Of a stretch of DNA of 64,000 bases, positions 1 to 64,000 are shown piece after piece. The translations under genes and the position numbers were made by a program. Within the stretch, counting starts at the first letter, position 1; each line of letters starts with the position of its first letter. The DNA is from Kocuria sp. (GTDB lineage Bacteria > Actinomycetota > Actinomycetes > Actinomycetales > Micrococcaceae), in NCBI GenBank assembly GCA_030524035.1, contig JAUNHG010000002.1:248001-312000 (forward strand), in the 5' to 3' direction. The notes beneath the pieces are model-generated. The model had not been told where the DNA came from and did not search any database. It saw only the letters and a program-made list of their open reading frames with translations.

Positions 1-1000
1 GCGTTTCGATGACTACGACATTTGGGGTGCGGCTGAAGCTCTTCGTCACCACATGGAGTTGGTGACGAATTGGTATGTACGCCGTTCCCGTGACCGCTTT
101 TTTGCCGAAGACTCGGTGGCTTGCGATGTGCTTTACACAGTGCTGGAGACCACCACCCGTTTAGTAGCCCCTCTACTGCCGCTCATCAGTGAGGAAATTT
201 GGCGGGGGCTCACCGGAGGACGTTCGGTGCACCTGACGGACTGGCCTGATGCTGACCTTTTCCCCCACAGCCACGATGATCTGCAGTTGGTAGAGCGTAT
301 GGACACCACCCGCGCGGTGGCTTCTGCTGGGTCAGCGCTGCGCAAGGCGCACACATTGCGTGTGCGTCAACCCTTGGCGGGTTTGACCGTGGCGGTGGCC
401 GGTGGCAAAGAACTGGCTGGAACCTTTGAACAGATCATTGCTGATGAACTGAATCTGAAATCCGTGACCCTGCTGGAAGCAGCAGATACCAGCCCTGCTG
501 ATTTTGGGATTTCCCAGCAGATCAAGGTCAATGCCCGTGCTGCTGGTCCCCGTCTAGGCCAAGGGGTGCAGGCGGTTATCAAGGCCGCCAAGTCTGGTGA
601 TTGGCAGATTGCCGACGACGGCACCGTGACTGCCGGTGGTGTCGAATTGGTGGATGGTGAATATGAGGTGGAGACCGTGGTATCTGAGGCCGCTGGATCC
701 GAAGCAGTGTCAGTGTTACCCGGAGGGGGTTTCTTGGTACTGGATACTCAGCTGACTCCGCAGCTGGAAGCGGAAGGCACGGCACGGGACATGATTCGTA
801 CTATCCAACAGGCCCGCAAAGACGCCGGGCTGTATGTTTCGGATCGAATTCGCACGGTGATCAAGGACCGCCAGGAAGTTGTGGAGGCCATTGAGTCCAA
901 TCGTGATTTGGTCTGCTCTGAAACTTTAACCCTGGACTTGGTGTTGGAGCCTGTGGATGATCAGATCGCAGTATCCGTTGAGCGTATGGAGGTGGCCTGA
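1..1000 (+). CDS. ileS: Isoleucyl-tRNA synthetase, C-terminal part (5' end outside window)
   Basis: Charges tRNA-Ile with isoleucine in the cytoplasm. Only about the last 333 residues are present; the reading frame is already open at base 2. It starts in the anticodon-binding region, where the motif TNWYVRRSRDRFF is typical of IleRS, and ends with the beta-rich C-terminal domain. The stop TGA (998-1000) is followed directly by the folC ATG with no gap, so the two are probably cotranscribed. The ileS-folC order is common in Actinobacteria. The catalytic HIGH and KMSKS motifs lie upstream of the window and cannot be checked. Confidence 0.95.
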   Translation, partial: RFDDYDIWGAAEALRHHMELVTNWYVRRSRDRFFAEDSVACDVLYTVLETTTRLVAPLLPLISEEIWRGLTGGRSVHLTDWPDADLFPHSHDDLQLVERMDTTRAVASAGSALRKAHTLRVRQPLAGLTVAVAGGKELAGTFEQIIADELNLKSVTLLEAADTSPADFGISQQIKVNARAAGPRLGQGVQAVIKAAKSGDWQIADDGTVTAGGVELVDGEYEVETVVSEAAGSEAVSVLPGGGFLVLDTQLTPQLEAEGTARDMIRTIQQARKDAGLYVSDRIRTVIKDRQEVVEAIESNRDLVCSETLTLDLVLEPVDDQIAVSVERMEVA

Positions 1001-2380
1001 ATGACTTCCGATGCATGGGACGCACCCCAGGCCCATACGGTGGAGGAGGTATACCGGTTCCTTCTGGACCGGGCACCGGAGCACACCATGGCCCCGCGCC
1101 TGGACGCTGTACGTGAGGCAGTGGATGTTTTGGGGCAGCCCCACCGTTGTGCTCCGGTTATTCACGTCACGGGCACTAACGGCAAAACCTCCACCGCACG
1201 CATGATCGAGGCTTTACTGCTTGCCCAGGATCTACGGGTGGGGCGGTACACCTCCCCGCATCTCGAACGAGTGAGTGAACGGATCAGTGTGGACGGCGAA
1301 CCGGTGGACGATGACACGTTCGTTCGGGTATTCAACGAAATCGCGCCGTACATGGCGGTAGTGGACTCCCGATTGGCAGCAAAATCAGCCCCACGCCTGA
1401 CCTACTTTGAAGTGTTGACCGTCCTGGCTTTTGCGGTATTTGCGGATACCCCGGTGGACGTCATGGTGTTGGAAGTGGGGTTGGGCGGAGTCTGGGACGC
1501 CACCAATGTGGCGGACGCTGCGGTATCCGTCGTGACGCCCATTGACTTAGACCATACGGATCTACTGGGCGACACAGTCGAGGACATCGCACTGGAAAAA
1601 GCCGGAATCATGAAGCCCAGTGGATTTTTGGTTTCTGCTGCGCAGGATCCTTCCGCAGCTCAAGTGCTTTTGGACAAGGCCCAGGAGCTGAATATTCCCT
1701 TCCGGTTTGAAGGTGTGGAATTTGCAGTGGAAGACCGCCTACCAGGAGTGGGCGGTCAACAGATGACGGTGCGTGGGTTAGCAGGGGCGTACCCTGACCT
1801 GTTGCTTCCGGTTTTGGGTGCCCATCAGGCCTCCAATGCTGCTTTAGCTATTGCCGCCGTTGAAGCTTTTGTAGGAGGTGGGCACACACCGCTAGCTCAG
1901 GAGATCGTGGCAACGGCGCTGGATGCCGTTCGCTCACCGGGGCGTCTGGAGTTAATGCAGCCTTCGCCCCCGGTGGTGATTGACGCCGCTCACAACCCAC
2001 ACGGCATCGCGGCCTCCACAGCGGCGCTGGTGGAAAGTTTCCACCCGCAACGGTTGTACGGCGTGGTGGGCGTATTAGCGGATAAGGATGTGGACGGGAT
2101 TCTGCGCGCTCTTTTAGAAGGGTATGCGCACACGGACGCGCAATGGTGGTTCACCGCCTCAGATTCCGCCCGGGCGTTGGCCCCGGAGTCTTTAGCGCAT
2201 GCAGCGGTTGACCTGGGCTTCCCGGAGGATGCAGTGCATACAGGGGAATCGGTGGAAGAGGCCGTGGGCAGTGCCGTTGAAGCAGCGCGTACTGAGCAAG
2301 CCGAACATGGTGAATCTGTCGTGCTGATCACCGGGTCTGTGACTATTGCCGGTGCAGCTCGTCGAATCCTGGGACACTGA
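1001..2380 (+). CDS. folC: Folylpolyglutamate synthase / dihydrofolate synthase
   Basis: Adds glutamate to dihydropteroate and folates in the cytoplasm. The 459-residue product has the usual length. The Mur-ligase-type P-loop GTNGKTS is at residues 58-64, followed by the family motif YTSPHLERVSERI near residue 90 and, later, the C-terminal-domain motif DAAHNPHG. The start is the ATG immediately after the ileS stop. A small DUF4233 membrane-protein gene follows after 5 bp, an arrangement frequently seen in Actinobacteria. Together with the pabAB and pabC genes at 29.3-32.2 kb, the window carries two steps of folate metabolism. Confidence 0.97.
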   Translation: MTSDAWDAPQAHTVEEVYRFLLDRAPEHTMAPRLDAVREAVDVLGQPHRCAPVIHVTGTNGKTSTARMIEALLLAQDLRVGRYTSPHLERVSERISVDGEPVDDDTFVRVFNEIAPYMAVVDSRLAAKSAPRLTYFEVLTVLAFAVFADTPVDVMVLEVGLGGVWDATNVADAAVSVVTPIDLDHTDLLGDTVEDIALEKAGIMKPSGFLVSAAQDPSAAQVLLDKAQELNIPFRFEGVEFAVEDRLPGVGGQQMTVRGLAGAYPDLLLPVLGAHQASNAALAIAAVEAFVGGGHTPLAQEIVATALDAVRSPGRLELMQPSPPVVIDAAHNPHGIAASTAALVESFHPQRLYGVVGVLADKDVDGILRALLEGYAHTDAQWWFTASDSARALAPESLAHAAVDLGFPEDAVHTGESVEEAVGSAVEAARTEQAEHGESVVLITGSVTIAGAARRILGH

Positions 2381-2385
2381 TTCGC

Positions 2386-2820
2386 ATGGTACGGATGACC
2401 AAGGCTCAGCGTGAATGGCGGCCCAATCAACTCAAAAAGCCGCGTTCCATCAGGGTGATGTTTACATCCACCGTGCTGACCATGGAGGCTTTTGTGGTGT
2501 TCTTTGGAGCCTTGACAGTGTTTGGGCTGTGGGGCGCGGGGCACCCACAGCGGTGGTGGTTACTGGTGGGTGGTGGTGTGTTAGCGCTGTTGTTCATTCT
2601 GTGCTGTGCCGTCTTGCGGAAACCGTGGGGTATGGCGGCTGGTTGGGTGTTGCAAGTGTTGATGCTGTTCACAGGGTTTTTGCTTCCGGCCATGTTCATA
2701 CTGGGTGCTGTGTTCGTAGCGTTGTGGTGGTACGGGGTTACGAAAGGCACCCAGATGGACCACGAAAACGCCGAACGTTACCAAGCAGAACTGGACTATC
2801 GGGCGGCGCGCGGACGGTAG
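2386..2820 (+). CDS. DUF4233 family small membrane protein
   Basis: Protein of 144 residues with a basic N-terminus followed by about four hydrophobic segments (starting near residues 25, 52, 75 and 95) and a charged C-terminal tail. This matches the DUF4233 family, which in Actinobacteria is regularly found between folC and ndk. The molecular function is unknown. An alternative ATG lies at 2395, giving a start MTKAQREW; neither start has a strong Shine-Dalgarno sequence, so translation may be coupled to folC. Confidence 0.8.
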   Translation: MVRMTKAQREWRPNQLKKPRSIRVMFTSTVLTMEAFVVFFGALTVFGLWGAGHPQRWWLLVGGGVLALLFILCCAVLRKPWGMAAGWVLQVLMLFTGFLLPAMFILGAVFVALWWYGVTKGTQMDHENAERYQAELDYRAARGR

Positions 2821-2887
2821 TCTCGCTGTGACAGGGGGAAACAGTGTTGTCACCCCTGGATATGGACGAACTACTGGAGGACTCCCG

Positions 2888-4519
2888 ATGCTCACCGGAC
2901 ACCCCGCCACCACCAGCGATCACTACCAACTCAATGTCACCACTATGCTGCGGCATGCGGCTCGGACGTTTCCGGAAACTGAGGTGGTGTACCGGGACGG
3001 TCATGGTGCGTGGCAGCGGTCAAACTACGGCACGGAGTATCAGCGTGTAGCCCGGATGGCCCATGCGCTCACTGGTCTCGGCATCGGCCCGGGTGACGTG
3101 GTGGGGGTGATGGACTGGAACTCCCGGCGTCATCTGGAACTGTATTTTGCGCTGCCGGGATTAGCCGCAACACACTTGCAATTGAACCTCCGGCTTTCTG
3201 TGGAGGATCTCAGTTACGTGGTGGAACATTCTGGGGCCACGTGGATTTGTGTGGACGAGTCTCTATTGCCAATCGCGCAAAACATCACGGCTACGGACCA
3301 CATTAAAGGGTGGATTGTGTTGAGTGATCAGCCTGGTGATCGCGTCAGTACCACCTTGCCCAACGCAGTGTTCTTGGAGGATCTCATGGCGCAGCAGCCG
3401 GGGGAGTACCCCTGGCAGGAAATTCAGGAGACTACTGCTGCATACGCCGGGTACACCACGGGCACGACGGGACGGCCTAAAGGGATTTTTTATTCACACC
3501 GTGCCGTGTATTTGCATGCGTGGGGATTGCACACCACCTTAAGTTTCCACCACACGGACTGCCTGATGCCCGTAACCCCTATGTTCCATGTGATGACCTG
3601 GGGCTACCTGCATGCGGCGGTGATGGCAGGAGCCAAAGTCGTGATGCCCGGTCAGTATTCGGTGGGCACTGTGGATGTGCTGGCCACCGCGTTGATGACC
3701 GAAGGGGTGACGATTTCCAACGGGGCGCCCGCCATATGGACGCCCATCCTGGAGTATCTCAAGGCGCTGCCGCACACACCGGACCTTCGTGGTTTGCGTG
3801 TGACCGTTGCGGGGTCGGAACCTGCGTTGTCCCTGATGAAAGGTTTTAAGGATGCCTGTGGGGTGGACGTTGTTCACGGGTATGGCGCTTCTGAAACCAC
3901 ACCTATTGTGGCGATTAACTGGAAACTTAAGTCATCTCTGAACGGGCTCAGTGATGATGCGGTATGGGATCTGAAACGTTCCCAGGGGCTTGTTCAGCCA
4001 GGTGTGGATGTGAAGGTGATGACTCTTGATGGTCAACAGCAGCCTCACGACGGTGAATCAGCCGGTGAAATTTATTTCCGTGGGCCGTGGATTACTGGCG
4101 AATATTTTAATCGCCCAGATTCCGCAGATGCGTTTGATGATGGATGGTGGCGCTCTGGGGATGTTGGGGTGATTGACACTAATGGTTACCTTAAGCTAAC
4201 GGACCGTTTGAAGGACGTCATTAAATCCGGTGGGGAATGGATTTCCTCCATTGATATGGAAAATAAAATTTTGGATGACCCTCGTGTTGCAGAGGCTGCC
4301 GTGATTGGCGTTCCGGACCCCCGGTGGGATGAACGACCGGTGGCGTATGTTGTCGTGAAGCCGGGGGAGACGGTGACGCCGGAGGAGATCACCAGTGCGC
4401 TATCCACACGATTTGCTACGTGGCAGCTGCCAGAACGTGTGCTGCTGGTGGACCAGTTGCCGCGAACTTCGGTGGGTAAGCTCAACAAGAAAAAGTTGCG
4501 TGAAGATTGGGCTTCATGA
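2888..4519 (+). CDS. AMP-dependent fatty-acid--CoA ligase
   Basis: Adenylate-forming enzyme that should activate a medium- or long-chain fatty acid to its acyl-CoA. The 543-residue product has the ATP/AMP signature YTTGTTGRPKG, the A5-type motif GYGASETTP, the hinge motif WWRSGDVG and the C-terminal LTDRLKDVIKSGGEWIS segment with the catalytic lysine region near PRTSVGKLNKK. I chose ATG 2888 because GGAGG ends 7 bp upstream; an in-frame GTG at 2828 would add 20 unlikely residues. The gene sits between folC/DUF4233 and a cholesterol-oxidase-like gene, which may hint at lipid or sterol catabolism. The exact chain length cannot be told. Confidence 0.9.
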   Translation: MLTGHPATTSDHYQLNVTTMLRHAARTFPETEVVYRDGHGAWQRSNYGTEYQRVARMAHALTGLGIGPGDVVGVMDWNSRRHLELYFALPGLAATHLQLNLRLSVEDLSYVVEHSGATWICVDESLLPIAQNITATDHIKGWIVLSDQPGDRVSTTLPNAVFLEDLMAQQPGEYPWQEIQETTAAYAGYTTGTTGRPKGIFYSHRAVYLHAWGLHTTLSFHHTDCLMPVTPMFHVMTWGYLHAAVMAGAKVVMPGQYSVGTVDVLATALMTEGVTISNGAPAIWTPILEYLKALPHTPDLRGLRVTVAGSEPALSLMKGFKDACGVDVVHGYGASETTPIVAINWKLKSSLNGLSDDAVWDLKRSQGLVQPGVDVKVMTLDGQQQPHDGESAGEIYFRGPWITGEYFNRPDSADAFDDGWWRSGDVGVIDTNGYLKLTDRLKDVIKSGGEWISSIDMENKILDDPRVAEAAVIGVPDPRWDERPVAYVVVKPGETVTPEEITSALSTRFATWQLPERVLLVDQLPRTSVGKLNKKKLREDWAS

Positions 4520-4562
4520 CGAAAAGTGGTGCGTGGTCACATCGGTGGACCCGTATACGTCG

Positions 4563-4585
4563 CATCCACGCGGAAGGCGTGGATG
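4563..4585 (+). terminator. Possible terminator hairpin after the acyl-CoA ligase
   Basis: Perfect 9-bp stem CATCCACGC / GCGTGGATG with a 5-base loop, 44 bp after the ligase stop codon. No U-tract follows, so it may be a weak terminator or an mRNA-stabilising hairpin. The rest of the 4,520-4,798 gap is A+T-rich and shows no gene. Confidence 0.4.
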
Positions 4586-4804
4586 ACTATTGCTGATGTA
4601 ACCGTATCCGAGGGTGGACGGGCACGCAGGTCCATGTATCTGGGGACACCGCATCGTATTCAATGAATATAAAAGAAATAGTGGATTGCCTTCCGTGTTA
4701 ATTTTCCCCCAGATCATAAAAACCACACCAATATTCTGTGTCCGGGAAATATTTTAGCGATATTTTCTGGTGTATATGCGGTTTGTGGGGTGGGGTGAGT
4801 GGGA

Positions 4805-6520
4805 ATGGGGGCAGTGAGTTCATTGGAGAAATACAACACCGATCGCAGAAATCTACTCAAAAGTGGCGTGGTTGCCGGAGCGTGGACATTGATTGGAAGT
4901 ATTAGTTCGGCTCAGGCGGTAAAAAGTGAAGTTCCGCCGAATTTTCCTGAAGGACTCAATATTTATCGGAATGTTTTCCGTAACTGGAGCGGCACAATTA
5001 TTACAGACCAGTTGTGGACTACTGCTGTGGCTAGTCCGGATCAGGTGGAACGTATTGTCAATTGGGCTGCCGATAATGCATATCGGGTCCGGGCTAAAGG
5101 GTATGGACATACGTGGTCTCCGTTGCTGGTGGATGCAGGTACCGCCAGTGATACGGCTGTGATCATGGTAGATACCACGCAGCTGAATGCTATGAGCATG
5201 GTGGATGCTGAGCGTGTGCGCCTACAAGCCGGCGCAGAAATGGAACAAGTGATGATGTTCCTTTCGCATAATGGTCGCAGCTTTTTAGGTGCCCCAGCCC
5301 CGGGCAATCTAACCGTTGGTGGAGTGTTGGCGATTAATGGACACGGCTCCAGCACACCGAAGTCTGGTGTGACCGCCCCTGCAGGGGGTACATATGGAAC
5401 GCTCAGTAATACCGTTGTGGAGCTCACGGCAGTGGTATGGGACGACTCAGCGGGGCGGTATACCCAGCAAACTTTTCACCGGAGTGATTCCCGAATTGGT
5501 CCACTCTTAGCGCATCTGGGCCGCGCTTTTGTGACGGAGGTGGTGCTGCAAACCGTGGCCAATTACAACGTGCGGTGCCGTAACACCACGCTGATACCTG
5601 CTGGAGAATTGTTTGCGCATCCGGATAAAGCAGGTTCGCGGTCTATAGAGGCTTTTCTTGATAGCAGAGGAACGGTGGGGGTGATTTGGTACGCCATGAC
5701 GTTCTTTCCTTGGGTGCAGACCTGGGAGGTGAGCCCCAAGAAGCCCCTGTTATCGGTGACCCGGAATTCCCCATATAATTATCCGTTTGCTGACCGTTTG
5801 CCCCCGGACGTGGCCAATCTCATTGCTCGGATGACTCAGGAATCCCGAGCTCTCACACCATTGGCGCTATCGTCACTATTGCAGGCCACTCGTGCCGGTT
5901 TGGTTAAATGGGCGGCATTGGATATGTGGGGTGAGGCAAAGAACTTCATCCATTTCGTAAAACCCAGCACGCTATTGGTATCAGCCGGGGCGCATGTGGT
6001 GATTACGCGCCGTGATCAAGTTCAAGGTTTGGTTCATGAATTCACGGAATACTATAAGAGCGTGATATCTACCTTCCAGAAACGCGGGCAGTACCCGGCA
6101 AATAATGTTTGTGAAATTCGTATTACCGGGGTGGATAATCCCGCCGATATTGGGATTGACGGTGCGGCAACGGCGACGTTGTCCTCCGCCCGTCCTGTTC
6201 CGGGGCGGCCAGACCAGGACACCGCAGTGTGGATCGACGTCTTGAATTTGCCTGGCACCCCCAATACCGGTGAGTTCTTTGTGTATTTAGATGCTTGGTT
6301 TGAACGGTTACCGGCGGAACGGGCAGTGGCTCGACCAGAGTGGGCTAAACGATTTGCCCACACGAGTGCCGGGCCCTGGACAAGTGAAGATCATCTACTG
6401 CGGTGGATTCCCGGCCAGTTTCCTGAGTGGGAGCAGAGCGTTAAGGCTCTGGAACGGCTTGACCCACGAGGGGTTTTCCGTGCGGCTTTTCATGATCGTT
6501 TGATGCCTCGTTCCTCATGA
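4805..6520 (+). CDS. Tat-exported cholesterol-oxidase-like FAD-linked oxidase
   Basis: About 571 residues. The N-terminus has a twin-arginine signal (DRRNLLKSG followed by a hydrophobic stretch ending SSAQA), so the protein is predicted to be exported folded. A PCMH-type FAD domain follows, with RAKGYGHTWSPLLVD (the histidine is the expected covalent FAD attachment site) and VGGVLAINGHGSSTP. The C-terminal two thirds resemble the substrate-binding domain of class II (vanillyl-alcohol-oxidase type) cholesterol oxidases such as that of Brevibacterium sterolicum. The start is uncertain: ATG 4805 or GTG 4799. The substrate may be another sterol or alcohol. The neighbouring acyl-CoA ligase is compatible with sterol or lipid degradation. 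Confidence 0.72.
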   Translation: MGAVSSLEKYNTDRRNLLKSGVVAGAWTLIGSISSAQAVKSEVPPNFPEGLNIYRNVFRNWSGTIITDQLWTTAVASPDQVERIVNWAADNAYRVRAKGYGHTWSPLLVDAGTASDTAVIMVDTTQLNAMSMVDAERVRLQAGAEMEQVMMFLSHNGRSFLGAPAPGNLTVGGVLAINGHGSSTPKSGVTAPAGGTYGTLSNTVVELTAVVWDDSAGRYTQQTFHRSDSRIGPLLAHLGRAFVTEVVLQTVANYNVRCRNTTLIPAGELFAHPDKAGSRSIEAFLDSRGTVGVIWYAMTFFPWVQTWEVSPKKPLLSVTRNSPYNYPFADRLPPDVANLIARMTQESRALTPLALSSLLQATRAGLVKWAALDMWGEAKNFIHFVKPSTLLVSAGAHVVITRRDQVQGLVHEFTEYYKSVISTFQKRGQYPANNVCEIRITGVDNPADIGIDGAATATLSSARPVPGRPDQDTAVWIDVLNLPGTPNTGEFFVYLDAWFERLPAERAVARPEWAKRFAHTSAGPWTSEDHLLRWIPGQFPEWEQSVKALERLDPRGVFRAAFHDRLMPRSS

Positions 6521-6676
6521 CACCGCCTCTGCCGAACAGGCACCGTCCCCCGAAGCGGGTTTGTCATGCGGGTCTGAGGGTAGGCAGTCGGGCAGTAGGC
6601 TGATGGGCAGATACGGTGACGCGATGATGTGCGACACCGCGGGTGACAATCCAAACATTGACCAAGGAGTATTGCG

Positions 6677-7090
6677 ATGACTGAACGCACGTTGGTTTTG
6701 ATCAAACCTGATGGCGTGGAGCGAAATCTGACCGGGCAGGTGTTGGCCAGGGTTGAGGCCCGCGGGTTCCGGTTGGTACAGCTGAAAATGTTGGAGGCTA
6801 CTCGGGAGATCTTGACTGCTCACTATGCTGAACATGAAGGCAAGCCATTTTTTGAACCCTTGGTGGAGTTCATGATGTCTGGCCCTGTGGTCGCTGCGGT
6901 GTTTGAGGGTAACTGCGTGATTGAGTCTTTCCGTGCCATGGCTGGTGTTTCGGATCCCGTCAAAGCTGCCGCAGGCACCATCCGGGGTGATTTGGGTCGG
7001 GATTGGGGAGAGAAAGTTCAGAAAAACATCGTCCACGGATCGGATTCAGTAGAGTCCGCGGAACGGGAAATCAGTATCTGGTTTGGCTGA
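6677..7090 (+). CDS. ndk: Nucleoside diphosphate kinase
   Basis: Transfers the gamma phosphate of ATP to nucleoside diphosphates through a phosphohistidine. The 137-residue product has the normal length, the N-terminus TLVLIKPDGVERN and the active-site motif NIVHGSDS with the catalytic histidine. AAGGAG precedes the ATG by 7 bp. It is followed by a strong bidirectional hairpin that separates it from the convergent VKOR gene. Confidence 0.97.
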   Translation: MTERTLVLIKPDGVERNLTGQVLARVEARGFRLVQLKMLEATREILTAHYAEHEGKPFFEPLVEFMMSGPVVAAVFEGNCVIESFRAMAGVSDPVKAAAGTIRGDLGRDWGEKVQKNIVHGSDSVESAEREISIWFG

Positions 7091-7113
7091 GTTTCGGCCG
7101 CCGCGTACAACAT

Positions 7114-7158
7114 AACCCCCGTGGAGCCATCGGATGGTGTTGATGGTTCACGGGGGTT
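7114..7158. terminator. Bidirectional terminator between ndk and the VKOR gene
   Basis: Inverted repeat with left arm starting AACCCCCGTG at 7114 and right arm ending CACGGGGGTT at 7158. The stem is about 17 bp with one imperfection, followed on the plus strand by a T-rich tail. It lies between two convergent genes. Confidence 0.8.
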
Positions 7159-7179
7159 CTTGTTCTTGTCCCAGTGCGC

Positions 7180-7818
7180 TTAGGCGAACATGGTTGCCGA
7201 AAAACGCACCAAAACTGAGCCGAAGACCACCAACCAGATCAACACCACAACACCCCAGGACCACCACGTAGAGGTAGAGCGCAAAACTTCTGGGGCCGGA
7301 ATTAGGCGAGTTCGTACGCAGCGCGCCACCGTGCACATCAGTAGTACTGGGTGCACCAACCACACCAGCATGCAGTACAAACACAGGGCGTTAATCTCGA
7401 AAGTGGCTTGGATCCACAGCCATAGCAAAAAGATTTGCCCCAACACTTGACCGATCAATAACCCCCACCAATACCAGCTGCGGTAACGTGCCCCGGCCAG
7501 CACGCCCACAGCGATGGTGATCACCAGGGTGTAAGCCACCAATCCAATGAACGGGTTCGGGAAACCGAACAGGTTGGACTGCTCGGAACGAATGACTGTT
7601 CCACAGGACAACACCGCGTTGACGTCACATGATGTCACATGCAGAGGATCGAGAAGTACCTGCCATTTTTCGATGACCAGAGAAACAGAAGCGTACAAAC
7701 CCAAAGCTGCTGTGATCAGGGCGGACACCGCCCAGAAGACGTCACCGCGCGGTAAGCCAGAGGTTGGGTGGGAACTTTCGGGGGAGTTCAGCGTGCTTAG
7801 TGTGGCGGAATGTGTCAT
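7180..7818 (-). CDS. Vitamin K epoxide reductase (VKOR) family membrane protein
   Basis: Predicted membrane thiol oxidoreductase that would re-oxidise a DsbA-like partner using a quinone. The 212 residues hold about five membrane segments. Two cysteine pairs characteristic of VKOR are visible: the loop SCDVNAVLSCG (C-x7-C type) and the redox pair CLYC in the fourth helix. NPFIGL after the first pair is also a family motif. The start is set at the ATG of MTHSATL; the open frame extends 38 codons further upstream without family similarity. No DsbA-like gene is nearby. Confidence 0.88.
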   Translation of the reverse strand: MTHSATLSTLNSPESSHPTSGLPRGDVFWAVSALITAALGLYASVSLVIEKWQVLLDPLHVTSCDVNAVLSCGTVIRSEQSNLFGFPNPFIGLVAYTLVITIAVGVLAGARYRSWYWWGLLIGQVLGQIFLLWLWIQATFEINALCLYCMLVWLVHPVLLMCTVARCVRTRLIPAPEVLRSTSTWWSWGVVVLIWLVVFGSVLVRFSATMFA

Positions 7819-8200
7819 CACACCGTGATGATAAGCAGCCAAGGTGGGTGTCGCCTGAGTCCAATGCCACGGAGCGTATGTGCCACAATAAAGCCGGTCG
7901 CGCACTGGCTGCACATAGTGTGCGATCCGCACCGGTACCGATTGTGCGCCCGGTGGGCTGCAGCTCTCAGAAAGATCGAGCTCGTCCGCAGGCGTGAAGA
8001 CCGCCCGAGTGCCCCTGTGTTGCAGGAGGCCCGGTGGCTCGGTTCATGGGCGGTCCGCGTGGTGAGCCGGGATGTTACTCAGGCCCCACACGGGACATTA
8101 AGGACTTTTGGCAGCCGCGCGACCCCTGCGGTCCCGCACGGCGCCCCGACCGTGGGTCACCGGGTGTAGACGGCGTTACCCGCAGGAATATGGCGAATAT
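7819..8200. other. Divergent intergenic region and long rne leader
   Basis: About 380 bp between the VKOR gene (minus) and rne (plus). No protein gene is convincing here. The rne frame is open back to 8108 but the added residues are of low quality. The length suggests a long 5' untranslated region for rne. A four-codon reading frame (ATG 8190, stop TGA ending at 8203) overlaps the chosen rne start, which could affect initiation. Confidence 0.4.
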
Positions 8201-10921
8201 ATGACCACCGATCAGGTGAATTCCTCACCGGAGGAACCTGGCTCATCAGAGAACCCGTGGTTCCAACCTGTTACGCAAACCCCGGCAGAAACGGCTTATC
8301 AAGCATTACAACAGGCACAGTTAGCGCAAGAACACGAGGATATTCCGGAGGACGCTGACCACAGCACGCTGGAACAAGACTCGGAGGATTTGCCTGACCA
8401 CGACGAATCGCTGCCGGTCCTGGACTACTCATCCGCAACCTCACTGCTCTTCCATGCCCCGGATACTGAAGCCATCGCGGCAGCGGCGCAGCGGGCAGCG
8501 CAGGCGCGGGAAGAGGCCCGCCAGGCTGCTGAAGATGAAGCGGATGAAGCGGAATTTTCAGACCCCACTCCGGGTACTGGGGTCACCAGTAAACGCCGTC
8601 GTCGCCGCCGCCGGGGGTCGGTGGATATGGAGTTAGAGGGTGGTAACGATGATGATCCGCCCGGCACAGTCACCCGGATTCGGACCGGACGCGTAGTGGA
8701 GACCGCAGCTTCAACCACGGTGCAATCTGTGAAGGGCTCCACGCGATTGGAAGCTAAAAAGCAACGCCGTCGGGAATCTAGGCAGTCAGGGCGGCGGCGT
8801 CATGTGATCACTGAGGCGGAGTTTTTGGCGCGACGCGAATCAGTGGAACGCAAAATGGTGGTGCGCCAGAAGGACGACCGCATCCAGATTGGGGTACTTG
8901 AAGACGGCGTGCTGGCTGAGCACTTTGTATCCCACACACAGCAAGATTCCCTGATTGGCAACGTGTACCTGGGTAAGGTGCAGAACGTTCTACCATCCAT
9001 GGAAGCCGCTTTTGTGGATATTGGACGTGGGCGTAATGCGGTGTTGTATGCCGGGGAAGTCAACTGGGAAGACGCTGATTTAGGCGGTGCAGCCAAGCGT
9101 ATCGAAAACGCGCTGAACCCCGGTGACTCCGTTCTGGTGCAGGTGACCAAAGATCCCGTGGGTCATAAAGGGGCGCGGCTGACCAGCCAAGTTTCCTTGC
9201 CGGGCCGTTATCTGGTGTATGTGCCGGGCGGATCCATGACTGGAATTTCCCGGAAGCTCCCGGATGTTGAGCGTCAACGTTTGAAGAAAATTCTGAAGGA
9301 TCACTTGCCTGACGGTGCCGGGGTGATCGTGCGCACCGCCGCTGAAGGTGCATCCGAACAGGAACTGACCAATGACATCAACCGGTTACGTTCCCAGTGG
9401 GAGCAGATTTATGAGAAGTCCACGGCGGGCAAAACGTTGGCTCCGGAGCTGTTGTACGCAGAACCGGATTTGACCATCAAGACTGTGCGGGATGTTTTCA
9501 ATGAGGACTTTGTGTCCATGACCGTGCAGGGGCAGGCGGCTTGGGACAACATCGAGGCGTACGTGACTTACGTGGCGCCTGATCTTTTAGATCGGGTATC
9601 CCAATGGACCGAGGACGAAGATCTCTTTGAACACCATCAGGTGGATGAGCAGATTTATAAGGCTTTGGAACGTAAAGTCATGTTGCCCTCTGGTGGTTCT
9701 TTGGTGATCGACCGTACTGAAGCCATGACTGTGGTGGACGTGAACACCGGAAAATTCACCGGATCCGGGGGAAACCTGGAAGAAACGGTCACCAAAAACA
9801 ACCTGGAAGCCGCCGAGGAAATTGTGCGGCAGCTGCGGTTGCGCGATATCGGTGGGATTATCGTGATCGACTTCATCGACATGGTGCTGGAATCCAACCG
9901 GGAACTGGTATTACGCCGTCTGGTGGAGTGCTTGGGGCGTGATCGCACTAAACATCAGGTGGCTGAAGTGACGTCTTTGGGTCTGGTTCAGATGACCCGT
10001 AAACGGATGGGTACGGGGCTGTTAGAAATTTTTTCGGAGCCGTGTGAAGCCTGTGAGTCTCGTGGGGTAGTCATTCACGATCACCCCCTGAAGGGAAAGA
10101 GCGCCACTCCTACAGAGTCCACCCGGCGTGACCGCAACGAGCGTAAACGTCACCGTCGTGCGACGGTTTCGCACGATTCCACTCACCACCAAGGGTCGCA
10201 GCCTGGGCGTGGTGATGCTCAGGCTGCCGCGGACTCAGAGGAACTTGAGCAGGCTAAACGCGCGGAAGCGACGCGTAATGCCCTGGCCGCTATTGCATCG
10301 GCATCGCAGCATGACGACGTTACCCAGGACACCACGGAGGATTCGGCCTCTACCGTGGAGGTCCCGGAGGCCGTAGAACATCCCGATGCTGAGCATCAGG
10401 GTGATTCCACACAGGAGGAAAGCCGGGAGGGGGCTAAGCGGCGGAGGAAGCGACGCGGCAAGCGTTCGCGACACCGGGTGCACAGCGACGGCTCACAGTC
10501 TCTACAAGAATCAGAACTGCCCCGCGCATCACAGGAAGAGCCAACACCAACACCGCAGCGGCATGAACCAGAACTGGAAGCAGAGCCCGCTTCAGTCCAG
10601 GAGGTTACGGAGACTCCAGTGCGTCGGGGGACGCGCGGTGTGCGCCGTGTGGTTGCGCCGGTGGGCACGCCAGAGCCCTCTACCACGCCAGAGCCTTCTG
10701 GGGTGCAGGGGCAGTCGCAGGTGACCATCAAGGGGCAGGTCATTGCGCTTCCACAGAGTGCTGGGGTAACGGAATCCACTGCGGGGCAGCTGCCCCCCAC
10801 GGCATCGTTGGATTCCTTGGCTGAGTCTTTGGGCGAACGCGGTCCGGATCAGCCATCCGTTCGTAAGCCACGCCGCTCCCGGCGCGCCTCCGCGCCTGTT
10901 GCCGCCCCTCAGGTGGATTGA
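8201..10921 (+). CDS. rne: Ribonuclease E/G
   Basis: Endoribonuclease for mRNA decay and rRNA/tRNA processing. The 906-residue product has an acidic N-terminal extension of about 210 residues with an R-rich patch (KRRRRRRRG), an S1 RNA-binding domain beginning near GNVYLGKVQNVLPSMEAAFVDIG, and the DNase-I-like catalytic motifs TVVDVNTGKFTG and IVIDFIDM. The zinc-link region appears as CEACESRG. A C-terminal tail of about 290 residues is rich in R, E, S and P and probably disordered, serving as scaffold or RNA-binding arm. This layout with long disordered arms on both sides is typical of actinobacterial RNase E. rplU and rpmA follow, the usual order. Confidence 0.95.
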   Translation: MTTDQVNSSPEEPGSSENPWFQPVTQTPAETAYQALQQAQLAQEHEDIPEDADHSTLEQDSEDLPDHDESLPVLDYSSATSLLFHAPDTEAIAAAAQRAAQAREEARQAAEDEADEAEFSDPTPGTGVTSKRRRRRRRGSVDMELEGGNDDDPPGTVTRIRTGRVVETAASTTVQSVKGSTRLEAKKQRRRESRQSGRRRHVITEAEFLARRESVERKMVVRQKDDRIQIGVLEDGVLAEHFVSHTQQDSLIGNVYLGKVQNVLPSMEAAFVDIGRGRNAVLYAGEVNWEDADLGGAAKRIENALNPGDSVLVQVTKDPVGHKGARLTSQVSLPGRYLVYVPGGSMTGISRKLPDVERQRLKKILKDHLPDGAGVIVRTAAEGASEQELTNDINRLRSQWEQIYEKSTAGKTLAPELLYAEPDLTIKTVRDVFNEDFVSMTVQGQAAWDNIEAYVTYVAPDLLDRVSQWTEDEDLFEHHQVDEQIYKALERKVMLPSGGSLVIDRTEAMTVVDVNTGKFTGSGGNLEETVTKNNLEAAEEIVRQLRLRDIGGIIVIDFIDMVLESNRELVLRRLVECLGRDRTKHQVAEVTSLGLVQMTRKRMGTGLLEIFSEPCEACESRGVVIHDHPLKGKSATPTESTRRDRNERKRHRRATVSHDSTHHQGSQPGRGDAQAAADSEELEQAKRAEATRNALAAIASASQHDDVTQDTTEDSASTVEVPEAVEHPDAEHQGDSTQEESREGAKRRRKRRGKRSRHRVHSDGSQSLQESELPRASQEEPTPTPQRHEPELEAEPASVQEVTETPVRRGTRGVRRVVAPVGTPEPSTTPEPSGVQGQSQVTIKGQVIALPQSAGVTESTAGQLPPTASLDSLAESLGERGPDQPSVRKPRRSRRASAPVAAPQVD

Positions 10922-11157
10922 CTTTATGTCCAGATCTATAACGTGAGCCTGGTCGCATGCGCGACGCGCTGAGCATGCGCGCTTGCCCGAGGTCGCGGGC
11001 ATACCGTATTCTCGACTCTCAGTGCGTGACCTGTGATCCTCTTACTGGCGTTTCCAGCTCACTGGCCGGTTTTCATGCGATGTACGCAGTTTTTTCGGCC
11101 TTTCACACGGAACACGCTCGCCAAGATCAATTTTGTTTCGAGAGAAGTGAGTTTCCC

Positions 11158-11469
11158 GTGGTGTACGCGATTGTCCGCGCTGGCGGCCGCCAGGAAAAGG
11201 TTGCTGTTGGGGACCTTCTGACCATTGATCGTGTCCCTGGTGATGCAGGTAGCACCATCGAGCTTCCGGCTGTTTTGCTGGTTGATGGTGACACGGTCAC
11301 TTCGGATGCCAAAACCCTGTCTGGGGTCACCGTGACCGCTGAAGTGGTGGAGGATCTGCGCGGTCCCAAGATCCGCATTCAGAAATACAAGAACAAGACC
11401 GGGTACAAGAAGCGCCAGGGTTTTCGCGCTGAATTGACCACGGTAAAGGTCACTGGAATCAGCGCCTGA
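11158..11469 (+). CDS. rplU: 50S ribosomal protein bL21
   Basis: Structural protein of the large ribosomal subunit, 103 residues, starting [19 protein letters not shown] and including the [18 protein letters not shown] segment typical of bL21. I chose GTG 11158, which gives the canonical length; the frame is open upstream to 10957 but that extension has no family similarity. It is followed after 38 bp by rpmA, and the pair probably forms one transcript ending at the 11787 hairpin. Confidence 0.96.
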
Positions 11470-11507
11470 GAGGCGTTGGACTACTTACGTGAAAGCAGGC
11501 ATGCAAC

Positions 11508-11771
11508 ATGGCACATAAGAAGGGCGCCAGTTCAACCCGTAACGGTCGCGACTCGAATCCCCAGTATTTGGGCGTGAAGCGCTTCGGTGGGGAAAAAGTG
11601 AACGCCGGTACCATCATTGTCCGTCAGCGGGGCACCAAGTTCCACCCCGGTGACAACGTGGGGCGCGGCAAGGACGACACCTTGTTTGCGTTGGCCGCTG
11701 GTGAAGTTGCTTTTGGTACCAAGCGTGGCCGCAAAGTTGTCAACGTGGTTGAGGCTGTTGCCGCAGAATGA
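11508..11771 (+). CDS. rpmA: 50S ribosomal protein bL27
   Basis: 87 residues, starting [19 protein letters not shown], the highly conserved bL27 N-terminus that reaches the peptidyl-transferase centre. No N-terminal cleavage extension of the Firmicutes type is seen. It lies between rplU and a strong terminator. Confidence 0.98.
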
Positions 11772-11786
11772 ATCACCACGTGTGAT

Positions 11787-11825
11787 GTAGAGGGTGGGTG
11801 CCGGGTGCGCCCACCCTCTACTCTT
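11787..11825 (+). terminator. Rho-independent terminator after rpmA
   Basis: Perfect 12-bp arms GTAGAGGGTGGG (11787-11798) and CCCACCCTCTAC (11810-11821) with an 11-base loop, followed by TCTT. Confidence 0.8.
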
Positions 11826-11905
11826 ATCCGCAGGTACGGTGTGCCGCATCAGTTCCCGTGCTATAGCCTGCTGCGTTTTGCAGCGCATGAACCCAGGAGA
11901 GCCCC

Positions 11906-13489
11906 ATGGCAGAATTCGTTGACCGTGTGGTGTTGCACGCTGCGGGTGGTCATGGTGGCCACGGGTGTGTTTCGGTCAAACGGGAAAAATTCAAACCGCT
12001 GGGTGGGCCGGATGGTGCTAACGGGGGCGACGGCGGCTCAGTCATCTTGCGGGTGGATGGCCAAAGCACCACGCTATTGAACTATCACCGTTCCCCCCAC
12101 CAATCTGCGGCTAACGGGGGGCCGGGTATGGGTGATCACCGGCAGGGTGGCATGGGGGAAGATCTTGTGCTTTCCGTACCGGATGGCACCGTGGTGAAGG
12201 ATCGGGACGGTAACGTGCTGGCGGATCTGGTGGGGATCGGTGCCGAATACGTAGCCGCTTCCGGTGGCCAAGGTGGATTGGGCAACGCAGCATTGGCCTC
12301 GCCCAAACGCAAAGCCCCAGGGTTTGCGTTGCTGGGTTTGCCGGGAGAAGTCAAAGACGTTGTTCTGGAATTGAAATCCTTGGCGGATGTGGCCTTGGTG
12401 GGTTACCCGTCGGCGGGTAAGTCGTCGTTGATTGCGGCGATTTCTAAAGCTCGACCTAAAATCGCGGATTACCCTTTCACCACACTGGTGCCCAATCTGG
12501 GGGTGGTGGAAGCCGGAGAGTACCGGTACACCGTAGCGGATGTGCCCGGACTGATTCCGGGGGCTTCCGATGGCAAAGGCTTAGGGCTGGAGTTCTTGCG
12601 GCACGTGGAACGCTGTGCGGCGTTGGTGCACGTTGTGGATTGCGCCACGATGGAACCCGGGCGCGACCCCGTATCCGATCTTGAGGTGATTGAGAACGAA
12701 CTGGCCGCTTACGCTGTGGACGGGCGCTTGGATGGTGGGCGCTCTGTGCCGTTGCTGGAACGTCCTCGGCTAGTGGTACTGAACAAAGTGGACGTTCCGG
12801 ATGCTCGTGAGCTGGCGGAGTTTGTCCAACCCATGCTTGAGGACAAGGGTTATCGGGTGTTCACCGTGTCCACGGCATCCCATGAAGGCCTCAAAAACTT
12901 GGTTTTTGCTATGGGCAGGATTGTGGAAGAAGGCCGTGAACGGGAACCTGCTGTACAACCCGCACGTGTGGTGGTGCGCCCAGCGTCGGTACGTGGCGGT
13001 GCCAAGGAATTCACTATCACGCGGGAGGAACGTTCCTTGGAACCGCTGTGGCATGTGCGGGGTGCCAAACCCGAAAAATGGGTGCTGCAAACGGACTTCA
13101 CCAATGAGGAAGCTATTGGTTATCTGGCGGATCGTTTTGCCAAAATCGGTATTGAAGAAGAACTGTTTAAGATGAACGCTCGTCCGGGGGACGCCGTGCT
13201 GATCGGCCCGGAGGATAGTGGTGTGGTTTTTGATTGGGAACCCACCATGGTGGGGGGCGCGGAGCTTTTGGGATCGCCGCGTGGTACGGACCCTCGTTTG
13301 TCAGAGGACCACCGCCCCACACGGGAGCAGAGGCGTCGTGAATATTACGAACGGATGGACGCTAAAACCGCTGCCCGTGACGAACTTGAAGCGGAGCGGT
13401 TGGCGGGTATGTGGACTGAATCTGTGGAGAAGCGCCGCGCGCATCGGGAACAGCAGGCAGGCACGACGGATGATGGTCATGGGGGATGA
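11906..13489 (+). CDS. obg: GTPase Obg
   Basis: Essential GTPase linked to ribosome assembly and stress control. The 527-residue protein shows the glycine-rich Obg fold at residues 1-160, the G domain with GYPSAGKSS (G1), DVPGLIPGA (G3) and NKVDV (G4), then the OCT domain typical of Gram-positive Obg, and an R/E-rich tail of about 70 residues. GGAGAGCCCC precedes the ATG. The rpmA-obg-proB order is standard. The 3' end overlaps possible starts of proB. Confidence 0.96.
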
Positions 13490-14696
13490 TCCCGTGAAGT
13501 CTGTATCCCAACTCAGTTCCGAGCACCGGGGGAAGAACCGGCGTTCCCCTGTGGAGGACCGCAGCCAGATCGGGTTGGCCAAGCGAATAGTGATCAAGGT
13601 GGGGTCCTCGTCGCTGACCAGCATTCAAAATTCCATTGATGAAGCTGCTGTGCAACGGATTGTTGCTGCTTTGGCCAGGCTTAAGGCAGAGGGCAAAGAA
13701 GTGGTGTTTGTGTCGTCGGGGGCTATTTCTGCGGGATTAGCTCCGTTGGGTTTTTCCCGACGGCCCAAGGATCTTGCCTCCCAGCAAGCGGCTGCTTCTG
13801 TGGGGCAAGGCCTGTTGATGGGACGTTACATTGATTCTCTGGCCCGGTACGGGGTGACCGTTGGGCAGGTGTTGGTGACGGCTGAAGACTTGACCAAACG
13901 TCATCATTACAAGAACACCCACCGGCAAATTGAACGGCTCCTGGATTTAGGTGTTGTGCCGATTGTAAATGAGAACGACGCCGTGGCCACCCAGGAGATC
14001 AGGTTCGGGGATAACGACCGCATCGCGGCGTTGATTGCCCATCTGATCAAAGCGGATGTGCTGTTGTTGTTCTCTGATGTAGATGCCTTGTACACCAAAC
14101 CCCCATTGAGTGGTGGGCACAGGATTCCCGTGGTGCACGATCCGGTGAAGGACCTAGAAGGAGTCCAAGTAGGTGCCGTGGGTAGTGCGGGCGTGGGGTC
14201 CGGTGGCATGGTGACCAAAATTCAGGCGGCCCGTATTGCGGCGTCGTCAGGAATTCCGGCCTTGGTGACATCAACGGAAAAAATTGATGTGGTCTTGACT
14301 GGCGCGGATGTTGGCACCTGGTTTACCACCACGGGCGGGCGGTCCAGTGCACGTTTGTTGTGGCTGGCGCATTTAGCGGATATCAAGGGTTCTTTGGTGT
14401 TAGACGACGGTGCAGTGCGTGCAGTAGGCCAGGAACGTAAGTCTTTGCTGCCGGCGGGAGTAACCGCCGTTGACGGGAACTTTGAGGCGGGGGACCCGGT
14501 CAGGTTGGTGGATGCCTGGGGGCAGGAAGTAGCCCATGGGATTTGCAATTACTCCGCTGATGAAATCCCCGGAATGCTCGGTAAGTCCACGGTGGAACTC
14601 AAGAAGAAGTTAGGGGCGCGTTACGAACGCGAGCTGGTGCACGTGGATAACGTGGTGATCATGCGCGCTAGATCTGCCACGATCAAGGTGCATTAA
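13473..14696 (+). CDS. proB: Glutamate 5-kinase
   Basis: First step of proline synthesis: phosphorylates glutamate. The kinase core begins at [14 protein letters not shown] and contains [27 protein letters not shown] and the GTGG-type loop ([11 protein letters not shown]); a C-terminal PUA domain follows ([20 protein letters not shown]). The start is ambiguous: ATG 13473 overlaps the obg stop by 17 bp, while GTG 13494 has a GGGGGAT sequence about 7 bp upstream and may be preferred. About 400-407 residues. It is followed by proA after 17 bp, with which it forms a pathway pair. Confidence 0.95.
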
Positions 14697-14713
14697 CAAA
14701 AACAGGAGCAGCC

Positions 14714-16024
14714 ATGTCAGAACACAACAGCACCGTCGAAGAACACAGTGAACAGGTTTCTGGTGAGGACCCGGTTGTGGGGGTGGGTCTTCTGGCAGAT
14801 GACGCCCGCGCGGCGGCTCGTTCCTTGGCTCGGGTCAACCGTGCCCGTAAGGACGCTGCTTTGCTGCACATCGCCCAGCGGATAGAGCAGCAGGCTGATG
14901 TGATCGTCGGGGCGAATAAAAAGGATTTGGCCCGTGGCCGTGACAACGGAACATCGACCGCCATGCTGGACCGTCTTGCCCTGGATGCTGATCGTATTGC
15001 GGGGTTAGCCGACGCCCTTCGGGAACTGGCGGCCTTGCCGGATCCGGTGGGCAGCGTGGTGCGGGGGCAGACGCTAGCGAATGGGTTGCGGATGCGCCAG
15101 GTTCGGGTGCCCATGGGTGTGGTGGGGGTGATTTATGAAGCCCGCCCCAATGTGACCGTGGATATCACGGGCATTGCGTTGAAGTCCGGTAACGCGGTGC
15201 TGTTGCGTGGGGGATCGGCTGCGTTGGAATCGAATCGGGCGTTGGTGGGGGTGATTCGGGATGCCTTGGCAGACCAGAAACTTCCCGTGGATATTGTGCA
15301 GTCCATTGATGATTACGGTCGCCCCGGTGCTGAAGCGTTGATGAGGGCACGCGGCAAAGTGGATGTGTTGATTCCGCGTGGGGGGCATGGGCTGATTCAG
15401 TCGGTGGTCACCAATGCCTCCGTGCCCGTGATTGAAACAGGCGAAGGTAACGTCCATGTTTTTGTGGACGAATCCGCGCCGGAAAAAATGGCGGTTGATG
15501 TTGTGGTCAATGCCAAAACACAGCGGTATTCCACGTGCAATACTGCCGAAACCTTACTGTTGCACAGCGGGGCGGCCGCTGGTCCTGCGGTCTTGGAAGC
15601 GTTGGTGAAGGCTGGAGTACAGCTGCATGTGGACGACCGCGCCGCCCAGATGGTGCCTGACAGCGCGACGGTCGTGGCAGCGACGGATGACGACTGGGCA
15701 ACGGAATATTTGGATGCCCAGATGGCGGTGAAAGTGGTTGATAGCTTGCATGAAGCTATTGCGCATATTGACCGGTGGAGCACCCGGCACACCGAAGCCA
15801 TTGTGACCAACCATGTGAATCATGCGGAGGAGTTTGTTGCTGCGGTGGATGCCGCTGCGGTGATGGTGAATGCTTCAACAAGGTTTACGGATGGCGGGCA
15901 GCTGGGATTGGGCGCAGAAATCGGGATCTCCACGCAGAAAATGCATGCCCGTGGCCCCATGGGGTTGGAAGAGCTGACCACTACCAAGTGGATTGTGCAG
16001 GGGGATGGGCACATAAGAAAGTGA
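14714..16024 (+). CDS. proA: Gamma-glutamyl phosphate reductase
   Basis: Second step of proline synthesis: NADPH-dependent reduction of glutamyl-5-phosphate to the semialdehyde. The 436-residue aldehyde-dehydrogenase-fold protein has the motif VPMGVVGVIYEARPNVT, ALKSGNAVLLRGG for cofactor binding and the catalytic cysteine in YSTCNTAETLL. An AGGAG sequence precedes the ATG. It lies directly after proB. Confidence 0.97.
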   Translation: MSEHNSTVEEHSEQVSGEDPVVGVGLLADDARAAARSLARVNRARKDAALLHIAQRIEQQADVIVGANKKDLARGRDNGTSTAMLDRLALDADRIAGLADALRELAALPDPVGSVVRGQTLANGLRMRQVRVPMGVVGVIYEARPNVTVDITGIALKSGNAVLLRGGSAALESNRALVGVIRDALADQKLPVDIVQSIDDYGRPGAEALMRARGKVDVLIPRGGHGLIQSVVTNASVPVIETGEGNVHVFVDESAPEKMAVDVVVNAKTQRYSTCNTAETLLLHSGAAAGPAVLEALVKAGVQLHVDDRAAQMVPDSATVVAATDDDWATEYLDAQMAVKVVDSLHEAIAHIDRWSTRHTEAIVTNHVNHAEEFVAAVDAAAVMVNASTRFTDGGQLGLGAEIGISTQKMHARGPMGLEELTTTKWIVQGDGHIRK

Positions 16025-16174
16025 CGTTCTGTGCCGATGACTGTTCACGTACTCACGCGGCAAGCCCCTATGTGCGGTTACCATGGTGCACAACATCGTG
16101 AAAAAGTGACGCGGGCGGGTCGGCGAACTACGGGCCGGCCCCTGCTCGCTGAACTGCTAGTGAAAGGTCTCTGA

Positions 16175-16426
16175 ATGCTACAGTCGAGTCCGCTGATTCA
16201 GGCGGCCGAAGAAGGCGCCCACCATGTGGTGAATGAACTCCCGGTGGAAGCTCACTGGTTCGGCATTGTCACTTTTTTGCTGTTCATTGCAATGTTCTTG
16301 GCGACGTGGGCTTTTAGCCCGCGTAGCTCTTTGCCTGAGGCATCTGGTCATCATGATGACCCTTCGGCCTTGCCTGCTGATGAAGCGCAGGCGGTTGCTC
16401 ACTACGAATCCAAGCGCGGCCGCTGA
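16175..16426 (+). CDS. Small single-span membrane protein of unknown function
   Basis: 83 residues: a short polar N-terminus, one clear membrane segment ([21 protein letters not shown]), then a hydrophilic acidic/His-rich tail ending in KRGR. Not assignable to a characterised family. It stands between proA and nadD, 14 bp before the nadD GTG, so it is probably cotranscribed with nadD. Confidence 0.7.
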
Positions 16427-16440
16427 ACTGCAGAGTTTCC

Positions 16441-17145
16441 GTGAATTCTTCCCACACCATTGACGTTCCCCCCAGAGTTGCAGAGCGCACCCGGGTGGGA
16501 ATCATGGGCGGCACCTTTGACCCCATCCACCACGGCCACTTGGTGGCGGCTTCGGAAGTTGCCGCTGTTTTTGACTTGGACGAAGTCATTTTTGTGCCCA
16601 CAGGGCAGCCGTGGCAGAAGGCTGGTCAAAAAGTTTCCTCACCCGAACACCGGTATTTGATGACTGTGATTGCAACAGCATCGAACCCGCGGTTTAGTGT
16701 GTCCCGTGTGGACATTGATCGTGCTGGGCCCACATACACCATTGACACCTTGAAAGATTTGCGTGCGCAGCGTCCGGATTCTGATCTGTTTTTTATTACT
16801 GGCGCTGATGTGATGAGTGAGATTTTGAGCTGGCACGGCGCTGAACAGATGTGGGATTTAGCGAATTTTGTGGGGGTGACGCGCCCGGGGCACGAATTAT
16901 CTGTGCCTGATGGTGCCCGGGGGGTTTCGCTTATGGAAGTACCCGCTATGGCCATCTCATCCACGGATTGCCGTGAACGTGTGATGGCAGGAAAACCAGT
17001 CTGGTATCTGGTCCCGGACGGGGTGGTGCAGCATATTGGTAAGTATGGTCTGTACCGTACAACGGTGCAGGAATCGTACGACCAGGACCAGAATACGCAA
17101 CCCGTTACAGACCCCGTGCAGGAACCGAAAGGGGCCACCGCATGA
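16441..17145 (+). CDS. nadD: Nicotinate-nucleotide adenylyltransferase
   Basis: Adenylates nicotinic acid mononucleotide in NAD synthesis. The 234-residue product has the nucleotidyltransferase motif [12 protein letters not shown] with the HxGH catalytic element, the segment [10 protein letters not shown], and the C-terminal ISST motif ([11 protein letters not shown]). Starts with GTG. Its stop overlaps the ATG of the next gene as ATGA, so translation is likely coupled. A 35-residue polar C-terminal extension follows the core. Confidence 0.95.
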
Positions 17146-18263
17146 GCCAGGACCGTTTTTTAGAGAGCAGTGAGCCGTCCCCGGAGGACATCAACGTTCC
17201 GGACGTGGTGGATTTTGAATCCAACGCTAGTTCCGAAGAACAGTTGCCCGCCCCGGAAATAGACTTGGGGGGCGGTGCGGAACCGGCACCGAAGTCGGAT
17301 AAGCCGTTGGGACCGCGCCGTTTGGCGTTGCTACGTGAGCAGATGGCGCAGCACGCCAAGGAACTGGCGGAGAACCAGAACGATGATCCGGAACACGTGG
17401 ACGAGGATTTGGCGCAGAAGCAGCTGCGCATGGCTGAATTGGCCTCTCGTGCTGCGTTGTCCTCGGATGAGGACCGTGTGACCGCTGAGCGCGCCATGGC
17501 TGCGGGCTCTGATGACTCTGATGCGTCGGCTGCGACTGATGTTGAATGGGGGTCTTCTGGGATCGCGGGGGCTGAGTCTGAGGGTGATTATGTGGGGGCT
17601 TCCTTTAGTGAGGATGTCGATTCACCGTCTTCTGATCCTGCTGCGCCGAGGGTGCGGCGTCGTGACTTGCGTGGGTATGCGGATGATGCCCCGGAGGGCG
17701 AGGGCGCCGAACAGTGGTCCGCTGGCACGTGGACTGCTGACCCCCAATATGGCGGTTCTGAGGCTGACGTTGCATGGGGGCAGGAACAGTCTTCTGGTGA
17801 TCATGTGGGGGTAACAGCCTCGACGGCGGATACCGCTGAGGCTGACGGGCTGGCTTCCGATGGAGTCCCTGCGGATGATGAAACCACGGTCTTGGCTCCC
17901 ACTGTGGATGATGCTCCGGGGACGGAGGGCAATACGTGGGCGTTGGCCACGGCGGCTTCTATAAGTGGGCCGGGTGCTGAGGTCGTGGAGCACGGTGGTG
18001 CTTCTGACTCTCAGGCATCTTTTGGTGCTGCGGGCACCGGGGTTGCGGTGCAGGAGTCTACGGAGACGGAGGAGTCGTCTTCCGCCGCTGAGGAGGGGCA
18101 CAAGGAGCCTGCGGAACCGGTGAGCGCGTTGGAGGCTCAGGGGCTGGATTTGTTGGATCCGGACGATTACCGGCAGGCATCCCGTTTGAAGGCGATTTTG
18201 ACGATATTGGCTGCGGTGATTATCCCTGCGGTCATTGTGATTGTTCTCATGGTTTTGCTGTGA
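17142..18263 (+). CDS. Acidic, low-complexity tail-anchored membrane protein, unknown function
   Basis: 373 residues. The N-terminal 310 residues are rich in D, E, S, A and G, with one helical conserved-looking segment ([19 protein letters not shown], about residues 62-80). The only membrane segment is at the extreme C-terminus ([23 protein letters not shown]), so the bulk is predicted to be cytoplasmic and tail-anchored. It overlaps nadD by 4 bp at the start and is followed by rsfS, so it is encoded within the nadD-rsfS unit. I do not recognise a family. Low-complexity composition limits what can be inferred. Confidence 0.75.
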
Positions 18264-18285
18264 TGCGGAGGGAATTGAGCCGTTG

Positions 18286-18675
18286 ATGACTGTTCCGGAA
18301 ACGTCGTTGGCGTATTTGCGGACTGTTGCCCGTGCCGCTGACCAAAAACAGGCCGAGGACATTGTGGCCTTGGATTTGGGGGATGCGTTGGGGATTGTGG
18401 ATTCGTTTCTCGTGGCCTCGGCGTCCAACGAGCGGTTGGTGAGCGCTGTGGTGGATGCGGTGGAAGAAGCCATGATTGTGGAACACGACCTGCGCCCTGT
18501 GCGCCGCGAAGGCAAAGGGGAAGGGCGGTGGGTGTTGCTGGATTACGGCGACTTTGTGGTGCATGTGCAGCATGAGGAAGACCGCTCTTATTACGCGCTG
18601 GATCGTTTATGGGGTGAGTGCCCCGTGATTGACCTTGGGTTGGCCCCACCCTCCGGTGGAGAAAGCCCTGAGTAG
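18286..18675 (+). CDS. rsfS: Ribosomal silencing factor RsfS
   Basis: Binds uL14 and blocks subunit joining in starvation. 129 residues with the family core DIVALDLGDALGIVDSFLVASASNERLV and the C-terminal LDYGDFVVHVQHEEDRSYYALDRLW. ATG 18286 is preferred; GGAGGG lies 13 bp upstream and a TTG at 18283 is an alternative. Downstream of nadD and the tail-anchored protein gene, the usual actinobacterial context. Confidence 0.95.
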   Translation: MTVPETSLAYLRTVARAADQKQAEDIVALDLGDALGIVDSFLVASASNERLVSAVVDAVEEAMIVEHDLRPVRREGKGEGRWVLLDYGDFVVHVQHEEDRSYYALDRLWGECPVIDLGLAPPSGGESPE

Positions 18676-18768
18676 CACTGAAGTCCACGGATTTGCGGAC
18701 GACTGGTGATCCAGCCTAGGATTGGCAACGTTGCCTGAACAGAGCAAGCTTCTGCAACGGTAACCCAA

Positions 18769-18844
18769 GGGGCTGTGGCGCAGCTGGTAGCGCATTTGCA
18801 TGGCATGCAAAGGGTCAGGGGTTCGAGTCCCCTCAGCTCCACCA
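18769..18844 (+). tRNA. tRNA-Ala (anticodon GGC)
   Basis: 76 bases with an acceptor stem GGGGCTG / CAGCTCC, D arm GCGC-AGCTGGTA-GCGC, anticodon stem TTTGC / GCAAA around loop ATGGCAT (anticodon GGC), T arm AGGGG-TTCGAGT-CCCCT and encoded 3' ACCA. It marks the left edge of the accessory region. No second copy of its 3' end was found further right in the window, so an attachment-site duplication is not shown. Confidence 0.97.
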
Positions 18845-18848
18845 GAAA

Positions 18849-19040
18849 GTCGTTGTTCAAACCAACGACATCACCGGTTTGAGTTCCAGACCCTCGCCTT
18901 CCGTCCTTGGTGACGGAAGGCGAGGGTCTGGACGGCCGGGTCCAGGAACCCGCATCGCTTCCGATGCTTCGGCGGCATCGGCGAGCGGATCGTGGAACGT
19001 GGGCATGACGGTTCCTTCCTGACATGGCGTGTCAGGAAGG
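18849..19040. repeat. Cluster of four perfect inverted repeats after tRNA-Ala
   Basis: Arms are at 18849-18855/18863-18869 (GTCGTTG/CAACGAC), 18885-18905/18912-18932 (21 bp perfect, 6-base loop), 18961-18967/18975-18981 (CCGATGC/GCATCGG) and 19014-19024/19030-19040 (CCTTCCTGACA/TGTCAGGAAGG). The first may be the tRNA terminator. The others precede a membrane-protein gene and could be transcription terminators, a structured leader, or part of a transfer or recombination site of the element. Confidence 0.6.
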
Positions 19041-19090
19041 TGCGTGCGATCGGCCGGGGAATGTCAGTGCCGGAACGGACGGAGGAAGAC

Positions 19091-19864
19091 ATGCTCGGTG
19101 CAATCAAGGCCATCCCGGATACGATCAAGAACTGGCGAGACAACCGGGACCTGCTGTATCAACTCGCCACGGGAATCTCCGCGACACTCGTTGTGACCGC
19201 GCTTGTCGACGGGAAGCGACCGTCAGACTCCCTCGCGGCGGTCGCTCACGGGCTTGGCATCACCCCCGTCGCGAACTCGTTCAGCACAAACGCACCGCCG
19301 GTGCTGGCCGAGAGCAGTCCAACGGTGCAGTCGGCCGCATTGTCCGCTTTCCTGTTGCTCGTGGCTGGCATGGTGATCGTTCCGCTCTGGCGTGGCCGTC
19401 ACGACGACAATCAGATGTTCGGCTATGAGCCGTTCCGCCTTCTTGGTTCACCGGCGGCATCCACGACCTGGATTCTGTTGCTCATCGCGGCGCAGCAGGG
19501 CGACATCACCTCGACGCTCCAGCGCTGGGAACACACGGCTGTGTCGGTGGCGGCCTGGATGATCGCCGGGCTCCTTGTGTCCGGTGTGCTGTATCTCATC
19601 GCGAACCGTTACGGATCCGGTGAGCTGGTCAAGTTGCTGTTCTCGCTTGTGGCGGTCGTGGCCTATCGCGTTGGCTTCGGACTCTGCGCGACGATCTTTG
19701 CGATCGCCCTCGCGGCCATCTCATTGCCACTGTCGATCATCAGTTGGATGAGCAGGCTGGAGTCCGACCACAGTCGCAAAGCCCGCTACGAGATCGAGCG
19801 GGAACGTGCCGAACATGCGCCGCAGCCCACCGGTGCAGCAGTCGTACCGATCCGCGCCGCGTAG
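19091..19864 (+). CDS. Multi-span membrane protein of a probable conjugative element relic, unknown function
   Basis: 257 residues starting MLGAIKAIPDTIKNWRDNRDL, chosen because GGAGGAAG lies just upstream of ATG 19091. About five to six hydrophobic segments: near residues 24-41, 76-95, 115-127, 147-172 and a long one at 180-215. It ends in a charged tail (RKARYEIERERAEHAPQ). No family is recognised with confidence. Its neighbour on the opposite strand is a broken SCO6880-family conjugation gene, and both lie next to tRNA-Ala, so membership of an integrated element is likely. Confidence 0.65.
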   Translation: MLGAIKAIPDTIKNWRDNRDLLYQLATGISATLVVTALVDGKRPSDSLAAVAHGLGITPVANSFSTNAPPVLAESSPTVQSAALSAFLLLVAGMVIVPLWRGRHDDNQMFGYEPFRLLGSPAASTTWILLLIAAQQGDITSTLQRWEHTAVSVAAWMIAGLLVSGVLYLIANRYGSGELVKLLFSLVAVVAYRVGFGLCATIFAIALAAISLPLSIISWMSRLESDHSRKARYEIERERAEHAPQPTGAAVVPIRAA

Positions 19865-19865
19865 C

Positions 19866-20481
19866 GACTCACACCCACCGGCACAGCGGCAGTGCGGCGG
19901 CGGTGAACGCCGCAGCCTGCTGGCCCACCAGGAGCCGGGTCTCGCAGGAGGCTTGGATGGCGGCCTGCTCGATCGCTGCCACCCCGGCCTCGAGTTCCTC
20001 GATTGTGGGCGCGGACACCGAGATGAGGCCGGTGTATCTGAGGACGCCGTGTCCTGCGGTGAGGTCGGCTTCCTGCTGGAGCACGTCTTGGTACTCGGCG
20101 GTCTGGGAGGCGTCTTCGATCTACCCGATCTTGGCCCGCTGCGCTTGATCGGAGATGTGCTCGACCTTCTTCTTGCGGATATCTCGTGCGGCCTGGTCGG
20201 AGCGCATCGGGGTGCAGATCAGCGAGAATGACCGTTGGATACCGGTGGAGAGCAGCATCGGTGACAGGAAGCCGGGATAGACCAGCGACCGGGGCCATTC
20301 GGAGACCCAGAGCACGGCGTGGTGAGCGGAGTCGGTCCGCAGCCGGGTCCAGGACTCGTTGACCGCGACCGGGCCGGCGGTGGCGAGGGACTGGCCGAGT
20401 TCGCCGTGGCGCTCCAACGTGGCGGCGATCGCCGGCGGGTCCGGCACGCTCGATCAGCTCCGCGTACGTGGTCGCGGCTCA
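19866..20481 (-). pseudogene. Fragment of SCO6880-family conjugation protein, multiply disrupted
   Basis: Two adjoining minus-strand frames together read like the C-terminal half of the SCO6880 family found in actinobacterial conjugative elements: one contains GPVAVNESWTRLRTDSAHHA and WVSEWPRSL, the other contains LRYTGLISVS and GQQAAAFTAAALPL. Lesions seen: an in-frame TAG at 20121-20123 between the two parts, a frame change near 20,447 (upstream TTYAELIERAG is in another frame), and a TGA at 20479-20481. The product also ends early after ALPLCRWV and lacks the usual N-terminal half. Clearly non-functional. Confidence 0.65.
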
Positions 20482-20687
20482 CGCATCGTATTCGCATCGC
20501 TCCACACGTTGGGTCACTGTCTGTGACTGTGAGGAAGCTCTCCCGGCGCCATGCGGGGGCAGTGAGGCCCTCTGCAGGTGAAGAGACTGCTCGTTAACCG
20601 TAGCTTTCGTCCTCTGATCGGGGGCATGGACGCTCGCCGCCCACGGACGTGGTCGTCGAGAGGTAGTTTCTCCGACGTTGGCTGCGG

Positions 20688-21473
20688 TCATCCAGATACC
20701 GACGTTGAGGTGAAAACCGGTTGCCCGCTCGAAGCAGTCAAACCGCCGTCGACCGGGAGGTTGACGCCTGTGATGAAACGGGCATCATCACTGGCAAGGA
20801 ACGCGATAGCGTTCGCGACTTCCTTTGGTTCGCCGGCCCGCCTGAGAGGGATGCGCTCGGTGAACCGTTCGACGAGGGCCGGACTGTCGGTGATGTACCG
20901 GGTGAGCTCGGTGCGTACGTAGGTCGGGCAGACCGCGTTAACTCGGACTCCGTGTGAGCCTTCATCCAGGGCCAGTGCACGGGTGAAGTTGGAGACGGCG
21001 CCTTTCGTGGCGCTGTAGATGCTCATTCCCCAGTCACCTCCGATGCCGGCGACGGAGGAGACGTTGACGATTGCTCCCCGCGTTTCGCGCAGGTGCGGCA
21101 GGGCCGCGCGGCACAGGTGGATGACCGCTTCGGTGTTGATCGCGAACGCTTCGCGCCAGTCGCCCCAGAACGACTCGTCGAGGATGCTGCCTTCCCACGC
21201 GACTCCGGCGTTGTTGACGAGCCCGTGGATCTGACCGAATGCTTCATGTCCTTGTGCGATGAGCTTCGCGCAGGTTTTGGGGTTGCTCAGATCACCGGGA
21301 ACGAGCAGAGTGCGGGTCGTGTCGAGGTTCTCGGCCAGAGCCTGGAGTCCTGTGTGGTTTCTGCTGGCCAGGACGAGGTTGGCGCCCTCGTGATGCAGTC
21401 TGCGGGCGGTGGCGGCGCCGATGCCTCCGCTCGCGCCGGTGATGATGACGGTGCGTTCGTCGAATCGGTTCAT
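20688..21473 (-). CDS. SDR-family NAD(P)-dependent oxidoreductase
   Basis: 261 residues of the classical short-chain dehydrogenase fold: cofactor motif TGASGGIG at residues 13-20, NNAG near residue 87, catalytic serine in NVSSVAG and YSATK with the catalytic Tyr and Lys, then the C-terminal PVDGG. The closest type is the FabG / 3-oxoacyl-ACP or glucose dehydrogenase-like subgroup. The substrate is unknown. It is the last gene of the minus-strand operon, 25 bp after the truncated metK, and appears intact. In context it could reduce a keto group of an arylamine metabolite (inference). Confidence 0.88.
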   Translation of the reverse strand: MNRFDERTVIITGASGGIGAATARRLHHEGANLVLASRNHTGLQALAENLDTTRTLLVPGDLSNPKTCAKLIAQGHEAFGQIHGLVNNAGVAWEGSILDESFWGDWREAFAINTEAVIHLCRAALPHLRETRGAIVNVSSVAGIGGDWGMSIYSATKGAVSNFTRALALDEGSHGVRVNAVCPTYVRTELTRYITDSPALVERFTERIPLRRAGEPKEVANAIAFLASDDARFITGVNLPVDGGLTASSGQPVFTSTSVSG

Positions 21474-21498
21474 GACGTCTCCTTCGGTGATGGTTCGT

Positions 21499-22263
21499 CT
21501 ACTGAGCGGCGTCGCGCAGGGCGTCGGCGCGGTCCGTGCGTTCCCAGGTGAACTCGGGAAGCTCCCGGCCGAAGTGCCCGTAGGCTGCGGTTTGGGCGTA
21601 GATCGGGCGCAGCAACTCGAGATCGCGGATGATGGATCCGGGGCGGAGGTCGAAGACCTCCCGGACGGCGCTCACGATCGTCTGGTTCTCGACGGTGCGG
21701 GGCGTAGCACCGTCGTAGCCGAGCGTGACCTGGGTCTTGCCGTCTGGTCGGAGGAGCGGCAACTGTCCTGACTTGCGCGCTGTCGTGAGGCGCTCGGCCA
21801 GTCGGTGGGCGGTCTTGATCGCCAGGGGCATCATTTCGGGGGTCTCGTTCGTGGCGTAACTGAACATGATGCCCTGGTCTCCTGCGCCCTGCTGGTCGTG
21901 AATATGGGAGGCGTTGCCATCTCGGGCTTCTTCGGAGGTGCTGACGCCGTCGCCGATCTCGGGCGACTGTTCTCCGATCGATACGGTCACGCCGCAGGAG
22001 TCTCCGTCGAAGCCCATCTCGCTGGAGGTGTAGCCGATGCCGTTGATGACCCGGCGGGCGATGGCGGCGATGTCGGCGTAGCCGCTGGTGCGGATCTCCC
22101 CGGCGACGTGGACCAGGCCGGTGGTGACGAGGGTTTCCACCGCGGTGCGTGAGTGGGCGTCCTGGCTGATGAGTGTGTCAAGGATGCTGTCGCTGATCTG
22201 GTCGCAGATCTTGTCCGGATGGCCTTCGGTCACCGATTCCGACGTGAAAAGCCGTAGTGTCAT
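21499..22263 (-). pseudogene. metK: S-adenosylmethionine synthetase with large in-frame internal deletion
   Basis: 254 residues from the start [18 protein letters not shown], with AAGGAC upstream. It contains normal N-terminal motifs ([24 protein letters not shown]) and the normal C-terminal end ([29 protein letters not shown]). Between YDGATPRT (about residue 190) and [13 protein letters not shown] roughly 140 residues are missing compared with the usual 395-405, including the glycine-rich GGGAFSGKDPSKVD segment and catalytic lysines. The frame is kept. Such a protein should not make SAM. MetK copies inside biosynthetic clusters usually supply SAM for methylation, so this is probably a decayed cluster gene; a housekeeping metK must be elsewhere. 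Confidence 0.8.
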
Positions 22264-22348
22264 GGTCTGTCCTTCTTCTCGGGTGATATCGCGGTCCGGG
22301 CGGCGTTGGGGAGCACCGCTTGCGGTGCGCCACAACGCCGGTGATCGC

Positions 22349-23797
22349 TTAGTGGGGTGCGGCTTTCAGCGTGGGCGTCTTGCGGAGAAGCACGGCCAAT
22401 CCGGCTAGGGCGAGTGCGCATGCTCCGATGACGATCAGTAGTACGGCGCGGTAGCCGTCAGTGCCGGATGTTGAGAGCGCGGTGATGGTCGTGTAGATGC
22501 TGCCGAGCACGGTCACCGAGAGGAGGCTGCCGAACTCGTAGGAGACTTCCTCGACGGCTGAGGCCATGCCTGCGCGTTCGGGGGCGACGTTGGTGATGAT
22601 CGTCGAGGACGCGACGGTGATCAGCACGCCGATGCCGGTACCGGCGACGAACAGGCTCAGTCCCAGCCAGGTGATGTGGGCGTTGAGGGTCAGTGTGGCC
22701 AGGCCGTATCCGATACCGGCCAGGACGGTGACGACCAGTAGTAGCGCTCGTGGCCCGATGCGGGTCAGGAGCGATCCGCTGGCCAGGGAGGTGATCGTCG
22801 CGCCGACGGCGATGCAACCCACGAGCAGCCCGGCTTGGAGGGGCGTGTACCCGGCGGCGGTCTGGAAGTAGAGCGAGGTCACTGCCCCGATGCCGGCGAA
22901 CACGAAGGTGCTCAGTCCGGCGGCAAGGACACCGGCGGACACGGCGGCGTCGCGGAAGATGGTGAAGTCCAGCAGCGGCGTATCCAGGCGGTGTTGGCGG
23001 GTCACGAACAGCGCGAAGCCGACCACAGCGGCGACCAGTGAGATCCCGATGATCGTCGCTGACGGCGAGGTGGAGGCGATTTCCTTGATCGCAGCGACGA
23101 GCCCTGTCAGGCCCACGAGTGCCCAGATGGAGGAGACAAGGTCCCATGGGACGGCTGATTCTTCGGCGGCTTTCGGGGCGAAGATCGCGGTGAGGATGAA
23201 CGTCACGATCACGATCGGCACGTTGATCAGAAACACCGACCCCCACCAGAACCACTCGAGCAGGAGGCCGCCGACGAGGGGCCCGAACGCGATTCCACCG
23301 ATCGAGACGCTCGACCAGACCGCGATGGCGATGTTGCGTTCGCGTTCGTCGTCGAAGGTGATGCGGATGATCGCCAGGGTCGCCGGGAGCATGAGGGCTG
23401 CGCCGACGGCGAGCAGCGCGCGGGAGAAGATCAGGATGCCTGGCGTGGGTGAGAACGCGGCGACGAGCGAGGCCAGCCCGAACAGGGCGATCCCGAGGAG
23501 GAACACTCGCTTGTGGCCGTAGCGGTCTCCCAGGGTGCCGGTGCCCAGGAGCAGGCCAGTCATGACCAGCGGGTACATGTTGATGATCCATAGGGGCTCG
23601 CTGGTGGTCGCGCCAAGGGCATCATCGAGCACGGGGACGGCGATGTAGAGGATCGAGGTGTCGATCGTGGCCAGAAGGAGGCCGAGGGAGACGGCGGTGA
23701 GGACGATCCATCGGCCGCGCCGGGCCCGGGTGTCTCCGGGAGCGGGGGTGTTGGCGTCGAGGGTCTCGGGTCGGGTGTTGCTGTTGTCGTGAGTCAT
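22349..23797 (-). CDS. DHA2-type MFS drug exporter
   Basis: 482 residues with about 14 membrane segments, matching the drug:H+ antiporter-2 family (EmrB/QacA/SmvA-like). Motif A appears as [13 protein letters not shown] between helices 2 and 3, and the family signature [22 protein letters not shown] is at the start. The ATG at 23797 overlaps the upstream acetyltransferase stop as ATGA, so the open frame further upstream is not used. It is the probable exporter or self-resistance pump of the cluster. It appears intact. Confidence 0.9.
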
Positions 23798-24357
23798 CCG
23801 GTGTGCTTTCTTTGGTCCCATTCGTGCTTGAGCATGGCGAAGGTGAACTCGTCGCCCCATTCGCCCTTGAAGATCTCCAACTCGCGGAAGTGAGCTTCCT
23901 TGCGCAGGCCGAGTCGTTCCATGAGCCGGGCGGAGGCGTCGTTTCGCGGGTCGCATCGCCCGATGATGCGGTGCAGGTGCAGGGTCTCGAACCCCAGGCG
24001 GAGCATTTCGACGGCTGCTTCCGAGGCGAGGCCTTTGCCCTGGTAGTCGGGGTGGAAGACGTATCCGAACTCGCCCTGGGAGTTGTCCCGGCTGAGCAGT
24101 GTGAGCAGCACGTAGCCGATGACGGTGCCGTCGTAGTCGACGGCCAGCAGGAGGGTGTCCCCGTCCTTCTCGAGCTTGGTCTGGGTCACACGCTTGGCGA
24201 GTTCCTCGGCGTTGTCCTCGCGCGAGCGGGGCTCGTTGAAGAGGTACCGGGCGACGTCGTCGCGGGATTCGAAGTCGAACATGTCGTCTTCGTCGGCGGG
24301 CGTGAACGGTCTGATGATGAGGCGGGAGGTGGTGATGGGCTGATCGAGGTGGAACAT
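23794..24357 (-). CDS. GNAT-family N-acetyltransferase (RimJ/RimL type)
   Basis: 187 residues starting MFHLDQPITTSRLIIRPF, with AAGGAG 6 bp upstream. The GNAT acetyl-CoA motif is seen as FHPDYQGKGLASEAA, followed by HRIIGRCDPRNDASARLMERLG, typical of RimJ/RimL-like enzymes. The start overlaps the stop of the chimeric gene as TAATG and the end overlaps the exporter as ATGA, so the three genes are tightly coupled. In a locus for an aromatic amine, N-acetylation for resistance or tailoring is a reasonable guess, but the substrate is not shown. Confidence 0.88.
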   Translation of the reverse strand: MFHLDQPITTSRLIIRPFTPADEDDMFDFESRDDVARYLFNEPRSREDNAEELAKRVTQTKLEKDGDTLLLAVDYDGTVIGYVLLTLLSRDNSQGEFGYVFHPDYQGKGLASEAAVEMLRLGFETLHLHRIIGRCDPRNDASARLMERLGLRKEAHFRELEIFKGEWGDEFTFAMLKHEWDQRKHTG

Positions 24358-25979
24358 TACTTTCTCCTTCTGCAGCACGTGTGTGCGGTCATGGTCAGTG
24401 CGACGCTGCCGGTGGCGTCCGACGGGTCGCGGTAGGCGTCGAGCAGGTCCGGGATGCGGTGCCGGTGGCCGTCGACGAACACGTCGCGAATCCTGGCGGT
24501 ATCGGCGATATCTGTCAGGGGGTCGCCGTCAATGATGAGCATGTCGGCATGTGCCCCGACGGTGAGTTGTCCGAGGAGTTCGCTGGCCCCGAGGGCTTTG
24601 GCCGCGTTGACCGTTCCGGTGCGCAGCGCGTCCACCGGGGTGAAGCCGTGTCGGACGAGGGCCCGGAGATTGGTGTGGATGCTGACGCCGAGGTCGTCCA
24701 AGGGTGCGTCGGTGCCGAGCACCACGAGGCCGCCGGCGTCGTTCACCGACCGCAAGAGGTCGACGTCGCCGCGGGTCCATGCCAGGTTGATGGGGTCGGG
24801 GTCCGTGGCTGCCTGCTCGGCCTTGTCTTGAAGTCGGCGGTAGTCCCACCAGGGGTAGAGCACGCGGGTGCGTTCATCGTCAACCAGGGCGAGGAGGTAG
24901 GTGTAGCACTGGCGATGATCGATGACGATGGCTCGGTCGGCGAAGAGCAGTACTGCGTCAGGGTGAGGCGATTGATGGACTGGTGTTCCGACAGTTTCGT
25001 CTTTGAGTTCGTAGCCGAGAGCCCCGACGTAGCCGAGATTAAAGTCGAAAGGAAGCTCCTCGTCTGCGGGGATTGCACGTTCCTGCAGCTGGTCTCGAAG
25101 ATAGGCGTAGAAGCCCTGGTTGACGGTTCGTTCACCCTCTCTACCGCGGACGCGCCATTGGCTAGCGGTGACGTCGTACTGCAGGATCTCGGCGAGCGGT
25201 CCCGTGGTGTCCCCCATGATCGTTAGGCGCTTGGAGGTGGGATCGGTAGTCGAGCTATCGAGCCAAAAGCTGGTCTGACGCTCGGCATAAATGCCCTCGA
25301 ACAGACGCTGGGTGTCGGGTTCGCCGTCGATTCGTTGCCATTCCACACGTAGCCGGGGGCGACGTGTCTTGCGCTGAACGTTCGTGTTGTGGCTTGTGGG
25401 TCTGGGGTGGGTGTGTACGAGCGCCTGGAAGTTCATCAGCATCGCTTCGCCCCACTCGGTCAGCGCTGACTCGGGGTGGAACTGGATGCCCCAGTACGGC
25501 CGAGTTCTGTGCCGGACCGCCATGACCACGCCGTCCGGGGTCCACGCGATCGGCTCCACGTCGGCGGGTAGGTCAGTGACCGCCAGGGAGTGGTAACGCA
25601 CTGCCTGAAACCCCTGGGGCACGCCGTGGAAGAGGTCAGTGTCGTAGTGGTGCACGCTCGTGACCCGGCCGTGCATGGGCTCAGGTGCCAGATCGACGAT
25701 CGCGCCCGACGCGAACGAAAGCGCCTGGTGACCGAGGCAAACGCCTAGGACGGGAAGCCGGTCCTGTTCGAAAGCGTGACGTGAGATTCCCAGGTCCTCA
25801 GAACGCTGGGGACGACCCGGCCCGGGGGAAACGATGATGCCATCGAACTCGTCGAGGGCGATGTCTGTCCACTCGGCATCGTTCGTGATGACGACTGGCT
25901 CAGCGCCGAATACGCGGTGCGCGAGATCGCGCAGGTTGTAAGTGAACGAGTCAAAGTTGTCGATCAGGAGGGTTCTCAT
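24357..25979 (-). CDS. Chimera: aminodeoxychorismate synthase N-terminal half fused to amidohydrolase C-terminus
   Basis: 540 residues. Residues 1-190 are a class I glutamine amidotransferase (LLIDNFDSFTYN, SPGPGRP, GVCLGHQ with Cys81, FHPES with His168 and Glu170). Residues 205-370 match the N-terminal domain of PabB (FWLDSS, FNLGYVGALGYE). Around residue 372 (near base 24,863) the similarity changes abruptly to the C-terminus of an imidazolonepropionase-like amidohydrolase (VVLGTDAPLDDLG, GTVNAAKALG, GAHADMLIIDGDPL). The whole chorismate-binding domain of PabB and the metal-binding HxH start of the amidohydrolase are absent. Most likely an in-frame deletion joined two genes; neither activity beyond glutaminase is expected. 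Confidence 0.8.
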   Translation of the reverse strand: MRTLLIDNFDSFTYNLRDLAHRVFGAEPVVITNDAEWTDIALDEFDGIIVSPGPGRPQRSEDLGISRHAFEQDRLPVLGVCLGHQALSFASGAIVDLAPEPMHGRVTSVHHYDTDLFHGVPQGFQAVRYHSLAVTDLPADVEPIAWTPDGVVMAVRHRTRPYWGIQFHPESALTEWGEAMLMNFQALVHTHPRPTSHNTNVQRKTRRPRLRVEWQRIDGEPDTQRLFEGIYAERQTSFWLDSSTTDPTSKRLTIMGDTTGPLAEILQYDVTASQWRVRGREGERTVNQGFYAYLRDQLQERAIPADEELPFDFNLGYVGALGYELKDETVGTPVHQSPHPDAVLLFADRAIVIDHRQCYTYLLALVDDERTRVLYPWWDYRRLQDKAEQAATDPDPINLAWTRGDVDLLRSVNDAGGLVVLGTDAPLDDLGVSIHTNLRALVRHGFTPVDALRTGTVNAAKALGASELLGQLTVGAHADMLIIDGDPLTDIADTARIRDVFVDGHRHRIPDLLDAYRDPSDATGSVALTMTAHTCCRRRK

Positions 25980-25986
25980 CGGAGTG

Positions 25987-26319
25987 CTACCTCAACGTGG
26001 CGCTGTCGTTGGGCGCGGGAGAGCCGTCGATGATGAGATCTTCAACGCGGCACGTCTCGGTGATGATCACCTCGTAGAGCCTGCGCAAGAAGTCCGTGCT
26101 GATGCCGTGCTCCCGGCCAAAGGCTTCGGCTCTCTGGTGTACGAAACCCACCCGCTCGGGCTGCATCATGGGGATGTCATGCTCACGTTTGAGCTGCGCA
26201 ATGCTCACGCAGCACTCGATACGACGACGCAGGATATCCAGGAACTGCGCGTCTAGCCTGTCCAACTCATCGCGTCGGTCACGGAGGGTGACATCCGGGT
26301 TAGTCGGTTTGGGGTCCAC
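25987..26319 (-). CDS. AroQ-type mutase, PapB-like (4-amino-4-deoxychorismate or chorismate mutase)
   Basis: 110 residues forming a single AroQ-fold helical domain: RDELDRLDAQFLDILRRRIE, the IAQLKREH segment with the active-site Lys, IPMMQPERVG and IITETCRVEDL. The MMQP motif and length resemble PapB/CmlD-type 4-amino-4-deoxychorismate mutases of pristinamycin and chloramphenicol pathways rather than housekeeping chorismate mutases (family resemblance from memory). Starts with GTG behind AGGAG. It ends 7 bp before the aminodeoxychorismate-synthase chimera, the enzyme that would originally have supplied its substrate. A PapC-like dehydrogenase is not found in the window. Confidence 0.75.
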   Translation of the reverse strand: MDPKPTNPDVTLRDRRDELDRLDAQFLDILRRRIECCVSIAQLKREHDIPMMQPERVGFVHQRAEAFGREHGISTDFLRRLYEVIITETCRVEDLIIDGSPAPNDSATLR

Positions 26320-26610
26320 AATGTGCTCCTGCCGTCAGATGGATCACAGGCCGGGGAGACACGCGCTGTCCGCAGCGTGCCCCTGCCTCCTGATCTCACG
26401 CTATAAAATGAGACCGGTGCCGTCGCTTGACATCGAGCGCCAGGAACTTGGCAACGGAGGCACAGCGTTTCGCCCGCGATAAAAGGGCTTGGAATAGGAT
26501 CTCGAAAACCGCACGACATGCACTGAAGCCGAAGATCGGCCATGCCAGCGATTGATGACTGAGATGATTGCCGGATGGCACGGCGGCGCCATAGGCCTAA
26601 CGGTTGAAAT
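26320..26610 (-). promoter_or_regulatory. Probable promoter/leader region of the minus-strand cluster
   Basis: 291 bp between the AraC-family regulator and the mutase gene. It has a TTTTATAG sequence on the minus strand near 26,403-26,410 that could serve as a -10 element. No convincing protein gene; short frames here have no recognisable similarity. It is the natural target region for the adjacent regulator. Confidence 0.35.
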
Positions 26611-27570
26611 CTAAGGATTCACCAGAAAGGTCGTGCGATAGTCGCGCGGCGGCGCGCCAAACCGTGAACGGAACGCTCGCGAGAACGTGCTCGGGTCCGA
26701 GAATCCCCAATTTGCCCCTATGTTACTCACAGGGATATGACTAAAGGCGGGATCAATCAGTTGCCTACTGGCACCGTCTAGACGGCGAGCCCGTATCCAC
26801 TCAGCCAGTGTGGAGTCTTCATTCTCAAAAAGGCGATGGAGATAGCGGACCGAAATGTGGTGAACATCGGCTATGAGTCTCGGTGTCAGCTCTGGACTGG
26901 CGAGGTTCTTCTCCACGAAGCGGTAGATAGAGTCGACAAGGGAAGCATGTCCTTCGCTGGGGCGACCCGTACGATCTTGTGCTTGCAGGAGTGCGACTGA
27001 AAGTAGATCTACAAGAGCATTTGATAGTCGCGCGGCAGATGCCCCACTGAGCCAGTGTTGCTCTAGGTTGGGTGCGATTTCAGCAACCATTGTTGAAAGG
27101 AGTCGTCCGGCGCCGTTCTGCCCGCTTACATGAACAGCGGTGATATTGCACAGATTGGGAACTTTATCTTCAAGCAAGCTCTTAGGTATTGCTGCAGTCA
27201 CTGCGCGAACTGATGAATTTGGCGGACAGTAAAGGACTGAAGGAATCGAATCGTCGAGTATACTGAAATCCCCAGATTGCTCGATCATTGACTCTCTGCC
27301 GTCCTGGCGGAGTCCAATCTTCCCACCTTCGAGGTGAAGTTGAAGAAGGAATACGTCCGTTTCTTCTTGTCGAACGTGACGAGCGTTTCGGGTGATTTCG
27401 TAGCCGCCGGTGGCGCGGTACTCCGCTAGCGAAAATGTCACTGGGCCAAGGGTTCTGGTCACCATACGGCCATGGAACGTTTCATCATTCCTGCTCACGC
27501 GGACTGCGCAGTGCGCGTGAGCCAGTGACAACGTCCTGCCAGTAGTCGATCCGGCGATGGAAGGCAACAT
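26611..27570 (-). CDS. AraC-family transcriptional regulator
   Basis: About 319 residues. The N-terminal 200 residues resemble the AraC-binding-like sensory domain (TDVFLLQLHLEGGKIGLRQDGRE), and the last 100 form the double helix-turn-helix (LIADVHHISVRYLHRLFENE, then IGANWGFSDPSTFSRAFRSRFG followed by PPRDYR). The start is uncertain: ATG 27570 is used, but the frame is open from GTG 27624. It lies directly upstream of and in the same direction as the mutase operon, so it is the likely local regulator. It is less G+C-rich than the operon it precedes. Confidence 0.85.
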   Translation of the reverse strand: MLPSIAGSTTGRTLSLAHAHCAVRVSRNDETFHGRMVTRTLGPVTFSLAEYRATGGYEITRNARHVRQEETDVFLLQLHLEGGKIGLRQDGRESMIEQSGDFSILDDSIPSVLYCPPNSSVRAVTAAIPKSLLEDKVPNLCNITAVHVSGQNGAGRLLSTMVAEIAPNLEQHWLSGASAARLSNALVDLLSVALLQAQDRTGRPSEGHASLVDSIYRFVEKNLASPELTPRLIADVHHISVRYLHRLFENEDSTLAEWIRARRLDGASRQLIDPAFSHIPVSNIGANWGFSDPSTFSRAFRSRFGAPPRDYRTTFLVNP

Positions 27571-27680
27571 CGTCCGTACTGAAGCTCTCCACGCCCATGC
27601 ATATACCTCCCCGCGGTGAAGCACTGTAGGAGTACTGATCTGATGATATCTGACCCCTTGGATGTAGGCGGTAGATTCAC

Positions 27681-28312
27681 ATGCTGATTTTTCGGTATTG
27701 CAGGTGTGTGATGGCCTTAATGATCATTAAGGTGTTTCTTTTTCCTCTTCAGGTTGTGGTGGCAGTGAAGACCAAGTGGCTAAGCCTGGTTTAAATGATT
27801 CTGATATGGGATTTCAGACATTCGTGCCATATGAGCCGCCCCCTCTGCGACCACTGGATGCAAGAATTTGTGACAAGAATCTTGAACCCACTTTCATTCA
27901 ATGGAGGGTTAAGGGTAAGTTTGTACAAGCCGATGCATCCAGTAATGAATTGCTCTCTATCAATAAAATGACTCTTCCGAGCGAAAATTATTTGCGAATT
28001 TTCTTATCTGACCTTCGTATATCATCTGAAGTTCATTTGAGGGTTTTTCAATCCGTCGGACCTGACGGTTATCCCGCTAGGGGTGACCTTGGCGAAGAAT
28101 ATAAATGTGGTCACTCTGAGGTTCCTGAATTTAATCACTGCAGAATCAATTTTAATGAATATGGTTCCGGGATCGTGCGAATCAAAGGGGAAAATTTCGC
28201 ACAAACAACCTCCAAATTCATAGTTGTGGAAATCCGTTACCCCACGCTTGAAGAATCTGATATAAATGAGAGTATCCCGTCGTATTCAGTATCTTGGGCA
28301 TTTAAAGTGTGA
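27681..28312 (+). pseudogene. Secreted lipoprotein with single-base frameshift in its signal peptide
   Basis: From ATG 27681 one frame reads MLIFRYCRCVMALMIIKVFLF, a plausible signal peptide. The next frame reads SSSGCGGSEDQVAKPGLNDSD, a lipobox-like cysteine and start of a mature lipoprotein, and stays open to the stop at 28312. Adding one T to the T5 run at 27739-27743 joins them into one 210-residue lipoprotein. The mature part (about 185 residues) is rich in beta-strand-like segments and not recognised. Base composition is A+T-rich compared with both sides, suggesting foreign origin. A GTG at 27776 could give a cytoplasmic product only. Confidence 0.55.
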
Positions 28313-28329
28313 AAGTCCGGAGGATTGTG

Positions 28330-28916
28330 ATGGCTGACCATGCCACCAAGAGAGTTTAAGATGAGTCTTTGAATGTATATCGAATACTCCTTCCATTAAT
28401 GCAATCACCTAGTGGTGAATTCAATTCCTGAACCAGGGTTCTCAGCCACTCTGGGGAGGTTGAAGAAATCCGAAACAGGAACCTGTCTGAACTTCAAGAG
28501 GTCGCTGGACCAGCGGCTTGCGACTGGCAATCGAGCTTCGGCTTTGCTTCACGGGAGTATCAAAAAAAGTTTGTGCATGCCCTCGGGTCTACTGCGCGCA
28601 CGAACCGTTGGAATCTGGCCTACTGGAGAGGGTATAGGTATCCACTACGTAATTTTGAGAGCAAAATCATCAACTCAATCGAATGTGAGTTATCGAGGGT
28701 GACGCTAAGTGAGCTGGAATCTCTAGTATCCGAATTTCGCTTACCAACATTTTGCCGGGACGATGAAAAAATTTGATTTGGCACACTGAAATATACCCCG
28801 ATTTGGCAATTTTAGAAACAAGCAGGGATAATTTTCTTACATACTTCAATCCTTGGGTTGAAGCTTTTGCTGTAGATCGAAAGTCTAGCGAACTGGAGGA
28901 GCTGAGTGTTGAATAA
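28330..28916 (+). pseudogene. Broken gene of unknown function, partner of the lipoprotein
   Basis: ATG 28330 follows GGAGG and starts MADHATKRV, but a TAA stands at 28357 and a TGA at 28429 in the same frame. Between and after them the frame stays protein-like (NVYRILLPLMQSPSGEFNS; EVEEIRNRNLSELQEV; AYWRGYRYPLRNFESKI) up to a stop just after the A6 run at 28766-28771. There the coding character moves to another frame (LIWHTEIYPDLAILETSRD to KSSELEELSVE, stop 28914-28916). Repairing two stops and one base would give about 195 residues. Family not recognised. It begins 17 bp after the lipoprotein, as in a two-gene cassette. Confidence 0.5.
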
Positions 28917-28942
28917 TGAGCCTTGGGCCACTCAACTACTCA

Positions 28943-29095
28943 GTTTGTCAGACCACCCGCGAGTCCCGCAGCATAGGCAAGGTTATAGAGCGCGAACGAG
29001 CCACCAAGTGTGGGTGAGCTCGCCTTGTACCCCTGGTTGCTCATGAGCGTCGTTGCCGGTGCTAAGACCAGCGCTGACACACCCCAAGGAGGAAC
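28943..29095 (-). pseudogene. Fragment of an MFS transporter
   Basis: A minus-strand frame reads GVSALVLAPATTLMSNQGY followed by TLGGSFALYNLAYAAGLAGG, which resembles one helix-loop-helix part of DHA1-type drug exporters. Nothing recognisable as transporter flanks it on either side, so it is about 50 residues of a once larger gene. It lies just upstream of pabAB on the opposite strand and indicates past deletion between the cassette and pabAB. Confidence 0.45.
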
Positions 29096-29295
29096 ATGCC
29101 GAGGTAGGTCTGCCACAGTTCGGTGGCGAGCCCGGTCACTCTGGAAGATTGTCGATTGCGCGGGACAATGCTGCACCTCTGTACGATGTTATGCGCACCA
29201 ATGCGCAGGAACAACACCTGAAAGTTGTGGTTCTTCCGTGCGGCTTGACCCCTATTGCGGCATGGGGGAGGGGCAGCCTGGAAAGACGGAGATCA

Positions 29296-31464
29296 ATGCG
29301 AGTATTGCTCATCGATAACCATGACTCTTTCAGCTATAACCTGGCGCACGACATCGCTATTGTCACCGGCAAACACCCCGACGTTGTTCTGAACGATGAT
29401 CCCCCAGTTCACTGGTCCGCTCTTTCTGAGTGGCTCAGCGGGTACGACGCCATTGTCGTTTCACCCGGCCCAGGAACGCCCGAACGGTTTTCAGACCTGA
29501 TGATCTCTCACTGGGCGATCGCGCAACATGACGTACCAGTACTGGGAATCTGTCTCGGAATGCAGGCCATTGCCCACGACGCTGGCGTACCGATCATCCG
29601 GGCACCCCGCCCGGTCCATGGGGAAGTGGCTGACATCCAACACCACGGTGCGGGTTTGTTCACAGGATTACCTTCGCCCCTCGGCATGGTGCGATACCAC
29701 TCGCTTGTCGTCGATCCACAAGCATGCGAGTCGTGCGACGACATCGTTGTCGACGCACGGGACGGCGACATCGTGATGGCTCTTCACCGTAGAAGCCGTC
29801 CGCAGTGGGGACTTCAGGCACACCCCGAATCTGTCTGCTCAGAAAACGGCCAGGCCCTTCTGACGCGGTTCTTTGAACTCGCACGAGACTGGAATCAGCA
29901 ACACGGACGTTCAGAGGTCTCTCGACCCGAATACCCCGATGCGCTGCCCCCCGCAAGTCAAGATAACCCAAATCTGACGTGGCAGGTTCTCCTGCGACGG
30001 GTTCGGACGGCAGCGTCATCAGAGACGATCTTTGACACCCTGTTTCGCCACGACGATCACCCGTGGTGGCTCGACTCAGCCACCGGCGACGGGGTGTCGA
30101 TGTGCGGTTCGGCGGCCGGGCCCCTGGCAAGAGTCGCGGTAGCCGAACCGGGTGGGGTACGGGTGCGTGACGCAAACGGCAACTATGAAATCGCGCAAGA
30201 CCTTCTGAATCTAGTTGAGCGCACGTTCGGTGCGGTGCGGGTCGTCGACCTCGGAGGGGAGGGCTTGACAGCAGCGGATCTCCCGTTCACCCCAGGGTGG
30301 GTGGGGTATCTCGGCTACGAGTACACGTGCCGTTGGCTTCCCCCATATTCCGATGGCAGTTCCCAGGCCGCAGCGACACAATCTGGGAACGGCGACGTCA
30401 CGTCACCGGCCACCTTAGTGTTTGGGGACCGTGCCGTCGCCATCGAAGGCAGCACCGCCTGGGTAATGGCGCTAACGCAAGACCGAGTGGAGGCATTACA
30501 ACACGAGTGGGTCACTCGAACTGCTGAACAGCTTCGCACTCTAACGACGCCACCCACCAGCCTCCCGAACCCACCGGTATGTGATGAAGTGACGGTACGC
30601 CATGATCGAGCTGAGTACATAAGACTCATTGAACGATGCAAGGAAAAGATCCGAGCTGGTGAAAGCTATGAGCTGTGCTTGACCAACCGCATCCGGGTTG
30701 CTGCCCATTCCGACCCGTGGGCGGTCTACCGCCGGCTCCGGACTCTTTCCCCGAGACCATTTGCCGCATACCTCGCGTTCGAAGACCACCACGTGCTGTC
30801 AGCTTCACCCGAACGTTTCCTCAAAGTGCAGACCGATAGACAGATAGAGGCCAAACCTATCAAGGGCACCAGAGCTCGATCGGAGGACCAGCTTGAGGAT
30901 GCACGCTTGGCGGAAGAGCTCGTGCAATCAGTCAAGGAAAGAGCCGAAAACCTCATGATCGTCGATCTGCTGAGGCACGACCTATCCCGAGTGTGTTCTC
31001 CCGGTACAGTCCATGTTCCTCTGCTCTTCGACGTGGAGTCACACGCAGGCGCCCACCAGCTCGTGAGCACGGTTCGGGGCACCCTTATTCCTTCGTGCAG
31101 CCCCCTGGATGCTGTGCGTTCCGCACTTCCTGGCGGATCGATGACCGGGGCACCCAAAGAGAGATCCGTGTCAATTCTTCGGGAACTGGAGGATGGTCCA
31201 CGGGGTATCTACTCAGGAGTTCTTGGATATTTTTCGGTCAATGGCACGGTTGATCTCTCGATCATTATTCGTACGATCGTTCACCAGGCCGAGTACCTCG
31301 ACTTCGGTATGGGTGGGGCCATAACCACACGATCAGACGCGTTAGAGGAATGGGAAGAGACGCTCGTGAAGGCGCGTACTTTTGGCGTAGCACTAGGACT
31401 TGACCTCGATACTCACATGAACGTGGCAGACGTGCACGAGCAGCTACCCAATGGGGGCTCTTAA
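29296..31464 (+). CDS. pabAB: Aminodeoxychorismate synthase, fused PabA-PabB
   Basis: 722 residues from ATG 29296 (GGAG 4 bp upstream, N-terminus MRVLLIDNHDSFSYNLAH). An open extension back to 29053 has no family similarity. Residues 1-190: glutamine amidotransferase with GICLGMQ (Cys86) and the AHPES histidine. Then the PabB N-terminal domain (WWLDSATGDG, GWVGYLGYEY) and the chorismate-binding domain with EAKPIKGTRAR, IVDLLRHDLSRVC and GGSMTGAPK. It makes 4-amino-4-deoxychorismate from chorismate and glutamine. The convergent pabC-like gene ends 3 bp away and completes 4-aminobenzoate synthesis for folate. It could also have fed the adjacent arylamine cluster. Confidence 0.92.
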   Translation: MRVLLIDNHDSFSYNLAHDIAIVTGKHPDVVLNDDPPVHWSALSEWLSGYDAIVVSPGPGTPERFSDLMISHWAIAQHDVPVLGICLGMQAIAHDAGVPIIRAPRPVHGEVADIQHHGAGLFTGLPSPLGMVRYHSLVVDPQACESCDDIVVDARDGDIVMALHRRSRPQWGLQAHPESVCSENGQALLTRFFELARDWNQQHGRSEVSRPEYPDALPPASQDNPNLTWQVLLRRVRTAASSETIFDTLFRHDDHPWWLDSATGDGVSMCGSAAGPLARVAVAEPGGVRVRDANGNYEIAQDLLNLVERTFGAVRVVDLGGEGLTAADLPFTPGWVGYLGYEYTCRWLPPYSDGSSQAAATQSGNGDVTSPATLVFGDRAVAIEGSTAWVMALTQDRVEALQHEWVTRTAEQLRTLTTPPTSLPNPPVCDEVTVRHDRAEYIRLIERCKEKIRAGESYELCLTNRIRVAAHSDPWAVYRRLRTLSPRPFAAYLAFEDHHVLSASPERFLKVQTDRQIEAKPIKGTRARSEDQLEDARLAEELVQSVKERAENLMIVDLLRHDLSRVCSPGTVHVPLLFDVESHAGAHQLVSTVRGTLIPSCSPLDAVRSALPGGSMTGAPKERSVSILRELEDGPRGIYSGVLGYFSVNGTVDLSIIIRTIVHQAEYLDFGMGGAITTRSDALEEWEETLVKARTFGVALGLDLDTHMNVADVHEQLPNGGS

Positions 31465-31467
31465 TGC

Positions 31468-32214
31468 TTACACCGGCTCTAATGCGTCGTCGAGGGCAGC
31501 ACGCCACGTGTGAAAGCGCTCCCCAGCACCGGGGGTGATATCTGCGTTGATCCAGCCGGTGACGAGCCGGATGCCCTGAAAGGCATTGAGAAGCCAGACT
31601 TCACGGCCGTTGAGGTCCAACAAACTTGCCGAAACTCGGCGCACTTCGATGCCCATGACACGGGCTCTGGCTTCCACCAGGGCACGTGTCACGCTGGGAA
31701 GGACCGGGAGCTCAGCCGAAGGAAAGCACAGTGCGTTGCTGTCCCACCAAACGACGGCGGCATGTCCTGCCTCTAGCACGTGACCACAGCCGTTACGCAA
31801 GAGGACCTCGTCTGCCCCAACCGCGTGCGCTGAGGTGATGAGTTCGGCTGTCGCGGCCAGATCAGGGCCCTTAACCCACGGATTTGAACGATGATCGCCG
31901 GTCGGCAGCACCTGAACAACTACTGAGGGGCGACGTTTGGGTCCCCTGCGTAAGTCAAGGTACAGCGTGCGTTCCACGAGCCTTGCTCGGGGGAACCACT
32001 CTCCACTCTTGGGCACTAGAGCCGCGGCGGCGCTCACCATTGCACCTCCGTCGAGTCCCGACTCACACGCGGCAACAGCTTGTGCGAATCGCAGCTGGTG
32101 CAGATCGAGTCGTCTGACCCGACCATCCACTTGTCTCCAGGAGTCAGCCACCCGCATCTTCCCCGCCGGCTCCGGTGCAGGGCTGAGCTTTGTGCCGTCC
32201 CAGGCAAACGTCAT
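31468..32214 (-). CDS. pabC: Class IV aminotransferase, probable 4-amino-4-deoxychorismate lyase
   Basis: 248 residues of the PLP fold-type IV family. Recognisable parts: VERTLYLDLRRGPKR, the WVKGPDLAATAEL segment that probably carries the PLP lysine, GADEVLLRNGCGHVLEAG and PSVTRALVEARA. It would release pyruvate from aminodeoxychorismate to give 4-aminobenzoate. The pairing with pabAB, convergent with only 3 bp between the stops, supports this over a branched-chain or D-amino-acid aminotransferase. The start is ATG 32214 or GTG 32217; no strong ribosome-binding site. Confidence 0.78.
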   Translation of the reverse strand: MTFAWDGTKLSPAPEPAGKMRVADSWRQVDGRVRRLDLHQLRFAQAVAACESGLDGGAMVSAAAALVPKSGEWFPRARLVERTLYLDLRRGPKRRPSVVVQVLPTGDHRSNPWVKGPDLAATAELITSAHAVGADEVLLRNGCGHVLEAGHAAVVWWDSNALCFPSAELPVLPSVTRALVEARARVMGIEVRRVSASLLDLNGREVWLLNAFQGIRLVTGWINADITPGAGERFHTWRAALDDALEPV

Positions 32215-32270
32215 CACCGACCAAGCCTAACCGGGAACGTTATAGGTGTGTTAGGCGGCAGGATCATAGT

Positions 32271-32456
32271 AGCGGTCAGATAATCCGGGTTCTGGTCGAA
32301 GCTGTTCAGCTGGGCGTAAGCAAAAGCTATAGAACTATTGATGCTTCTGACAAGGAGAAATCAAAAAATCCGCCACTTTCTCTAGAATTCTTGCGCATTC
32401 TCACGGGGTTTTTTAAGGGTGATCCACAGCACATTATTGCCATACATGTTTGCTGA
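32271..32456 (+). pseudogene. Possible remnant of an XRE-type helix-turn-helix gene
   Basis: The frame reads QIIRVLVEAVQLGVSKSY, then KSKNPPLSLEFLRILTGFFKGDPQHI before TGA 32454-32456. The last part resembles the end of small XRE-family DNA-binding domains (S-x-E-x-L-x-x-L-x-x-F-F-x-x-D-P). No start codon or N-terminal half is seen. The remainder of 32,215-32,582 shows nothing else beyond a possible promoter (TTGTCT near 32,541) for the next gene. Confidence 0.35.
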
Positions 32457-32582
32457 ATGTGTCATGGTGGTTTCTGTTCATCGGAGCGCCCCCAACCCCC
32501 GAATATTCCGAGCTTTAGCGATTACTGCCGTTTACCTGTTGTCTTGGCCTCGGGATAGAACTATGTGCAAAGGAAATGGATA

Positions 32583-33509
32583 ATGGAAAATGTCACTCGC
32601 CGCGCTGTTCTTGCTGCATCAGGCCTTGTGGGAGCACAATTCATGGCATTACTCCCATCTCAGGCAGCCCCCAAAACCCTGGGTCCTTCAACACCTGTTG
32701 CACCAGCCGGTAGCAAGCTGTTGCACGACGCCAATTTCGGCTCTTTGGGATTTTCGCAGTACAAAAATTTACACCCGGAAAAGTTAGTGATAGGTCGTGA
32801 CTTGGGCACGACTACCGACCCAGCTGGCAGTGGTGAAATCGTTGCATGGTTCGATTCCAAACATGGGGTGAAGCACGCCAGCAACAAGTATGCCCGTTCA
32901 TCGGTGGAAAGCCCGGCCAGGGTCTACTCCACAGCCCACGGGAATACGTCTTCCGTGTATGCGCACAGATTTTCCTTCTACGTGCCACATAGTAGCGCCT
33001 TTACCTCCACAGCCCACTGGACCTGCGTGGGTGAGGTTCACGGCGCCCCGTGGAGGACCGCTAGTCGAAGTGTGATTGCGCTGGTGTTTAATCCGAAGAC
33101 CGGCAACCACTACCTTCGAATGGGGGACGATGTTTCGCTGTTGAAAGAAAAAGACACCATTGTTCCCCTGGGTAAATGGGTGGATATCGTGGTGCATTTC
33201 AACTACAACTATCGCTCTCGTGGCGGGTGGATTCAGCTGTTCATGAATACCACCGGGAAGCGGAACGCAGGGTGGAAAGCGGTGCCCGTGGCCGGGAGCA
33301 AAGGCCGCCATCGGGATAACCTGATTTCCGATAATGAAGGTAACGGTTGGTACAAGAATAAACAGGTTCCGGCCCCCACTCCACGAATCGGCGTTTACGG
33401 AAACCAGTCGATAAAACTTTATTTCCGTGAACACAAACTGGGGCGTTCTGTTCGAGACGTCCTTGGCTCAGGGTGGGACGGTAAGGTGGACGGCGTCACG
33501 TACAAATGA
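32583..33509 (+). CDS. Exported heparin-lyase-like / concanavalin-fold protein
   Basis: 308 residues with a twin-arginine-like signal (TRRAVLAASGLVGAQFMALL, cleavage probably near SQAAPK). The mature part has motifs typical of polysaccharide-lyase (heparin lyase I-like, jelly-roll) proteins: HRFSFYVP, WTCVGEVHG, GKWVDIVVHFNYNYRSRGGWIQLF and PRIGVYGNQSIKLYFRE. The start is ATG 32583 behind AAGGAAATGG. It probably acts on a polysaccharide outside the cell; catalytic activity is not proven and the substrate is unknown. The stop overlaps an upstream reading of the following VOC gene. Confidence 0.65.
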   Translation: MENVTRRAVLAASGLVGAQFMALLPSQAAPKTLGPSTPVAPAGSKLLHDANFGSLGFSQYKNLHPEKLVIGRDLGTTTDPAGSGEIVAWFDSKHGVKHASNKYARSSVESPARVYSTAHGNTSSVYAHRFSFYVPHSSAFTSTAHWTCVGEVHGAPWRTASRSVIALVFNPKTGNHYLRMGDDVSLLKEKDTIVPLGKWVDIVVHFNYNYRSRGGWIQLFMNTTGKRNAGWKAVPVAGSKGRHRDNLISDNEGNGWYKNKQVPAPTPRIGVYGNQSIKLYFREHKLGRSVRDVLGSGWDGKVDGVTYK

Positions 33510-33523
33510 TAAGGAGGCAGTCC

Positions 33524-33952
33524 ATGCCCACCGCTATGCTCTACATGTCCTTCCCCGGTAATGCTCGTGAGGCACTCTCGTTTTACCAATCAGTCTTTGG
33601 TGGTGAGCTAAATCTGATCACCTTTGGTGAACAGGTTGCTTTGGGCGTCGAATTTCCCTTCGAAGCTCCGGCTGAGGCAATCGTGCACGGCACACTAGTT
33701 GGCCCCATCGTTTCCCTGAGCGGAGGCGACGACCTGTCTCCTCATCCGGCACCGTTCGCACGGGGGTCCCTCAGTATGGTGCTTGAGCTCGACACCGTCG
33801 AAGAGGTCCAGCGTCTGATTCCTGAGCTCACGGCCGACGGCGGACGAGTCACTGTGCCGTTTGAGCAAGCCCCGTGGGGTGATTACTACGGCCAGGTCGA
33901 AGACCGCTTCACGATGCTCTGGCAGCTTGCCGCGCCGACTAACAACGGCTGA
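33524..33952 (+). CDS. VOC-family (PhnB-like glyoxalase fold) protein
   Basis: 142 residues starting MPTAMLYMSFPGNAREALSFY, with AAGGAGG 8 bp upstream. The PhnB-like features are FYQSVFGGEL, SLMVLEL-type beta strand (SLSMVLELDTVEEVQ) and the end PWGDYYGQVEDRFTMLWQL. Members of this group bind metal or small molecules; a specific reaction cannot be assigned. It is 15 bp from the preceding lyase-like gene and convergent with bioB. Confidence 0.85.
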   Translation: MPTAMLYMSFPGNAREALSFYQSVFGGELNLITFGEQVALGVEFPFEAPAEAIVHGTLVGPIVSLSGGDDLSPHPAPFARGSLSMVLELDTVEEVQRLIPELTADGGRVTVPFEQAPWGDYYGQVEDRFTMLWQLAAPTNNG

Positions 33953-33978
33953 GTTTGCGCTCAAATACTCTCTGTTGA

Positions 33979-35208
33979 TCACGCATTAGGTGCCACCTCA
34001 GTGCCCGCTCCGCGTCGTCGGATTTCCAATGGCGCTGTTTCCATGGGTTGTCCTGTCGCATTGGCGGGCGCTGAGGTGCACCCCGCGCAGCCGTCTCCGG
34101 CTCCACTCACTGGGCATCCGCCGCACACGGAAGCATGCTCATTGACTGCCTCTGGCGCGTCCATCCCCACGCCAGCCAACAATTCCGAAGGCTCACGCAC
34201 CAAACCTTCGGGAGTCAGGATCACGAAGCCGTAATCAGACAACATACGCAGGTCATCAGCAGCGGCTTGACCATGACTCGTCAAATAATCACCCAAAAAC
34301 AGTGAATTAGCGGCCTCCAGCGCCAGTGGCTGCAAAGACCGCAGATGCATCTCCCGCCCCCCGGCAATTCTGACTTCCCGATCCGGGCACACCAGTCGGG
34401 CCAAACACACAATCACTAAAGCGCGGTGCGGAGTTAGCTCCCAGGTTCCCGCCATAGGAGTTCCATCAAAGGGCATCAAAAAATTAATCGGAATGGATTC
34501 GGCGCCCATCTGCTTTAGTGCAAACAACGCCTCCACAATCTGCTCATCCGTTTCCTTCATGCCCACAATAAGACCCGAACACGGGGAAAGCCCCGCCGCT
34601 TTGGCTTTCTGTACCGTGGACACGCGATCCTCATACGTATGTGTGGTCACAATATTTGCATGGTGGGACTCTGCAGTGTTGATGTTGTGGTTATACGCAT
34701 CAATACCAGCTTCGGCTAAACGCTCGGCCTGCCCCTCCTTCAATAACCCCAAACACGCACAAATCTCCGCTCCGGGCGATTCTTCACGAATGGCTGTCAC
34801 CATATCCGCCACTCGCTCAATATCCCGGTGCGAAGGCCCCCGCCCAGATGCCACCAAACACACCCGTGACGCCCCACCCCGCAGCCCAGCCTGCGCTTGG
34901 GTTGCCGCATCATCCGTGGAAAGCCATGAGTATTTCAGCACTCCAGCCTTGGACCCCAAACGCTGGGAGCAATACCCGCAATCCTCTGGGCATAGTCCAG
35001 ACTTCAGATTAACCAGGTAATTGACCTTCACCGTGTTGGAAAAATAGTGCCGCCGCACCCGGGACGCCGCAGAAACCAGCTCCATCCGTGAACTTTCAGG
35101 AGTGTGCAATACGCCTAACGCTTCCTCCGGAGTGAGGCCCTCACCTTCCAAAACCTTGTCCGCAAGGTCCGCCAAGGACACCGTGCCTGAACGCTCTTCA
35201 ATCACCAT
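33979..35208 (-). CDS. bioB: Biotin synthase
   Basis: Radical-SAM enzyme inserting sulfur into dethiobiotin. The 409 residues include the SAM-cluster motif CPEDCGYCSQ, YNHNINTAESHHANIVTTHTYEDR and RIAGGREMHLRSLQ. A C-terminal extension of about 70 residues contains a cysteine-rich stretch (CGGCPVSGAGDGCAGCTS), seen in actinobacterial BioB proteins. The start MVIEERSG lies 20 bp downstream of a BioQ-like palindrome. No other biotin genes are adjacent. Confidence 0.96.
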   Translation of the reverse strand: MVIEERSGTVSLADLADKVLEGEGLTPEEALGVLHTPESSRMELVSAASRVRRHYFSNTVKVNYLVNLKSGLCPEDCGYCSQRLGSKAGVLKYSWLSTDDAATQAQAGLRGGASRVCLVASGRGPSHRDIERVADMVTAIREESPGAEICACLGLLKEGQAERLAEAGIDAYNHNINTAESHHANIVTTHTYEDRVSTVQKAKAAGLSPCSGLIVGMKETDEQIVEALFALKQMGAESIPINFLMPFDGTPMAGTWELTPHRALVIVCLARLVCPDREVRIAGGREMHLRSLQPLALEAANSLFLGDYLTSHGQAAADDLRMLSDYGFVILTPEGLVREPSELLAGVGMDAPEAVNEHASVCGGCPVSGAGDGCAGCTSAPANATGQPMETAPLEIRRRGAGTEVAPNA

Positions 35209-35227
35209 GGCGCAAGGCTAAACGCAA

Positions 35228-35244
35228 GTTGAACACCGTTCAAC
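35228..35244. promoter_or_regulatory. BioQ-type operator upstream of bioB
   Basis: Perfect palindrome GTTGAAC-ACC-GTTCAAC, whose core TGAAC-N3-GTTCA matches the TGAAC-N3-GTT(A/C)C/A-type site of the TetR-family repressor BioQ described in Corynebacterium and mycobacteria. It is 20 bp before the bioB start codon, on the expected side. Confidence 0.72.
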
Positions 35245-35309
35245 TGCTGGGGCTCAGAAATGCCCTGCGCTAGCTTCTTGAGCTTCCTGCTATGCATGTG
35301 GTCACCTAG

Positions 35310-36359
<1,050 letters not shown>

Positions 36360-36563
36360 GCGTGCGCTAGGCAGCGGGATTGCCCGTATTCGGTAAACAG
36401 TTGTTGGTGTGATGCGTAACATATGGGGACATGTGGTGCGAGGCATGCGGTTACTTGTTGGTCATATGTGACAACAAGAGGATACTGCCCAAGATGGAGT
36501 GCGAGTTTTACCTCAACCGCCCCCAAAAGTATCCGGCCATATCGCAGGGGAAAATGATTTCAC

Positions 36564-37913
36564 ATGAAAAATATTGTTCTTCGTAGCGCCATCGTGGCGG
36601 CACTCGGAGGGCTGCTATTCGGATTCGACACCGCTGTTATTTCCGGAACCACACAGGCCCTAACTGAAAAATTTGATTTGGGAACTTTTGCACTGGGGTT
36701 CACGGTGGCCTCTGCATTGATCGGAACGATCGTTGGCGCTTTGACAGCGGGGCGCCCGTCGGACCGTTATGGGCGTAAAAACGTTCTATTGGTGATTGGC
36801 GTGCTCTATCTGGTTTCTGCGGTGGGTTCAGCCGTCGTGGATAACTGGTACTTGTTCATTTTCTTCCGTTTCATCGGTGGAATTGGAGTGGGTGGGGCAT
36901 CTGTGACCGCCCCCATTTACACCGCCGAAATTGCTCCTCCTCGCCTGAGGGGGCGTCTGGTTGGCCTGGTCCAGTTTAATGTGGTGCTGGGTATTTTGCT
37001 CGCTTATCTGTCCAATTACTGCATCGCCAATCTAGTGGGTGACACAACAGCCTGGAGGTGGATGTTCGGTGTAGAAGCCGCGCCCGCCGTGTTATTTATT
37101 CTACTGCTATTCACCGTCCCAGAATCTCCTCGATGGTTGTTCCTGCAGGGGAAAAAAGACTTGGCTCGCAAAAACATTGCCCTGTTGACGTCATCCCAGG
37201 CGGAAGCTGCGGATGTTGAGCATGAAATCCAGGAGGCATTGGAATCTGCTGGGCAAGAACAGGAAAAAGTTCCTTTTTTTGTACCACAGTATCGCCGTGT
37301 GATTCTCTTGGCTGTGGCAATCGCGGCGTTCAATCAATTATCTGGAATTAACGCCATCATGTATTACGCCCCGGATATCTTCAGAATGGCAGGGGCTGGA
37401 GATGACTCCGCCTTCTTGCAATCTGTGGCGGTAGGCGGTATGAACTTGGTGGCCACGATGATCGCACTGACAGTAATTGACAAATTTGGTCGTCGTAAAT
37501 TGATGTTGATCGGGTCTATTGGTTATTTGATCAGCTTGGGCCTCATTGCCACATTGTTCTTTACGCAAGGTGACAACTTTGGGGCGGTGACCAGCACCCT
37601 GGTGTTGGTTTCGTTGCTACTGTTCATTGCAGCTCATGCCTTTGGCCAGGGTGCGGTGATTTGGGTGTTCATTTCCGAAATCTTCCCCAACCGTGTGCGT
37701 GCCCGTGGCCAAGCCCTCGGTTCTTTCACTCACTGGTTTGGAGCTGCTGCGATTAGCTGGACCTTCCCATGGATTGCCAATGGTTTGGGGCCTGCGGCAG
37801 CGTTCGCACTGTTCTTTGCCTGCATGGTCGTGCAATTGGTGTGGGTGCTGAAAGTCATGCCAGAAACCAAGGGCGTGCCCCTGGAAGAGATGGAACGCAA
37901 ACTCGCCGCGTAG
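36564..37913 (+). CDS. Sugar porter family MFS transporter
   Basis: 449 residues with 12 predicted helices. Sugar-porter signatures: GGLLFGFDTAVISG in helix 1, GRPSDRYGRKN between helices 2 and 3, VPESPRWL after helix 6, the QLSGINAIMYYAP motif in helix 7, and PETKGVPLEEME at the end. It probably imports a pentose, hexose or polyol with protons. The upstream 200 bp contain no gene. The adjacent aldo/keto reductase and alcohol dehydrogenase may act on the imported sugar or polyol (inference). Confidence 0.92.
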   Translation: MKNIVLRSAIVAALGGLLFGFDTAVISGTTQALTEKFDLGTFALGFTVASALIGTIVGALTAGRPSDRYGRKNVLLVIGVLYLVSAVGSAVVDNWYLFIFFRFIGGIGVGGASVTAPIYTAEIAPPRLRGRLVGLVQFNVVLGILLAYLSNYCIANLVGDTTAWRWMFGVEAAPAVLFILLLFTVPESPRWLFLQGKKDLARKNIALLTSSQAEAADVEHEIQEALESAGQEQEKVPFFVPQYRRVILLAVAIAAFNQLSGINAIMYYAPDIFRMAGAGDDSAFLQSVAVGGMNLVATMIALTVIDKFGRRKLMLIGSIGYLISLGLIATLFFTQGDNFGAVTSTLVLVSLLLFIAAHAFGQGAVIWVFISEIFPNRVRARGQALGSFTHWFGAAAISWTFPWIANGLGPAAAFALFFACMVVQLVWVLKVMPETKGVPLEEMERKLAA

Positions 37914-38080
37914 CGGCAACCAGCGCGGAGGTTGAGGCTGTTCCAACTGCCAGGAAGTTTCGTCACTCTTTTCACTGACAGCGATGGTCCTGGTGAAGAT
38001 GCTCCGCACGGGTGGAGGATGGCTACCGGCGTACCGTATGCCGTTTCTGAAGACTCCCGCCCTCTATATAAGGACAAATC

Positions 38081-39127
38081 ATGCCTGACGTATTGGCTTA
38101 TGCGTGTGACGACAACACCACGCAATTTCACCGCACCACGGTGACTATCCCCGAACCTGGTCCACATGACATCACCTTTGAGGTCAAGTACGCGGGGATT
38201 TGCCACTCCGATATTCACACGGCACGCGAAGAATGGGGTCCCGCTAAGTTCCCCCTGACACCCGGTCACGAGATTGCAGGAATCGTGACCCAGGTGGGCG
38301 GCCAGGTCACCAAGTACAAGGTCGGTGACAAGGTGGGTGTGGGTTGCATGGTGAACTCGTGTGGTCAGTGTGAATACTGCCAGGGCGGGGAAGAACAGTA
38401 CTGTGTGGGTGACGGTGGCACCCTGTGGACCTACGGCGACGACGCCCAAGGTAACCCCACTGCCGGCGGATACGCCCAGGGCTTTACTGTCAATGAAAAT
38501 TTTGCTGCCCGCATCCCGGATAGCATTCCGTTTGATACCGCAGCTCCCTTGCTATGCGCGGGTATCACCACGTACTCACCCCTTAAGCGTTGGGACGTGG
38601 GACCTGGCAAAAAAGTAGCCGTGGTGGGCCTGGGCGGTTTGGGGCATATGGCTGTACAGATCGCTGCGGCCATGGGGGCTGAGGTCTCCGTGATTTCCCA
38701 AACGCGTTCCAAGGAAGCCGACGGCAAAAAATTTGGTGCCGCTCACTACTACGCCCTGGCCGAAGAAGACACCATTGCCAATCTGGCGGGAACCTTTGAC
38801 GTGATCATATGCACCGTTAGTGCCGATGATCTGGACTACGCCGGGTTACTGGGCGCGCTGAAACCTATGGGTGTGTTTGTGGATGTGGGCTTGCCGGAAA
38901 ACCCCATTAACCTGCACCTATCTGGCATGGTGATTGGCTCAAAAGTCATGGCCGGTTCCCAAATCGGTGGTATGGCACAGACCCAGGAAATGCTGGATTT
39001 CTGCGCTGAACACGGTGTGCACCCGCAGGTGGAAGTCATTTCCGGTGAGCAGATCACTCAGGCCTACGACAACGTGGTGAACTCCGCTGTGCGCTACCGC
39101 TATGTGATTGATACTTCCACGTTCTGA
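38081..39127 (+). CDS. Zinc-dependent alcohol dehydrogenase (YahK/CAD type)
   Basis: 348 residues. Catalytic zinc region AGICHSDIHTAREEWG and PGHEIAG; structural zinc motif CGQCEYCQGGEEQYC; Rossmann motif GLGGLGHMAVQIAAAMGA. This arrangement fits the cinnamyl-alcohol-dehydrogenase-like group that reduces aldehydes with NADPH. AAGGA lies 9 bp before the ATG. It is 167 bp from the sugar porter and convergent with ppk2. Confidence 0.92.
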   Translation: MPDVLAYACDDNTTQFHRTTVTIPEPGPHDITFEVKYAGICHSDIHTAREEWGPAKFPLTPGHEIAGIVTQVGGQVTKYKVGDKVGVGCMVNSCGQCEYCQGGEEQYCVGDGGTLWTYGDDAQGNPTAGGYAQGFTVNENFAARIPDSIPFDTAAPLLCAGITTYSPLKRWDVGPGKKVAVVGLGGLGHMAVQIAAAMGAEVSVISQTRSKEADGKKFGAAHYYALAEEDTIANLAGTFDVIICTVSADDLDYAGLLGALKPMGVFVDVGLPENPINLHLSGMVIGSKVMAGSQIGGMAQTQEMLDFCAEHGVHPQVEVISGEQITQAYDNVVNSAVRYRYVIDTSTF

Positions 39128-39168
39128 TTCAAACCCGTCACGGGCGGCCGGTGGCATGCTGGGTGAGG

Positions 39169-40086
39169 CTATGACTTCTTCTTCTTGGTTTTTGTCTTGC
39201 TCGTTGCTTCGGCCGCCCGTTCCACAGCGGATGCATGATCCGGTACCTCATGCTGCAAGGAACGATCCGGGCGTCGATATCCACTGGTGGATGGCCGTTT
39301 GGGCAACGTGATTTCAGGGCGCTCCACACGGCTCCACGGCACCCGGTCCAACAAATCCGCGATCATATTGATCCGGGCGCGTCGTTTGTCTTCGGCCTCG
39401 ACAAAATTCCAGGGGCATTCGGGAATGTCTGTGTGTACCAGCATGGCATCGCGCGCCCGGGAGTAGTCTTCCCAACGGGTGATGGATTCTAGGTCCATGG
39501 GGGACAACTTCCAATGCCGCATAGGATCTTCCATGCGTGATTCAAAGCGTTTGTACTGTTCATCGCCCGAAACGGAGAACCAGTACTTCACCAGGATGAT
39601 GCCGTCTTCTACCAGCATCCGTTCAAAGATGGGGCACTGGCGTAAGAACCGGCGGTACTCCTGCGGGGTACAGAAACCCATGACTCGTTCCACCCCGGCA
39701 CGGTTGTACCAGGAGCGGTCAAAAAGCACGATTTCGCCAGCCGCCGGGAGGTGCTCGATATAACGCTGGAAGTACCACTGGGTTTTCTGCCGTTCGGTCG
39801 GTGCTGGTAACGCTGCTATGCGCGCAATCCGGGGGTTCAGGTATTCCGTCACCCGCTTGATGGCCCCACCTTTACCTGCAGCATCACGCCCTTCGAAGAT
39901 CACCACCACGCGCTGGTCGGTGGCTTTCACCCATTCCTGCATTTCCACTAGCTCGGCTTGAAGGCGCAGTAATTCGGCTTCATACACAGACTTTTTCATC
40001 CGCTTGCTGGGTGCGGAGGATTTCGCTTTTTTCGTGGTCGAAGCAGATGGGCTGTGACGAGTGATTTGTGTGCTGTCCTGTGCCAT
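39169..40086 (-). CDS. ppk2: Polyphosphate kinase 2
   Basis: 305 residues. PPK2 uses polyphosphate to phosphorylate nucleoside di- or monophosphates, or the reverse. Walker A GRDAAGKGGAIKR, Walker B VLFDRSWYNRAGVE and the lid segment LPAPTERQKTQWYFQRYI are clear. Lys-rich ends (KSSAPSKRMKKS and TSKTKTKKKKS) flank the core. Single-domain class. Divergent from the App1-like gene. Confidence 0.93.
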   Translation of the reverse strand: MAQDSTQITRHSPSASTTKKAKSSAPSKRMKKSVYEAELLRLQAELVEMQEWVKATDQRVVVIFEGRDAAGKGGAIKRVTEYLNPRIARIAALPAPTERQKTQWYFQRYIEHLPAAGEIVLFDRSWYNRAGVERVMGFCTPQEYRRFLRQCPIFERMLVEDGIILVKYWFSVSGDEQYKRFESRMEDPMRHWKLSPMDLESITRWEDYSRARDAMLVHTDIPECPWNFVEAEDKRRARINMIADLLDRVPWSRVERPEITLPKRPSTSGYRRPDRSLQHEVPDHASAVERAAEATSKTKTKKKKS

Positions 40087-40202
40087 GACCGCAGGGTAGT
40101 CCGTTGTGGCGGAGGTGATCCACTGCGCCCGGTGCTGATGTTGTCATGCTGCTGGGTGCATAGGCCGCTCGTGGGGTTTCCGGCCTGTGAAAGACTGACT
40201 GC

Positions 40203-41297
40203 ATGCACTCCAGTCATCCCAGCCATGATCATATGCCGGTGGATCGCGCCACGGATTTACGCCAGACGATGGGCCAGGTGACCGAAGGTGCCTTGAATCT
40301 AGGGTATCGGCTAGAACAGCGGCTGACCGCAGCGCGTCAACGCCGCGCTGAACGGCGTGGGGACATCCCCGTGATGGTGGCTTTTGACGGTCTGGGAACC
40401 ACCTCCCACGTCCGTATTTTGGGGCGGGCGTTGTTGAAGAACGCGGGGTTCGAAGCCCCCACAGAAGAAGACGTTGCATCCATCCGTGGGTGGCGTTCCT
40501 TTGTGTCACTGCCCATGACCTTCGCCCACGTCGATGTGCGTATCGGTGATCAAGAATTTTATCTGGTGGCTGACAAAGGCGGGGTAATTGACGCTGTTCT
40601 GGAGATTTCTTTGGAGCCGGGCATTCACCAGGTCCAACTGCGCACCGAAGGGTCCGACTGGGCTACGTCTCACGTTACGGTGGTGCGCGATGATCAGAAC
40701 ATCGGTGTGATCTCTGATGTTGATGACACCGTGATGGTCACCGCCTTGCCACGCCCCCTATTGGCGGCCTGGAACTCCTTTGTGTTGAACGAACACGCCC
40801 GTGCACCAACCCCCGGTATGGCGGTACTGATGGAACGGTTATCGAAAAAGCATCCCCACGCGCCGTTTATTTACCTTTCCACGGGCGCCTGGAACGTGGC
40901 TCCGACGCTGCGTCGTTTCCTATCCCGTAACGCCTATCCATTCGGTGCTTTGCTGCTCACGGACTGGGGGCCAACCACGGACCGCTGGTTCCGTTCTGGT
41001 TCACGGCACAAGGTCGAAAACCTCGAACAGTTGGCAAGGGATTTCCCTGATGTTCAGTGGATTCTGATTGGGGACGACGGTCAGCACGACCCCGCTATTT
41101 ATGGTGGATTTGCACACCGTTACCCGCAGCATGTGGCTGCTGTGGTGATCCGCCATCTTTCTCCGGCGGAGGCGGTACTGGCCTCCGGGCAGTTACCCGG
41201 AGCAGGTGGCCCCAGAATGCCGGAAGGTATCCCTTTGATTGAAGCCAACGACGGCGCCACCATAGCGGAGAAACTTCGAGAGGTTGGCCTGCTCTAG
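40203..41297 (+). CDS. App1-like phosphatidate phosphatase (DUF2183)
   Basis: 364 residues. The C-terminal HAD-like catalytic domain has VISDVDDTVMVT (DxDxT motif), FIYLSTGAWN and WILIGDDGQHD, typical of the App1 catalytic domain, which removes phosphate from phosphatidic acid or related lipids. The N-terminal 170 residues form a beta-rich domain seen in bacterial relatives (VMVAFDGLGTTSHVRILGR). No signal peptide. It is followed within 35 bp by an aldehyde dehydrogenase gene on the same strand. Confidence 0.85.
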   Translation: MHSSHPSHDHMPVDRATDLRQTMGQVTEGALNLGYRLEQRLTAARQRRAERRGDIPVMVAFDGLGTTSHVRILGRALLKNAGFEAPTEEDVASIRGWRSFVSLPMTFAHVDVRIGDQEFYLVADKGGVIDAVLEISLEPGIHQVQLRTEGSDWATSHVTVVRDDQNIGVISDVDDTVMVTALPRPLLAAWNSFVLNEHARAPTPGMAVLMERLSKKHPHAPFIYLSTGAWNVAPTLRRFLSRNAYPFGALLLTDWGPTTDRWFRSGSRHKVENLEQLARDFPDVQWILIGDDGQHDPAIYGGFAHRYPQHVAAVVIRHLSPAEAVLASGQLPGAGGPRMPEGIPLIEANDGATIAEKLREVGLL

Positions 41298-41332
41298 TTG
41301 TGTTGTCTGTGCCCGCCCGTAGCGTAGAGGGC

Positions 41333-42859
41333 ATGGAAACCACCGTTCATACGTCACCCTTACTACACGCCCACCGTCAGGATGATGATTCTCGTTTAAG
41401 CGATGTCCAAGGACTGTCCGCACAGGACGCGGAGGCGGTGGACGTTGCGGTGCGCACTACTCGGGAAGCTTTTGCCGCACCAGTCTCCCTGGAAACCCGC
41501 TTAAAGCGTTTGAGCCGGTTGGAAGCTGTGGTGCGTACCTGGGAACCACAATTACTGGAGGCATTAGCCCAGGACCTTGGTAAATCTGCCGCAGAGGCGT
41601 GGAGCACTGAATTAGGCCCCGTGTTGTCAGAAATCCGACATGTACGGCGCTTGTTACCCACCTGGGTTACTCCAACTAAGGTGCCGGGCACGGTGGCCTT
41701 GGCACCGTCTACGGCGTGGATTGATCACCAGCCGTTGGGAACGGTGTTGATCATCGCCCCATGGAATTACCCCGTGCAGTTGGTGCTCTTGCCGTTGGTT
41801 GGTGCATTGGCGGCGGGTAACACAGCAGTTATCAAACCTTCGGAAGTCACCCCGCACGTGGCCGCTGTGTTGGAGCGTGCGGTGGCCCAGCACTTATCGG
41901 ATTGTGTGGGTGTTGTGACTGGGGGAGTACCCGAAACTACGCGGGTGCTCCAACACCGGTTTGATCACATATTCTACACGGGTAATGCCGCCGTGGGGCG
42001 GGTGGTTATGCGGGCTGCTGCGGAGTATCTGACCCCGGTCACCTTAGAATTGGGCGGAAAGTCTCCGGTGTGGGTGGATGACACGGTGGATCTTGCGACC
42101 ACCGCACAGCGCCTTGCTTGGGCAAAATTTCTCAACGCGGGGCAAACCTGCGTGGCCCCGGACTACGTTATGGGCACATCGGAAGTGCTGCGTCGTCTGG
42201 AGCCCCTTCTGGTAGCGGCCATACGTCGCATGTATGGGCCGGATCCCGACTGTAGCGATTCGTACGGACGGATCGTGTCGAAAAAGCACCTAACGGCGCT
42301 GACGGAAAAACTGGATCAGGTTCCCGCAGACGATGTGGTGTGTGGCGGTACGAGTGACCCTTCCCAGTGCTACCTGGCCCCCACGGTCATCAGACAGCGC
42401 TTGGATGGGCCGTTGATGCAGCAGGAAATCTTTGGCCCGGTGCTGCCCCTAGTGTCTGTAGCGAATGATCAGGAAGCCATTGCGTACATCAACGGCGGGG
42501 ATAAACCGTTGGCTTTGTATGTCTTCAGCCAGGACGACCACATCCGGCAAGCGTTCCGCAGCGCCACATCTTCTGGTGGTATGTGCATGGGCGCTGCGGT
42601 GATTCACTTGGCCCATCCCCATTTACCGTTTGGTGGGGTGGGAAACTCTGGCATGGGTAGCTACCACGGAGAACACTCGTTAAAGACTTTCAGCCACGAA
42701 CGCGCCGTCGTAGATAAACCATTGAAACCCGACACACTGGCCATGATTTACCCGCCTTATACGGCGCTACGCTCCGCAGTCACCAAGATCGCGATGGGTG
42801 TGCCGTCACCGGTGAAGGCAGTCCAAAAATTCTTCGGCAGTCGTGCGACACGCCCGTGA
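41333..42859 (+). CDS. Aldehyde dehydrogenase (class 3-like)
   Basis: 508 residues from ATG 41333. The frame is open to TTG 41300, but ATG has a short GAGG upstream. Motifs: IIAPWNYPVQLVLLPLVGALAAGN, FYTGNAAVGRVV, the catalytic Glu in TLELGGKSPVW, the catalytic Cys in NAGQTCVAPDYV, and PFGGVGNSGMGSYHGEHS. It oxidises aldehydes, probably fatty or aromatic, to acids. The C-terminal tail after SFxH-type end is hydrophobic with basic residues, compatible with membrane association. Confidence 0.92.
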   Translation: METTVHTSPLLHAHRQDDDSRLSDVQGLSAQDAEAVDVAVRTTREAFAAPVSLETRLKRLSRLEAVVRTWEPQLLEALAQDLGKSAAEAWSTELGPVLSEIRHVRRLLPTWVTPTKVPGTVALAPSTAWIDHQPLGTVLIIAPWNYPVQLVLLPLVGALAAGNTAVIKPSEVTPHVAAVLERAVAQHLSDCVGVVTGGVPETTRVLQHRFDHIFYTGNAAVGRVVMRAAAEYLTPVTLELGGKSPVWVDDTVDLATTAQRLAWAKFLNAGQTCVAPDYVMGTSEVLRRLEPLLVAAIRRMYGPDPDCSDSYGRIVSKKHLTALTEKLDQVPADDVVCGGTSDPSQCYLAPTVIRQRLDGPLMQQEIFGPVLPLVSVANDQEAIAYINGGDKPLALYVFSQDDHIRQAFRSATSSGGMCMGAAVIHLAHPHLPFGGVGNSGMGSYHGEHSLKTFSHERAVVDKPLKPDTLAMIYPPYTALRSAVTKIAMGVPSPVKAVQKFFGSRATRP

Positions 42860-42906
42860 AGAGATTTCGGGATGTGAATTTTGTGCGCACAGGCAGCATG
42901 CGGGCA

Positions 42907-42992
42907 TTGTCCACACCTGTGGATCGTTGGGGCTCAGCATGGGGCATCCGGCGAGATCCTGGGGGAGGGCCACATGAGCGGTTGTGGATGAC
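42907..42992. promoter_or_regulatory. DnaA-box-like sites upstream of the nrd operon
   Basis: TTGTCCACA at 42907-42915 equals the consensus reported for high-G+C actinobacteria. It is followed head-to-head by TGTGGATCG (42918-42926) and further on by TGTGGATGA (42984-42992), weaker reverse matches. The gap 42,860-43,221 holds no protein gene. DnaA control of ribonucleotide reductase genes is known in other bacteria; here it is inferred from sites only. Confidence 0.4.
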
Positions 42993-43041
42993 TTCACTGT
43001 TGTCTGGGGACAGTGTGAGGACAACAACTCATTACCATCAG

Positions 43042-43089
43042 ACACGACATCTTGGGGCTGTTCAGTGTTGCGGACACTAGATGTAGTAT
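43042..43089 (+). promoter_or_regulatory. NrdR box pair and promoter of nrdHIEF
   Basis: ACACTAGATGTAGTAT at 43074-43089 matches 13 of 16 positions of the NrdR box consensus. A weaker box, ACACGACATCTTGGGG, begins at 43042, exactly 32 bp upstream (three helical turns), as usual for paired boxes. A likely promoter, TTCAGT (43061-43066) and TAGTAT (43084-43089) with 17-bp spacing, overlaps the second box, so NrdR binding would block it. Confidence 0.68.
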
Positions 43090-43221
43090 CAATCCTCAGC
43101 GCAGGAGAGAGGTCCACCAGCGGACCGGTCCGCGTCGCTGACCCAGTGGCGCACGTACTTCCCCGGCCGGCTTCTCCCCACCGCTACATAGACCTACCCC
43201 CACAGGAAAGGACCTTGCCCA

Positions 43222-43458
43222 ATGTCCGTGACCGTTTACTCCAAGCCTTCTTGCGTCCAGTGCAACGCCACTTACCGTGCCCTGAATAAAAACGGTATCG
43301 ACTATGCGGTAGTTGACGTCACTGAGGACCAGGCCGCTTACGACCGTGTGGTGTCCATGGGATACCAGCAGGTGCCCGTTGTAGTCGCTGGGGAAGATCA
43401 CTGGTCCGGGTTCCGCCCTGACAAAATTTCCGCGCTACGGGTCAGCCTTTCCGCCTGA
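43222..43458 (+). CDS. nrdH: Glutaredoxin-like NrdH redoxin
   Basis: Electron donor for class Ib ribonucleotide reductase. 78 residues with the redox motif CVQC at residues 11-14 (SKPSCVQCNATYRAL), the VPVVV strand with cis-proline and WSGFRPDKI at the end, all NrdH hallmarks. AGGAAAGGACC precedes the ATG. First gene of nrdHIEF. Confidence 0.96.
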   Translation: MSVTVYSKPSCVQCNATYRALNKNGIDYAVVDVTEDQAAYDRVVSMGYQQVPVVVAGEDHWSGFRPDKISALRVSLSA

Positions 43459-43528
43459 CCCCACCTTTCTGGTGTTCTGCGCCGGGGCCGGGAGCCTCTT
43501 GTCCGCCTGTTGATGGAAGTGATGTCCG

Positions 43529-44017
43529 ATGTCCGCAGTATTTACGCTACTGGAAACTGCCCGCTATGGGCGGTCTCAGTCTGCGGTCGGCACAGAAAGC
43601 ATGCTGGCGGATGGTGCGGCGGTGCCCGTAGTGGTGTACTTCTCCTCCGTATCCGGCAACACCCACCGGTTTATGGACAAGATTTGGGCACGTAAAGTTC
43701 GGCTTCCATTGCATACCTCCCAGGAACCTCCGGTGATGGAAGAACCTTATGTTTTGGCTGTTCCCACTTACGGGCGTCCAGACGGCTCCGGATCCATACC
43801 ACCTCAAGTGATGAAGTTTCTCAATATCGCCACTAACCGCAGCTTGTTACGCGGTGTGCTGGGCGCGGGGAACACGAACTTTGGCGATTCTTTCTGTATC
43901 GCCGCGGACAAAATTTCAGCCAAGTGCGGGGTGCCTGTGCTCTACAAGTTTGAGCTCATGGGCACCACCGACGATGTAACAACAGTGAACGAAGGACTGA
44001 TGAAACTGTGGCAGTGA
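43529..44017 (+). CDS. nrdI: NrdI flavodoxin-like protein
   Basis: FMN protein that delivers oxidant for assembly of the dimanganese-tyrosyl cofactor of NrdF. 162 residues with the FMN phosphate loop [27 protein letters not shown] and [12 protein letters not shown]. The first 25 residues are probably an extension; a later ATG giving [11 protein letters not shown] would fit the core better. The stop overlaps the nrdE GTG by 10 bp. Confidence 0.93.
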
Positions 44018-46197
44018 CCACCCCCACCTCACATATCGGCATCGCTGAGTCCGGGCACGACGACCCCTCCGTTCCTGAGAAATACCGAGGAATGGGGTAT
44101 CACGAACTCAACGCGGTTCTGAACCTCTACGATGCTGACGGCAACATCCAGTTTGAGGCTGATCGTCAGGCGGCCCGTCAGTACTTCTTGCAGCACGTCA
44201 ACGAAAACACCGTGTTCTTCCATGACCTAGAAGAAAAACTAAAGTACCTGGTGGATCACCAGTACTACGAACCAGAAGTACTCGATCAATACACTTTTGA
44301 GTTCGTCAAGAAACTTTCCAAACAGGCCTACGCCCATAAATTCCGTTTTCACACCTTTTTGGGTGCGTTCAAGTTCTATACCTCCTACACGCTCAAGACC
44401 TTTGATGGACGCCGCTACCTAGAACGCTTCGAGGACCGTGTGGTGATGGTGGCGCTGTACTTGGCCGATGGTGACGAACAGTTGGCGGAAAAACTGGTGG
44501 AAGAAATTATCACCGGCCGTTTCCAGCCGGCCACCCCGACATTCTTGAACGCGGGCAAGAAGCAGCGCGGTGAAATGGTGTCCTGCTTCCTACTGCGCAT
44601 GGAAGATAACATGGAGTCCATTGGGCGCTCCATTAACTCCGCCCTACAGCTATCCAAACGGGGTGGCGGTGTGGCATTCGCCTTGACGAACCTGCGTGAA
44701 GCCGGGGCTCCGATTAAGAAAATCGAAAATCAGTCGTCGGGCGTGATTCCGGTGATGAAGCTGTTGGAAGACTCCTTCTCCTACGCTAACCAGCTAGGTG
44801 CACGTCAGGGTGCGGGTGCCGTGTATCTGCACGCCCACCACCCGGATATTTACAAATTCTTGGACACCAAGCGGGAAAACGCGGATGAAAAAATTCGTAT
44901 TAAGACACTTTCTTTGGGCGTGGTGATTCCGGATATTACGTTCGAGCTGGCCAAGAAGAACCAGGATATGTATCTGTTCTCTCCGTATGACGTCGAGCGC
45001 ATTTACGGCGTGCCGTTCTCTGATATTAATGTCACAGAGAAATACCATGAGATGGTCAATGATGCTCGGATTGCCAAGAATAAAATCAACGCGCGTGAAT
45101 TTTTCCAAACCATTGCAGAAGTCCAGTTTGAATCTGGCTATCCGTACGTGATGTTTGAGGACACGGTTAACAAAGCTAACCCCATTGAGGGCAAGGTGAT
45201 TATGTCCAACCTGTGTTCTGAAATTCTCCAGGTTTCTGAACCTTCTATCTATGACCCTGATTTGGGGTATTCGACGGTAGGTAAGGATATTTCTTGCAAT
45301 CTGGGGTCACTCAATATCGCCATGACCATGGATTCCCCGGACTTTGGGCAGACAGTGGAAACCGCAATCCGTGGCTTGACGGCGGTGTCGGATAAGTCAG
45401 AAATTGCCTCTGTGCCATCTATCCAGCGGGGTAACTCTATGTCCCACGCCGTGGGATTGGGGCAGATGAACCTGCACGGCTATTTAGGCAGGGAACACAT
45501 CCATTACGGGTCCGAAGAAGGCCTGGATTTCACGAATATGTACTTCTACACCGTGGTGTACCACGCGGTGCGGGCTTCTATGCTCATCGCCAAGGAACGC
45601 GGCGAAACTTTCGTAAATTTCCAGAATTCGGATTACGCCAATGGCACGTATTTTGATAAATACACTGATCAGGAGTGGCGGCCCACTACGGATCGGGTGC
45701 GGGAAATTTTTGCCCGCGCCGGTGTGCACATCCCCACGCAGGATGATTGGCGTGAGTTGAAATCCTTGGTGCAAGAACACGGAATGTATAATCAGAACTT
45801 GCAGGCCGTTCCGCCTACGGGGTCGATATCCTACATCAATAACTCGACCTCTTCCATTCACCCGATTGCTTCCGCCATCGAAATCCGTAAAGAAGGTAAA
45901 TTGGGGCGTGTGTATTACCCAGCACCGCATATGGATATGGAGAACTTGGAATACTTCCAGGACGCTTACGAGATTGGGTACGAAAAGATCATTGATACCT
46001 ACGCCGCTGCCACCCAGCACGTAGATCAGGGCTTGTCCTTGACGCTGTTCTTTAAGGACAGTGCCACCACGCGCGATATCAATAAAGCGCAGATTTATGC
46101 GTGGCGTCGAGGCATTAAGACAATGTATTACTCACGCATCCGCCAGTTGGCGCTGGAAGGTACTGAAGTTGAAGGCTGCGTTTCCTGCATGCTGTAA
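44008..46197 (+). CDS. nrdE: Class Ib ribonucleoside-diphosphate reductase, alpha subunit
   Basis: Reduces ribonucleoside diphosphates to deoxy forms. 729 residues, with an N-terminal R1E-type domain and no ATP-cone, as expected for class Ib. Visible motifs: [16 protein letters not shown], the MSNLCSEI active-site cysteine, [11 protein letters not shown], and the C-terminal GCVSCML pair that exchanges electrons with NrdH. Starts with GTG inside nrdI. The nrdF gene follows after about 60 bp. Confidence 0.97.
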
Positions 46198-46219
46198 CTC
46201 CAGTGTTCCACAATTCTGA

Positions 46220-47236
<1,017 letters not shown>

Positions 47237-47279
47237 AGACAGACGTTCTAAGTATCGCCGTAAGGCCTGGCGGGTAAGG

Positions 47280-47318
47280 GGCCCGGGTCCGCAGGTTTCT
47301 GCGGGTCCGGGCCTTTTT
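47280..47318 (+). terminator. Rho-independent terminator after nrdF
   Basis: G+C-rich stem with arms GGCCCGG...CCGCAG and CTGCGG...CCGGGCC, two mismatches in the middle and a 4-base loop, followed by TTTTTGTCTTTC. It lies 44 bp after the nrdF stop. Confidence 0.85.
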
Positions 47319-47674
47319 GTCTTTCCTCGACGACCAGAGGAGGAGCACAGAGCGCATCAGGATCCGTTGAGAAGGGGTCCGCCGTGAGCACAATCAGGAT
47401 TGGGTCATCGCGCCTGGATACCTCCAAGACTGCTTATACGTATACTCGAAGGCCCACATACGCAGCGTAGTAAGTCTGTAGGCGCGTGTTGGGGGACGGG
47501 GAGCCGTCCACTAGGCAGTACGTTGTTTTCTTGAGTAACTAACCCCGATTTTCGTCCACCGCCCAGGGGACGGATAAATGCAGGCTGAATGGACTAGTCA
47601 GGAGGGGGTTCACGATGTGTCAAGATTTCTGTCAGATGTACTTTTACCTATCCACCTGACGACGGATGTGACCG
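47319..47674. other. Intergenic region without recognisable gene
   Basis: About 355 bp before the acyltransferase-like gene. I find no protein gene, tRNA or known riboswitch. GGACGGGGAGCCGTCC near 47,497-47,512 forms a small inverted repeat. It may be the promoter and leader of the next gene. Confidence 0.4.
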
Positions 47675-49009
47675 ATGTCCCAGGACAGCTTGTACCGGAC
47701 GGTTCGTGCTGAACCGCGTGATTATCGCGCCCATGGAACGGTTCGTGGTGGCTCTTTCCGCGGCGAACGTTTGAGCAGCGCCACCCCTGGGGACCTGTAC
47801 TACAGCGTTTTTGACGACGACCCCATTCGCACGCTGTCCGTATCGTCGTACCTCGTACGGGATGCCACTGTGGGTGAGCAGGCAAGTGGCGCACTGTCGT
47901 CGGTCTTGACCCTGAATAGACAGCAGCGGGGAAACCTGGTGATTCTCCGAACGGTACTCGCCCTGCTCTTTGCATTATGCCTTGCATTGGCTTTGAGCGA
48001 CGCCGCCGCCCAGCAGTCGCAGAATGCGTGGATAGGTCGCGCAACCGAACTAGGACTACCGGCGTTTATTGGCCAGATTTCATTGGGCGGCATTTTTGTG
48101 CTCACCGGGATCCTGACCACGCACCATTACATCCACGCATCGCCCCGCACAGTCTGGGCTGATTTGGTCGCTCATGCGACGGGGACTTCTTTGACCACCC
48201 TAATCCCAGGGGTCACGTTGGTTGTTGTGCTTGCGGATGCCGTGGCACCCTCCACCGTGTTTAAGGTGGCACTCACCGTTTTGCCAGCATGGATTGTGGG
48301 GTGCGTGACCATTGCCCTGTTGGTCCGCCACCCGTGGGCGCAAATACATATGGCACGCATTGCCCCCGCCCTCCTGGTCGTAGCCATGGGGTTTTCCTGG
48401 GTGGTGGGGGTTGTGCTGTCCCGATCTGCACCCCCCGTGGGGTCTGCGCTCTGGGGAGAGCCCACATTCTCGTGGTCACAGACTCTCACCTGTATGGCGC
48501 ATCTGAGCTCATACTTCTTCGCCGGAAGTTTTGTTGTGGGAATAGGAGGGGCGTTGCTGAAACGTCCTTCCCTGTTGCGTTTTTTGCTCCCTGTGCTCGG
48601 TGCGATCATGTTTGTGGTGTTGCTCCCGCTAGCCATGGCGGGCGTGGACATCGGTCAGCCTTTCCTGGCGTTGGCGCTACTACCCGCCGTCATTATTCCT
48701 ATGCCGCAGTGGTTGCGTGCGCAGGATTTATGGCTTGGCATAGTGCTGTACGGGTGGCCCGTGCACCTAGTTCTTTTGCTCATGGGAGCATCTGAGTGGG
48801 ATACGGCAATCACCGCCGTGGTTGTCGTGAGCTCTGCGGTGTTGCTGTCGGTATTGTCGTGGTGGTTTATTCAAAAACCCCTCACAGATAAGTTTGTTGG
48901 CTCCGTGGACGATGCCCAACCGACAGAAGAGGCGAAGGCTCCACAGCAGGCACCCGTATCCGCTCGATTCCGTTGGTTGGCTCTGGCTGAAGGCGAAGAT
49001 TTTGCGTGA
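47675..49009 (+). CDS. Multi-span membrane protein, acyltransferase-3-like
   Basis: 444 residues. A polar N-terminal segment of about 85 residues precedes ten or so membrane helices. The end LWLGIVLYGWPVHLVLLL and VLSWWFIQKPLTDKF resembles the last helices of acyltransferase-3 (O-acetyltransferase) proteins (G-x-x-LYGWPV and W-x-I-x-K-P motifs). The usual catalytic histidine region near helix 1 is not clearly present, so the function may have diverged. It stands alone between the nrd terminator and a nucleosidase gene. Confidence 0.5.
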   Translation: MSQDSLYRTVRAEPRDYRAHGTVRGGSFRGERLSSATPGDLYYSVFDDDPIRTLSVSSYLVRDATVGEQASGALSSVLTLNRQQRGNLVILRTVLALLFALCLALALSDAAAQQSQNAWIGRATELGLPAFIGQISLGGIFVLTGILTTHHYIHASPRTVWADLVAHATGTSLTTLIPGVTLVVVLADAVAPSTVFKVALTVLPAWIVGCVTIALLVRHPWAQIHMARIAPALLVVAMGFSWVVGVVLSRSAPPVGSALWGEPTFSWSQTLTCMAHLSSYFFAGSFVVGIGGALLKRPSLLRFLLPVLGAIMFVVLLPLAMAGVDIGQPFLALALLPAVIIPMPQWLRAQDLWLGIVLYGWPVHLVLLLMGASEWDTAITAVVVVSSAVLLSVLSWWFIQKPLTDKFVGSVDDAQPTEEAKAPQQAPVSARFRWLALAEGEDFA

Positions 49010-49068
49010 CCCGAACGCTGTGCTGAACTTCCGGGCAATGACCCCAAAGTCCTAATACAGTGGCACGT

Positions 49069-49659
49069 ATGAGTGCTTTCCTGGTGGTTGCCGCCCACCC
49101 TGCTGAGACTGCGCATCTTCCGCCGGATACAGATGTGGTGCTCACTGGCATTGGTATGTCCCGCGCCGCCACCTGCGTTACTCGCGCCATCATGCAGCGC
49201 TGCCCGACCCCTGAAGAACGGTCCAAGCTGACGCTGGTGAACCTTGGAAGCTGTGGTGGGCTCGCCCCAACAGCCCACGGGATTTTTGAGCCATCCACGG
49301 TGATCAACAGAGATATTGATGGTGATTCGATGCGTGCCTTGGGGACAGATCCGCAGGATTCCATACCTTTGGCCGACCTAGGACAACCGGGAGATGGGTC
49401 AGTCTTGGCTACCGGGGACTCTTTCATCGCTGACGACGCGGTACGCGATGCGTTGGCGCAACGCGCAGACCTTGTGGACATGGAAGGATTTGCGGTGGCC
49501 GTGGCCTGCCGCGAACTCGGGGTGAGGTTACGGATGGTCAAACATATTTCCGATCATGCCGATGAACAAGCCCTTGCCTGGGCCGACCAAGTGGACCAGT
49601 CAGCGCGGGCATTAGCCCGGTGGTGGGTGGACTTTCAGGCAGAGCAGAGCCGGGCGTGA
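49069..49659 (+). CDS. Nucleosidase of the MTA/SAH/futalosine type
   Basis: 196 residues of the PNP/UDP phosphorylase fold. GIGMSRAATCVTRAI, VNLGSCGGL and the substrate-binding region VDMEGFAVAVACRE (MExxA-type catalytic context), then MVKHISDHAD with the catalytic aspartate, are typical of 5'-methylthioadenosine/SAH nucleosidases and futalosine hydrolases. Which substrate is used cannot be decided; no menaquinone futalosine genes are nearby. ATG 49069 is used, GTG 49060 is an alternative. The stop overlaps the next gene. Confidence 0.78.
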   Translation: MSAFLVVAAHPAETAHLPPDTDVVLTGIGMSRAATCVTRAIMQRCPTPEERSKLTLVNLGSCGGLAPTAHGIFEPSTVINRDIDGDSMRALGTDPQDSIPLADLGQPGDGSVLATGDSFIADDAVRDALAQRADLVDMEGFAVAVACRELGVRLRMVKHISDHADEQALAWADQVDQSARALARWWVDFQAEQSRA

Positions 49660-50384
49660 AACTCATCCGTCAACGCGAGTCCCTGGGGGCCGCCCAAGAC
49701 TACCGGGCGGGGCAAAACATCCTGCGTGCGGTGCGTACTGGTAACGCCGGACCGGTGCTGCGCATATATCAGCCCCGACCCACGGTGGCATTTGGCCGCA
49801 GGGACGAATTGCTCCCTGGCTTCAGTGCCGCAGAGCGGGCCGTCACCCGCGCTGGTTATACACCGTTGGTCCGTGATGTTGGGGGGCGTGCGGCTGCTTA
49901 CCACCGAGGCTGCTTGGTGATTGATCACATCGAACCTGATCCGGACCCTAAAAGCGGCATCCAAGAACGCTACCGATTGTTTGCTGACATGGTGGTAGCA
50001 GCTTTCGAAGAACTGGAATTCCCAGCTGAGGTGGGGGAAATACCTGGCGAGTACTGCCCAGGAAAATACAGTGTGCATTCCACGGGATCACTACAGGGCG
50101 CCACCACCCAGCCCATTAAATTGGCGGGGTCAGCTCAACGTATTGTGCAAGGTGCCTGGTATTTTTCCACGGTGGTGGTGGTTGAACAGTCGGAACCACT
50201 GCGGTCGGTCCTGACCGATACCTACCGGCGGTTGGGCTTGGAATGGAACCCGGCCACAGCTGGTGCTGTGGAAGACCTGCGCCCAGGAACACAGGTCAGC
50301 GACGTGGAAGCTGCTTTACGCAAAGTTTATGGGATGTATGCCCGGTACATGGGGTATGGGTCTCTCCAAGAACAAGCGTTGTGA
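49656..50384 (+). CDS. Lipoate--protein ligase A family protein
   Basis: 242 residues starting with GTG 49656, which overlaps the nucleosidase stop as GTGA. Family features: IYQPRPTVAFGRRDEL, RDVGGRAAAYHRG (RxxGG-like motif), and the catalytic-lysine context IKLAGSAQRIVQGAWYFST. Such proteins attach or transfer lipoyl or octanoyl groups to E2/GcvH domains. Whether this one is a ligase or an octanoyltransferase is not clear. No lipoylated-domain gene is near. Confidence 0.8.
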   Translation: MKLIRQRESLGAAQDYRAGQNILRAVRTGNAGPVLRIYQPRPTVAFGRRDELLPGFSAAERAVTRAGYTPLVRDVGGRAAAYHRGCLVIDHIEPDPDPKSGIQERYRLFADMVVAAFEELEFPAEVGEIPGEYCPGKYSVHSTGSLQGATTQPIKLAGSAQRIVQGAWYFSTVVVVEQSEPLRSVLTDTYRRLGLEWNPATAGAVEDLRPGTQVSDVEAALRKVYGMYARYMGYGSLQEQAL

Positions 50385-50462
50385 CCCTGGGCCGGTAGGA
50401 TCATGTGGGTCGAGCGCGGCCCCGGTACGGTCGCCCCCATCGTTGAAAGGCACAACACCCCC

Positions 50463-52568
50463 ATGAGCGATCAGGTCCTTGAACCCGGCCCCACCATCAC
50501 GGTCACCATCGACGGTCACACCCGTCAAGTTGCGGCAGGTTCCACAGCCGCGGACCTCTACGCTGATAACCGTGATGTGGTGGTGGCCCATATCAACGGC
50601 ACGCTCAAGGACCTTTCCACCCCATTGGCTGATGCTGACACCGTCACGCGGGTGTTGCTCTCTGATCCCGAAGGGCTTGACGTGTTACGGCACTCCACCG
50701 CACACGTAATGGCACAAGCCGTTCAGGAATTGAAGCAAGAAGCAAAACTGGGGATCGGCCCGTATATCACAGATGGTTTTTATTTTGACTTTGAAGTCGA
50801 TGATGCCTTTACCCCGGAAGATCTTCAAGCGATTGAAAAGCGCATGCAGAAGATCATCAACTCCACCCAAAGTTTTCGGCGGCGTGAAGTCACCCACGAC
50901 GAAGCTTTAATGGAGATGGCGGATGAACCATACAAGCTGGAACTCATTGGATTAGCCCACGGGCCTGGTTCGGGGGCCGAACGCATTTCCGTAGAAGCTG
51001 CTGCTGATGGCGCATCCCAAGAAGTGGGCGGTGCGGAACTGAGCATTTACGACAACGTAGACCGTAAAACAGGGGAGGTTGTATGGCGGGACCTATGCCG
51101 CGGACCTCACCTGCCCCACACCAAGATCATTGGCAACGGATTTGCTCTGATGCGTTCGGCGGCGGCTTACTGGCGCGGTTCTGAGAAAAATAAGCAGCTC
51201 CAGCGCATTTACGGTACTGCCTGGCCTACCAAGGACGAGCTCAAGGCGTATAAGGAGCGTTTGGCCGAGGCCGAGCGTCGTGATCACCGTCGACTAGGCA
51301 CTGAACTTGATCTTTTTTCCTTCCCGGATGACATCGGATCAGGGCTGGCGGTGTTTCACCCCCGTGGTGGTTTAATCCGGATGGAAATGGAAAACTTGTC
51401 CCGGCAGCAGCATCTCAAAGCTGGGTATTCATTCGTCAACACCCCGCATATCACTAAGTCCAACCTTTTTGAACGGTCTGGTCACCTGGGCTTTTATAAG
51501 GACGGAATGTACCCGCCCATGCACATGGACCAGGAGGTGGATGCAGAAGGCAACATCACCAAACAGGGTGCGGACTATTACCTCAAGCCCATGAATTGTC
51601 CCATGCATAACCTGGTGTTTAATTCGAGGGGACGTTCATACCGTGAATTACCCCTACGGATCTTTGAATTCGGCACTGTGTACCGCAATGAAAAGTCGGG
51701 TGTGGTACATGGACTGACCCGTGCTCGTGGTTTCACGCAGGATGATGCTCACATTTACTGCACCCGTGAGCAGATGAAAGATGAACTCACGGCTACTTTA
51801 CGGTTCGTCTTGGATCTCCTTACCGCGTACGGACTTACGGATTTTTACCTAGAGTTATCCACCCGCGACCCGGAAAAGTCGATTGGTGATGACCATACCT
51901 GGGAAGAAGCCACTCGAACCTTAGAAGAGGTTGCCGCTGAATCAGGATTAGAGCTGGTTGCAGATCCCGAAGGGGCTGCTTTTTACGGCCCCAAGATTTC
52001 CGTGCAGGCCAAGGACGCCATCGGGCGCACCTGGCAAATGTCCACTATTCAACTGGACTTTATGATGCCGGAGCGGTTTGACCTGGAATACACTGCAGCC
52101 GATGGCACACGACAGCGGCCGGTTATGATTCACCGCGCCCTGTTTGGGTCCATAGAGCGTTTCTTTGGGGTACTCACCGAACACTACGCGGGTGCTTTCC
52201 CCGCGTGGTTATCACCGGAGCAAGTGCGGGCCATTCCGGTGGCGGATGCCTTTGACGATTACCTACATGATGTGGTGGATCGTCTGCGGGCCGCCGGTGT
52301 GCGCGCGGAACTGGATGCGTCCTCTGACCGGTTCCCCAAAAAAATCCGTACCGCGTCCAAGGACAAAGTACCGTTTGTGCTCATTGCCGGTGGTGATGAT
52401 GCTGACGCTGGAGCAGTGTCCTTCCGCTACCGGGACGGTTCGCAGGAAAACGGTGTGCCCTTGGACGAGGCGATCACGCGAATCACCGCCCACGTGACGA
52501 ACCGGGTTAATACGGACCCTTCCCCCGCAGAGGCCGTGGCACAGAATCCGGAGGCTGGGCAAGAATGA
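50463..52568 (+). CDS. thrS: Threonyl-tRNA synthetase
   Basis: 701 residues. Domains in order: TGS ([16 protein letters not shown]), the second-additional editing domain with [10 protein letters not shown] and the zinc-type cysteine/histidine site ([11 protein letters not shown]), the class II catalytic core ([37 protein letters not shown]), and the C-terminal anticodon domain. ATG 50463 with GAAAGG upstream; an open extension to 50403 is not credible. It overlaps the HIT gene by 4 bp. No T-box leader is visible in the 78-bp upstream gap. Confidence 0.97.
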
Positions 52569-53143
52569 CTGAACATCAGGCACCCCATGGGTGGATTCGT
52601 CAAGACGATTTCCCGTTACCCGGGGTGCCTGATGCTTTCCAGCGGCTATGGACCCCGCACCGCCTGGCATATGTGCGGGGTGAAGATACCTCTGTGCCGG
52701 TGAAACCCGGATGCCCATTCTGCTCAGGCCCTGAGTACCAGGACGATGATTCGCTGATCGTTCACCGTGGTCAGCACTGCTTTGTGATCCTCAACCTGTT
52801 CCCTTATAACCCGGGCCATCTGTTGGTGTGCCCGTACCGACATGTCGCTGATCTGGTGGATTTGAGTCATGCGGAACTTACGGAGCTGATGAAGCTGACC
52901 CGGGATGCGGTGACGGCGGTGCGTGCGGCATCCTCGCCGGATGCTTTTAATACTGGGTTAAATCTGGGGGAGGCGGCTGGCGGGTCTCTATCTGCCCATC
53001 TGCACATGCATGTGGTGCCGCGGTGGAACGGGGACGCTAACTTTATGCCGGTGACCGCAGGCACCAAGGCCATGATGGACACTCTAGGTTCCACCTGGGA
53101 ACTTATCCGAGCCTCGTGGATAGAGGCAGAAAACTCGTCGTGA
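52565..53143 (+). CDS. HIT-family hydrolase (AP4A phosphorylase-like)
   Basis: 192 residues with the histidine triad [10 protein letters not shown] and an N-terminal CPFC pair. [21 protein letters not shown] is characteristic of actinobacterial HIT proteins encoded next to thrS, related to AP4A phosphorylase of mycobacteria. It probably degrades dinucleoside polyphosphates that synthetases make. The ATGA overlap with thrS indicates coupled translation. Confidence 0.9.
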
Positions 53144-53219
53144 AATGTGATGACGAACAGCCCCACACGCGGCGGTGGCTCGTTCATGGCACTTCCGTGA
53201 CCCCCTTATGCTGTTTCTT

Positions 53220-54524
53220 ATGTCCAGACCACTCGTGAGGCTCCTGGGCCAGGGGGTGCGTGCGGCCACTGCGTTACGTGGAGGCGGCTCAGCATTCCCA
53301 GGCCTGGTGATGGAAAAACTGCATCCCCGGTTCGTTGCCGAAGAACTTGCCCGTCTACCGCACGGTGTGGTGGTTGTTTCCGGCACTAACGGTAAGACCA
53401 CCACCACCAAAATGGCCGTGCAGTTATTGGAGTCTCAGGGCCTGAAAGTGTTCACTAACCGCACGGGGTCGAACTTTGTGCGGGGGGTGGCGGCGGCTTT
53501 ACTGGAACAGATTTCCCTGACCGGTAAATTTGACGCGGATATTGCTGTTCTGGAACTCGACGAAGCCCACGCCGTGCACTTTGTGCGAGAGGTCAAACCG
53601 CGGTTTTCTCTTCTCTTGAATGTGATGCGCGACCAGCTGGACCGGTTTGGAGAAATTGACACCACCCGCCGGATGCTTGCACAGGTAGCTGCCGCAACCA
53701 CCGATGCGGTGATTCTGAATCGGGAAGATCCCCGCATCGCATCGCTCGCGGAATCAGTACAGCCTGGAACACGGGTGCTGTGGTACGGATTATCGGATCA
53801 GTTACGCCCCATGTTCCCGTCCGATGACGATATGCGCAGTGGGCAAACCTCTACGGCAGGTGATCCGCAACAATCCACCAGGCCCGATGCTGTAGTGGAG
53901 CTGACCGATTTTGATGCCACGGACGTGACGTTCACCGTCCAAGGGGATCCCGCGCAGGCCACGGTGCACCTGTACGGCGTGTATAACGTGTACAACGCAG
54001 CGGGGGCATTGGCGTTGGCGCTGACCGTGCTGCAGAACAGTCCTGCAGGATCAGGTACTGATGTTGCAGGACTGTTAGACGAACTGTCACGGGTGACCCC
54101 AGCCTTTGGCCGCGGGGAAACCATTATGGTGCAAGGTAGCCCACTGCAATTGCTGTTGGTGAAGAATCCTGCGGGTTTCCGGCTTTCTCTGGCCTCAGCA
54201 AAGCCTGAGTCCTACGCGACCATGATTGCCATTAACGACGAATACGCGGATGGCCGTGACGTTTCATGGTTGTGGGACGTCGATTTTGACTCCTTGCGTG
54301 ATGGCGGGGTGGATGTGGTGACCGGTACACGTGCCTGGGATATGGCCTTACGGCTGGACTATGACCAAGTGCCGGTAACGGCAGTCGAACCCGAGCTTGA
54401 GGAAGCCCTCACACAATGTATTGTCGCCGCTGATGGGCGGCCCATGCGAGTGTTCTGCACCTATACCGCGATGTTGTCCTTGCGCCGTGCGTTGCGCGCT
54501 ATTACTGAGGTTCCGGAGATCTGA
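53220..54524 (+). CDS. murT: Lipid II isoglutaminyl synthase subunit MurT
   Basis: Mur-ligase-like subunit that with GatD amidates the alpha-carboxyl of D-Glu in lipid II. About 434 residues. ATP loop SGTNGKTTTTKM, FTNRTGSNFVRG, LELDEAHAVHFV, VMRDQLDRFGEID, and the DUF1727 region (RLSLASAKPESYATMIAIND; SWLWDVDFDSL). The four-cysteine zinc ribbon described in firmicute MurT is not visible in the insertion after YGLSDQ. Start ambiguous: ATG 53208 or 53220, or GTG 53175. gatD follows after 3 bp. Confidence 0.92.
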   Translation: MSRPLVRLLGQGVRAATALRGGGSAFPGLVMEKLHPRFVAEELARLPHGVVVVSGTNGKTTTTKMAVQLLESQGLKVFTNRTGSNFVRGVAAALLEQISLTGKFDADIAVLELDEAHAVHFVREVKPRFSLLLNVMRDQLDRFGEIDTTRRMLAQVAAATTDAVILNREDPRIASLAESVQPGTRVLWYGLSDQLRPMFPSDDDMRSGQTSTAGDPQQSTRPDAVVELTDFDATDVTFTVQGDPAQATVHLYGVYNVYNAAGALALALTVLQNSPAGSGTDVAGLLDELSRVTPAFGRGETIMVQGSPLQLLLVKNPAGFRLSLASAKPESYATMIAINDEYADGRDVSWLWDVDFDSLRDGGVDVVTGTRAWDMALRLDYDQVPVTAVEPELEEALTQCIVAADGRPMRVFCTYTAMLSLRRALRAITEVPEI

Positions 54525-54527
54525 CTG

Positions 54528-55319
54528 ATGACCACTACAGATTCCACGTTTCCACAAAGTCCGGGCTCGGGTTCGCCGATGGGTGAGTATCAACTGGGTG
54601 AACGAGGCGCTATAACGGTGGTGCAACTTTATCCCCGTGACATGAATATCTATGGGGACTGGGGCAACACCCTGACTTTAAAACGCCGTCTGGAGCGACG
54701 CGGGTACCAGGTCGCTGTCACTGATTACAACCCCGGGGATACCTTCCCCTCGGACGGGGATATTTTTGTCGGTGGTGGCGGGCAGGATTCCGGCCAGTTC
54801 CGGGTCATGGAGGATCTGCAGCGGATCAAGCCTGCGCTGCACGAACTGGTGGATGACGGCGCCCCCATGCTCACGATCTGTGGTCTTTACCAGCTTTTTG
54901 GTCACGAATTCCGCACTATCGGTGGTCAGACCCTGGAAGGCATTGGCATTTTTGACCTCACGACGGTTGGTGGGGAATCCCGGTTGATTGGCAATATCGT
55001 CACTGAGTCACCCCAGTTTGGCACCATCGTCGGTTATGAAAACCATTCCGGGCTGACCCGGCTGGGGGTCGGACAAAAACCTTTGGGGCAGGTGATCCGT
55101 GGTGCCGGTAACGATGGGGAGGACGGTACGGAAGGTGCAATCACCCGTGAGGTGATTGGTACGTATCTGCACGGGTCGCTGTTGCCCAAGAACCCCGCGA
55201 TTGCTGATCATCTGATTGCCACAGCTGTGCGGCGTCGGTATTCCCACGACGATTTGGAACCACTCAACGACACTCTGGCTACTAAAGCGCGCAACGTGGC
55301 ACAGTCACGGCCACGCTGA
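54528..55319 (+). CDS. gatD: Lipid II isoglutaminyl synthase glutaminase subunit GatD
   Basis: 263 residues of the class I glutamine amidotransferase fold, CobB/CobQ type. VVQLYPRDMNIYGDWGNTL near the start, the nucleophile in LTICGLYQLFG, NHSGLTRLG and the catalytic His in GTYLHGSLLPKNP. It supplies ammonia to MurT. The first 25 residues are a polar extension; a later in-frame ATG at MGEYQLGE is possible. Confidence 0.93.
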   Translation: MTTTDSTFPQSPGSGSPMGEYQLGERGAITVVQLYPRDMNIYGDWGNTLTLKRRLERRGYQVAVTDYNPGDTFPSDGDIFVGGGGQDSGQFRVMEDLQRIKPALHELVDDGAPMLTICGLYQLFGHEFRTIGGQTLEGIGIFDLTTVGGESRLIGNIVTESPQFGTIVGYENHSGLTRLGVGQKPLGQVIRGAGNDGEDGTEGAITREVIGTYLHGSLLPKNPAIADHLIATAVRRRYSHDDLEPLNDTLATKARNVAQSRPR

Positions 55320-55386
55320 ACACTGCCCGCTAGACTGGCAGGCGGATTCCCGATGCCCGTCAGACACACACCTATAGGAGGCACGC

Positions 55387-56148
55387 ATGGCAGGTCACTC
55401 CAAATGGGCCACCACCAAACACAAAAAGGCCGTGATTGACGCCAGACGAGCCAAGGCTTTTGCCAAGTACATTAAGGGCATTGAAGTCGCTGCTCGCCAA
55501 GGTGGCCCAGATACCGCTGGTAACCCTGCTTTGGAACTTGCTGTGTCCAAAGCTAAAAAGAACTCCGTGCCGAATGACAATATTGACCGCGCTATTAAGC
55601 GTGGGGCTGGTTTGACCGGCGAAGTTATCGATTATTCGGAGATTTTTTATGAGGCCCGCGGCCCGCAAGGGTCTGCACTTTACATTGAATGTTTAACGGA
55701 TAATAAGAATCGCGCGGCTTCTGACGTCCGTGTAGCCGTTACTCGCAATGGTGGCAGCATGGCGGATCCCGGGTCAGTGGTTTTCATGTTTGAACGCAAG
55801 GGCGTGGCTGAAGTCGCCAAGAGTGATGGCTTGACGGAAGACGACGTCCTGATGGCCGTGTTAGATGCTGGCGTGGAAGAAGTCGTGGAAGAAGACGAAG
55901 TCTTCGAAGTGGTGTGTGAAGCCACGGACTTGCCTGCTGTCCGCGCTGCCTTGGACGAAGCGGGGTTGGAATACAACAACGACGATCCTGTTTTCCGCGC
56001 CAATATGAGCGTTGATTTGGATGTGGAAGGCGCCAAGACTTTCCTGCGGTTGGCCGACGCGGTTGAGGCGCTCGACGACGTCCAGAATGTCTACTCCAAT
56101 GCCCAGATTTCCCCGGATGTGCTAACTCAGTTGGAAGAACAGGACTGA
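55387..56148 (+). CDS. YebC/PmpR family transcription/translation factor
   Basis: 253 residues with the conserved start [21 protein letters not shown] and the acidic middle domain ([20 protein letters not shown]). YebC proteins were viewed as DNA-binding regulators; recent work links them to resolving ribosome stalling. Located directly before ruvC with no gap, as in most Actinobacteria. Confidence 0.96.
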
Positions 56149-56790
56149 ATGTCTGCCTCTGAGCAGGTCATCCTGGGGGTTGATCCCGGACTGACTCGCT
56201 GTGGTTTCGGCGTGGTGCGGATGCGTGCTAACCGCCAGGTGGAATGGGTGCATCACGAAGTACAGGGAACCAGCCCTGACCAGCCCTTGGAAGTGCGCAT
56301 TCTCAGTATTGCCCAGGCAGCAGAAGCCATGATGCAACGGTTCGCTCCGGATGTTTTGGCGATCGAACGACTTTTCGCTCAGAACAATGCACCCACCGTG
56401 GTGGGGACGGCGCAGGCATCCGGCGCAGTGATCGCCGAAGCCGCACGACGCCGTATTAACGTGGCGTGGCATACCCCTTCTGAGGTGAAAGCAGCTGTCA
56501 CAGGGGATGGTTCCGCGGACAAAAATGCTGTGACCCGCATGGTGGTGCGCATTCTGGGGTTGCAGGCTCCGCCCAAACCAGCCGACGCGGCGGATGCCAT
56601 AGCCATTGCGATTTGTCATGGGTGGCGCTCTGGTGTGGGGTCTGGTTATGACGCCCAGGTGGCTACAGCCACCCACCAGGGGGCACAAACTCGCATTGCT
56701 GAGCTCACGGCTGGTCGTGGGGCAGCGCTTACCCCTGCACAGAAAGCATGGAAGGCCGCAGAACAACGAGCCCGGCGCAACGGTAGATAA
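56149..56790 (+). CDS. ruvC: Holliday junction endonuclease RuvC
   Basis: Cuts Holliday junctions symmetrically. 213 residues with acidic catalytic positions in [22 protein letters not shown] and [16 protein letters not shown]-terminal tail of about 45 residues beyond the core ends RRNGR. The ATG directly follows the yebC stop. First gene of the ruvCAB set. Confidence 0.96.
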
Positions 56791-56889
56791 ACCGGGTGCG
56801 CGTTGTGCACTGCTAGCCTTGAATCTAATAGTACATATGTTCGATGTATTTCATGGGTTGACGGTAAAGCACGAAAGGACATCACACAC

Positions 56890-57543
56890 ATGATTGCTGC
56901 GGTGCGTGGGGAGGTTCTCCATAAGGGACTCAGTACCGTTGTGGTGGATGTTCATGGGTTGGGACTGGAAGTACACGTGACACCGGATACCCTTTCCGGT
57001 CTGCATCACGGTAGGGAGGCGCGGTTATTCACGACATACGTGGCGCGCCAGGATGACGCCCCCCTGCTTTTTGGATTTTCTTCCCTTGAGGAAAAAGAAG
57101 TCTTTGAAATTATGCTCAGTGTGTCCGGGGTGGGGCCACGGACGGCATTAGCCGTATTAGCCACGTTAGGGCCAGATGATGTCCGTTCGGCTATTGCTTC
57201 CGGGGACCCCAAACCTTTTACTGCCGTGGTGGGCATTGGGCCCAAAGGTGCCAAACGTATTGTGCTGGAGCTGGCGGGCAAACTTGTGCCCACGGAAACT
57301 GCGTCTATAACCGCTAAAGCGGCGAATTCAGCGCCACCGCAGTGGCGGGTTCATGTGACTGAAGCCCTGGTGAGCTTGGGATGGAACGATAAGGATGCGG
57401 CCCGGGCGATCGACGATGCCCTAACCGGACGGGAAGAACTTGTGGCTTCCGGTGACGTCGCGGCGATTTTGCGTACCGTTTTAGCCTGGTTGGGGTCGCG
57501 AGCGTCAACATCCCATAGCGCGGCCCAGGGGCAGGAGGCCTGA
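56890..57543 (+). CDS. ruvA: Holliday junction branch-migration protein RuvA
   Basis: 217 residues from ATG 56890 ([15 protein letters not shown]), with AAAGGAC 11 bp upstream. OB-fold N-terminus, helix-hairpin-helix motifs ([35 protein letters not shown]), and the C-terminal RuvB-binding domain ([19 protein letters not shown]). Forms the tetramer that holds the junction for RuvB. Confidence 0.96.
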
Positions 57544-57566
57544 GATTGCTAGGAGAACGCGGAGCT

Positions 57567-58631
57567 GTGAATGGCCATGAGCGTCTGGTATCACCGGGAA
57601 ACGAGCCGGATGAAAAAACCGTAGAAGCCGCTCTGCGCCCGGGAAACTTGGATGATTTTGTGGGGCAACCCCGAGTGCGCCGACAGCTGTCGTTAGTGCT
57701 AGAGGCCTCCAAACTCAGAGGGCGTGCGGCTGACCATGTGCTGTTGTCTGGTCCGCCTGGACTCGGTAAAACGACCCTAGCCATGATCATTGCCGAAGAA
57801 ATGGGAGCTGCATTACGCATATCTTCCGGCCCCGCTATTCAGCACACCGGGGATTTGGCCGCAATTTTGTCTTCTTTGACAGAGGGCGAAGTGTTGTTTT
57901 TGGATGAAATCCACCGGATGTCGCGCCCCGCTGAAGAAATGCTCTACATGGCCATGGAAGATTTCCGGGTGGACATCGTGGTCGGTAAGGGAGCCGGTGC
58001 GACGTCCATTCCCTTGGACCTTCCACCGTTTACGCTGGTGGGCGCCACGACCCGTGCGGGATTGCTACCGGGGCCATTACGGGACAGATTCGGTTTTACC
58101 GGGCACTTGGAGTTCTATTCGGTAGAAGAACTGGTTGCGGTGCTGCGCCGTTCTGCGGGACTGTTGGACCTGAACCTGAGTACCGAAGGGTTCCAGGAAG
58201 TGGCGTCACGTTCGCGCGGTACCCCGCGTATTGCTAACCGTTTGTTGCGCAGGGTAAGGGACTGGGCTTTGGTGCACGGAGTCACCAGGATTGATGCCCG
58301 GGCAGCATCCGCCGCTTTGGATATGTACGAAGTGGACCCCCGTGGTCTAGATCGGTTGGATCGTAGTGTTCTGCAGGCCTTGGTGAAACAGTTCGGTGGT
58401 GGACCGGTGGGCTTATCGACACTGGCCATTGCGGTGGGGGAGGAAACTGAGACCGTTGAAGAAGTCGCAGAACCCTACTTGGTACGGGAAGGACTGCTGG
58501 CGCGCACTCCGCGTGGCAGGGTTGCCATGCCTGCCGCGTGGGAACACTTGGGCATGCCCGTCCCGCAGCACGCCGCGTTTGGGGAAGCCGTGATGTATGA
58601 CGAAACACCCCATGACGATTCGTTTCCATGA
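57567..58631 (+). CDS. ruvB: Holliday junction branch-migration ATPase RuvB
   Basis: 354 residues. AAA+ motor with Walker [13 protein letters not shown], Walker [11 protein letters not shown], sensor [18 protein letters not shown] and the C-terminal winged-helix domain ([23 protein letters not shown]). GTG 57567 is chosen with AGGAG 11 bp upstream; TTG 57546, 2 bp after ruvA, is an alternative. Confidence 0.96.
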
Positions 58632-58748
58632 CGTAGCGGTCCCCGGATGCGCGGCTGTCACCTACCATGTTTGTAGGACATGTTGTGCTCACGTGACCAC
58701 AACCCTCAAGACATCAACGCAGCCTGTGCTGCAGAACCAGGAGAACGT

Positions 58749-59141
58749 GTGCTTCCCTCCGTGCTGTCCGCCCAGACCGAAACCCAGCTGCTGGCCGCTG
58801 AACAGAGCGCGGGAGGATCGGGTCAGTTCTTGTTTTTTGCTGTGATGATGGGACTGCTGTTGCTGATGTTTTGGTTCACCAGCCGTGGACGTCGTCGCCA
58901 GCAACAGAAACTTAAAGAACAGCAGTCTCAAATGGTTCCTGGCACGGAGGTGATGACCAGCTACGGTCTTTATGGTCGTGTGGTCAGCATTGATCGGGAG
59001 GCCGTTAAAGCTGTGTTGGAAATTGCTCCGGGGACTCAGGTCACAGTTCATTTACAGACCGTGAGCACCGTTGTCGAGGGCACCACCGCGGATGTGACGA
59101 ACACCCGTGAGACAGATGCTACGGACTCCAACGAGAAATAA
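58749..59141 (+). CDS. yajC: Preprotein translocase accessory protein YajC
   Basis: 130 residues starting with GTG 58749 (AGGAG 5 bp upstream). One membrane helix (FLFFAVMMGLLLLMFWFTS), then the basic RGRRRQQQKLKEQQ and the YajC domain (MVPGTEVMTSYGLYGRVVSID). Part of the SecDF-YajC complex. secD follows after 76 bp. Confidence 0.92.
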   Translation: MLPSVLSAQTETQLLAAEQSAGGSGQFLFFAVMMGLLLLMFWFTSRGRRRQQQKLKEQQSQMVPGTEVMTSYGLYGRVVSIDREAVKAVLEIAPGTQVTVHLQTVSTVVEGTTADVTNTRETDATDSNEK

Positions 59142-59217
59142 CCACGTGGTGTAGCGTCCACCGGGGATTACCCACTGCCATTCGGAATATCGAGTACTGC
59201 TGACAAGGAATGCACCC

Positions 59218-61128
59218 ATGGCCACCGCAGCCTCACCGCCACCGGAGGGTTCACGGAAAAACTCCTCCAGCACAACTCCCAGGGACCGCACGGCGGTTTC
59301 ACGTGCTGTGAGCCGCGCCAGAATCTCCCTGATCACGTTGACCGTGGTGATCATTGCCCTCATCGGAGTGTTGGCGTGGGGTGCAGGTCGTGGTAGTACG
59401 CAGTGGACTCCGCGCCTTGCTTTGGACCTTGAAGGCGGCACACAGATGGTGCTCACACCGCGTTTGCAGGGGGAAGGATCCGGGGAGGAAATCGCCCCAG
59501 AACAATTGGAACAAGCGGTCGAAATTATTCGGCAGCGTGTGGACGGTTCCGGCGTGGCGGAAGCTGAAGTGGCCACGCAAGGCGGATCAAACATCGTCGT
59601 CTCCATGCCGGGAGCTCCTGACTCGGAAACCCGCGAGTTAATTCAAACGTCTGCGCACATGTCTTTCCGTCCAGTTCTGCAAACTGGTCCGGCGGCAGCA
59701 GTCCCGGAAGATCAGCGCACAGCACAGGAGGATCTGCCAAAACCTACGGAGAAACCTGAGAACTCCTCTGACCCCAACTGGGTGACTGCGGATCTGGTCA
59801 AAGAGTTCGAATCCACGGATTGCACGCAGCCGCAGAGCCCTGAGGAACGTGCTTCGCAAGATCCCGATGCCGCTGTGGTGGCTTGTGAACCGACTTCTGA
59901 TGCTAAGTACATTCTGGGTCCGCTAGAGATTCAAGGCACCGAGATCGCCAACTCCGAGTACGGTATGGCGCAAGGGCAGGGGGGGACCACCACGGGGCAG
60001 TGGGCCGTGGATCTTCAGTTCAATGCCGAAGGCACGGAGACGTTCCAAGAACTTTCTGAACGTCTATACAACATTGGCCAAACCAACTCGGGCGATCCCC
60101 GTCAGCAGTTCGCCATTCTGCTGGATGGTGAGGTTATTTCGGCCCCCAGAATGGATAACGTGGTGGCCAATGGGCAAGCCCAAATCACGGGGCAGTTCAC
60201 GGAAGAATCTGCAGCGTTCCTATCCGAACAACTGCGCTATGGTTCCTTGCCGGTAAGTTTCACCATCGCATCGGAACAACAGATTTCTGCCACATTGGGG
60301 GCGGATCAACTGCGTATGGGCATCATCGCCGGCGTTATCGGTCTGTTGTTGGTTGCTGCCTGGTCCCTGCTGCAGTACAAGTGGCTGGGGTGGGTCAATA
60401 TTGTGTCGTTGCTTGTGCTGGGCGTGATGTCCTGGCTGGCCATCGTCATCTTGGGTTGGACTATGAACTACCGGTTGTCCTTGGCGGGTGTGGCGGGTCT
60501 GGTGGTATCCATTGGCATGGCGGCGGACTCGTTCATCGTGTATTTCGAGCGCATCAGGGATGAAGTCCGCATTGGCCGCACCATTCCGGCGGCTATCGAC
60601 CATGGGTGGAAGCGTGCGCAACAGACCATTTTGGCTTCAAAAGCCGTAAACCTGATTGCCTCCGTGGTGCTGTACTTTGTGGCGGTTGGTAACGTTCGTG
60701 GCTTTGCTTTCACGCTGGGCTTGACCGCAGTGATTGACCTGTTGGTGGTGTTTTTCTTCACGCACCCGGTCATGGTGTACCTGTCACGTACTCGGTACTT
60801 TGGGCGCGGTAGTCCAGGATCCGGCTTGGATCCCAAGGCTTTGGATGCGGTGCCTTTTTACCGGGGTGGTGGACGCTTCCGTGCTCCTGAAGATCTTGAC
60901 CCGGCGTCCGGTGCCACCCAGGTGGACGATGCCGCTATTGCCGCATCGGAGGATCCTGATGCGCCACAACCGCAGCAGCCTGAGCAACAGCTACATCCCG
61001 TGGTTGTTCCTACGGGGGTCAAAGACGGCCTGACGCTAGCTGAGCGACGCCGTCAAGCCCGCCGTGCAGCTGATGCTGAGGTGGAACCGGGGTCCGGGGT
61101 GCAACTATCGGAGAAAGGGGAGAGCTGA
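59218..61128 (+). CDS. secD: Protein translocase subunit SecD
   Basis: 636 residues. First helix near residues 38-60, then the large extracytoplasmic P1 region (RLALDLEGGTQMVLTPR at its start), and five more helices with GVAGLVVSIGMAADSFIVYFE and RDEVRIGRTIPAAI. Uses the proton gradient to aid late steps of export. The C-terminal tail of about 110 residues is polar and probably cytoplasmic. The stop overlaps secF as TGATG. Confidence 0.96.
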   Translation: MATAASPPPEGSRKNSSSTTPRDRTAVSRAVSRARISLITLTVVIIALIGVLAWGAGRGSTQWTPRLALDLEGGTQMVLTPRLQGEGSGEEIAPEQLEQAVEIIRQRVDGSGVAEAEVATQGGSNIVVSMPGAPDSETRELIQTSAHMSFRPVLQTGPAAAVPEDQRTAQEDLPKPTEKPENSSDPNWVTADLVKEFESTDCTQPQSPEERASQDPDAAVVACEPTSDAKYILGPLEIQGTEIANSEYGMAQGQGGTTTGQWAVDLQFNAEGTETFQELSERLYNIGQTNSGDPRQQFAILLDGEVISAPRMDNVVANGQAQITGQFTEESAAFLSEQLRYGSLPVSFTIASEQQISATLGADQLRMGIIAGVIGLLLVAAWSLLQYKWLGWVNIVSLLVLGVMSWLAIVILGWTMNYRLSLAGVAGLVVSIGMAADSFIVYFERIRDEVRIGRTIPAAIDHGWKRAQQTILASKAVNLIASVVLYFVAVGNVRGFAFTLGLTAVIDLLVVFFFTHPVMVYLSRTRYFGRGSPGSGLDPKALDAVPFYRGGGRFRAPEDLDPASGATQVDDAAIAASEDPDAPQPQQPEQQLHPVVVPTGVKDGLTLAERRRQARRAADAEVEPGSGVQLSEKGES

Positions 61129-62174
61129 TGTCGCGTTTCGCAGATTTTGGTAATGACCTCTACAGCGGGCGGAAGTCGTTCCCCTTTGTGCCCAAACGTA
61201 AGCTTTGGTTGGGGTTAGCGGCCCTACTGGTTGTAGCCTCTGCCCTCGTTCCGATGCTTCGGGGTGGTTTTAACCTGGGTATCGATTTCACGGGCGGGTC
61301 TGAATTTGTGGTTTCGAATGTGGCAGAAGCTGGCCCGGAACCAGGTGAGCAGGCGGTGGCAGCCGCCGGACACGACGGTGAGTCCACCGTTACCGCGATT
61401 GCTCCAGGAACCATTCGGGTGCAGACCGAGCAGCTTGATGATGATCAAACGTTAGCCGTTCGGGAAGCCTTAACTAAAGCCTATGACGTCTCTGATGATC
61501 AGGTGGCCTCCAACTTCGTCGGCCCTCGATGGGGCGCAGGGATCTCTGAGCAGATGATCAGGGGGTTGGTGATCTTTCTAGCCCTCACCGCTGTGGTCAT
61601 GGCGCTGTATTTCCGAACGTGGAAGATGTCCTTGGCCGCCATGGTGGGTGTGTTCGTCACCGTTGCTTTAACCGTGGGGACGTATGCGCTAGTTGGCTTT
61701 GAGGTCACTCCTTCTGCGATCATCGGCTTTCTGACGGTGTTGTCTTATTCTCTGTACGACACGGTTGTGGTATTCGATAAAATCCGTGAAAACACCCGGG
61801 GGCTGTTGGATGGCAGCGCCCCAGCCGCCCGGCAAAACCGGGGTTTCAGTGATCACATCAATCTGGCAGCTAACCAAACGCTAGTGCGTTCGATTAATAC
61901 CTCTGTGGTGGGGTTGTTGCCAGTGGGCTCCATTTTGTTTATCGGTGCGGTTTTACTTGGTGCAGGGACGTTGAAAGACCTGGCGTTGTCGCAGTTCGTG
62001 GGCATTGTGTGGGGCACCCTGGCCACCTTGTTTGTGGCCACTCCACTGTACGCCGCCTTGCGGTCTACAGAATCTGCCGTCAAAAAACAGGAAGCACAGG
62101 CCATGGAGTTGAGGCACACCGCAAAGAGCTTGGACAACACACGGTCCCGGCAGGTGACACGCCCGAGTCCGTGA
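61128..62174 (+). CDS. secF: Protein translocase subunit SecF
   Basis: 348 residues with six helices, the P1-type motif LGIDFTGGSEFVV, and the helix-4/5 signature VLSYSLYDTVVVFDKIRENTRG. Partner of SecD. The ATG overlaps the secD stop. About 90 bp separate it from the rel start. Confidence 0.96.
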   Translation: MSRFADFGNDLYSGRKSFPFVPKRKLWLGLAALLVVASALVPMLRGGFNLGIDFTGGSEFVVSNVAEAGPEPGEQAVAAAGHDGESTVTAIAPGTIRVQTEQLDDDQTLAVREALTKAYDVSDDQVASNFVGPRWGAGISEQMIRGLVIFLALTAVVMALYFRTWKMSLAAMVGVFVTVALTVGTYALVGFEVTPSAIIGFLTVLSYSLYDTVVVFDKIRENTRGLLDGSAPAARQNRGFSDHINLAANQTLVRSINTSVVGLLPVGSILFIGAVLLGAGTLKDLALSQFVGIVWGTLATLFVATPLYAALRSTESAVKKQEAQAMELRHTAKSLDNTRSRQVTRPSP

Positions 62175-62261
62175 AAGCTGGGTGACCTGCCTAGACTAGA
62201 GCCCCGCACGGGGTAACTTCGTGATACTGAGCGTATCGGGGACCGTCGGAAGGGGGCAGCT

Positions 62262-64000
62262 GTGGAGGACTCTCCAGACCTGAATGCTAACGCTGAGGTG
62301 TCGTCGTGGACGCAGACCGGGCGCGCTCAGACTGTGTCCGGTAGCTCGGGAACTCACGGAGTGCTTCCAGCGTCCCGCCCAGTTTTTGGCCGCCCAGTAT
62401 TCCCCGGACGTTCGGAGCGGACACGTTCGACATTGTCCTACTTATCGGGTGCCTCCGTTTCCCGGTCTCCGCTGATTGAACCCTTGCTGCGTACCGTGCG
62501 TGAAAACGCTCCGGATGAGGACCTTACGGTGCTGCAGCGGGCCTTTGCTGTCGCTGACCGTCAGCACGAAGGTCAAAAACGCAAAAGTGGCGACCCGTAC
62601 ATTACGCATCCCGTGGCAGTAACTACCATTCTGGCTGAACTCGGGATGACTGGTTCGGTGCTGGTGGCGGCCTTACTGCACGATACGGTGGAAGACACTG
62701 ACTACACTTTGGAGCAGCTCACTCAAGATTTTGGGGAGGAAGTTGCCCAACTGGTGGACGGTGTAACCAAGCTGGATAAAGTCCAGTATGGTGAACACGC
62801 TCAGGCGGAAACTGTTCGCAAAATGATTGTGGCCATGGCGCGGGATATCAGGGTTTTGTTAATCAAACTGGCTGATCGACTGCATAATGCTCGCACATGG
62901 CGTTTTGTGTCTCAGGAATCTTCGGCAAAAAAAGCGAGGGAGACCCTGGAAATATTTGCCCCCTTGGCGCATCGCTTAGGGTTGAATACTATTAAGTGGG
63001 AATTAGAAGACCTTTCCTTCGCCGCGCTTTACCCTAAGATCTACGATGAAATTGTGCGTATGGTGGGGGAGCGTCAACCGCAGCGTGAGCGAAATTTAGC
63101 GGAGATTCGCACCCTCGTGGCGGAAGATCTTGCCCAATCTAGAATAGATGCGGTCATCACTGGGCGGCCTAAACACTACTATTCCGTGTATCAAAAAATG
63201 ATTGTGCGGGGTAAAGACTTTGATGAAATCCATGATCTTCTGGCCGTTCGAGTCTTGGTCTCCTCTGTTCGAGAGTGTTATGCGGCGCTAGGGTCTTTGC
63301 ATGCCCGATGGCGTCCTCTGCCTGGGCGGTTTAAAGATTACATTGCCATGCCAAAATTCAATATGTATCAATCCTTACACACAACAGTGTTGGGGCCCGG
63401 TGGGCGGCCGGTGGAGATTCAGATCCGCACTCACGAAATGCATCAGCGTGCGGAATATGGTGTGGCTGCGCATTGGAAATATAAGGATCACGCGCAGCGT
63501 GGGGGTAATCCCACTAAATCTGGTTCTCAGGATATGGGGTGGTTAAAGTCTTTGGTGTCGTGGCAGGACGATACCAAAGACTCCACCGAATTCCTTGACT
63601 CGCTGCGCTATCACATTGATACCAAAGAAGTGTATGTTTTTACTCCCCGTGGAGATGTTATGGCTTTACCCGCAGGATCCACGCCGGTGGATTTCGCGTA
63701 TGCGGTGCACACAGAGGTAGGGGATAAAACCATCGGTGCCCGCGTCAATGGAAAACTCGTGGCGCTGTCTTCTGCTTTACAGCACGGTGACTGGGTGGAG
63801 GTCTTGACGTCCAAGTCCCCCCACGCGGCCCCTTCTCAGGACTGGTTAAAGTTTGTTTCCTCCCCGCGGGCACGACAGAAGATCAAACAGTTCTTCACGA
63901 AGGAGCGACGTGAAGAAGCTATTACGCGGGGGCAGGAAGTGTTAACGCGTGCATTGCGTAAACATCATTTGCCGCTGCAGCGCACCGTGACTCAGGAAGC
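62262..64000 (+). CDS. rel: Bifunctional (p)ppGpp synthetase/hydrolase Rel (3' end outside window)
   Basis: Makes and breaks the alarmone (p)ppGpp. The frame opens at GTG 62262 with AGGGGG 8 bp upstream and runs without a stop to the window edge, 579 codons. After a polar N-terminus of about 70 residues comes the HD hydrolase domain ([33 protein letters not shown]), then the synthetase domain ([61 protein letters not shown]) and the TGS domain ([24 protein letters not shown]). The HDxxED hydrolase motif is intact. The regulatory C-terminal ACT part lies beyond the window. The yajC-secD-secF-rel order is common in Actinobacteria. Confidence 0.95.

Follow-up and report, generated by a model that had tools for sequence, protein, structure and literature searches.

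The open reading frame at 24357..25979 in the window, the 64,000-nucleotide stretch of Kocuria sp. DNA analyzed here, is very probably a scar: a gene cluster would have been acquired horizontally, illegitimate recombination would then have removed about 8.0 kb of it, and the two ends would have been joined in frame, leaving an inactive product. Both parent genes are present, separate, in a relative, Kocuria atrinae C3-8, which makes this a clear case of an acquired biosynthetic cluster that loses its core and whose neighbors stay open. The features to which we refer are the following.

18769..18844, plus strand: tRNA-Ala (ggc), on the far side of the foreign stretch
20121..20447, minus strand: part of a gene of the SCO6880 family, next to the cluster
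20688..21473, minus strand: short-chain dehydrogenase, the last gene of the high-GC3 segment
21499..22335, minus strand: metK copy that has lost about 141 internal codons in frame, its ends meeting at a TVE/TVD motif
22349..23956, minus strand: MFS efflux-type transporter, open; translation probably starts within the frame as listed
23794..24357, minus strand: GNAT acetyltransferase, open, 92% identical to K. atrinae; its start overlaps the stop of the fusion
24357..25979, minus strand: chimeric frame of PabA, the PabB N-terminal domain and an amidohydrolase C terminus; 540 amino acids in one open frame
24357..24888, minus strand: C-terminal half, from the amidohydrolase; its 172-176 residues share 90% identity with K. 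atrinae residues 836-1012 and lack the HxH metal site
24877..24888: the joint, a 12-base motif (TCGTCnACnAGG) coding LVDD, common to both parent genes; the K. atrinae parents agree at 11/12 bases
24876..25979, minus strand: PabA/PabB-N half, residues 1-368, with Pfam domains and the GATase residues Cys81, His168 and Glu170
25987..26319, minus strand: papB-like gene of the chorismate mutase type, lying upstream of the fusion; assigned by Pfam, with a counterpart in K. atrinae
26611..27624, minus strand: AraC-type regulator, corresponding to the regulator in the K. atrinae cluster; its GC3 is low and its synonymous divergence saturated
29053..31464, plus strand: second, full-length pabAB, 38% identical to the fusion
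31468-32217, minus strand: pabC-like class IV aminotransferase, beside the second pabAB

Make-up of the frame and its two parents

Pfam profiles and alignment to the K. atrinae parents both divide the frame as the first-pass annotation had divided it, into a first part made up of PabA and the N-terminal domain of PabB (residues 1-368) and a second part that is the end of an amidohydrolase (the last ~172 residues). The GATase domain spans residues 4-184 (profile positions 1-186 of 190; PF00117, 158 bits) and keeps Cys81, in the GVCLG motif that starts at residue 79, as well as His168 and Glu170, in the HPES motif that starts at residue 168; these glutaminase residues we take to be the catalytic triad. 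Anth_synt_I_N follows at residues 226-360. No Chorismate_bind domain (PF00425) was detected by Pfam in the chimera, whereas the K. atrinae PabAB harbors it at residues 422-676. Residues 408-505 match only the last third of Amidohydro_1 (profile positions 234-343 of 345), and GTDAP at residue 422 represents the C-terminal part of the barrel, with the GTD aspartate retained. In the K. atrinae amidohydrolase an HxH motif, presumably the N-terminal metal site, is located at residue 648; the chimera picks up this parent only from residue ~836 and so lacks it. The absence of the PabB catalytic domain and of the amidohydrolase metal ligands, also claimed earlier, is therefore borne out. The description of the second half as imidazolonepropionase-like stands as far as the amidohydrolase is concerned, but imidazolonepropionase itself is matched weakly (E 8.6e-6; 25 bits, where the cut-off is 298). 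The coupled downstream start that had been described as preserved is indeed present: at 24355-24359 the stop codon of the chimera overlaps the ATG of the acetyltransferase in TAATG, and the acetyltransferase frame is open. The amidohydrolase and acetyltransferase frames of K. atrinae overlap too.

Apart from the window's own, one of the 27 genus genomes searched, that of K. atrinae C3-8, contains the two halves, separately on one contig. The identity to it is 79% over residues 1-371 of the chimera and 90% over residues 364-540, and the parents and their flanking genes have the same order and strand in the window and on the K. atrinae contig. The first-pass annotation had suggested looking for such a relative, with separate pabAB and amidohydrolase genes, and in K. 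atrinae C3-8 the genes between the two can be read. On the minus strand the order is AraC regulator, chorismate mutase, full-length PabAB, PapC-like dehydrogenase, oxoamine-synthase-type PLP enzyme, a 770-residue FAD oxidase fused to a PrmC-like methyltransferase, a 1012-residue propeller-amidohydrolase, GNAT, MFS and a broken metK. The amidohydrolase parent has a Tat-like start, a motif that we judged by eye.

The distance between the two halves is 8,007 bp greater in K. atrinae C3-8 than in the window. That stretch encodes the PabB catalytic domain, the PapC-like dehydrogenase, the oxoamine-synthase-type enzyme, the N-formimidoyl-synthase-like oxidase with its PrmC-like methyltransferase, and most of the propeller-amidohydrolase. 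A PapC-like dehydrogenase had been proposed as the gene lost; such a gene does lie in the stretch, but more than PapC was lost. We call this dehydrogenase PapC-like with some reserve, from borderline profile matches: the K. atrinae pieces give PDH_N at E 0.0004, with other Rossmann families similar or better, and PDH_C at 21.6 bits (cut-off 22), and the Lentzea counterpart gives 26.4 bits for PDH_N (cut-off 26.5) and 26.2 bits for PDH_C (cut-off 22). The K. atrinae cluster is an imperfect stand-in for the ancestor, since frameshifts apparently interrupt its papC, oxoamine synthase and MFS genes and its metK is broken.

The oxidase-methyltransferase and the missing part of the amidohydrolase were not found elsewhere in the window's own genome. 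Searched against that genome, the oxidase-methyltransferase gave a single match, a PrmC-like protein that corresponds to its second half; from the amidohydrolase came only the remaining end and a weak match of 50 residues. These searches bear on whether assembly or cloning joined two distant ends, which we consider extremely unlikely. A short identity at the joint and a draft genome in seven contigs are what such an artefact could leave behind, but the frame is exact, the oxidase and amidohydrolase parts occur nowhere else in the 99.75%-complete assembly, and a second in-frame loss, in metK, lies in the same operon. In addition, usual assembly word sizes exceed 12 bases, the length of the near-identity. 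The chimera is inside a 710-kb contig, and the window is free of N.

We reject a conserved fusion protein or bifunctional enzyme, the fusion being unique to its own genome among all the genomes, loci and plasmids searched. The first-pass annotation had raised such conservation as a matter to be checked, and the same fusion was found in no other genome searched. Both halves lie in one frame in 1 of the 27 genus genomes, and a 29-base sequence spanning the joint, three mismatches being allowed, is present in 1 of 295 family genomes; each time the genome is the window's own. None of the 18 cluster-type loci (those with a match to the methyltransferase half, among the 80 loci compared) has the fusion in one frame; the amidohydrolase end is present in nine of them, and in eight of these it is in frame with its own N-terminal part. 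Plasmid records matching the chimera number 562, none of which covers 80% of it at one place. A plasmid DNA search with 20500-26700 matched 402 records, likewise with none covering 80% at one place; the matches listed (20 of the 402) are to MFS and metK. The frame at 24357..25979 should not be annotated as a bifunctional enzyme.

The joint and the route to it

Alignment to the separate K. atrinae parents places the change-over at the LVDD of residues 365-368 of the chimera. The junction, put near 24,863 by the first-pass annotation, is real, but its true place is 24877-24888, which is 14-25 bases to the right. Here the two K. atrinae parents are alike at 11 of 12 bases (TCGTCGAC, then T or A, then AGG), each coding LVDD, and the window reads TCGTCAACCAGG. 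Matches of at least 11/12 in a 12-mer touching the joint were obtained for 14 of 200,000 random position pairs from the two parent regions (7e-5). About an equal share, 1.0e-4, of 66,814 in-frame random pairs reached the same joint match. The ends meet in frame because either copy of the motif encodes LVDD in one and the same reading frame, and because the loss is a multiple of three (8007 divides by 3 with remainder 0).

The K. atrinae parents support the original proposal that a deletion fused the ends of two genes, although a crossover between copies of the cluster could also have produced the join. Crossover is the main rival, and simple deletion is the more likely of the two. What crossover would require is that a segment resembling that of K. 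atrinae (amidohydrolase end, GNAT, MFS and metK) came in and recombined into a resident, more diverged copy (AraC, chorismate mutase and pabAB); anchored by homology downstream, it would have been joined at the short motif, with the intervening genes dropped. We regard this course of events as rather unlikely, though a serious candidate. The reason to entertain it is divergence. Measured to K. atrinae, dS comes to 0.91-1.03 for PabA, PabB-N and the chorismate mutase, against 0.45-0.53 for the amidohydrolase end, GNAT, the MFS (compared in two pieces) and metK; GC3 steps likewise, from 0.68-0.80 to 0.85-0.87. The AraC gene, with a GC3 of 0.53, is at saturation in its synonymous divergence from K. 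atrinae (pS). A roughly twofold step in dS between the halves means that they may differ in their histories and that the join may be a crossover, since a simple deletion needs no such step. However, control pairs free of the fusion vary about 1.6- to 4-fold in dS among the genes of one cluster (Nocardiopsis, 0.11-0.42; Lentzea, 0.17-0.32; Streptomyces/Saccharopolyspora L039/L072, 0.51-0.91; L039/L040, 0.49-0.78), and the step in divergence could fall anywhere in the missing 8 kb.

Under simple deletion, which we prefer, an actinobacterial secondary-metabolite cluster of the K. atrinae kind would first have been acquired horizontally. Illegitimate recombination at the 12-base near-identity inside pabB and the amidohydrolase gene would next have removed about 8.0 kb, and the ends would have been joined in frame at LVDD. 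The predicted product is a complete-looking glutaminase with PabB-N, lacking the chorismate-binding domain, followed by an amidohydrolase end lacking HxH. Translation that stays open up to the TAATG overlap would then keep the acetyltransferase and efflux genes translatable.

The metK copy of the same operon has also lost an internal part in frame. Pfam shows its N-terminal domain to be kept, together with only positions 1-75 of 120 of S-AdoMet_synt_M and 87-138 of 138 of S-AdoMet_synt_C. Compared with an intact metK (C4:349827-351047), ~141 codons are absent between the VD and TVD motifs; this joint was placed by protein only, against a paralogue of the same genome that is 61-64% identical rather than against a full-length parent. 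The copy is thereby without the complete central and C-terminal domains required of a functional MetK. Two losses that are both in frame would be expected by chance in one case of nine, which hints at selection for open frames.

Foreign origin and the genes that remain

Eight chosen native ORFs of the window have a GC3 of 0.57-0.65, and the genes from the chorismate mutase to the short-chain dehydrogenase have one of 0.68-0.87. The short-chain dehydrogenase is at most a putative member of the cluster, the K. atrinae contig ending in metK, before that place. Compared with K. atrinae, the cluster genes from the chorismate mutase to metK have a pS of 0.34-0.56; for two native genes it is 0.78 and 0.79 (a cytidylyltransferase-like gene, 214 codons, and the ORF at 14714-16024, 227 codons, which are together on one K. 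atrinae contig). The cluster pS lies below the native pS, and therefore the cluster was exchanged horizontally after the species separated. The foreign stretch lies between the tRNA-Ala and the AraC gene. Within it, the stretch of the SCO6880-family fragment, near the tRNA, is 80% identical both to a Microbacterium plasmid and to a region close to the same tRNA-Ala in another member of the genus, and we infer that this fragment may be the trace of a conjugative element. Further to the right on the plus strand of the window there is no exact copy of 14 or more bases of the tRNA-Ala region (18769-18860); in a search for att-like copies, the last 25 bases of the tRNA matched no other place at more than 19 of 25 on either strand.

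The second pabAB and the pabC-like gene beside it likely serve folate supply. Since this pabAB adjoins the pabC-like gene and has native composition, folate supply should not depend on the fusion. We had considered this flanking pabAB as a part of the same cluster and dropped that assignment on its pabC-like neighbor and native GC3. Between 20400 and 29200, promoter-like sites are about as frequent as in shuffled sequence (2, against 2.5 in shuffles), and so are terminator-like sites (5 against 5.3).

The chimera itself is probably dead. Neither synthase nor amidase activity is expected from it, because it is without the chorismate-binding domain and the HxH site. Signs of decay are absent from it, with no stop and no frameshift, and relaxed selection since the event was not detected when amino-acid changes were assigned to branches by the majority of six outgroups. 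The replacements on the window and K. atrinae branches are 3/6 in PabA, 4/8 in PabB-N, 3/3 in the amidohydrolase end, 4/4 in GNAT and 1/0 in the chorismate mutase; single outgroups scatter, for example 5/2 in the amidohydrolase end with L039. The dN/dS of GNAT to K. atrinae is 0.07. This lack of decay and of excess replacements fits a very recent event, but it also fits some remaining constraint; the scar is probably recent. A functional new protein kept by selection, for instance a free-standing glutaminase or a regulatory protein, would account for the intact glutaminase residues, the open frame and the want of a clear excess of replacements. We consider it very unlikely all the same: the chimera is in no other genome searched, both of its active parts are incomplete, and PabA normally needs PabB for activity.

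The lost pathway and related systems

As an object the scar is ordinary, and the parent cluster is the more interesting lead. PabAB, the oxoamine synthase, oxidase, methyltransferase, amidohydrolase and GNAT occur together at at least nine loci, that is, at 9 of the 80 compared, K. atrinae included (L034, L039, L040, L041, L043, L046, L047, L072 and L076). The 80 come nearly all from at least 79 loci matching two short patterns and include one genome twice (L036 and L074). Clusters of the type are found in Kocuria, Streptomyces, Nocardiopsis, Lentzea and Saccharopolyspora. The linker of the lost oxidase recurs in 1 of 396 genomes of the order, Cellulomonas sp. URHD0024, in which the oxidase stands with pabAB in another kind of cluster. 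To our knowledge no product of this cluster type is known, and the portion of the open-licence full-text literature covered by our search yielded no description of a cluster with this gene combination or of its product.

From the chemistry of the encoded enzymes, an alpha-aminoketone and a formimidoyl group could close to an imidazole. A full scheme would have the lost 8 kb specify a pathway that has yet to be described. In it the oxoamine synthase would convert an amino acid of the 4-aminophenylalanine type to an alpha-aminoketone, the Orf1-like oxidase would add a glycine-derived formimidoyl group, and after closure to an imidazole the PrmC-like domain would methylate the product; acetylation, efflux and an amidohydrolase that is exported would serve for self-protection and activation. 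On this view the strain of the window would be a derivative that has kept resistance only, its production ended by the in-frame losses in pabAB-amidohydrolase and metK and the translation of its acetyltransferase and efflux genes kept by selection. Taken whole, this scheme is a speculation and an improbable one.

In-frame chimeras formed by illegitimate recombination at short direct repeats are a known kind. The chimera resembles them in the short motif at its joint, in the absence of the DNA between and in the single motif copy that is left; it differs in that its joint may be a crossover between diverged copies. The C-terminal 172-176 residues of the chimera resemble proteins that combine a TolB propeller with an amidohydrolase (PF07676 and PF01979), except that propeller, signal and HxH metal site are missing from it; the nearest solved amidohydrolases are the L-arginine carboxypeptidase Cc2672 (3mtw) and an Xaa-Pro dipeptidase (2qs8).

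The K. atrinae oxidase, over residues 6-465, resembles N-formimidoyl fortimicin A synthase and Orf1 of BD-12 (PDB 7xqa, PMC10156733; E 6e-128), with the FACG cysteine conserved. The Orf1 paper treats a covalent adduct at C281 (PMC10156733), and the aligned FACG cysteine would be C281 if we count along the printed alignment and take the tag to be 21 residues long. In contrast to Orf1, the K. atrinae oxidase is fused to a PrmC-like methyltransferase and encoded beside a 4-aminophenylalanine-type pathway, and it is absent from the window.

The first 368 residues of the chimera and its chorismate mutase neighbor, and in K. atrinae the PapC-like dehydrogenase as well, resemble the fused PabA-PabB and its companions in 4-aminophenylalanine (chloramphenicol-type) pathways, although the chimera is without the chorismate-binding domain of these proteins. 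On a Rhodococcus plasmid, pabB, prephenate dehydrogenase, chorismate mutase and DAHP synthase genes stand together, adjoining a diiron oxygenase and CmrA, a cluster that we read as chloramphenicol-type. The parent cluster differs from it in having an oxoamine-synthase-type enzyme and a formimidoyl-synthase-like oxidase in place of the plasmid's genes.

Fused frames and amidohydrolase ends among the compared loci

Among the 18 loci that match the methyltransferase half (from 80 compared loci, nearly all taken from the 79 listed matches to two short patterns), the N-formimidoyl-synthase-like oxidase and the PrmC-like methyltransferase form one frame in nine (L034, L039, L040, L041, L042, L043, L044, L045, and L072) but not in the other nine. 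In L034, the Kocuria atrinae C3-8 contig, the frame check placed the single frame as follows.

6060-8372, (-) strand: oxidase and methyltransferase in a single frame

The propeller-amidohydrolase, parent of the C-terminal half of the window fusion, carries CCR close to its C terminus in six of the nine ends found, as judged by the end of the frame (L034, L041, L046, L047, L072, and L076), and alignment also places CCR near the amidohydrolase ends of L039 and L040. The window fusion retains CCR at its end.

Apparent gene defects and the tRNA-Ala region

The metK copy at 21499-22335 (-) of the window has lost ~141 internal codons, in frame, at a TVE/TVD motif, and a second, intact metK is located elsewhere in the same genome. 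L034 also harbors a broken metK, close to the contig end, together with apparent frameshifts in its papC, oxoamine synthase, and MFS genes; these defects may reflect either sequencing error or decay.

The tRNA-Ala region, spanning 18769-20447 in the window and seen also in L133 and L135, two loci from other genus members, may be an insertion hotspot. Near the tRNA-Ala, L133 contains an ORF that is recombinase-like and has an SCO6880-like match, and L135 contains transposase-, relaxase-, Erm-, and GNAT-like ORFs, all named by eye from their starts.

Resemblance to known antibiotic clusters

In Streptomyces griseoluteus (L050, 9098-16103), an oxidase of the N-formimidoyl-synthase-like type has as its neighbors an MTS methyltransferase, a RidA-type protein, an NRPS of condensation-adenylation-carrier architecture, and a protein of the flavoprotein family, an arrangement that we take to resemble a dithiolopyrrolone cluster. 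The Rhodococcus qingshengii plasmid NZ_CP077418 (L136) bears a 4-aminophenylalanine-type pathway with a diiron oxygenase and CmrA, a set reminiscent of a chloramphenicol-type cluster.
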